Below are positions 1-32,865 of a DNA stretch of 32,865 bases, one piece after another. Numbering within the stretch: the stretch's first letter is position 1; the number at the start of each line of letters is the position of its first letter. The DNA lies in contig JAEUHV010000575.1 in NCBI GenBank assembly GCA_016794485.1, positions 1 through 32,865 on the forward strand, written 5' to 3'. The DNA is from Planctomycetota bacterium (GTDB lineage Bacteria > Planctomycetota > UBA1135 > UBA2386). Below the pieces are notes generated by a model, which was given only the letters and a program-made list of their open reading frames with translations, was not told the DNA's origin and did no database searches. Both the position numbers and the translations under genes were made by a program.

Positions 1-1
1 C

Positions 2-64
2 GAGTCGTTGCTCGTCCGCGTGCGGCGGCAATTGCGCGCCTGTGTCGAAGGAAAGCTGTCATGA
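2..64 (+). CDS. C-terminal end of an ECF-type sigma factor (partial)
   Basis: Frame 2 is open from the window edge and encodes 20 residues ending LRACVEGKLS before TGA at 62-64. The arginine-rich helix (VRVRRQLRACVEG) resembles the last helix of sigma-70 region 4 in ECF factors, where the protein often ends with a motif such as RRRLxxxLE. The stop overlaps the next start as ATGA, which points to translational coupling with a membrane protein that looks like an anti-sigma factor. That context is the main reason for the call. The 5' part lies outside the window, so the family assignment is an inference. Confidence 0.5.
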   Translation, partial: ESLLVRVRRQLRACVEGKLS

Positions 65-1389
65 CTACGCACGACCCACTCGTCGACGGCGCGCTGCGCG
101 TGCTGTTCCTGGCCCCCTGCGAACCCGATCTGCGCAATCGCCTGATGGCGATCGCCGGACGACCTGGGTCGCATCGCCGCCCGCCGTGGCGCAATCTGGT
201 CCTTGCCGGCAGTGGCATCGCGTTGGCCGCACTGCTGCTCGCCGTTGTTCTCTGCACCGACGGGGATGGCACGGCGTTCACCCGACGAAGTGCCGACTGC
301 GTGCAGATCGTGAGTCGCTCCGGCGCGCCCGAGCATCTGCGGGTCGGCGCCATCACGCTGAGGGTCGACGGCTCCGCTCGCCTCGAATTCGCACCGCTTC
401 CGCCCGATTCCGAGAACCTCCCAATGACCCGAGACCAACTGCGTTCCTTCCTGGCGGCGCGCGCCGCCGTTCCCGTGTTCACCCTCGCGGTACTCAGCGG
501 TTCGGCCACCGTCGAAGCCCAGGAACGGCACGTCGTTCGCGCGGGCGAGACGCGCGAGGTGCGCCAGCCCACGCCAACGTCGCCGCAAGACCTTGCCAAG
601 GTGCGCGAACTCTGGGCCGCGACCCTGCTGACCACGGACGGCGTCGACTCGGCCGACGAACAGAGCCTCGAACTCGCCTTCCGCCTGCGCCGGCAACCGG
701 CGCTGTTCGGGGAAGTGCGCGCGGACCTCGTGCGGCGCGTCGCCGATCCGGCAACGACCGACGAAGTGTTCGACCGGCTCGTGCGCCTGCTCTGCCTCGA
801 TCCCGATGCGGGCAGTCTCGCCATCGCGACCCGGATGCTCACGGGCTCGCGCCCGATCCAGGACCCCGAAGCGTGGCTGTGTCTGAGCGAACGGGGTGTG
901 GCGGCAGCCCGCACTCGGCTTGCGGCGTACGTCGCGGAACAAGAACCCGACAGCGGCGAGGTGTTCGCCGCGGCCGCGCACCTGGCCGCAACCCAGGACC
1001 CGGCCCGACCGATCGACGTGGAGCACCTGCGCCACATCCTGCGCGCGGCGTTCGACCACGAGAACGGCCTCGAAGTGCCGGTCCTGCTGCGCGCAATGGT
1101 CGCTGCGCACGGATTGCATGCCCTCGGCGACGCGCGGCCGCTGGCCACCCTGTGGCGCGACCTCAAGTCGACGGTGGAAGAACAGCTCGGCATCCCGTAC
1201 CTCGCCGATGCTGCGCGCATGGTCGCGATCGCGGACTGGGTGTCGAACCACGGCATCGACGGCAAGCGCGGTTCGCTGGCGTGGCTCGACGACGGCTTCC
1301 TCGTGCCGTGGTCGCAGGAGCAGTTCGAACAGCAATTGGACTCCGCCGCGAAGATCCGCGCCCGGCTTGCGGTGATCCAACCGAAGTGA
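61..1389 (+). CDS. single-pass membrane anti-sigma/FecR-like protein
   Basis: This 442-residue protein has a short cytoplasmic N-terminus (about 1-44), one membrane helix (about 45-65, RNLVLAGSGIALAALLLAVV) and a large extracytoplasmic part. Residues 80-170 contain a FecR-like stretch: VQIVSRSG, then VLSGSATVEA and AGETREV, resembling the strands seen in FecR and related sensor proteins. The remainder (about 175-430) is alpha-helical and may form HEAT-like repeats. The start is chosen because ATG at 61 overlaps the TGA of the upstream sigma-like gene (ATGA). The layout fits an anti-sigma factor holding an ECF factor at the membrane and sensing envelope signals. No zinc-finger anti-sigma motif (HxxxCxxC) is visible. 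The family is inferred from layout rather than from a clear domain match. Confidence 0.6.
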   Translation: MTTHDPLVDGALRVLFLAPCEPDLRNRLMAIAGRPGSHRRPPWRNLVLAGSGIALAALLLAVVLCTDGDGTAFTRRSADCVQIVSRSGAPEHLRVGAITLRVDGSARLEFAPLPPDSENLPMTRDQLRSFLAARAAVPVFTLAVLSGSATVEAQERHVVRAGETREVRQPTPTSPQDLAKVRELWAATLLTTDGVDSADEQSLELAFRLRRQPALFGEVRADLVRRVADPATTDEVFDRLVRLLCLDPDAGSLAIATRMLTGSRPIQDPEAWLCLSERGVAAARTRLAAYVAEQEPDSGEVFAAAAHLAATQDPARPIDVEHLRHILRAAFDHENGLEVPVLLRAMVAAHGLHALGDARPLATLWRDLKSTVEEQLGIPYLADAARMVAIADWVSNHGIDGKRGSLAWLDDGFLVPWSQEQFEQQLDSAAKIRARLAVIQPK

Positions 1390-1400
1390 TCGGTCTGCGG

Positions 1401-1406
1401 CACAAT
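1401..1406 (+). promoter_or_regulatory. possible -10 box (CACAAT) for a leaderless transcript
   Basis: CACAAT ends six bases before the ATG at 1413, so transcription would start at or next to the start codon. The gap matches that of the TAGGCT box before the FUN14 gene at 12356. There is no clear -35 box, and the hexamer lacks the first T of the consensus. Confidence 0.25.
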
Positions 1407-1412
1407 GCAGGC

Positions 1413-2585
1413 ATGCCGAGCCACCCGTCGCGCTTCCGTCTGTGCATCTTCACCGTCGGTGCGTTGACCACGCTGCTCGCCGCCCAGGAACCGAAGCAAG
1501 AACCGGTCGTAGCGCTCGACCTCGCGGCGTTGGCGCACCAGCATGCGCTGCTCGCCGCGCGCCTCGACGCAGCCAAGCCCCTCGAACTGCCGAACGGCGG
1601 CCTGTGTGGCGTGCAGGGTGCGACCACCGTGCGTCTCGGCGGCAAAGCAGCCGTGACACTGCAACTGCCCCTGCCGCAGCTGACCCAAAGCCAGGTGCCG
1701 CTGGTGTTCGGCCTCGTCGCCCGCCCGCCCGAAGCGCTGCAGTCGCTCGCGCTGCACAGCGATGCGGACGGCGATCGACTGGTCGCTGTGCTGCAGGGCA
1801 AGTCCGGCACCGAAGTCACGCTCGCGTGGAACGCCATCGTGTTGCTCGCCGAACGGCCCGAGCCGGCCCCCGCGGCCGCCGCCCAACCGTTCCTCGCCGC
1901 GACGCCGTGCGCGCAATCCGGCGACGCCGCGATCGCCGCTCTCGCCGACGCCCTCGCACCGGTCGACGCGCCGACGCCAAAGCTCGCGACCGCACTGCAG
2001 GACTGGCTGCCTGGGCAGCCGCCGAAGAAGCGGCCGCGGAGCATGGACGCACTGGGATTGCTGGCGAGCGGCAACCACGGCATCTGCACGATGAACGCCA
2101 ACCTCGGCGTGGCCCTGCTGCGTCAGCGCGGCGTTCCGGCGCGTTCGCTCGCAGTGGTGCCGACCACGGGCCAGAAGCTCGAGATGCACCGCATCGTCGA
2201 ATGGCATGCCGACGGCCATTGGCATCGCTTCGACCCGTCGCGCGTGCACGCCGAGGTGCCGATGCGGTCGAGCCAGAGTGTCGTCATGGCGCACAGCTCG
2301 ATCGCCGACGAGGAACGCGGTGGCAAGCTGCGCATGGCGGTGCCGGTCGGCTGTCCATTCGGACAGGAAATCGAGATCGTGCGCGGCCAGGCGATGTTGT
2401 TCGGCACCGACTTCTTCTGGACCCAGGCACTCCCGCTCGCCGCGTTCGCCGCCGAGGAGGTGGACGTGAAGGCCGCGGCGACGGCGTGGCAGCAGTTCCG
2501 GCGCGAGGGTCGCGCGGCACCGGCAGCGGACCGGGCGGCGGCGGCCGGCGACGGCCCTGCGTTCCACGCCGCCTGGGGCAACTGA
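1413..2585 (+). CDS. exported transglutaminase-like domain protein
   Basis: The protein has 390 residues. Residues 1-24 look like a signal peptide (arginine near the start, a hydrophobic CIFTVGALTTLLA core, then AAQ). The C-terminal half carries a transglutaminase-like fold with the catalytic triad in order: Cys225 in NHGICT, His259 in LEMHRIVEW and Asp274 in HRFDPS. The family includes cysteine proteases, peptide N-glycanases and cross-linking enzymes, so the substrate cannot be named. The N-terminal 200 residues look like a beta-rich domain followed by an Ala/Pro-rich linker. The ATG was chosen because the signal peptide begins there. Longer in-frame starts exist upstream but overlap the anti-sigma gene in a different frame. 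The protein probably acts in the periplasm. It is not clear whether the upstream sigma factor controls it. Confidence 0.75.
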   Translation: MPSHPSRFRLCIFTVGALTTLLAAQEPKQEPVVALDLAALAHQHALLAARLDAAKPLELPNGGLCGVQGATTVRLGGKAAVTLQLPLPQLTQSQVPLVFGLVARPPEALQSLALHSDADGDRLVAVLQGKSGTEVTLAWNAIVLLAERPEPAPAAAAQPFLAATPCAQSGDAAIAALADALAPVDAPTPKLATALQDWLPGQPPKKRPRSMDALGLLASGNHGICTMNANLGVALLRQRGVPARSLAVVPTTGQKLEMHRIVEWHADGHWHRFDPSRVHAEVPMRSSQSVVMAHSSIADEERGGKLRMAVPVGCPFGQEIEIVRGQAMLFGTDFFWTQALPLAAFAAEEVDVKAAATAWQQFRREGRAAPAADRAAAAGDGPAFHAAWGN

Positions 2586-2610
2586 TCGCCGCCCCGGACG
2601 CCGCGGACGC

Positions 2611-4014
2611 TCACCAGATCTTCATGCCGGAGACGTTGGCGAAGTCGAACGACGCGCCGTTCCACGTCACGCCTTGCGTGAAGAACTCGACGCCGATGAG
2701 ACCCGGGTTGGCGGGAATGGCGATGGGCAGGCTCAGGTTGCCGATGCCCGCCGTGGTCAGCGCCAACGTCGACAAGTCGAGTCGCAGCGTACCGCCGAAG
2801 CCGGGAACCGGCGTCGGGGCGATGAGCGTCGTGGCGAAGCCGACCAGCCACAGCTGCGCCGGGCCGGCGAGCACTTCGAACGACGGCGTGCTGCCGTTCA
2901 TGGTCGAACCGATCGACTCGATGCTGAAGTTGCTGTTCGAAGTCGCGTCGGTCGGCGACGTGCCGTTGGTGATCTCGACGAAGTTGGCATCACCGTCGCC
3001 ATCGAGGTCGCCGGCCGGGTTCACGACGAGCGAGTATTGGAACTGTGTGCTGAGGGCCGCTTGCGTACCGAAGCCGAGGAACGTGCCCGACTGCAGGATC
3101 GTCGGGATCTCCAACGCACCCGTGTTCGGATCGACACGGCGCACTTCGCAAGCCACCCCGGTCGCCGAGCGCGACGTAAGACGGATGCGACCGACGTTGT
3201 CCGTGGCGATGCCGATGCCGTTCGGGGGAAGCGTCAAGGTTTGCAGGACACTGCCGTTGGTCTGGTCGATCTGGACCACCGTGCCGTTGCCGAAGCTGCT
3301 GACCCAGATGCGGCCGTTCTTGTCGAAGGTCGGCGGGTAGGCGGTGCTGGTCGTCGGCACCGGATAGAGGTTGAGGGTCGCTCCGGTCGCACCGTCGATC
3401 TCGACCAGCTGGTTGGCACTGTCACCCGTGACCCAGACGTGGCTCGGCTGCAGGATGCCCCGGTAGTCGGCGACGATCCCGGTCGGCAACAGCGTGCCGA
3501 TGCCGGCAATGGGGAAGTTGGTGATCGCCCCGGTGGGGTCGATGCGAGTCACCGAACCCGGCGACACGCGGTGGGCGATCCACTTGTTGCCGAGGCCGTC
3601 GACCGTGATGCCGAGCGACGAGTTCGCCGGCATCGTGTAGGTCTGCACGAACACGCCCGAAGCGTCGAACTCGTGCACCGCCGTGGCACCGTTGGTGATC
3701 CAGGCGTGGCCGTTCGCATCGAACGCGATCGCGTAGGCCGAACCGCTCGGCAGCGCGACCGGCGTCATGGTTGCGGTCGCAGGGTCGTAGATGTCGAACG
3801 TGGGCTGGATGAAGCGGACGATCCAGACCTTGCCGTCAGGAGCGACTTCACAGCGACGCAGGTTGGTCGGCGTCGCCACACGCTCGAGGACCGAACCCCA
3901 CTCCGACACCCGCATGATGTCGGAGGAGGTGCGGTTGGCGATCCAGTAGTTGCTCTGCGCGAGCACGGGAAGCCCGGTGAGGGAAGCAGCGAGAACGAAG
4001 GCGGTCGTCTTCAT
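2611..4014 (-). CDS. secreted beta-propeller (NHL/Vgb-like) protein with C-terminal sorting-like domain
   Basis: The protein has 467 residues. Residues 1-19 form a signal peptide (MKTTAFVLAASLTGLPVLAQ). Then come about six blade-like repeats with the pattern [KRH]xWIxx...xxxID..TG: KVWIVRF, HAWITNG, KWIAHR, HVWVTGD and RIWVSSF, as in streptogramin-lyase/NHL propellers. After the propeller is an acidic calcium-type loop (DLDGDGDANFVE). A C-terminal domain of about 100 residues follows, with hydrophobic strands and the motif NPGLIGVEFFTQG, a layout I associate with secreted proteins of some planctomycetes. No lyase active site can be named. It is probably a cell-surface or secreted binding protein. 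It stands alone, convergent with the transglutaminase gene (25 bases apart) and divergent from kdsD. Confidence 0.75.
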   Translation of the reverse strand: MKTTAFVLAASLTGLPVLAQSNYWIANRTSSDIMRVSEWGSVLERVATPTNLRRCEVAPDGKVWIVRFIQPTFDIYDPATATMTPVALPSGSAYAIAFDANGHAWITNGATAVHEFDASGVFVQTYTMPANSSLGITVDGLGNKWIAHRVSPGSVTRIDPTGAITNFPIAGIGTLLPTGIVADYRGILQPSHVWVTGDSANQLVEIDGATGATLNLYPVPTTSTAYPPTFDKNGRIWVSSFGNGTVVQIDQTNGSVLQTLTLPPNGIGIATDNVGRIRLTSRSATGVACEVRRVDPNTGALEIPTILQSGTFLGFGTQAALSTQFQYSLVVNPAGDLDGDGDANFVEITNGTSPTDATSNSNFSIESIGSTMNGSTPSFEVLAGPAQLWLVGFATTLIAPTPVPGFGGTLRLDLSTLALTTAGIGNLSLPIAIPANPGLIGVEFFTQGVTWNGASFDFANVSGMKIW

Positions 4015-4190
4015 GGTGGATCCGAGTTCCAGTCTGGGTTGATGGGTCGGGGGATCCGTCAAGTGTGATTGACCGGGGTGGATCGACAACCCGAGGACTC
4101 GTCGCGATGGCGCGTCGTTTCCGTAACGACCGCTGCGGGTTGGAGCCGAGTTGGCCACCCCCCGCAGTAGGTGCGGCCGCGGCCGTCGTG

Positions 4191-4196
4191 TACGCT
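4191..4196 (+). promoter_or_regulatory. possible -10 box (TACGCT) for kdsD
   Basis: TACGCT lies 11 bases before the kdsD ATG in the 193-base divergent gap, giving a predicted leader of only a few bases. No convincing -35 box or ribosome binding site is visible. The rest of the gap (4015-4190) shows no further feature. The same TANNNT-to-start spacing occurs before the ABC-F gene at 14521. Confidence 0.35.
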
Positions 4197-4207
4197 CCCC
4201 GCCCTCG

Positions 4208-5179
4208 ATGGACCAACGACTCGAACGCGCCCGCGACATCGTCGAGCGCGAAGCCGCCGCCTTGCGGATGGTCGCCGAACGCATCGGCCCCACGTTCTCC
4301 CGCGCCCTCGACCTGATCCTGGCCTTGCGCGGCCGGGTCGTCACCGCCGGCATGGGCAAGGCCGGGTTCATCGCCCAGAAGATCTCGGCGACGCTGGCGT
4401 CGACCGGCACCCCGTCGATCTTCCTGCACCCCGCCGAAGCCATCCACGGCGACCTCGGCCGCATCGACCCGACCGACCTCGTGCTCGCGTTCAGCAAGTC
4501 CGGCGAGACGCAGGAACTGCTGGTCATGCTGCCGCACGTGAAGACGGTCGGCGCCACGATCGTGTCGATCACCCAGAGTGCGACCTCGACTCTCGGCCGG
4601 CACAGCGATCTCGTGCTCGAACTCGGCAAGATCGACGAGGCCGGCCCGTACGGACTCGCGCCGAGCGCTTCGACCACTGCGATGCTGGCGCTCGGCGACG
4701 CGCTCGCACTGGTCGTGCAGGAGGGTCGCAAGTTCGGCCCCGAGGACTTCGCCCGGTTCCACCCCGGCGGCGACCTCGGCCGTCGCCTGATGAAGGTCGG
4801 CGAACTGATGCGCACCGGCGACCGCAACCCGCACCTTCGCAGCGGCACCACGGTGCTCGAAGCGATCGGCGTGATGACGCGCACGCCGGGCCGTCCGGGC
4901 GCGACCAGTGTGGTCGACGCGAACGGCCGCCTGGTCGGGTTCTTCACCGACGGCGACCTGCGTCGCCTGATCGAACGCGGCCTCGACAACCCGCGCGCCC
5001 GCTCGATCGACGAGGCGATGACGAAGAACCCGCGGTCGATCTCCCCCGACACGTTCGCGCTCGAAGCGCTCGCGCTGCTGCACCAGTACGCCATCGACCA
5101 GCTCCCGGTCGTCGACGGCGACGGACGGCTGCTCGGGCTGCTCGACGTGCAAGACCTGCTCAACCTCAAGATCGGATGA
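4208..5179 (+). CDS. kdsD: D-arabinose-5-phosphate isomerase
   Basis: The protein (323 residues) converts D-ribulose 5-phosphate to D-arabinose 5-phosphate, the first step toward Kdo for the inner core of LPS. The SIS domain (about 1-195) contains GMGKAG (48-53), IHGDLG (79-84), SKSGET (96-101) and FHPGGDLG (184-191), whose histidine corresponds to the catalytic one in E. coli KdsD. Two CBS domains follow (about 198-262 and 265-323). Length and order match the KdsD/KpsF/GutQ family. The ATG at 4208 gives a normal N-terminus. The stop overlaps the next gene as ATGA, and the four genes kdsD, kdsC, lptC-like and lptD form one overlapping operon for LPS building and export. GutQ/KpsF paralogues share the fold, but this context favours KdsD. 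Confidence 0.93.
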   Translation: MDQRLERARDIVEREAAALRMVAERIGPTFSRALDLILALRGRVVTAGMGKAGFIAQKISATLASTGTPSIFLHPAEAIHGDLGRIDPTDLVLAFSKSGETQELLVMLPHVKTVGATIVSITQSATSTLGRHSDLVLELGKIDEAGPYGLAPSASTTAMLALGDALALVVQEGRKFGPEDFARFHPGGDLGRRLMKVGELMRTGDRNPHLRSGTTVLEAIGVMTRTPGRPGATSVVDANGRLVGFFTDGDLRRLIERGLDNPRARSIDEAMTKNPRSISPDTFALEALALLHQYAIDQLPVVDGDGRLLGLLDVQDLLNLKIG

Positions 5180-5733
5180 CGCGCATGCCTTCCGTTCCCG
5201 GCCGGCCGCTCCCTTCCCAGGCGGCGCTCGCGGCGATCGAGTTCCTGCTGCTCGACGTCGACGGCGTGCTGACCGACGGTCGCATCTGGTTCGATCCGCA
5301 TGGCGACGAGTACAAGCAGTTCCACGTGCACGACGCCGCGGGCCTGCACTACTGGCACCGAGCGGGCGGCCGCACCGGGTTCCTGTCGGGGCGCGGCGGG
5401 CACGCCGTCGAACGGCGCGCGCGCGAACTCGGCGTGCACGACGTGATCCTGAAGCGGGTCGACAAGCTGCGGGCGTTCGAGGAATTGCTGCGCCGCCATT
5501 CCCTGCGGCCCGAGAACATCGCCTATGTCGGCGACGACGTGGTCGACCTTCCCGTGCTGCGCGTGTGCGGCTACGCGGTGACGGTGCCGGAAGCGCGACC
5601 CGACGTGTTCCCGCACGTGCACCGCATCACCGGACGTTCGTCGGGATTCGGTGCGGTGCGCGACGTGATCGAAGACCTGCTGCGGGCCCGCGGGGTCTGG
5701 CAGGCCGTGCTCGACAAGGACGGGCGTTCGTGA
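5176..5733 (+). CDS. kdsC: 3-deoxy-D-manno-octulosonate-8-phosphate phosphatase
   Basis: The protein (185 residues) removes phosphate from Kdo 8-phosphate in the Kdo pathway. It is a C0-type HAD phosphatase with no cap domain. Motif I is LLLDVDGVLTDG (Asp27 nucleophile, Asp29 acid/base), motif II is Ser71 in FLSGR, motif III lysine is in ILKRVDK (93 or 97) and motif IV is YVGDDVVDLP (Asp120/Asp121). The length fits the KdsC family (about 180 residues). The ATG at 5176 overlaps the kdsD stop (ATGA). A second in-frame ATG at 5185 would shorten the protein by three residues. The stop overlaps the next start as GTGA. kdsA and kdsB are not in the window. Confidence 0.92.
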   Translation: MTRMPSVPGRPLPSQAALAAIEFLLLDVDGVLTDGRIWFDPHGDEYKQFHVHDAAGLHYWHRAGGRTGFLSGRGGHAVERRARELGVHDVILKRVDKLRAFEELLRRHSLRPENIAYVGDDVVDLPVLRVCGYAVTVPEARPDVFPHVHRITGRSSGFGAVRDVIEDLLRARGVWQAVLDKDGRS

Positions 5734-8681
5734 AGCGACTGCTCGCGTTCCTGGCCCTGCTGGCCCTCGGCATCGTCGCACTGCGCATCGCGATCGGCGA
5801 CGAGACCGCGGTGCGCGGCGGCGCCTCGACCAGGTCGTCCGCCGGGCAGGGTCCGGACGCGCCGGTGCCGGACTCCGGCACCGGCGTGGCGTTCGAACAC
5901 GGCAAGGTGAGCGCCACGGTCACGGTCCGTGGCCAGGTTGACTGGCCGCGCAAGAAGGCCACGCGCGAGGCGGACGGGTCCGTGCGCTGGGAGACGATCT
6001 ACGTGCTGAAGGCCGCCGACAGCCGGCCGCTGGCCGCCGGCGTGCAACAGTTCGACGCCGTCGAGTTGTTGCTGAACGACCACGGCGTACACGTGGCGAC
6101 GATGCGTGCCGAGCGCGCATTCGCCGAACTGTCGCGCGACGCGAACGGTCGGCCCTCGCTCGACGAGAACAAGGACATCGACCTGCGCAAGCTCGTGTTG
6201 GACGGCTTGCCTTCGGGCCGTCTCGCCGGCCTGCACGGCGAGTTCGGCGACGCCAAGGTCCGGATCGAAGGCGACGAAGTGCGGATCAACACGGCGCGCG
6301 ACCAAGACGTGCTGGTGACGATGGCGGGCGAGCGGCCGATGACCCTGCGCGGCAAAGGCATGCAGGCGCGCCTGCCGCGCGATTCCAACGGTGCCCTGCA
6401 GCGCGCCGACCTCGAGATCCTGTCGCGTCCGGAACTGACCGGCGAAGGCTTCGTCGCGCGCGCCGACGGCCGCCTGCACTGGTACGAGGACCTCGCTGCC
6501 GGAGCGGGGCGCATCACGCTCGACGATCGCATCGAGGTCGAACTCGCCGACGGCGTGTTCGCGCTGCCGAGCCAAAACCGCACCGGAGCGACGCGCGGCC
6601 GCACGACGGTCCGCGGCGACCAGTTCCTCGCCTGGCTGGTGCGGCGCGAGGTTCCAGGCGCGAACGGGGGCAAGCGCTCGGAAGTGCAGTGGCGCAAGCT
6701 CGTGCTCACCGGAGCGCCGGCGAGCGTCGACTTGCCCGAGGGACGACTGACGACGCCTCGCCTCACTGCATTGCCCGGCCCGTTCGGCGAGCCCTTCCTG
6801 GTCACGGCCCACGGCGGCGAATCGAAACTCGAGCAACTGCAGCTGCGGCCAGGCAGCCGACAGAAGGACCCGGTGACCGGCACGGCCCAACGGCGCATCC
6901 ACGTGGTGCGTCCGGGTCAGCAGAGCGGGGCGATGCACCGCGCATTCGGCTTCCCACAGTGGACCCTGCGCATCGTCGACGGCCTGCAGGTCGTGTCGAC
7001 CGAAGGGCGCACCCAGCTCGACAGCGGCGCGCGTTCGCTGATGTCGCGCGACGGCGTGCACCTGCTGCGTCGCGACGGCGCCGACACCGGATTCGTCCGC
7101 GGGTTCGGCCCGGTGGAGCTGCGACAGAAGGCCAAGACCGCGGGCGAACCCGACCTCGTCGCCACCGGCAGCGACGGCTTCACGATCCGCGCCACGCCGG
7201 CCGGCGAGGAACTGCACCTCGGCCCACCGCTCGATTCCGGCACCACGGTGCAGCAACTCGGCGCGCACACGTTCGACATCCGCCGCGGCGACGCGTGGCT
7301 GCGCGGCCAGGGCTCGGCCAAGGCGGTCCAGACCGGCGAACGCATCGACCTCACCGTGGTCGCAGCCGAGGCGTCGCTGCTGGCCACGCTGCCGAGCGAA
7401 GGCATCGACCTGCGCGGCCTGCATCGTCTGGCCGCGACCTGGAACGGCACCACGCTGACAGACTTCGACGCCGCGGGCTGGCCGGCGAACGTGCACATTG
7501 CGCGCGGCGACGAGAAGGTGCTGGCGCGGGCACCGCGCGTGCGGCAGATCGGTCCCCGCAGCATGCGGCTCCTGCCCGCCGATCCGGCGACGCCGATGCT
7601 CTGGAGCGGACTGCCCGATGCCGATCGCCTGCCCGTGATCGACCGCGCCGGCCGTTCGGCGCACTCGTCCGAATCGATCCAGGTACGCGGCCACCAGGTC
7701 GACGTGCACCAGGTCGGGGCCCGCGACGTGCTGGTCGATGCCGCAGCGGTCGACGACGAACGTCCGACCATCCACGCGACCATCACCGGCCCCGACGGTG
7801 TCGCCACGACCACGATCGCGGCCACCGCCGAACGGCTGCGCCTGTTGCCTGGACTGCTGCCGCGCGACGTGCTGCGTTGGCACGGCGTCGGCGACCACTC
7901 GGCGTTGGCGACGGTCGCGGGCCATTCCCTCGCGCAACCCTGGCTCGTGGTCGACCGCGTGCACGCGTTCGAACTCGACGACCCGCGCCACGGCCACGTC
8001 ACCGGCCGCGGCCATCGCCTGTTCGTCAGCCGCGGCGGCGGCGCCGCGATATTCGTCGGCGATCCCGAGTCCGGCGCCACCGCCCGCGTCGAGCGCACGA
8101 AGGACGGCCGCGTCGTCACCTTGGACGGGGCCCGTGTGCGTTTGTTCGACGACGAGCTGGTCCGCCTGCAGGCACTGGCGACGTTCGCCGACGGCGGCAC
8201 ACCACTGCTGCCCAAGCTCGTGTTGCGCGAAGGCCACGACAAGGGTCTCTTGTCGCACATGCAGGCGGTCTGTGGCGGTGACATCGAAGTGCTGCCGCGC
8301 GAAGTGCTGTTCCGCGGCCCCGTGCGAGCCGACGCTCTGAGCGCCGACGGAACCGTCGACGCCGCTGGCCTGCACCTCGACGCGGCCGAACTGCACATGC
8401 TGCGCGACTCGAACCCGCAGCGGTCCACCTACGGCGAAGTGGTCGCGGTCACCGGCAAGGAAGTCGTGGTCGCATGGACCCGAATGTCGGCCCGCTGCGG
8501 CACGATCGCGTTCGACCTGCCGCGCAATCGCTGCACGATCGCCGACGACGACGAAGCGACCGTCGTGCTCGAGAACGGCCTCGAGGTGCGCGCGCCGCGC
8601 GTCGAGGTCGACTACGACACCCTGGCGCTGCGCGGCCAAGGGCTGCGGGTCCGCCAACTCCCGGCCGAGGTCGCCCGGTGA
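5730..8681 (+). CDS. very large LptC/LptA-like periplasmic LPS-transport protein
   Basis: The protein (983 residues, GTG start overlapping the kdsC stop) begins with one membrane helix (about 3-21, RLLAFLALLALGIVALRIAI), like LptC. The rest is beta-rich with no enzyme motif. The segments after the anchor read like LptC/OstA strands (GKVSATVTVRGQVDW, then ELLLNDHGVHVATMRAERAF and DAKVRIEGDEVRI). The last 60 residues (VLENGLEVRAPRVEVDYDT, then LRGQGLRV) look like LptA/OstA repeats. E. coli LptC has about 190 residues and LptA about 185, so this is five times longer. It may be a single-chain bridge that replaces separate LptC and LptA. Position supports this: it lies between kdsC and lptD, overlapping both. 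The family call comes from context and weak strand patterns. Confidence 0.6.
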   Translation: MKRLLAFLALLALGIVALRIAIGDETAVRGGASTRSSAGQGPDAPVPDSGTGVAFEHGKVSATVTVRGQVDWPRKKATREADGSVRWETIYVLKAADSRPLAAGVQQFDAVELLLNDHGVHVATMRAERAFAELSRDANGRPSLDENKDIDLRKLVLDGLPSGRLAGLHGEFGDAKVRIEGDEVRINTARDQDVLVTMAGERPMTLRGKGMQARLPRDSNGALQRADLEILSRPELTGEGFVARADGRLHWYEDLAAGAGRITLDDRIEVELADGVFALPSQNRTGATRGRTTVRGDQFLAWLVRREVPGANGGKRSEVQWRKLVLTGAPASVDLPEGRLTTPRLTALPGPFGEPFLVTAHGGESKLEQLQLRPGSRQKDPVTGTAQRRIHVVRPGQQSGAMHRAFGFPQWTLRIVDGLQVVSTEGRTQLDSGARSLMSRDGVHLLRRDGADTGFVRGFGPVELRQKAKTAGEPDLVATGSDGFTIRATPAGEELHLGPPLDSGTTVQQLGAHTFDIRRGDAWLRGQGSAKAVQTGERIDLTVVAAEASLLATLPSEGIDLRGLHRLAATWNGTTLTDFDAAGWPANVHIARGDEKVLARAPRVRQIGPRSMRLLPADPATPMLWSGLPDADRLPVIDRAGRSAHSSESIQVRGHQVDVHQVGARDVLVDAAAVDDERPTIHATITGPDGVATTTIAATAERLRLLPGLLPRDVLRWHGVGDHSALATVAGHSLAQPWLVVDRVHAFELDDPRHGHVTGRGHRLFVSRGGGAAIFVGDPESGATARVERTKDGRVVTLDGARVRLFDDELVRLQALATFADGGTPLLPKLVLREGHDKGLLSHMQAVCGGDIEVLPREVLFRGPVRADALSADGTVDAAGLHLDAAELHMLRDSNPQRSTYGEVVAVTGKEVVVAWTRMSARCGTIAFDLPRNRCTIADDDEATVVLENGLEVRAPRVEVDYDTLALRGQGLRVRQLPAEVAR

Positions 8682-11170
8682 TGCGTCACCGCTTGCTGCG
8701 CGCTGCCGCGTGGGTCGCCGCCGGGTCCGCGCTCGCGGCGCAGGACCCGACCGCACCGACCCGGGTCCCGGCCCCCGAGTCGCCGTTCACGTTCCGTGGC
8801 GGCAACCTGCAGAGCCTGCGGCCGCGCGGCGACTATCGCGAAGCCCACGTGTTCGGCGGGTTCCTGCTGCGTGTGCCCGGTGTGCGCCTCGAAGTTCGCG
8901 GCACCAACGCGCTGCTGCTCACCGACATGGACGCGACCGAGGCACTTCGCGGTGACACCGGCAACGGTGCTCCACGCCGCGGCATGGACCTCCCTCAGCC
9001 GCGCCGTCGGTTGTCGAACGACGAGATCCGCGACCGCATGGCCCGCACCCTGGCGGCGTTCGAAGGCAGCGATCCGCGCCGTGTGGACACGATCGACGAC
9101 CGCATGCTCGAGGCGATCCGCTACCTCTACTGCGAGGGCGGTGTCGTCGTGGTGCGCGACGGCGTCGAAGTGCTGCGCTGCGACCGGCTGTGGATCTCGC
9201 CGATCGACGACCGCATCGTGGTCGAGAACGCCGAACTGCGCTACCGCACGCCGGGCCGCGGTGCCGACGACACGCTGGTGGTGCGTGGACCGCGCCTGGT
9301 GAAACAGGGCGGCCGCTGGACGGGACGCGACGTCACGATGACCACGTGTACCGCCGCCGAACCGCACTACGCGGTCGCGGTCGGTGAGTTCGAGCTGATC
9401 GAACGCGACGGCGAGTTCGAGGTGTATTCGCGCGGCCAATCGCTGCAGCTGCACGGCACGTCGGTGTTGCCGCTGCCCGACGCGCACTTCTTCACCGGCA
9501 GCCAAGGCGACTTCCCGATCAAGCGCGTGCGCGGCGGCTACTCGAGCAAGGACGGCGCACTCGGCGAAGTCGTGTTCGGCCTGCCCTGGAACGGCACCGG
9601 AGGGTCGCTGCACCACGCGATCACCGGCCGGCCGGCACACGAGTTCCGCGGCGACTGGGAACTCGGCGTCGGCTACATCGGGAACCGCGGTGCCCCGCTC
9701 GACGGAGTGCTCGAGTACCGCGCCCCCGGCCTCTACGAAGGTCGCACGCAGGCGTACTGGATCGACGACCGGGGCGAGGACCGGCGCGAGATCACCCGGC
9801 ACCTCGACGGCACCGACATCGACTCGGGCAATCGCGGCATCGTGCAAACGCAGAACCGCCTGCACCTCGGCCCGACGACGCACCTGGACCTGGTCGCGTT
9901 CCACGGCTCCGACCCCGGCGTGCAACCGGAGTTCTTCAGCGGCGCGTACCGCACCGAGGAGACGCCGGAGACGTCGGCCTACCTGCACCACGCCGACGGC
10001 AATCGCCTGCTCACCGTCGGTTCGCGCTCCAACCTGTCCGAGTTCAGCTACCGCGACGACCGTGCGCTGGCCGAGCGCTTCATCGAGGAGTCGCCGGTCG
10101 TCACCTACCACTGGATCGCGCAACCGATCGGCCGCACGCCGTGGGACACGCCCGTCGTCGTCGACCTCGCCACCGAGATCGGCCAGCGCCGCAGCGACTA
10201 CGACGACCGGGCCGGGTTCCGCGTCGCCGATCGCACGCTGCGCGCCGACCAGCTGGCCGAAGTGTCGATGCCGTTCCGCCTCGGCGAAGTCAGCATCCGT
10301 CCGTTCGTCAACGGTCGCGGCACGTGGTTCGACAACACGGTCGACGGCGACAGCGAAGGACGCGTGGCGCTGACCGGCGGTGTCCAGGCGGGCACGCGGC
10401 TGTCGCGTACCTGGTCGTGGACGGCCGACGGCGAGCAGAAGGGCATGCGTCACGTCGTGGCGCCGAAGATCGGCTACCTCGACCGGTTCCACGTCGACGA
10501 CGAACGGACCGGGTTCCTGCAGTTCGACGAGCTCGACGACCTGGCCGAAGAGCGCCTCGTGCGCATCGAGTTGCGCAACCTGGTCCAGACGATGGAGCCG
10601 ACCGGAAACGGTGCTTCGGCCCCGCGCGACTTCGTGTTCCTCGACCTGGCGCAGGACCTGTTCCCCGACAAGGGCCGCGACAACGGCGGCGACGCGCTCG
10701 GCCTGTTCTACTACGACCTGCTGCTGCGCCCGCGCATCCGCTGGCTGCCGTTCGAAACGTTCAGCTACGCGCTCTACGGCGACCACGACTGGGAAGACGG
10801 CCTGCGCACGCTCGACACCGAGCTGCGGTTCGGCCCGGTCGCCGGCCTCGTCTGGTCGGTCGACTACCGCACCGACACCAACATCGACGGTGCGGTCGGC
10901 GTCGGGGCCAGCACGCAATTGCTCGGGCGGTGGGACCTGTTCGCCGCGAGCCAGCGCGATCTCGATCGCGACGAATGGCTGGCCTACTCGTTCGGCCTGC
11001 GCCGCAACGACCACGACTGGTCGATCGAACTGGTCGGGGTCTACAACCCGTTCTCGGACGAGACCACGGTGCGGCTCGACTTCCTGCCGCGCATCGGCGG
11101 CCTCGGCGGCGGCCGCAGCGCCCGCTTCCCGGGCTTCGACGGGCCGGACCAGTTCGCCACTTCGTACTGA
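8681..11170 (+). CDS. lptD: LPS-assembly outer-membrane protein LptD-like
   Basis: The protein (829 residues) is predicted to insert LPS into the outer leaflet of the outer membrane. Residues 1-20 are a signal peptide (MRHRLLRAAAWVAAGSALAA). Residues about 30-270 form an OstA/LptA-like N-terminal domain, including AELRYRTPGRGADDTLVVRG and VTMTTCTAAEPHYAV, a pattern typical of LptD just before the barrel. The remainder is a strand-rich barrel ending in a terminal aromatic residue (ATSY), as is usual for outer-membrane proteins. Length is close to E. coli LptD (784). The start overlaps the previous stop as TGATG. The E. coli-type pairs of disulfide cysteines are not obvious. The partner lipoprotein LptE and the ABC proteins LptB/F/G are not in the window. 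Confidence 0.8.
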   Translation: MRHRLLRAAAWVAAGSALAAQDPTAPTRVPAPESPFTFRGGNLQSLRPRGDYREAHVFGGFLLRVPGVRLEVRGTNALLLTDMDATEALRGDTGNGAPRRGMDLPQPRRRLSNDEIRDRMARTLAAFEGSDPRRVDTIDDRMLEAIRYLYCEGGVVVVRDGVEVLRCDRLWISPIDDRIVVENAELRYRTPGRGADDTLVVRGPRLVKQGGRWTGRDVTMTTCTAAEPHYAVAVGEFELIERDGEFEVYSRGQSLQLHGTSVLPLPDAHFFTGSQGDFPIKRVRGGYSSKDGALGEVVFGLPWNGTGGSLHHAITGRPAHEFRGDWELGVGYIGNRGAPLDGVLEYRAPGLYEGRTQAYWIDDRGEDRREITRHLDGTDIDSGNRGIVQTQNRLHLGPTTHLDLVAFHGSDPGVQPEFFSGAYRTEETPETSAYLHHADGNRLLTVGSRSNLSEFSYRDDRALAERFIEESPVVTYHWIAQPIGRTPWDTPVVVDLATEIGQRRSDYDDRAGFRVADRTLRADQLAEVSMPFRLGEVSIRPFVNGRGTWFDNTVDGDSEGRVALTGGVQAGTRLSRTWSWTADGEQKGMRHVVAPKIGYLDRFHVDDERTGFLQFDELDDLAEERLVRIELRNLVQTMEPTGNGASAPRDFVFLDLAQDLFPDKGRDNGGDALGLFYYDLLLRPRIRWLPFETFSYALYGDHDWEDGLRTLDTELRFGPVAGLVWSVDYRTDTNIDGAVGVGASTQLLGRWDLFAASQRDLDRDEWLAYSFGLRRNDHDWSIELVGVYNPFSDETTVRLDFLPRIGGLGGGRSARFPGFDGPDQFATSY

Positions 11171-11207
11171 CGAACCGGTCCAGCCGCGCTCGCACTGCGG
11201 CGGCGGC

Positions 11208-12239
11208 TCAGAAGCTCCAGCCGACCGACAGCAGCACGCGGTTGTCGACGCGATCGCGTCCCGGTGCGGGCGTGTTGTCGTAGTCGATCACGTGGCCGAG
11301 CGACGCGATCATGCTCTCCGTCAGCGAGGTGACGACCTCGGTCTTGCCCTGCAGGTAGAAGTCCTCGACGTCCTCGGTCGACGGGAACGCTTCGACGCTG
11401 TGCACGAGCTTGGTCGTCGAGGAGAACGCGTGCGTCACCTTGTAGGCGAGACGCGCCGCGACGTAGTCCTCGCTCGGCGTCGCCGAACGGTAGTTCTCGT
11501 TCACGTACGACAGACCGGCTTCGGTCACGAACGTCGTCGTGCTGTCCTCGACCCAGGTGTAACCCAAGCCGGCGCCGCCCGAGAAACGCAGGTTGAGGTC
11601 GGCGAGCGTGTCACCGAGCACACGCGACGTCACCAGCCAGTAGAGGCGCTTCGTCAGGAAGTGGTCGTACTTGAGGCCAGCACCGGCGCGGCGCTGGTTG
11701 AGCTTCCAGTCGCGGAACGTGGCCGACGTGGCGTCGCCGTCCTTGTCCTCGCTGTAGTCCCACGCGGCGTCGACCGAGATCCGGTCGTCGGCGCGGCGCA
11801 GCGACGCGTCGAACGCGGCGCCGACGGCGCGGCGGTCGGTGTTGCCGTCGGTCCACAGGGCGTTCAGCTTCAGCGAACCGTCCCACTTCGGCTCCGCGAC
11901 CGGCGGCGGGTTGATCTGCGCCAGGTTGTCGAGCGACAGCGACGTGGTGTCGCCTTCGAGGCGCAGGTTGCCGCCTTCGACCCCGACGATGCGGCGCTTC
12001 AGCAGGTCGCCGTTCTTGGTGGCGAGGTCGACCTGGGCCTGGGTCACCATGTCCTTGATGTTCGACATCGGGACCGTGACGTCACCGAGCAGCGGCGACG
12101 AGATCGTCACCTTGCCGTCGGCCATCGTCTTGATGGTGCCGGTCAGGACGTCGTCGTTGGCGAGCGTGATCTTGTCCTGGGCGAGGGCGCCGGCGGAGAG
12201 CGCCGCGACGGTCGCGGCGATGGAGAGGAGGTTGCGCAT
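11208..12239 (-). CDS. DUF481-family outer-membrane beta-barrel protein
   Basis: The protein (343 residues) has a signal peptide (1-20, MRNLLSIAATVAALSAGALA). A small beta domain follows (about 21-95), with ITLANDDVLTGTI and the repeated idea IVGVEGGNLRLEGD. A DUF481 barrel (about 115-343) contains WDGSLKLNALWTDGNTD, YDHFLTKRLYW and GAGLGYTWVEDS, and ends in the aromatic GWSF typical of outer-membrane barrels. DUF481 proteins (for example E. coli YdiY) are porin-like with unknown substrate. The ATG at 12239 begins the signal peptide. The gene is convergent with lptD (37 bases between stops) and divergent from the FUN14 gene. Confidence 0.8.
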   Translation of the reverse strand: MRNLLSIAATVAALSAGALAQDKITLANDDVLTGTIKTMADGKVTISSPLLGDVTVPMSNIKDMVTQAQVDLATKNGDLLKRRIVGVEGGNLRLEGDTTSLSLDNLAQINPPPVAEPKWDGSLKLNALWTDGNTDRRAVGAAFDASLRRADDRISVDAAWDYSEDKDGDATSATFRDWKLNQRRAGAGLKYDHFLTKRLYWLVTSRVLGDTLADLNLRFSGGAGLGYTWVEDSTTTFVTEAGLSYVNENYRSATPSEDYVAARLAYKVTHAFSSTTKLVHSVEAFPSTEDVEDFYLQGKTEVVTSLTESMIASLGHVIDYDNTPAPGRDRVDNRVLLSVGWSF

Positions 12240-12343
12240 TTGGGTCGTGGAGAGATTTGGAGGGCGAGGATCTTCTCGGCGGGCCATCGGTTCGGAAAGC
12301 AAAACCTCGGCGGTGGCCGACGGCATGGCTGCAGCGAAACAGC

Positions 12344-12349
12344 TAGGCT
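12344..12349 (+). promoter_or_regulatory. possible -10 box (TAGGCT) for a leaderless transcript
   Basis: TAGGCT ends six bases before the ATG at 12356, so the predicted [16 protein letters not shown] at the start codon itself. There is no ribosome binding site between box and start. A -35 match is not clear. The 116-base divergent gap (12240-12355) holds nothing else I can name. Confidence 0.4.
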
Positions 12350-12355
12350 CTTGCG

Positions 12356-12913
12356 ATGACCAGTTCGCCGGAAGTGAAGCCGAACCCATCGTCACCGCCG
12401 CTCACCTTCGGGGCGTGGCTGCGCACGATGCCGACGTGGAAGAAGGTGACGGTCGCGGTGGCCCTGCTGGCCGCGATCGGCGGCGCCGTGGCCAGTTTCG
12501 CCGCAGGCGATGCGCCGGTGACCGCGGGCGGCGGCAACCTCTCGGGCATGTCGAACTCGCTGCTGCCGGGACAGCCGGGCAGTGGCAACACGACGACGGC
12601 CGCGGCCGAACCGGCGGCGAAGGGCGTGTTCCGGCTCGGCTTCAGCTTTCTCGCCGGCTTCTGCATCGGCAGCTTCATCCGCGCCGCGATCAAGGTCGCT
12701 GCGATCGCGTTCGGCTTCTGGCTGTTCCTCACGTTCGTGCTGAGCCAGTACGGCATCCTGACCGTCGACTGGAACGCGATCGGTTCGCTGTGGGACCGCT
12801 TCGCCGCCGCGGTCGAACAGGAATGGGGCGACTTCCAGCGCTTCATGACCGGCAGCCTGCCCGCCGCCGGCCTCGCCGCGACCGGACTCGTCATCGGCCT
12901 AAAGCGCCACTGA
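12356..12913 (+). CDS. FUN14-family small membrane protein
   Basis: The protein has 185 residues. After a proline-rich N-terminus, a helix at about 28-49 (WKKVTVAVALLAAIGGAVASFAA) is followed by a Gly/Ser/Thr-rich linker. Then comes a FUN14-like core (about 88-185): RLGFSFLAGFCIGSFIRAAIKV, a hydrophobic helix ending in VLSQYGILTVDW, and a final helix (PAAGLAATGLVIGLKRH). The pattern GFxxGxxIRxxxK, then a helix, then G-I-x-x-x-W is the FUN14 signature. The bacterial function is unknown; the eukaryotic members are mitochondrial outer-membrane proteins. The gene ends 15 bases from the convergent ABC-F gene. Confidence 0.7.
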   Translation: MTSSPEVKPNPSSPPLTFGAWLRTMPTWKKVTVAVALLAAIGGAVASFAAGDAPVTAGGGNLSGMSNSLLPGQPGSGNTTTAAAEPAAKGVFRLGFSFLAGFCIGSFIRAAIKVAAIAFGFWLFLTFVLSQYGILTVDWNAIGSLWDRFAAAVEQEWGDFQRFMTGSLPAAGLAATGLVIGLKRH

Positions 12914-12928
12914 GCCGCTCCGACGCGA

Positions 12929-14521
12929 TCAGAGGCTGTCCAGGTACTTGCCCGGCTCGTAGTTGCCGAGGTCGAGGATCTTGGTGCAGATGCGGTCGAG
13001 GAAGTAGCGGTCGTGCGAGACGACCACCATCGAGCCGGGGAAGTTCTGGATCGCTTCCTCGAGCACGCGCAGCGTGTCGAGGTCGAGGTCGTTGGTCGGT
13101 TCGTCGAGCAGGATCACGTTGCCGCCGCGGCGCAGCATCTTGGCGAGCATCACGCGATTGCGCTGACCGCCCGACAGCGAACCGACCAGTTGCTGCTGGT
13201 CGCTGCCGGTGAAGTTGAACTTCGCGACGTAGCTGCGGCTGTTGATCTCGTGCTTGCCCAGCTTGATCAGGTCCTGGCCCTCGCTGATCTCCTGCCAGAC
13301 GGTCTTGGCCGGATCGAGCGAGTCGCGCTCCTGGTCGACGTGGCACAGATCGACGGTCTGGCCGACCGTGACCTTGCCCGAAGTCGGCTGCAGCTTGCCG
13401 GTGATCATCTTCAGGCACGTGGTCTTGCCGGTGCCGTTCGGGCCGACGATGCCGAGGATGTCGCCCGGCTGCATCTCGAACGACAAGTTCTCGACGACGT
13501 CGCGTTTCCCGTCGTACGAGAAGAACACCTTCTCGAAGCGGATGACCAGATCGCCGAGACGCTTGCCGGCGGGGATGTGCAGCTCGACCGAGTCGTCGCG
13601 GTCCTCGACCTCGGTCTCGAGCATCTTGTCGTAGTTCTTCAGACGCGCCTTGTTCTTGGTCGTGCGCGCCTTCGGGTTCATCCGGATCCACTCGAGTTCA
13701 CGCTCGAGGAACTTGGCGCGCTTCTGCTCCTGCTGCTCCTGCGACTCCATGCGCTTGGCGCGCTGGATCAGGTACTCGGAGTAGTTGCCCTGGTACGGGA
13801 TCGCGCGCGCGTGCCAGATCTCGAGCATCCAGCCGACGACGTTGTCGAGGAAGAAGCGATCGTGCGTGATGACGACGACGGTGCCCTTGTAGTCGCGCAG
13901 CGTCTCCTCGAGCCAACGCACGGTCTCGACGTCCAGGTGGTTGGTCGGCTCGTCGAGCAACAGCAGGTCCGGGTGCTCGAGCAGCGTGCGGCACAGCGCG
14001 ACGCGGCGACGCTCACCACCGCTGCAAGCGCTGACGTTCTTGTCGCCGGCGGGCAGGTGCAGCTTGGTCATCGCGGTCTCGACGTGGCGGTCGAGCTCCC
14101 ACGCGTCCTTGGCCTCGATCTCGTGCTGCAGCTTCTCGAGGTCGGCCATGACCTTGTCCATCTCCTTCGCCGGCAGGTCCTCGCCGAGCTTCATGCTGAG
14201 ATCCTCGTGCCGCTTCAGCAGCGCGCGGATCGGCGCCACCGCCTGCTCGACGTTCTCGCGCACCGTCAGGTTCTCCAGCAGCTTCGGCTCCTGCGGCACG
14301 TAACCGACACAACTGATCTCGTCGATGCTCGCGATTCCGTCGAACTCCATGACGACACCGGCCATGATGCGCAGAAGGGTCCACTTGCCGGCGACGTTCT
14401 GGCCGATTACGCCCATCTTGGCGTTCTCGAGGAACACCAGGCTGACGTTGTTCAGGACGGGCTTCTTGCCGAGATAGGCCTTGGTCAGGCGTTCCAGCGC
14501 GAAGATGGGCTTGTCGCTCAT
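12929..14521 (-). CDS. ABC-F translation factor, EttA-like, with altered first Walker A
   Basis: The protein (530 residues) matches EttA over its length: two ABC domains with a linker, the motif GERRRVALCR after the first signature, and a C-terminal NYEPGKYLDSL. EttA acts on the ribosomal E site and senses ATP. NBD2 looks intact: GPNGTGKTT (361-368), LSGGQ (449-453) and LLDEPTNDLD (471-480). NBD1 has LLLLDEPTNHLD (186-197), but its Walker A reads GQNVAGKWT (40-48), where the expected serine after lysine is Trp47 and a conserved glycine is Val43. Its signature is CSGGE instead of LSGGE. Both Walker A changes differ from the usual codons by one base, so sequencing error or real loss of ATP binding are both possible. 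The ATG at 14521 gives the normal N-terminus. Confidence 0.85.
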   Translation of the reverse strand: MSDKPIFALERLTKAYLGKKPVLNNVSLVFLENAKMGVIGQNVAGKWTLLRIMAGVVMEFDGIASIDEISCVGYVPQEPKLLENLTVRENVEQAVAPIRALLKRHEDLSMKLGEDLPAKEMDKVMADLEKLQHEIEAKDAWELDRHVETAMTKLHLPAGDKNVSACSGGERRRVALCRTLLEHPDLLLLDEPTNHLDVETVRWLEETLRDYKGTVVVITHDRFFLDNVVGWMLEIWHARAIPYQGNYSEYLIQRAKRMESQEQQEQKRAKFLERELEWIRMNPKARTTKNKARLKNYDKMLETEVEDRDDSVELHIPAGKRLGDLVIRFEKVFFSYDGKRDVVENLSFEMQPGDILGIVGPNGTGKTTCLKMITGKLQPTSGKVTVGQTVDLCHVDQERDSLDPAKTVWQEISEGQDLIKLGKHEINSRSYVAKFNFTGSDQQQLVGSLSGGQRNRVMLAKMLRRGGNVILLDEPTNDLDLDTLRVLEEAIQNFPGSMVVVSHDRYFLDRICTKILDLGNYEPGKYLDSL

Positions 14522-14532
14522 TGGGGGCGAAG

Positions 14533-14562
14533 AGGCTATGGCGGCGGCTTGCCGGGGTCCAG
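14533..14562 (-). promoter_or_regulatory. possible promoter of the EttA-like gene
   Basis: On the minus strand CTGGAC (14557-14562) and TAGCCT (14533-14538) are separated by 18 bases. TAGCCT lies 11 bases before the ATG at 14521, giving a leader of a few bases. The match to the sigma-70 consensus is moderate. The element sits in the 88-base divergent gap shared with the tatA gene. Confidence 0.35.
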
Positions 14563-14608
14563 CAGCGGATGCGGCGATGACGGCAGCGGTGCGGCGTCCG
14601 GGGCTGGG

Positions 14609-14614
14609 TATGCT
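14609..14614 (+). promoter_or_regulatory. possible -10 box (TATGCT) overlapping the tatA start
   Basis: TATGCT contains the in-frame ATG at 14610. If it is a -10 box, transcription would begin around 14621-14622, exactly at an in-frame GTG (14622). That would make a leaderless message whose protein starts FAFLPSLGW. This competes with the ATG start. No -35 box is clear. Confidence 0.3.
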
Positions 14615-15026
14615 GCGCCCCGTGTTCGCGTTCCTTCCTTCGTTGGGCTGGCAGGAGATGCTCCTGCTGATCATGCTCGGCCTGCTGCTCTACGGCCGCA
14701 ACCTGCCGCAAGCCGGCCGCACCATGGGGCGGTTCGTGGCGCAGATGAAGCGCGGCTTCCAGGACTTCAAGGACCAGTTGGACCGCGACGAGTCGCTGCG
14801 CGAAGTGCGCAAGACCATCGACGACACCACCCGCGAGATGCGGAACGTCACCGCGGTGCCGCGCGCGATCACCGATCCGGGCAGTGCCGTGCGCGAGTTC
14901 ACGCGCGACGCGATGGAGCAGCCGGTCGACGACGACAAGCCCGACGAACCGCCGCCCCCAGCCCCGACGGAACAGCCGGAACACCCGGAGCAGCCGCCGG
15001 TCGCGAAACCCGGGGCAGCGCCGTGA
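14610..15026 (+). CDS. TatA/TatB-like twin-arginine translocase subunit
   Basis: The protein has 138 residues from ATG (134 from the alternative GTG at 14622). One N-terminal membrane helix (about 13-31, WQEMLLLIMLGLLLYG) is followed by the Tat hinge and amphipathic helix (RNLPQAGRTMGRFVAQMKRGFQDFK). In TatA/B the hinge is usually FGPxxLP; here it is YGRNLP. An acidic stretch and a Pro/Glu-rich tail (about 110-138) follow. The family moves folded proteins across the inner membrane. TatA and TatB cannot be told apart here. The conserved Glu at the start of the helix (WQE) is present. The stop overlaps the next start as GTGA. No tatC is in the window. Confidence 0.75.
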   Translation: MLRPVFAFLPSLGWQEMLLLIMLGLLLYGRNLPQAGRTMGRFVAQMKRGFQDFKDQLDRDESLREVRKTIDDTTREMRNVTAVPRAITDPGSAVREFTRDAMEQPVDDDKPDEPPPPAPTEQPEHPEQPPVAKPGAAP

Positions 15027-15424
15027 CGACGCCGATCGAGACCGTGGTGAAGGTGGCCGCGACACCGTCGCAGGCGAAGATCTACGTGGCGATGCTGCAA
15101 GCAGCGGGCATCCCGGCACGGGTCGAGGGCGACAACCTCGTGGACGAGTTCGCCGCCGCCCGACGGCTCGTGAACCTCATGGGCACGCACGTGATGGTGC
15201 CGACGGCAAGCCTCGAGCAGGCACGCGATGTCCTGCAGCCGACGACGATCGATCCCGCCGAACTCGAACGGCAAGCGCTCGCCGAGGTCGGAGAGACCGT
15301 CACCCGACCGTCGACGATCGGATCGTCGACCTCGACGCCGACTTCGACGTCGTCCGAATGGCCGTGGGTCGTGCTGATCGCCCTGCCCATGCTCGCGATC
15401 GTGGCCTACGCGCTGCTGCGCTGA
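15023..15424 (+). CDS. DUF2007-like domain protein with C-terminal membrane helix
   Basis: The protein (133 residues, GTG start) overlaps the tatA stop by four bases. Residues about 8-75 resemble the DUF2007 ferredoxin-like fold: VKVAATPSQAKIYVAMLQAAGIPARVEGDN, then HVMVPTASLEQARDVLQ. A Ser/Thr-rich linker (TIGSSTSTPTSTSS) leads to a membrane helix (about 112-131, WPWVVLIALPMLAIVAYALL). DUF2007 proteins are proposed signal-transducing proteins of unknown role. Tail anchoring suggests that the domain faces the cytoplasm. Coupling to tatA hints at a link with protein export, but this is inference. The stop is four bases from the convergent next gene. Confidence 0.65.
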   Translation: MTTPIETVVKVAATPSQAKIYVAMLQAAGIPARVEGDNLVDEFAAARRLVNLMGTHVMVPTASLEQARDVLQPTTIDPAELERQALAEVGETVTRPSTIGSSTSTPTSTSSEWPWVVLIALPMLAIVAYALLR

Positions 15425-15428
15425 CCGG

Positions 15429-16184
15429 TCACTTCTTCGGCGGCGGCGGCGGGACTGTGGGCTTCGGTGGCGCTGGCCGCTTCTTCGCGTCCTGGATGGC
15501 GGCATCGCCCGCGTCGAACAGGCTCATGGGATCGCTGGTCGGCGCCCCGCCGCCATTCGTCGGCTCGGACGACTTGCGTTCGGGCGCGGCCTTCTTGCCG
15601 TCCGCGATCGCGGCATCGCCTGCGTCGAAGATGCTCATCCAGTCGCCCGACGGCTTGCTCGGCTTGGCGGCGCGCTTCTTCAGTTCGGCTTCGTGACGCT
15701 GTTGCTCCTGCTCGAGCCAGGCGCCGTAGTCCTTGTGCATGTCGCCGAGGACCTTCTTGTTCTCCGAGATCAGACCCACGTACGGGAACAGGTCCACGCC
15801 GTGTTCCTTCTGGATCTTGCCCATCTCGTCGAACGTCAGCATCACGGGCATCGCGACGCACAGGATGTCGCCGAACACGTCGAGCGGCACCATCGTGTGC
15901 TTGAACAGCACTTCCTTGGGCAGCCGCTTCTTCGCGTCTTCGGAGATCTGGTAGTTGCCCGCCATCAGGAACGGCAGGTTGAAGTTCTCGGTGACGACCT
16001 TGGCCAGGTCCCACTCGGTGATGTGGCCGCCGCTGACGAGCACCTGCACGAACGGTTCGCCGTGCTTGTCCTGCGCGTACAACGCATCGGTCAGGACCTC
16101 GCTCGCGACGACCGCACGCTCGGTGAGGATCTCCGCGAGGCGGACCGAGGTGATCTTCTCGAGTGCCTTCACGGGTCGGCTCAT
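15429..16184 (-). CDS. GspE/PilB N-terminal (MshEN-like) domain protein without the ATPase
   Basis: The protein has 251 residues. Residues about 8-155 resemble the N-terminal domain of type II secretion/type IV pilus ATPases: LAEILTERAVVASEVLTDALYAQ, GGHITEWDLAKVVTENFNLPFL and ILCVAMPVMLTFDEMGKIQ. No Walker motifs follow. Instead there is a charged linker, then a short motif occurring twice: WMSIFDAGDAAI (about 182-193) and PMSLFDAGDAAI (about 222-233). The protein ends in a Pro/Lys tail. Such domains bind partners or c-di-GMP in MshE; the residues needed for that cannot be judged by eye. A ribosome binding site (GGGGAGG) lies upstream. It is likely a stand-alone regulatory or scaffold protein. 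Its partner is unknown. Confidence 0.65.
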   Translation of the reverse strand: MSRPVKALEKITSVRLAEILTERAVVASEVLTDALYAQDKHGEPFVQVLVSGGHITEWDLAKVVTENFNLPFLMAGNYQISEDAKKRLPKEVLFKHTMVPLDVFGDILCVAMPVMLTFDEMGKIQKEHGVDLFPYVGLISENKKVLGDMHKDYGAWLEQEQQRHEAELKKRAAKPSKPSGDWMSIFDAGDAAIADGKKAAPERKSSEPTNGGGAPTSDPMSLFDAGDAAIQDAKKRPAPPKPTVPPPPPKK

Positions 16185-16249
16185 CGGCCGCCGCCTCCCC
16201 TCGGCTTGAGGTGGTCGCAGCCGCTGCCATGGCCCGTTCGGGCGCGCCG

Positions 16250-17758
16250 TCAGGCGTAGACCAGGAACGTGATGCCGGCGTGCACCGCGAGCACCAGCGC
16301 CATGCCGATCACGATCGACGAATTGACCGCGTCGCCCACTTCGCCGCCGGACCGTTTGGGCCCGGTGCCCAGGTGGTAGCAGGTCAGCGCCACCAGGTAG
16401 CCCGACAGGGTCGACTTGAGCAGCACCACGAGCACGTCGCGCGCGTCGACGGTCGCATACCAGGCGGTCGCCCAGCCGAACGTGGTGATTCCCGACACTT
16501 GCCGGGCCGCGAACGCCCCCGCTGCAGCCGCCGCCATCACGCCACCGAGCGTCACCAGTGGCATCGCCAGCACCATGCCCCACACCAACGGGGTCAGCAG
16601 CCAGTCGGCCGGTCGCACCCCCATCATCTGCAGTGCCGCGACCTGGTTGGTGCGCTTCATCGTGCCGAGCCGCGCGGCGGCGCCGGCGACGATGCGCGCG
16701 GCGAAGAAGAAGCCGCTCAGCAACGGCACCAGCACCGCCGTCGCCACCTTTCCGGTGCCGGTCAGCAGTGCCGACTCGAAACCGCCGTGCAGCGGGTTGT
16801 TGCGCAGCGCGAAGAACGTCGCGAGTCCGCCGATCACGCCGCCGGCGATGGCGACGAACAGGGCGGGCTCGAGGGTGAACTTCACGGTCGTGCGCACGAC
16901 CTGGCCGAGTTCGAACGGCGGCAGCCGCCGCAGCGATTCGAGCACGGTCTCGCCGACCGCGGCGAACTGCAGCAGCAGCTTGCGCACACCGTGCAGCGCC
17001 ATCGCTTCGGGGGCCACCGCGTGCAGCACGCGACGGCCGACGTCCGAACCGGTCGGTCGGAACCCGGGCGGCTCGAGTCGCAGTGTGCGCGCGGCGCGGT
17101 CGAGCACCAGCACGCCGTCGGTGAGGCCATCGAACACGTCGAGGTCGTGCGTGATCACGATCGTCGTGCGGCCGGGATCGCGGTCGTGGGCGTCGCGCAG
17201 CAGCCTGGCGATGGTGCGAGCCGCCTCGTCGTCGAGGCCGGCGGTCGGTTCGTCGCACAGCAACAAGGACGGCGAACTCGCCAGGGCGCGCGCCACCGCC
17301 AGCCGCTTGCGCATGCCGCCCGACAACTGCGCCACCCGATCGGGAGCGTGTTCGAGCCCGACCTGCGCCAACAGGGCCGGTGCCAGCTTCTGCGACCGGT
17401 TGCCGGCGCGCAGCGCCAGTTCGACGTTCGCCCGCGGCGTCAGTTCGTCGAGCAGGCCTTCGTCCTGCAGGATCGCCGCGACTTTCTCGCGCAGCGCCGC
17501 CGGATGTTCGGCCACCACCGACATGCCGTCGACGAGCAACTCGCCTTCGAGCCGCGGGGCGGGTTCGCGCGCTTCGACGAGACCGGCCAGGATGCGCAAC
17601 AACGACGACTTGCCGCCGCCCGAAGCGCCGACGAACAGGAAGAAGCCGTGGGCGGGCAGCTCGAGGTCGACGTTCGCGAGCAGCACCTCGTCGCCTTCGG
17701 GGCGACGGTGCGCGAGGCCGAACCTGCGGAACACGAGGGCCGGCGGCATGGGCGTCAC
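16250..17758 (-). CDS. fused MlaF-MlaE-type lipid ABC transporter (ATPase plus permease)
   Basis: The protein has 502 residues from GTG 17758, which overlaps the MCE stop as GTGA; ATG 17749 is the alternative (499). Residues about 3-235 are an MlaF-like ATPase: FVGASGGGKSSLL (Walker A), QDEGLL (Q loop), QLSGGMRKRLA (signature), LLLCDEPTAGLD (Walker B) and ITHDL. Residues about 265-502 are an MlaE-like permease with several helices, including FVAIAGGVIGGLATFF, the cytoplasmic TMKRTNQVAALQMMGVRP coupling segment and GVMAAAAAGAFAARQV. In E. coli MlaF and MlaE are separate. Together with the upstream MCE protein this forms a lipid transporter across the envelope. Direction (import or export) is not known. 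Confidence 0.85.
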   Translation of the reverse strand: MTPMPPALVFRRFGLAHRRPEGDEVLLANVDLELPAHGFFLFVGASGGGKSSLLRILAGLVEAREPAPRLEGELLVDGMSVVAEHPAALREKVAAILQDEGLLDELTPRANVELALRAGNRSQKLAPALLAQVGLEHAPDRVAQLSGGMRKRLAVARALASSPSLLLCDEPTAGLDDEAARTIARLLRDAHDRDPGRTTIVITHDLDVFDGLTDGVLVLDRAARTLRLEPPGFRPTGSDVGRRVLHAVAPEAMALHGVRKLLLQFAAVGETVLESLRRLPPFELGQVVRTTVKFTLEPALFVAIAGGVIGGLATFFALRNNPLHGGFESALLTGTGKVATAVLVPLLSGFFFAARIVAGAAARLGTMKRTNQVAALQMMGVRPADWLLTPLVWGMVLAMPLVTLGGVMAAAAAGAFAARQVSGITTFGWATAWYATVDARDVLVVLLKSTLSGYLVALTCYHLGTGPKRSGGEVGDAVNSSIVIGMALVLAVHAGITFLVYA

Positions 17759-19218
17759 TGCGGGCGCAGGTCGGCGGGCAGCAGTTCGAGCGCCACGATC
17801 GTCGGCGCCGCACCTTCCGTCGGCAACGCGACGATGCCGACGACCCGATCCCCGACGGTGGTCGCACCGCCGTGGACGTCGGAGCCGGTCGCGCGCGCGG
17901 CATCGATGGCGGGCAACGGCGCCCCGTCCGGACCGGCGGCGCGGATCGTGCGTTCTCCTTCGGGCGGTGCACCGGCGAAGTGCAGGCGGGCAGTCGGTGT
18001 ACCGACCAGGTCCGGCGGCGCGTCCTCGAGCACCAGGGCCGCCAGGTCCTTGCCACCCGGATCGACCCATACGCGCCCGGCGCGCAACACGGTGCCGCTG
18101 CCGAGCAGAACCTTGATCTGCTCACCGTCGATGTCGGGCGCGCCGCCGAACGCGTCGGTCTCGGTGAACGACGCGTCGACCAGGCTGCGCGCGGTCACGA
18201 CGACGGCGCGGCCGGAACGGTCGAGGAACAAGACGCCGCTGCCTTGCCGTTGGATCGGATCGTCGGCACTCCAGGTGTCGCGTTCGATCGCCGCGTAGGC
18301 GATGCGCACCAGCACCAGGTCGTCGCCCTTCGGCACTGCGACGCGCGGCACTTGCCGCAGCGCCTCGGCGGGAACCGCCGCGGCTTCGATCGACGGCCGG
18401 GCCGCCAGCGCGGCGGCCCGGTAGCCGTCCTGGACCAGCACACCCTTGCCCGGTTCGCCGTAGTAGCTCACGAACGGAGTCAGCAGCGACGTCACGTCGG
18501 TGACCGTGAAACCGGAGAACAGCGCGCCGCTGACGTACGGCCGTGCCACCCAGAACGAGGTCTTGTCGGTGACGGTCTGACGATGGGCCCGTGCGATGCG
18601 CAGCGTGACCTCCACGTGCGTGCCGGACGCGGCGAGCCCGACCCGGCGCACGTCGCCGGTCTTCATGCCGCGGAAGATCACGGCCGAGCCCGGCTTCAGG
18701 CCGTGGTTCTCGGGCACCAGCAACGTCATCAGCAGGTCGCCGTGGTCGATGTCCTCGAGGCTCTCGACTTCCTCCGACAGCGGCGGCCGTTCCTTGCCCG
18801 ACAACAAGCTGCCGTCGACGAGTGGTGAGCCGCGTTCGGCGGGAGTCTGGAATGCGACGTAGGAATCGCGCACCAGGGTGTCGAGACCGCTGGCGCCGTC
18901 GAGCCCGGAGAAGCGCGGCGTCACGATCCAGAACGAGCTGTTGACGCAGGCCTGTGCCACGCCGGGCGGATCGAGCAGCAGTTGGACCACAGCCTTGCTG
19001 CCGTCCTGCGAGATTCCGATCGAACGCACCACGCCGACGTTGACGCCGCGGTAACGCACGTTCGCGCCCGAACGCAGCCCGCGCGCCTCACGGAACTCGA
19101 CCTGCAGCTTGAGGCCCGGCCGCTCGTCGAGCTGGCGCAACACCTTCACCACCTGGATCGCTGCGACCACCGCGGCAACCAGGGTCAGCAGGCCGATCAC
19201 GTAGCGGAGGCGGTGCAT
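17755..19218 (-). CDS. MCE (MlaD/PqiB-like) protein with C-terminal degenerate trypsin-like domain
   Basis: The protein has 487 residues. One N-terminal membrane helix (about 5-24) precedes an MCE domain (about 34-120; LKLQVEFREARGLRSGANVRYRGV, the family's start pattern) and a second MCE domain (about 160-255; LLMTLLVPENHGLKPGSAVIFRG), as in PqiB-type proteins. From about 325 the sequence reads like an HtrA protease: GSGVLFLD, VVVTARSLVD, IKVLLGSG, KDLAALVL and DVHGGATTV, then RVVGIVAL. At the catalytic positions His is Ser345, Asp is Asp391 and Ser is His449, so it should not be active. The stop overlaps the transporter start (GTGA). It likely passes lipids between the membranes. The gyrB stop lies six bases upstream. 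Confidence 0.8.
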   Translation of the reverse strand: MHRLRYVIGLLTLVAAVVAAIQVVKVLRQLDERPGLKLQVEFREARGLRSGANVRYRGVNVGVVRSIGISQDGSKAVVQLLLDPPGVAQACVNSSFWIVTPRFSGLDGASGLDTLVRDSYVAFQTPAERGSPLVDGSLLSGKERPPLSEEVESLEDIDHGDLLMTLLVPENHGLKPGSAVIFRGMKTGDVRRVGLAASGTHVEVTLRIARAHRQTVTDKTSFWVARPYVSGALFSGFTVTDVTSLLTPFVSYYGEPGKGVLVQDGYRAAALAARPSIEAAAVPAEALRQVPRVAVPKGDDLVLVRIAYAAIERDTWSADDPIQRQGSGVLFLDRSGRAVVVTARSLVDASFTETDAFGGAPDIDGEQIKVLLGSGTVLRAGRVWVDPGGKDLAALVLEDAPPDLVGTPTARLHFAGAPPEGERTIRAAGPDGAPLPAIDAARATGSDVHGGATTVGDRVVGIVALPTEGAAPTIVALELLPADLRPQ

Positions 19219-19224
19219 GCGCGT

Positions 19225-21982
<2,758 letters not shown>

Positions 21983-21989
21983 GGCCGGT

Positions 21990-23084
21990 TCAGGCTCCGC
22001 TGATCGGCATGACGACGTAGGTGAACGATTCGCCGAGCGTGAACTTCGCCGGCATCGAATCGTCCGACATGTCGAGACGAACCTGGTCGAGTTTGCAGAC
22101 GCGCAGCGCGTCGATGATGAAGTCCGGGTTGAAGTTGATGCTGCCGCCAGAACCCTTGACCACGCAATCGACCGCGACGTCGGCGCGGCCGCGCGCCGAA
22201 CTCTCGGCAGTCATGCGCAACGCCTGGTCCCCGACCTCGAACTTCACCATGCGCAGGTCGGCAGAGCACAGGATCGCGGCGCGGCGCAACGCGGACTCGA
22301 GCACCGAACGCTGCACCTCGACGGTGGTGTCGGCGGACTTGGGCAGCACGCCTTCGTAGTCGGGGAAGCGTGTTTCCAGCAACTGGCTCACCAGCTGGGT
22401 CTTGCCGGTGGTGAACACGATCTGCTTGTCGCCGACCTCGATGTGCAGCGTCTCCTTGCTGCCCTCGACCAGGGCGCGCGACAGGGTGTTCAGGGCCCGC
22501 AGCGGCACCACGACCTTGAACTCGACCTTGGTGTCGGTGTGTTCGTAGCTGATCGCCAGGCGACGTCCATCGGTGGCCACCATGCGGACACAGCCGCTGC
22601 CGGCGTCGAGCAGCACGCCGTTGATGGCGTAGCGCGTCTCCTCCTTGGCAGCGGCGAACACGGTCTCCTGGATCATGCGCAGCATCTGGCCGCACGCCAG
22701 TTCGATCCGCTTGCCCGACTTCAGCGCCACCTCTTCCGGGAACTGCTCGGGGTCTTCGCCCAGCAGCACGAACGAGCCGCCGCCGCTCTCGATCTTGCAG
22801 CGGTTGTCGTTGCTCTCGAGGGTCACCGTCGGGTCGCTGAGTTCGCGCAGCAGCGCTGCGCTCTCGCGCGCCGGCAACAGCACCGAGCCCTTCTTGCCGA
22901 CCTTGACCGAGTCGAGCGTCACCTTGGCAGCCATCTCGAGGTCGGTGGCGAACAACGTGATGCCGTCGGCATCGGCCTGCACGCGGAAGTTGTAGAGGAT
23001 GGTCTTGGTGGTCTTCGCCGGCACGACGGACGAGACCACGTTGACGGCTTCCTGAAGGGCCACGCGATCGCAGAGGATCTTCAT
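21990..23084 (-). CDS. dnaN: DNA polymerase III beta sliding clamp
   Basis: The protein (364 residues) forms the ring-shaped sliding clamp around DNA that tethers polymerase III. Three clamp domains are visible (about 1-120, 125-245, 250-364). Recognisable motifs include MKILCDRVALQEAVNVVSSVVP at the start, the interdomain TVFAAAKEETRYAINGVLLD and the C-terminal FTYVVMPISGA, which matches the conserved MPxxx end of bacterial DnaN. ATG 23084 gives the normal start. A dyad lies 88 bases upstream. Downstream the operon continues with DUF721 and gyrB. DnaN is separated from dnaA by an unusual 859-base gap. Confidence 0.96.
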   Translation of the reverse strand: MKILCDRVALQEAVNVVSSVVPAKTTKTILYNFRVQADADGITLFATDLEMAAKVTLDSVKVGKKGSVLLPARESAALLRELSDPTVTLESNDNRCKIESGGGSFVLLGEDPEQFPEEVALKSGKRIELACGQMLRMIQETVFAAAKEETRYAINGVLLDAGSGCVRMVATDGRRLAISYEHTDTKVEFKVVVPLRALNTLSRALVEGSKETLHIEVGDKQIVFTTGKTQLVSQLLETRFPDYEGVLPKSADTTVEVQRSVLESALRRAAILCSADLRMVKFEVGDQALRMTAESSARGRADVAVDCVVKGSGGSINFNPDFIIDALRVCKLDQVRLDMSDDSMPAKFTLGESFTYVVMPISGA

Positions 23085-23171
23085 CGTTTCGCGGAGTGTC
23101 TCGGTTGCTGGTCTGGCGTGTCGGGCAACGAGCGGTCGGTTCGAAACGCGGCCGACACGATGAAGTCTGCT

Positions 23172-23192
23172 AGAGAGAGAATTCCTCTCTCT
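23172..23192. promoter_or_regulatory. GA/TC dyad symmetry upstream of dnaN
   Basis: An 8-base inverted repeat (AGAGAGAG and CTCTCTCT) flanks a 5-base centre AATTC, 88 bases before the dnaN start. It could be an operator or a hairpin in the dnaN 5' region. Such a clean 8-bp dyad in GA-rich sequence is unusual in this GC-rich window. Function is unknown. Confidence 0.4.
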
Positions 23193-23623
23193 CCGACATC
23201 ATCCGTCGCGTCACGAGTGTGGGAAGGTTAGCGGTCGATCGCCCGCAGTTCGAACGATTCTGCGGCATCCGCGGCCGTTCTACGACTCTGGAAAACGCCC
23301 TGGAGAACCGCGAACGCCGTCCAGGAACGCGGGGTATTCCCGGTCCCGCATCGCACCGCATCCGACCAGCGAGGAACGATCCACGGTTCTCCGCGGCCGC
23401 TCCCGAACTGCTCCCCGCGCTCTCCACGGATCTCGCGACGAGGGCCACGGCAGCATGTGCTACCCACCTCGCCGCCGAACGCCAACGCGTCAAAAGATCG
23501 CCGCCGCAAGCACCCAAGCAGAGGAAGAACAGGCAGAGGAAGAAGCAGGAGAAGAAAGCGTTGGCAACCGAAGCAGGCAAGCCAGGCGACCAAGGACCAA
23601 GCGAGTCCGTCCCCCAGACGAAC

Positions 23624-23938
23624 GCCCCAGAAGCCGCCGCAGCGGGGTTGGCTGCGCAACCTCGCGGTGGTCTCTCCCCGCGTCGCGGTGGCCCCGGCAA
23701 ACCAGAGAAGAGTCGCCCCTTGGGCGGGGCCCCAGAAGCCGCCGCAGCGGGGTTGGCTGCGAAACCTCGCGGTGGTCTCTCCCCGCGTCGCGGCGGCCCC
23801 GGCAACATTGATCTGCGCCGCCCCTTGGGCGGGGCCCCAGAAGCCGCCGCAGCGGGGTTGGTTGCGTAACCTCGCGGTGGTCTGTCCCCGCGTCGCGGCG
23901 GCCCCGGCAACATTGATCTGCGCCGCCCCTTGGGCGGG
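23624..23938. repeat. three tandem 105-bp repeats downstream of dnaA
   Basis: Three units begin at 23624, 23729 and 23834, each exactly 105 bases, all starting GCCCCAGAAGCCGCCGCAGC. Units 2 and 3 differ at four positions. Unit 1 differs mostly in a stretch of about 14 bases near its end. Each unit holds two hairpins: CGCAGC/GCTGCG with a 7-base loop, and CCGCCC/GGGCGG with a CTT loop. In unit 3 the first stem changes GCTGCG to GTTGCG, keeping a G-U pair in RNA, and in unit 1 the second stem begins TCGCCC, again allowing a wobble. Preserved pairing suggests the elements act as RNA structures. The array ends five bases from the dnaA stop. Confidence 0.9.
23923..23937 (-). terminator. hairpin six bases after the dnaA stop, possible terminator
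   Basis: CCGCCC, loop CTT, GGGCGG forms a 6-bp GC stem immediately downstream of the dnaA stop. It is the last hairpin of the 105-bp array, and two further copies follow in the direction of transcription. There is no run of T, so intrinsic termination is uncertain. Confidence 0.35.
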
Positions 23939-23943
23939 GCAGA

Positions 23944-25428
23944 TCACCGGAAGGAACGGGTCAGCAGGCGGTTGCTGAGGCCTTCCAGCAGTTCCTTGAA
24001 CATGCGGTCCTTGCCGGCGCGTTCGCGGATCTTGTTGACCGCGTAGAGCACGGTCGTGTGGTCGCGGTTGCCGAAGATGCGGCCGATGTCCTCGAGCGAG
24101 CACTCGGTGTGTTCGCGCAGCAGGTACATCGCGATCTGGCGCGGCAGGCTGATGGTCTGCGTGCGGCTCTTGCCGGTCAGCTCGCGCGCCGTGATCGCAA
24201 ACTCGGTGGTGATCAGCATCATCACGTCGTCGACCGACACCTGGGCGTGGCGCACCGGCATGCCGCGCACACAGCTCTCGGCGAGGTTGAGGTTGATCGG
24301 CTGGTCGGTGATCGCGGCGATGCCGACCACCTTGATCACGGCCCCTTCCAGCTCGCGGATGTTCGTCGTCACGCGTTCGGCCAGGAACCGTGCCACGTCG
24401 TCGGGCAGCTCGATGCCCCGGCCGGCGGCCTTGCGCTTGACGATTGCCACGCGTGTGTCGAAGCACGGCGCTTCGACTTCGGCCACGAGCCCCCACTTGA
24501 AGCGCGACACCAGCCGTTCTTCGACGGTCGGGATCTCCACCGGTGGCCGGTCCGACGACAGCACGATCTGCTTCTGCGCGTCGTAGAGGGCGTTGAACGT
24601 GTGGAAGAACTCGTCCTGCGTCTTGTCCTTGTTGGCCAGGAACTGGACGTCGTCGATCACCAGCACGTCGGCGGTCCGGTAGAAGTCGCGGAACGCGTCG
24701 ATCGTGTGGCTCTGGATCGCCTGGATGTAGGCGTTGGTGAAGTCTTCGCAGCTCAGGTAGACGACGCGCGCCTTCGGATCGCGCCGCTGGATGGTGTGGC
24801 AGATGGCCTGCAGCAGGTGCGACTTGCCCAAGCCCACGTTGCCGTGCACGAACAGCGGGTTGTAGGCACAACCGGGGTTCTCGCCGATCGCCAGCGCCGA
24901 GGCGTGGGCCAGGCGGTTGCACGGGCCGACCACGAAGCGGTCGAAGGTGTAGTTCGGGTTGAGCTGGCCGCCGGGCCGTCGGGTCGAAGGGACCCCGGTT
25001 GCCGCGGGGTAGCTGTTGGCGAGTCCAGGCGTCGGCGGGGTTGGCCGTGCATCCCGGGTCCGCATCATCTTCTCCACTTCTTCGGCCGCCGAAACGGCAG
25101 CCGGCTGCACGAACGCCAGGCTGTCGAAGCCGTCCTCGTCGCGCTGCGACAACAGGACCTTCCGCTTCGGCCCGCCCAGCGCGAGCAGCGACTCCTGGAT
25201 CACGCCGAGGTAGTTCTTCTGCAGCCAGTCGCGCACGAACTGGCTGGTGACCGACAACTCGATCTCCTGGGCATCGGCCCGGCGGACGTCGAGGGAACGG
25301 AACCAGGTAGCGAGCTGCTCGCGCTTCACGCGCGACGACAGCTGCTGGATGATCGACCGCAGCAGGTCCCGGGTGTTCTGTGCATCGGCTGGCGGTGGCA
25401 CAGGATCGGGAACGAGAGCGTCCACCAT
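23944..25428 (-). CDS. dnaA: chromosomal replication initiator DnaA
   Basis: The protein (494 residues from ATG 25428) binds DnaA boxes and opens the origin. The N-terminal domain I (about 15-85) is followed by a variable Pro-rich linker (about 110-155). The AAA+ domain contains Walker A GNVGLGKSHLL (196-206), Walker B VLVIDDVQFL (255-264) and the arginine finger in VSRFKWGL (about 306-313). Domain IV has the DNA-binding signature CSLEDIGRIFGNRDHTTVLYA (443-463). A TTG three codons upstream (25437) is an alternative start. The usual Walker A GGVGLGKTH differs here by N and S, which is acceptable. dnaA stands apart from dnaN. The gap upstream may hold a regulatory or origin element. Confidence 0.96.
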   Translation of the reverse strand: MVDALVPDPVPPPADAQNTRDLLRSIIQQLSSRVKREQLATWFRSLDVRRADAQEIELSVTSQFVRDWLQKNYLGVIQESLLALGGPKRKVLLSQRDEDGFDSLAFVQPAAVSAAEEVEKMMRTRDARPTPPTPGLANSYPAATGVPSTRRPGGQLNPNYTFDRFVVGPCNRLAHASALAIGENPGCAYNPLFVHGNVGLGKSHLLQAICHTIQRRDPKARVVYLSCEDFTNAYIQAIQSHTIDAFRDFYRTADVLVIDDVQFLANKDKTQDEFFHTFNALYDAQKQIVLSSDRPPVEIPTVEERLVSRFKWGLVAEVEAPCFDTRVAIVKRKAAGRGIELPDDVARFLAERVTTNIRELEGAVIKVVGIAAITDQPINLNLAESCVRGMPVRHAQVSVDDVMMLITTEFAITARELTGKSRTQTISLPRQIAMYLLREHTECSLEDIGRIFGNRDHTTVLYAVNKIRERAGKDRMFKELLEGLSNRLLTRSFR

Positions 25429-25780
25429 GGTGGTCAAGGGAGGGTGTGGCGGGTGGTTGGGGTGGGCAGGTACAGACCGGTAGCGCGGATCAACTGAGGC
25501 ATCTTCCGAGGCGCCCGGCTCCTGGGGAGAATCGGGCTCGAGAGAGGGTTGGCTGCGCTGCGGAAAGCACGGCCGTTCGACGGTTAGGCGACCGCGAACG
25601 GGGTCAACGACGACGCTTTCGTCTTACCGGTCGCAGCGAGTCTTGCAAGAGTGCGCGCACAACTTTGCGCGACGTTTCCTCACACGTCTTCACAGCTTGC
25701 TCGCACGCTCTGCACGCTCGCCCACGAACGGCAACCACTTGGAGCAAGCTTCGCGTGTGCGCGTCACGTCGCGTCGCGCT
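25429..25780. other. dnaA upstream gap, possible origin or promoter region
   Basis: This 352-base stretch between dnaA and the cysteine desulfurase gene has no supported gene. Two weak DnaA-box-like sites lie in its left-to-right order at 25676-25684 (TTCCTCACA) and 25686-25694 (GTCTTCACA), each matching six of nine bases of TTATCCACA. A third, better site (GTCTCCACA, seven of nine) falls just inside the next gene at 25842-25850. Repeated CACA and TTGC patterns make it a second origin candidate. No clear -10/-35 pair for dnaA was found. Confidence 0.3.
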
Positions 25781-26911
25781 TCAGTTTTTTTTCTGCCGCG
25801 CCGCGACGACAGCACCGACGCGTGCGCCGGCTTCGCACAGCGTCTCCACAGCTCCGTGCCAACCGAAACTGAACCGAACGCACGCGCGCGCATCGTCGTC
25901 GGCGAGACCGATCGCGCGAAGGATGCGCGGCGGTTGCACGGCGCCGGACGAGCAGGCCGAGCCGTGCGAAGCGTGCACACCGGCGAGATCGAGCGCCGGC
26001 ACGAGGTTGCGTCCGTCGACGCGTGGGAAGTGGACCATCACCGTGTTCGGGATGCTGTTGTCGAGCGGCGTCAGCACGCGGCATGCGACCCCGCTGGCCT
26101 GCAGTCCGTCGAGGAACGTCGCGCGCATCGCCGCCATCGTCGCCGCACGTTCGGTCGTCTCGTGCAACGCGCGCAGGATCGCTTCGGCGTTCGCGGCGGC
26201 GAGGGCCGGACTCTGGGTGCCGGGTCGCAGGCCGAGCTCCTGGGCACCGCCGCGCAGCAGTGGGCGCAGTCGTCGGTGCAGGTCGTGGCCGAGCAACACG
26301 CCGTGGCCGCGCAGACCGCCGGCCTTGTGTGGTGACAGGGCAACGACTGCACCGCCCGCGACCACCGGTTGAACCGGCACACGGCCCAAGGTCTGGGCAG
26401 CGTCGACGAACAAGGGGATCCCGCGCGCCACCGCCAACCGCAGGGCCGCGTCGACGGGCTGCAGGGTGCCGAGTTCGCTTTGCGCGTGCACGAGGCAGAC
26501 GAGACCGATCGGCGCCCCCGGGTCGACCACCTGGGCGACACCGGTAGGGTCGACGGCGAACGGGCGCACGCCGCGCAGCAGGCTCGGCTCGTGCACCGCC
26601 GGATGCTCGGTCGCACTCGCGTAGACCGGCAGGTCGGCATCGCCGAGGCCGAGCACGGCCAGATTGGCAGCTTCCGTCCCCCCACTGGTGAACACAACGT
26701 CGGCCGCCGGAACCCCGAACGCATCGGCGATGCGCTGGCGGCTGTCCTCGAGCACGGTGCGGGCGCGGCGGCCGGTCGTGTGCGGGCTCGCCGGATTGCC
26801 CGGGCAGCGGCGTTCGATGTCGACGAACGTCGCCAGGACCTCGTCGCTGGCGGGCGCGCCGGCGTTCCAGTCGCAGAACACGGCGTCGGGCTTCCCGGCC
26901 CCGCCGTTCAT
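25781..26911 (-). CDS. cysteine desulfurase-type PLP enzyme (NifS/IscS class)
   Basis: The protein (376 residues) belongs to aminotransferase class V. Visible active-site elements are TSGGTEAANLAVLG (75-88), the PLP-stacking His103 in ATEHPAV, Asp170 in LFVDAAQT, the Schiff-base Lys196 in SPHKAGGLRGHG and the catalytic Cys320 in ASHGSACSSG. The product moves sulfur from cysteine to acceptors for Fe-S clusters, tRNA thiolation or cofactors. The usual NNExG motif reads AQSELG here, so the Asn is replaced by Ser145. The ATG at 26911 overlaps the bshA stop (ATGA). It may be coupled to bshA, so a role in thiol or sulfur supply is possible but inferred. There is no IscU or SufE beside it. Confidence 0.85.
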   Translation of the reverse strand: MNGGAGKPDAVFCDWNAGAPASDEVLATFVDIERRCPGNPASPHTTGRRARTVLEDSRQRIADAFGVPAADVVFTSGGTEAANLAVLGLGDADLPVYASATEHPAVHEPSLLRGVRPFAVDPTGVAQVVDPGAPIGLVCLVHAQSELGTLQPVDAALRLAVARGIPLFVDAAQTLGRVPVQPVVAGGAVVALSPHKAGGLRGHGVLLGHDLHRRLRPLLRGGAQELGLRPGTQSPALAAANAEAILRALHETTERAATMAAMRATFLDGLQASGVACRVLTPLDNSIPNTVMVHFPRVDGRNLVPALDLAGVHASHGSACSSGAVQPPRILRAIGLADDDARACVRFSFGWHGAVETLCEAGARVGAVVAARQKKN

Positions 26912-28014
26912 CCGAGCACGCGCCGGTAGATCTTCTCGTACTCGGCGACGATCCGTTCGGTCGCGAACTGCTCGACGGCCCGGCGCCGCGCCGCGTTCGC
27001 CAACTGTTCGTGTCCGGCTTCGTCGGCCAGGATCGCGAGCGCGGCCTTGGCCATCGCGTCGGGCTGCGCGAATGGCACGAGCTTGCCGGTGTCGCCGATC
27101 ACCTCGGCCACGCCGCCGACCGCGGTGCTGACGCACGGTACGCCGCAGCTCATCGCCTCGAGCATCGACAGGCCGAAGCTCTCGGTCTCCGACGCCGACA
27201 GGAACAGGTCCGCCTGCGGCAGCAGGTTCTCGAGGTTCTCCTGCATGCCGAGATGCTCGACCTTGTGCTGGCAGCCTAGGTCGCTCGCGACGGCCATGGC
27301 GTGCTCGCGGTCGGGGCCGTCACCGATCAGCACGAGCTTCGCGGGCAGTTCCTTCCGGATCGCGGCGAACGCGCGCACGATGTCGGCGACGCGCTTCACC
27401 GGACGGAAGTTGGACGCGTGCACCAGGACGCGCTCCTGGTCGGGACGCTCGCGCCACGGCTTGCGGCCGTTCGGCTTGAAGCGATCGACGTCGACGAAGT
27501 TGTGCACGACCTCGACGTCCTTCTTCACGCCGAACACGAGGTGGGTCTCGTCGGCGAGGAACTTGCTCACGGCAGTGACGGCGTCGGACTGTTCGAGGGC
27601 GAAGCGGGTCGGGCGAAGGTAGGCGCGGTCGGCGCCGACGACGGTGATGTCGGTGCCGTGCAGGGTGGTCACGAACTTCAGGCACTTGCCGCCGCACATG
27701 CTGCGGGCGAGGAACGCGCTGACGGCGTGCGGGATCGCGTAGTGCACGTGGAACAGCTCGACGTTCGCCTCCTCGCGCACTTCGAGCATGCGGGTGGCGA
27801 GGGCCAGGTCGTACGGGGGGTAGCGGAAGAGCGGGTAGGCGGAGACGGCGACCTGGTGGAAACGAAGGCCAGGAACGCCGCGGCGGAGGCGGCTCGGGCG
27901 GTCGTAGCTGAGCAGGTGGACTTCATGGCCGCGGTGGGCGAGGGCGTGGGCCATCTCGGTGGCGACCACGCCACTGCCGCCGACGGTCGGGTAACAGACG
28001 ATGCCGATGCGCAT
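26908..28014 (-). CDS. bshA: BshA-like glycosyltransferase (bacillithiol pathway)
   Basis: The protein (368 residues) is a GT4 glycosyltransferase that closely follows BshA, which joins UDP-GlcNAc to L-malate in the first step of bacillithiol synthesis. The N-terminus MRIGIVCYPTVGGSGVVATE is the BshA signature, followed by HVHYAIPHAVSAF, TLHGTDITVVG, and the donor-binding SASETESFGLSMLEAMSCG with the two glutamates of the EX7E motif and VPCVSTAVGGVAEVI. ATG 28014 gives the usual start. A longer frame begins at 28053 but the extra 13 residues do not match the family. bshB and bshC are not in the window. The stop overlaps the cysteine desulfurase start (ATGA). Confidence 0.85.
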   Translation of the reverse strand: MRIGIVCYPTVGGSGVVATEMAHALAHRGHEVHLLSYDRPSRLRRGVPGLRFHQVAVSAYPLFRYPPYDLALATRMLEVREEANVELFHVHYAIPHAVSAFLARSMCGGKCLKFVTTLHGTDITVVGADRAYLRPTRFALEQSDAVTAVSKFLADETHLVFGVKKDVEVVHNFVDVDRFKPNGRKPWRERPDQERVLVHASNFRPVKRVADIVRAFAAIRKELPAKLVLIGDGPDREHAMAVASDLGCQHKVEHLGMQENLENLLPQADLFLSASETESFGLSMLEAMSCGVPCVSTAVGGVAEVIGDTGKLVPFAQPDAMAKAALAILADEAGHEQLANAARRRAVEQFATERIVAEYEKIYRRVLG

Positions 28015-28023
28015 GCGCTCGGG

Positions 28024-28053
28024 ATGGTAGCGAGTCTGATACACACCAAACAA
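28024..28053 (-). promoter_or_regulatory. possible bshA promoter (TTGTTT, 18 bases, TACCAT)
   Basis: On the minus strand TTGTTT (28048-28053) and TACCAT (28024-28029) are 18 bases apart. TACCAT ends nine bases before the ATG at 28014, giving a leader of a few bases with no ribosome binding site. The remainder of the gap to 28146 shows nothing else. Confidence 0.4.
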
Positions 28054-28146
28054 GCTCCTGACGAACCATCATGGTGGACCAATGATAATCACCATCAATC
28101 AAGCCAACAGTCGTCAGCCGGAAAGGTGGCGAAAATTGGCTGATGG

Positions 28147-28332
28147 TTATTTGCTGTCCCCATGGTCGCGAGGCCACCACAAGCTGATCAGGGACAAAGC
28201 AATCCATAATGCGCACAGAACAATGAACAGTGCATTGCCTGCCCCGAATAAAACTATTGAAACGCCTGTGCAAAACAGAAGAACCATGACACATAACCTG
28301 ACAGCCCGAGCAATACCCCGGACCCCAGTCAT
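28147..28332 (-). CDS. small two-helix membrane protein coupled to the Cys-rich gene
   Basis: The protein has 61 residues from ATG 28332, which overlaps the stop of the cysteine-rich gene as ATGA. Two hydrophobic segments are visible: about 9-25 (AVRLCVMVLLFCTGVSIVLF) and about 28-49 (NALFIVLCALWIALSLISLWW), with a charged end PRDHGDSK. Longer in-frame starts exist (28353, 28365), but the ATGA junction matches how other genes here are joined. A small membrane protein directly after a bacteriocin-like precursor is the usual place for an immunity protein. I do not recognise a family, so this role is inferred from position and size only. Confidence 0.6.
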   Translation of the reverse strand: MTGVRGIARAVRLCVMVLLFCTGVSIVLFGAGNALFIVLCALWIALSLISLWWPRDHGDSK

Positions 28333-29300
28333 GGTTTTGGACACAAAAGGCATGCTGTCACGCATGCCCCGGCTGAGAATGCACAAACTGCGCTGACAAC
28401 GTTCAGGCAACCAGAAACAGCTGCCCCGCCTGCGACCGGAATTAGCCACCCAAGTTGGCACGACAATAGTCCTGTGGTCATACATAGAGCGCCTGCCTCT
28501 GTGCACATAGTCTCGCACTCAGACCTGCTGCACCCAGGCCAAGGCGGTTCGGGTCGTGGGGGTGGCGGTGGATTGTGTCTGCTGATACTACCTGGGCAGT
28601 CCGGCCAAGTCGCTTTACACAATGCTGATCCCCGGCACGGTTCGTTGCACGCCGTGTCTGTGTAACCCGTCGACCATTCCTGCAGAATGCACAGATTGCA
28701 TTCCATAGATACCTGATGGCAGTAAGGAGGGCACCCGTCTCCATGGTGAGGGAAATACGGATAGTCCGGAAGGGGGGGGAGTGGAGGGCACAGTGGGGAG
28801 CTGCATTCTTGCTTCGAGTTGTAGCTCCTATAAAAAATCTCAGCGTTCTGCCTCCAGTCGTAGTATAGTCTTACGAGCCCGTTGTCCTCCGCATTATCCA
28901 TCATTTTAAGCGCCATCAAATACCCATCACGAATCTTCTCACAATCATCTGGGCAGTCGAATTCAAATGAAGGTTGACAAGCCCAACTTTCGGAGCACTC
29001 ACGGCGACGATTCTGTTCACTGATGGGCCAAGGATGGACTTCAACGCTCTCGGAGGTATTCTTCAGCCAGTCATGTTCGCTCCGCATCTGGCTTCCGCCA
29101 CATTTTCCACCACAGCCACTGCACGATCCCCCGCATTGGCAATCATCGGAAGATCCACCACAATCGCAAGAGTTCATTCTCGTCGAGTGGGTTCGTCGAA
29201 TTCCGCGGGAATACGCGTTGGTGGTTTCGTCGATCCTTGGTGGAGCCCCGAAACGCCGACGATTTGTTGCGACGGAATTTTCCGTAGTTTCGGTTGTCAT
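28329..29300 (-). CDS. cysteine-rich protein with halocin C8-like C-terminal domain
   Basis: The protein has 323 residues with 31 cysteines and no Sec signal peptide. Residues 1-43 are polar and arginine-rich. Residues 45-67 are a CxC/CGG-rich segment (CDCGG, CQCGGSC, CGGKCGG). A middle region (about 100-240) has many Cys and Trp. A proline linker (244-256) leads to a hydrophobic C-terminal domain (257-323) with exactly 10 Cys: 257, 262, 266, 273, 281, 298, 306, 313, 317, 320. Its centre reads LGWLIPVAGG, then GCLNVVSAVC. Halocin C8, as I recall it, has 10 Cys in 76 residues, an IPVAG in the same place and the same C-8-C, C-8-C spacing, and is cut from the end of a longer precursor. Base use here is clearly lower in GC than in the neighbours. 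Confidence 0.65.
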   Translation of the reverse strand: MTTETTENSVATNRRRFGAPPRIDETTNAYSRGIRRTHSTRMNSCDCGGSSDDCQCGGSCSGCGGKCGGSQMRSEHDWLKNTSESVEVHPWPISEQNRRRECSESWACQPSFEFDCPDDCEKIRDGYLMALKMMDNAEDNGLVRLYYDWRQNAEIFYRSYNSKQECSSPLCPPLPPLPDYPYFPHHGDGCPPYCHQVSMECNLCILQEWSTGYTDTACNEPCRGSALCKATWPDCPGSISRHNPPPPPRPEPPWPGCSRSECETMCTEAGALCMTTGLLSCQLGWLIPVAGGAAVSGCLNVVSAVCAFSAGACVTACLLCPKP

Positions 29301-29433
29301 GTGTGGAGACCCTATCCGAGGTCGAGATAGACTCTTCAACGACTTTCCGAATTGTGGGTAGTTTCTGGCGACGGATAGAAGTTCCATCTGCAAGACTTGT
29401 TTCGGCGTTGAATCTCGGAGTGACCCTGGGTGC

Positions 29434-29796
29434 CTACCTGTCGCCCATCCATGAAGGCGAAAGCGCGCGGAAGACCACGTAGTTGGAGGTGCTGTTGGTG
29501 CTTCCGGTCTTGAACCTGTAGCGAACCAACTGCTTTGCCTTGGTTGTGTTCATGACTGTAGTAGTGCCTTTCGAGCTGGTCCCCGTGCTGGCAGTGATCG
29601 TGGTTTCGACCGTGGGGTCGTCCAGTGTTCGAGTCTGCACTTCCCAGGTCAGTGTGACACCGTTCACTTCTGTCACTTCGACTGCGAACCTGGCGTAGTC
29701 ACCGCGTACAGGCATCCACGGGGTGTAGGCCCAGTCGCCGGAAGCCGTTCCCGACCAGCCTTCGTAGAGGATCTCGCCTTGGAGTTGGTTCGTCAT
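29434..29796 (-). CDS. small paralogous beta-rich protein, third of three
   Basis: The protein has 120 residues and no signal peptide. It shares with the two genes upstream the pattern WMP (27-29), a strand with VQT[KR] and acidic residues (WEVQTRTLDDPTVE), AKQLVRYRF (87-95) and a C-terminal Trp (SPSWMGDR). The Thr/Ser-rich strands suggest a single beta-sandwich domain. A GGAG lies eight bases before the ATG. It starts 14 bases after the second paralogue. A 133-base gap without a clear promoter or terminator separates it from the cysteine-rich gene. I do not recognise the family. Confidence 0.65.
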   Translation of the reverse strand: MTNQLQGEILYEGWSGTASGDWAYTPWMPVRGDYARFAVEVTEVNGVTLTWEVQTRTLDDPTVETTITASTGTSSKGTTTVMNTTKAKQLVRYRFKTGSTNSTSNYVVFRALSPSWMGDR

Positions 29797-29810
29797 GTGG
29801 GGTCTCCGGA

Positions 29811-30161
29811 TCAGTTGGGTTGCCAGAGGGGTTGCGCGAACTGCAGGTGAACGACGCCGGCTTTGCTGCTGACTACGCGGTAACGCACCAGTTCCTTGGC
29901 GTTGGCGAGGTCGAACTTGTAGGTGACCGGAGTTGTCGTCGTGACCGACGAGATTGCCACGGAGCCGATGGGCCCGGCATCCGCATCGATTTCATCGGAA
30001 GACTTCGTGTCCATGTACACGGTGAAGGCGCTGGCAGAAGAGTTGTAGAATACCTCGCAGCCACCGACACCGTCGTTGCCACCTGCCGGCATCCAGTAGC
30101 CCGTCACGGTCTTTCCGGTTGCAGGTGCATTGATGTTCTCGCCAAGAAGAGTGAGATCCAT
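29811..30161 (-). CDS. small paralogous beta-rich protein, second of three
   Basis: The protein has 116 residues and no signal peptide. Shared motifs are GYWMP (21-25), YMDTKSSDEIDADAG (49-63), AKELVRYR (88-95) and the end PLWQPN. ATG 30161 is preceded by the strong ribosome binding site GGAGGA five to six bases before the start, which decides between this start and the longer frame. It follows the first paralogue by 13 bases. The identical C-terminal WQPN in the first two members indicates recent duplication or a functional tail. The family is not recognised. Confidence 0.7.
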   Translation of the reverse strand: MDLTLLGENINAPATGKTVTGYWMPAGGNDGVGGCEVFYNSSASAFTVYMDTKSSDEIDADAGPIGSVAISSVTTTTPVTYKFDLANAKELVRYRVVSSKAGVVHLQFAQPLWQPN

Positions 30162-30174
30162 GGGTTCCTCCAGG

Positions 30175-30540
30175 TCAATTGGGTTGCCAGATGATCGGGT
30201 TGGTGCGCATGTGGACCCAGCGGTCGGTCCCGGCCCCATTGCACTCGAACTTGATGCGCACCAGTTCCTTGGCGCCGGTGAGCACCGCGGTGAACTTGTT
30301 GATGGGCCAGGTCGCAGCGGCATCGATCGTCACCGATCCGAGATCGCTTGCCGATGCGTCGCTGTCCTCGGAGTCCTTGGTTTGCACCTTGCAAACGATC
30401 GACCAGCCTGTGGTTGCAGACGCGCGCAGAACTTCGAAGACAGCGGTCAAGGCGTCGCCGTGACGCGGCATCCAGGCTCCGAAGTAGTTGACCCCGGGCG
30501 TTCCCGATCCCGGAATGAAGATGGTCTGTCCGATCAGCAT
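30175..30540 (-). CDS. small paralogous beta-rich protein, first of three
   Basis: The protein has 121 residues and no signal peptide. Motifs shared with its neighbours are GAWMP (21-25), VQTKDSEDSDASASDLG (52-68), AKELVRIKF (90-98) and the end IIWQPN. The ATG at 30540 lies inside the last codons of the sigma-like gene (overlap ATGCTGA, seven bases), preceded by AGAGGA about nine bases upstream. So it is directly coupled to the regulator. A single-domain beta structure without export signal points to a cytoplasmic or assembled protein, possibly a particle or fibre subunit, but this is a guess. The family is not recognised. Confidence 0.7.
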   Translation of the reverse strand: MLIGQTIFIPGSGTPGVNYFGAWMPRHGDALTAVFEVLRASATTGWSIVCKVQTKDSEDSDASASDLGSVTIDAAATWPINKFTAVLTGAKELVRIKFECNGAGTDRWVHMRTNPIIWQPN

Positions 30541-31256
30541 GCTTGGTTTCCTCTTTCGACCTCTTGGTCGGGTGGTCGGCGACATCGCCGACACCAAGAA
30601 GGAGGATCGCCACCGAAGAAACTCGCGAAAATTCCTTCACTGCGGTGACGGATCGTCTCTCTCGCCAGCTCGATCGTGCGCTTTTGGACGCCGAGTTCGG
30701 CTGCCAGTTGTGGGTTGGACAGTTCTCGTTCCTTGAGCAGCAGCAGGAGTTTGCGAGCGGTCCTGTTTGAGGCGGTCAGCAAGGCCTCCACAATGTGCGT
30801 TGCCCATCGACCGGACTCATCCGGGAATTCTTGGACCGATGACGAATGGGCGAATTCGTCCAGGATTCCGCACACGACTGTAGGTCGAACCGGATCGGGG
30901 ATCGCAGCGGACAACTGCCGGCAACACGTCGTGCTGGCGTACTTCCAAATGCGCCGTTCGGGGTGTTCATCCGCACCGAGCCATTCGAGGGTGATGGTGA
31001 TGGCTTCGGCTGCGAAGTCCTCGGCGTCGGCGATGGATTGGCGCCTCTTGAGCATCATCCACAGCAGCAACTTGTGCAGGGACTTCCAGTCAACGGTGCC
31101 GGCGGACGCGATCTTGCCCCACTCCGGGAAGCCGATGCCCGATGCCCGATGCCCGATGCCCGATGCCCGATGCCCGATGCCCGATGCCCGATGCCCGATG
31201 CCCGATGCCCGATGCCCACGAGACTCGCCGAATCGATCTGGACGCTCATCACCCAC
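30534..31256 (-). CDS. ECF sigma-like regulator with frame-sensitive repeat near its start
   Basis: The protein has 240 residues (GTG 31256). Residues 14-41 are the peptide GHRASGI repeated four times, encoded by twelve 7-base units. The rest resembles a small sigma-70 factor: a region 2-like part (LHKLLLWMMLKRRQSIADAEDFAAEAITITLEWL, about 60-93, with the AED motif of region 2) and a region 4-like helix-turn-helix (LLLLKERELSNPQLAAELGVQKRTIELARETI, about 170-202). No separate DNA-binding check is possible here. AGGAGG lies five bases before the GTG. A second start, ATG 31249 in another frame, also follows it (12 bases). The gene overlaps the first small paralogue by seven bases. It is likely a dedicated regulator of the island. 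Confidence 0.65.
   Translation of the reverse strand: MGDERPDRFGESRGHRASGIGHRASGIGHRASGIGHRASGIGFPEWGKIASAGTVDWKSLHKLLLWMMLKRRQSIADAEDFAAEAITITLEWLGADEHPERRIWKYASTTCCRQLSAAIPDPVRPTVVCGILDEFAHSSSVQEFPDESGRWATHIVEALLTASNRTARKLLLLLKERELSNPQLAAELGVQKRTIELARETIRHRSEGIFASFFGGDPPSWCRRCRRPPDQEVERGNQAC
31134..31217. repeat. twelve perfect 7-bp repeats (GATGCCC) inside the sigma-like gene
   Basis: Twelve exact copies of GATGCCC run from 31134 to 31217 (84 bases). Because seven is not a multiple of three, loss or gain of one unit shifts the reading frame of the downstream sigma domains, while the repeat itself encodes the same cyclic peptide GHRASGI in every frame. This is the classic structure of a slipped-strand contingency locus. 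Confidence 0.95.
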
Positions 31257-31261
31257 GTGTC

Positions 31262-31267
31262 CTCCTG
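31262..31267 (-). promoter_or_regulatory. ribosome binding site of the sigma-like gene
   Basis: AGGAGG on the minus strand is a full Shine-Dalgarno match. It is five bases before GTG 31256 and 12 before ATG 31249, which favours the GTG. The rest of the 132-base gap (31257-31388) shows no clear promoter. Confidence 0.6.
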
Positions 31268-31388
31268 AGTTCGCGCGCCTCCTTGCTCAGCGAACGACTC
31301 GGCGGCGAGTCTAGGGTTCGTTGGCGGCAGCGGCAAGCCGGGGTTCCTGGCCTCCTGGCTGTCCTTGACGAACGCCGCCGGCTCAGAA

Positions 31389-31979
31389 TCAGTCTTCGAC
31401 GACGAGCGCTTGCGGCAGTTCGACGACGACGAACAGGTTGCCGAACGCGTCGTGGTCGATGCGGCAATTGCCGCGCATGCCGGCGACGAACTCGCACAGC
31501 GTTTCCGTTCGTTGCCGCAGGTGGTGGTCGCGCTTGCCGCCGCGGCTTTCGAGTTCGAGCACGAGCCCGTCGTCGTCGGCGCGCGTCGTGACCACGAGTT
31601 CGCCGCCGACCTCGAGCCGCCCCGCGGCGATCACCATCGCGCGCTGCACGGCGTAGGCGAGCTGGCTCGGCGTGCACGCGATCTGCGGCAGGTCGGTCGC
31701 GAGCCGTTGCCGAACCACGATCGAAGCGCCGAGTTCTTGCACGCAGGACTCGACCGCGGCGCCGACGATCCGGTTGAGGTCACACCGTTCCGGCGATTGC
31801 CGGTCGACCAGCGAGCCGACCAGTTCCTGCAATGTCGCGGCCTCGTTCTCGAGCACGTCGCCGAGGTCGTCGTCTTGTTCGTCGCCGAGCTGCTGGATCT
31901 GGAACGCGCGTTCGTCGATGCGCCCGAGGCACTGTCCGAGCAGCGTCGTCAGGTGATCGAGATTCGGCTCGCGCTTCAT
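31389..31979 (-). CDS. degenerate histidine-kinase-like protein
   Basis: The protein has 196 residues. An N-terminal helical part (about 5-62) ends in ENEAATLQELVGSLVDR, similar to the second helix of a HisKA dimerization domain, but no phosphoacceptor histidine is seen in the usual place. It is followed by CDLNRIVGAAVESC and TPSQLAYAVQRAMVIAA, in the position of the N box where the Asn of NxxxNA is missing. The strands ELVVTTRADDDGLVLELESRGG sit where DxGxG should be. ATP binding is therefore doubtful. It lies 62 bases after parA and may be in its operon. It could act as a protein-interaction or regulatory domain. The family is uncertain. Confidence 0.55.
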   Translation of the reverse strand: MKREPNLDHLTTLLGQCLGRIDERAFQIQQLGDEQDDDLGDVLENEAATLQELVGSLVDRQSPERCDLNRIVGAAVESCVQELGASIVVRQRLATDLPQIACTPSQLAYAVQRAMVIAAGRLEVGGELVVTTRADDDGLVLELESRGGKRDHHLRQRTETLCEFVAGMRGNCRIDHDAFGNLFVVVELPQALVVED

Positions 31980-32041
31980 GCCGGCGCTATCGGCTGTTCA
32001 CCGATGCGGCATGAGGCACCTTTCGACACTCGCTGCCGTTC

Positions 32042-32865
32042 TCAGCCGGCGGCTTCGCCGGCTGCCGGCGGCGTCTCGTCGGTGCGAGCGGCCGGTGCCG
32101 TGGCCGACTTCGGAGCAGGTGCGCCGACCATTGCCAGGAACTCGGTCGCGAACGCTTCGTAGTCGCGCGCCCCGTTGCTGTCCGGTGCGTGCTCGAAGAT
32201 CGTGCGGCCGAAGCTCGGCGCCTCGGCGAGCTTCACGTTGTTGCGGATGCGCGACTTCGCCAGCAGGTTGCCGAAGTGCGCCTCGACCTCGCGCAGCACT
32301 TCGGTGCTGAGGTTGGTGCGCGCGTCGAGCATGCACGGCAGCACGCAGGCGACCTTCAACTGCGGGTTGAGGCGCTTCTGCACCAGTTGGATCACTTCCA
32401 TCAGCTTCGCCATGCCCTGCAGCGACAGGTACTCGGCCTGCATCGGGATCACGACGTGGTCGGCGGCGACCAGCGCGTTCGCACTCAGCACTCCGAGCGA
32501 CGGCGGGCAGTCGAAGAGGACGAAGTCGAAGTCCTTGGCGCCGGGGAACGCTTCGAGCGCTTCGCGCAGGATGGTTTCGCGGCCGATGCGGTTGGCGAGC
32601 ACCTGCTCGACGCCGGCGAGCGAGGTGTCGGCCGGAACGACGGCGAGGTTCGGCATTGTCGTCGCTTGCACGAGGTCGGCGAGCGGCGCGTCCTCGAGCA
32701 GGAGGCTGGTGAGGGTGTGGCTCTCGAGGTCGGGGCGCTTGTCGACGTGCACCGTCAGGTTGGCCTGCGGGTCCATGTCGAGCAGGAGGACGCGGTAGCC
32801 CTGCTTGGCCAGGCCGGCGCCGAGGTTGGTGGTGGTCGTCGTCTTGCCGACGCCGCCCTTCTGGT
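32042..32865 (-). CDS. parA: ParA-type chromosome-partitioning ATPase (5' end outside the window)
   Basis: The visible part has 273 residues, and the start lies beyond the right edge. It begins in the deviant Walker A motif QKGGVGKTTTT with the signature lysine, followed by LLLDMDPQANL (Walker A'), FDFVLFDCPPSLG (Walker B), then AADHVVIPMQAEYLSLQGM and the end region FGRTIFEHAPDSNGARDYEAF. These are typical of Soj/ParA, which moves origin regions with ParB. The C-terminal tail (about 30 residues of Ala/Pro) is extra. parB would be expected nearby, but none is in the window on this side. Position near dnaA fits the origin cluster. Confidence 0.93.
   Translation of the reverse strand, partial: QKGGVGKTTTTTNLGAGLAKQGYRVLLLDMDPQANLTVHVDKRPDLESHTLTSLLLEDAPLADLVQATTMPNLAVVPADTSLAGVEQVLANRIGRETILREALEAFPGAKDFDFVLFDCPPSLGVLSANALVAADHVVIPMQAEYLSLQGMAKLMEVIQLVQKRLNPQLKVACVLPCMLDARTNLSTEVLREVEAHFGNLLAKSRIRNNVKLAEAPSFGRTIFEHAPDSNGARDYEAFATEFLAMVGAPAPKSATAPAARTDETPPAAGEAAG

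What the first reader, a model, noticed from the sequence alone, without database searches (positions are those of the whole stretch)
28147..31256. Candidate new system: phase-variable sigma factor, three paralogous small proteins, halocin C8-like precursor and coupled membrane protein
Six genes lie on the minus strand in one direction. The sigma-like regulator overlaps the first small protein by seven bases. The second and third small proteins follow at 13 and 14 bases. After 133 bases comes the 31-cysteine precursor, then a two-helix protein joined by an ATGA overlap. Base composition is lower than in the flanks in the left half: the line at 28081 has 28 G/C of 60, against 43 of 60 at 4201. 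The island sits between bshA and the kinase-like gene. Regulator, structural genes, toxin-like precursor and possible immunity protein would make a self-contained accessory unit that I do not recognise. The join of the two halves is inferred, because the gap may hold a separate promoter.
Basis: partly seen in the sequence, partly recalled or inferred. Interest (0 to 1): 0.88.

Follow-up and report, generated by a model that had tools for sequence, protein, structure and literature searches.

The report
Phase-variable polymorphic toxin-like cassette in planctomycetes
A 3.4-kb inserted gene island in an uncultured planctomycete carries a regulator that can be switched on and off by a slipping 7-base repeat, three small sandwich-shaped proteins, a cysteine-rich protein with a fixed front and an exchangeable back, and a membrane protein; the same layout with different back ends recurs in other planctomycetes, which suggests a new kind of switchable toxin system, although no toxicity has been shown.

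Summary
Six same-strand genes fill a 3.37-kb low-GC insertion (28015-31388) between a kinase-like gene and bshA, which are neighbours in 10 of 10 relatives. The small proteins are paralogues, modelled with good confidence as a jelly-roll beta-sandwich, and recur as tandem arrays (1-5 copies) in about 5% of planctomycete genomes sampled, usually followed by a Cys-rich protein and a lipoprotein or membrane protein. Related Cys-rich proteins share only a short N-terminus and differ after it, the hallmark of polymorphic toxins. The sigma-like gene carries perfect 7-bp repeats at its 5' end. Independent relatives carry 7-bp repeats of different sequence at the same place, and in four of them the best-placed ATG frame is off at the assembled copy number. 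A further 8-bp-repeat sigma of this subfamily, in the same genome, lies directly upstream of an RHS protein. Best reading: a phase-variable, sigma-driven polymorphic toxin-like cassette with a new jelly-roll partner module. 'Halocin C8-like' is not supported by profile search, and the precursor start was misplaced (29387, not about 29301). Toxicity, immunity, delivery and actual repeat variation are inferred; the genomes are metagenome assemblies.

The parts
28015..31388 (-). accessory island inserted between a kinase-like gene (31389-31979) and bshA (ATG at about 28014)
   Evidence: parA-kin-bshA-cysteine-desulfurase-like gene-dnaA collinear with kin adjacent to bshA in 10/10 relatives; homology ends at the bshA start and at the kin stop; GC 57.7% against 68.7%
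30534..31256 (-). ECF-sigma-like regulator (GTG start, in frame at the assembled copy number; alternative ATG at about 31249 is out of frame)
   Evidence: homologous to L040 (E 6e-9) and L041 (E 3e-6); L041 passes the Pfam Sigma70_r2 cut-off; NCBIfam sigma70-ECF only E 0.026; low-confidence model whose top folds are ECF sigma factors and sigma region 4, all E > 0.1
31132..31217 (.). perfect heptanucleotide array CCGATGC x12.3 at the N-terminal coding end of the sigma-like gene
   Evidence: TRF score 172, 100% matches; frame analysis
30175..30540 (-). small jelly-roll protein 1
   Evidence: AlphaFold2 pLDDT 87.5, pTM 0.79, eight strands; profile relatives in tandem arrays
29811..30161 (-). small jelly-roll protein 2
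   Evidence: paralogue; closest relatives L024:1371-1721 and L026:521-940
29434..29796 (-). small jelly-roll protein 3
   Evidence: paralogue; relatives in L024, L026, L027 and L029 at 61, 50, 37 and 54% identity
28329..29387 (-). Cys-rich effector-like protein (352 aa, 31 Cys): conserved N-terminus MELLSVARNYPQFGKSLKS, CDCGG/CGG linker, variable hydrophobic Cys-rich C-terminus
   Evidence: N-terminal matches to L024 (24 aa, 50%, E 1e-4) and L039 (55 aa, 31%, E 8e-5); no family match
28147..28332 (-). 61-aa two-helix membrane protein, start overlaps the stop of the Cys-rich gene; putative immunity protein
   Evidence: sequence; hydropathy and the same position in other cassettes

Best explanation
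The island is a phase-variable polymorphic toxin-like cassette. Slippage in the 7-bp array at the 5' end of an ECF-sigma-like gene shifts its reading frame, so only some cells make the sigma factor (array and frames shown; slippage and its effect inferred). The sigma factor transcribes its own operon (inferred from overlap, spacing and direction). The operon yields three jelly-roll proteins (fold modelled), an effector with a short conserved N-terminal docking segment, a Cys/Gly linker and an exchangeable C-terminal domain, and a membrane-anchored immunity protein (roles inferred from architecture). The jelly-roll proteins most likely bind the effector's N-terminus and carry or display it; the C-terminal part, here a hydrophobic Cys-rich segment, acts at the envelope of neighbouring cells that lack the matching membrane protein. 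Switching leaves part of the population not paying for the weapon.
For: Recurrent order tandem jelly-roll proteins -> Cys-rich protein -> TM or lipoprotein in about 20 loci. Constant N-terminus with a different C-terminus in three independent groups: G055 paralogous cassettes L033/L034 (nearly identical first 57 residues, then divergent), window/L024/L039, and L096 against L105/L101 (17-21 aa at 65-67%). Variable C-termini hit different Pfam families above cut-off: DUF3750 in L091, DUF6973 in L034 and AMOP in L037; L031 carries an HExxH metalloprotease-like motif by eye. Downstream product has a signal, lipobox or TM segment in 20 of 22 loci against 14 of 138 control genes. Heptamer arrays of different sequence at the 5' end of the sigma-like gene in G000, G028, G005, G022 and G008, none in 260 kb of background or beside 20 ordinary ECF sigma genes. 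A second repeat-bearing sigma in the same genome (octamer x6.5) sits directly upstream of an RHS-repeat protein (RHS_repeat E 7e-20), a classical polymorphic toxin scaffold. Insertion with an empty site and low GC.
Against: No known toxin domain in the window protein. One relative carries AMOP, an adhesion-associated domain, and HEAT-repeat or other large partners occur downstream. Cassettes outside the window's family (f63, f15, f33) show no adjacent sigma, and the sigma-bearing locus of G008 has no small proteins. No signal peptide or known secretion machinery accounts for export: T6SS VipB in 6/17 and phage sheath in 3/17 cassette genomes, neither in G000. Repeat copy number rests on metagenome consensus assemblies. 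L093 and L090b do not fit the membrane-anchored-partner rule, and downstream ORFs were picked among overlapping frames. The sigma assignment of the window gene itself is weak by profile and its AlphaFold2 model is low-confidence.
Confidence: 0.55

Rival explanations
1. Phase-variable surface-coat or adhesin cassette: the CBM-like jelly-roll proteins bind glycans, the Cys-rich protein forms a disulfide-linked surface layer or matrix, and the variable C-terminus is antigenic or receptor variation (for example against phages or predators), with a lipoprotein or TM anchor instead of an immunity protein.
For: Jelly-roll fold closest to CBM4/CBM22/CBM6 and MAM domains; AMOP domain in L037; repeats of this kind classically switch surface structures, e.g. 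hmw adhesins of H. influenzae (PMC2651432); the partner gene is nearly always membrane- or lipid-anchored.
Against: None of the small proteins or the Cys-rich protein has a visible signal peptide; an abrupt constant-to-variable switch within one genome and an HExxH-like effector fit toxins better; the same kind of repeat-bearing sigma precedes an RHS gene.
Confidence: 0.22
2. Stand-alone bacteriocin operon: the Cys-rich protein is processed to release a hydrophobic disulfide-rich C-terminal peptide, and the two-helix protein is its immunity protein.
For: Hydrophobic Cys-rich C-terminus here; in L024 and L104 effectors with hydrophobic ends are also followed by small 2-3 TM proteins.
Against: No match to any bacteriocin family in Pfam or NCBIfam; most relatives have large non-peptide C-termini; this does not explain the jelly-roll arrays.
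Confidence: 0.13
3. Phage-derived or anti-phage (abortive infection) island with structural-like proteins.
For: Jelly-roll proteins resemble phage tail-fibre and CBM-like domains in generic fold; island location in an otherwise conserved gene order.
Against: No match in phage or plasmid records, IMG/VR with the small-protein-3 profile or PHROGs; no integrase or other phage genes in the island; no PADLOC search was run.
Confidence: 0.07

Closest known systems
[quoted passage not shown] 2012, PMC3482391; RHS, CDI, MafB and WXG types)
   Same: Constant N-terminal part, exchangeable C-terminal domain, immunity-like gene immediately downstream, patchy island distribution, paralogous cassettes in one genome
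   Different: No RHS, filamentous-haemagglutinin, WXG, PAAR or MafB trafficking domain; instead arrays of free-standing jelly-roll proteins and a Cys/Gly linker; headed by a phase-variable sigma factor. A text search of that paper finds neither 'sigma factor', 'phase variation' nor 'jelly'
Contingency loci with 5'-coding simple sequence repeats (H. influenzae and others, PMC2651432)
   Same: Perfect short repeats just after the start codon that shift the reading frame
   Different: The switched gene is an ECF-like sigma factor, so the whole operon would be switched through its regulator; units of 7-8 bp in a high-GC planctomycete
ECF sigma factors
   Same: Region 2 and region 4 similarity, small size, first gene of the operon it probably controls
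   Different: Very divergent, with a repeat-encoded N-terminal tail; no anti-sigma gene adjacent
CBM4/CBM6/CBM22 and MAM jelly-roll domains
   Same: Eight-stranded sandwich, best Foldseek matches (1gui E 8e-4, TM 0.59)
   Different: No sequence similarity to solved structures, free-standing, no signal peptide, in tandem arrays; generic fold match only
Halocin C8 / bacteriocins
   Same: Hydrophobic Cys-rich C-terminus, small membrane protein next door
   Different: No profile match; not conserved in relatives

Membership tests
Polymorphic toxin system | Conserved N-terminal part with exchanged C-terminal domains | tested here: met
   L033/L034, window/L024/L039, L096/L105/L101
Polymorphic toxin system | C-terminal domain is a toxin | tested here: inconclusive
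   DUF3750, DUF6973, AMOP and an HExxH-like motif in relatives; none recognised in the window protein
Polymorphic toxin system | Cognate immunity gene directly downstream | tested here: inconclusive
   Downstream gene product membrane-anchored or exported in 20/22 loci; protection not testable
Polymorphic toxin system | Recognised trafficking or secretion domain (RHS, CDI, WXG, PAAR, MafB, etc.) | tested here: not met
   No such Pfam/NCBIfam match in effectors or small proteins
ECF sigma factor | Sigma-70 region 2 and region 4 | tested here: inconclusive
   Window gene E 0.026 to sigma70-ECF; homologous to L041, which passes Sigma70_r2; sigma folds lead the Foldseek list with E > 0.1
ECF sigma factor | Directs transcription from a cognate promoter | not testable with these tools
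   needs in vitro transcription or RNA-seq
Phase-variable contingency locus | Perfect repeat whose unit is not a multiple of 3, inside the 5' coding region | tested here: met
   CCGATGC x12.3 and equivalents in four other genomes
Phase-variable contingency locus | Copy number varies among cells or strains | not testable with these tools
   only consensus assemblies held; copy numbers differ between species (3.4-12.3)
Halocin C8-like bacteriocin | Significant similarity to a bacteriocin family profile | tested here: not met
   no match up to E 1 in NCBIfam; best Pfam hit YxzE E 0.31, far below cut-off; whether a halocin C8 model is in those libraries was not checked
T6SS or phage-tail-like cargo | Contractile system in the same genome | tested here: not met
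   G000 lacks VipB and Phage_sheath_1; 6/17 and 3/17 of cassette genomes have them; G000 is 83% complete

The most novel reading that the evidence does not exclude
A new class of polymorphic effector system in Planctomycetota in which arrays of free-standing jelly-roll proteins are the carrier or display vehicle for exchangeable effectors, and a sigma factor with slipping 7-8 bp repeats switches the whole system on in a subset of cells. The same repeat-bearing sigma subfamily also heads an RHS gene and operons encoding secreted Cys-rich proteins, which would make it a general stochastic switch for conflict genes.
Probability: 0.4. Interest if true: 0.88.

Novelty: new variant of a known kind. 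Interest (0 to 1): 0.72.

Why it matters
Phase variation usually switches one surface gene or a methyltransferase. Here the switch sits in a sigma factor that heads an effector operon, and independent repeats of different sequence lie at the same place in several genera, which points to selection for switching. If the effectors are toxins, this adds a new carrier module to polymorphic toxin systems in a phylum whose antagonistic systems are poorly studied, and gives a sequence signature (repeat-bearing ECF-like sigma genes) for finding more conflict operons.

Tried and rejected
Halocin C8: no profile match. Phage or plasmid origin: no tblastn match in phage or plasmid records, none in IMG/VR, nothing in PHROGs. 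Sequence relatives of the jelly-roll proteins in the PDB: none. T6SS or contractile delivery: not consistently present. AlphaFold2 of the sigma-like protein gave only a low-confidence model. Composition alone was not used as evidence of transfer; the empty site was. Literature searches found no paper joining phase variation, sigma factors and toxins of this kind; only open-licence papers are held.
Full report
What is there. The window is contig C402 of a metagenome-assembled genome, G000 (5.94 Mb, 605 contigs, 83% complete). The nearest named relatives include Planctomycetota MAGs. The Cys-rich gene probably starts at 29387 rather than 29301, because its N-terminus MELLSVARNYPQFGKSLKS is conserved in two relatives. 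The island is 57.7% GC against 68.7% for the rest of the window.

The island is an insertion. In ten relatives (G001-G005, G007, G008, G011, G016, G022) parA, the kinase-like gene, bshA, a cysteine-desulfurase-like gene and dnaA are collinear as far as the contigs go, and the kinase-like gene lies directly beside bshA (34-75 bp in nine, 422 bp in G003). DNA similarity to the closest relative stops at the bshA start codon on one side and at the kinase stop on the other.

The small proteins. The three are paralogues. With 27 relatives, AlphaFold2 gave an eight-stranded sandwich at mean pLDDT 87.5. The best structural matches are CBM4, CBM22, CBM6 and MAM domains at TM 0.5-0.6, that is, a generic jelly roll. 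Sequence profiles find no solved relative and no named family. The family occurs in 14 of 154 genomes of the class and 18 of 392 of the phylum sample, usually as arrays of 1-5 copies; in two other families it is common (8 of 12 and 3 of 5 genomes).

What follows the arrays. In some 20 loci the array is followed by a 250-500 aa protein, mostly with a Cys- and Gly-rich N-terminal half, and then by a lipoprotein or membrane protein. All-against-all BLAST finds short N-terminal matches between otherwise unrelated proteins: window with L024 (24 aa, 50%) and L039, L096 with L105 and L101 (17-21 aa, 65-67%). In genome G055 two paralogous cassettes, L033 and L034, share a nearly identical first 57 residues and then diverge; L034 continues in another frame with a DUF6973 domain, which may be an assembly error or a decayed gene. 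Other C-termini match DUF3750 or AMOP, or show an HExxH-like motif (L031). A constant front with an exchanged back is the defining architecture of polymorphic toxins, but toxicity is not shown here and AMOP keeps an adhesin reading open.

The partner gene. Scored by one hydropathy and lipobox rule, 20 of 22 downstream products carry an N-terminal membrane, signal or lipoprotein segment, against 14 of 138 control genes. The downstream ORF was chosen by hand among overlapping frames, and the control rate is probably low because ORFs were taken long, so the contrast is indicative; even a control rate of one third would leave a strong excess. This fits immunity proteins acting at the envelope, or anchors for a surface structure.

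The regulator and its repeats. The first gene is a divergent ECF-sigma-like protein. Its own profile match is weak (E 0.026), but it is homologous to proteins in G008 (E 6e-9) and G007 (E 3e-6), and the latter passes the Pfam Sigma70_r2 cut-off. The structure model is poor overall (pLDDT 56), yet sigma factors and sigma region 4 domains lead the fold list, none with a significant E-value. At the 5' end sits CCGATGC x12.3. Related genes carry GACCGAC x9 (G028), CCCGAGT x4.9 (G005), GGCTTGG x4.4 (G022) and CCCATTC x3.4 (G008), with an 8-bp array at the 3' end of another G028 copy. In G028 the sigma domain is split across two frames by the array and would be continuous at a different copy number; in G005, G022 and G008 the best-placed ATG is likewise out of frame. 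In the window the GTG frame is open through the sigma domain and the ATG frame is not. Background DNA of these genomes (260 kb after removing one masked contig) held no heptamer array of three or more copies, and 20 ordinary ECF loci held neither heptamer nor octamer arrays. Three genes of the subfamily lack arrays (G007, G024, G016). The G008, G007 and G016:C20 copies head a different operon without the small proteins.

A telling second case. The background sample held two octamer arrays. One is at the 5' end of another gene of this sigma subfamily in the same genome (G000:C60), whose downstream neighbour is a protein with RHS repeats (E 7e-20). RHS proteins are classical polymorphic toxin scaffolds, so the same switch appears to head a known type of conflict gene. 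The other array is in the signal-peptide region of a 938-aa secreted protein.

Delivery. No signal peptide is visible in the small proteins or the Cys-rich protein. T6SS VipB is found in 6 of 17 cassette genomes and phage sheath in 3 of 17, neither in G000, so a known contractile machine is not required, with the caveat of incomplete genomes. No relatives were found in phage or plasmid records or IMG/VR.

Verdict. The halocin link is not supported. The best reading is a phase-variable, sigma-driven polymorphic toxin-like cassette with a new jelly-roll module (0.55); the main rival is a phase-variable surface or adhesin system (0.22). The full six-part layout is seen in three genomes; outside the window's family most cassettes show no adjacent sigma gene, so the sigma switch appears to be a lineage-specific addition to a wider cassette family.

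Noticed in passing
L150 (G000:C60) 6350-6401 with ORFs 5863-6414 (-) and 1-5829 (-): Octamer array GAGGCTCG x6.5 at the 5' end of a second ECF-like sigma gene in the same genome, directly upstream of an RHS-repeat protein.
   Followed up: partly
L040 3014-4011, L041 2522-3777, L202 4968-5949: Genes of the same sigma subfamily head another operon type: a small secreted Cys-rich protein followed by a large membrane or signal-bearing protein; L040 carries a heptamer array.
   Followed up: partly
L152 (G028:C1) 17185-17233: Octamer array CTGTCTGC x6.1 within the signal-peptide coding region of a 938-aa secreted protein: another likely phase-variable gene.
   Followed up: no
window 23624-23940: Three near-identical 105-bp tandem copies (93% matches) just downstream of the dnaA stop codon.
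   Followed up: no
L039 (G014) 4171-5445: A transposase-like gene beside a truncated small protein and an effector N-terminus with the PQFGKS motif: a decayed cassette.
   Followed up: partly
window 28015-31388: The insertion separates the kinase-like gene from bshA, which are 34-75 bp apart in most relatives, and may therefore affect bshA expression.
   Followed up: no
L162 7520-7949 (G003): The closest relative has about 420 bp of unrelated sequence at the same kin-bshA site, so the site may be an insertion hotspot.
   Followed up: partly
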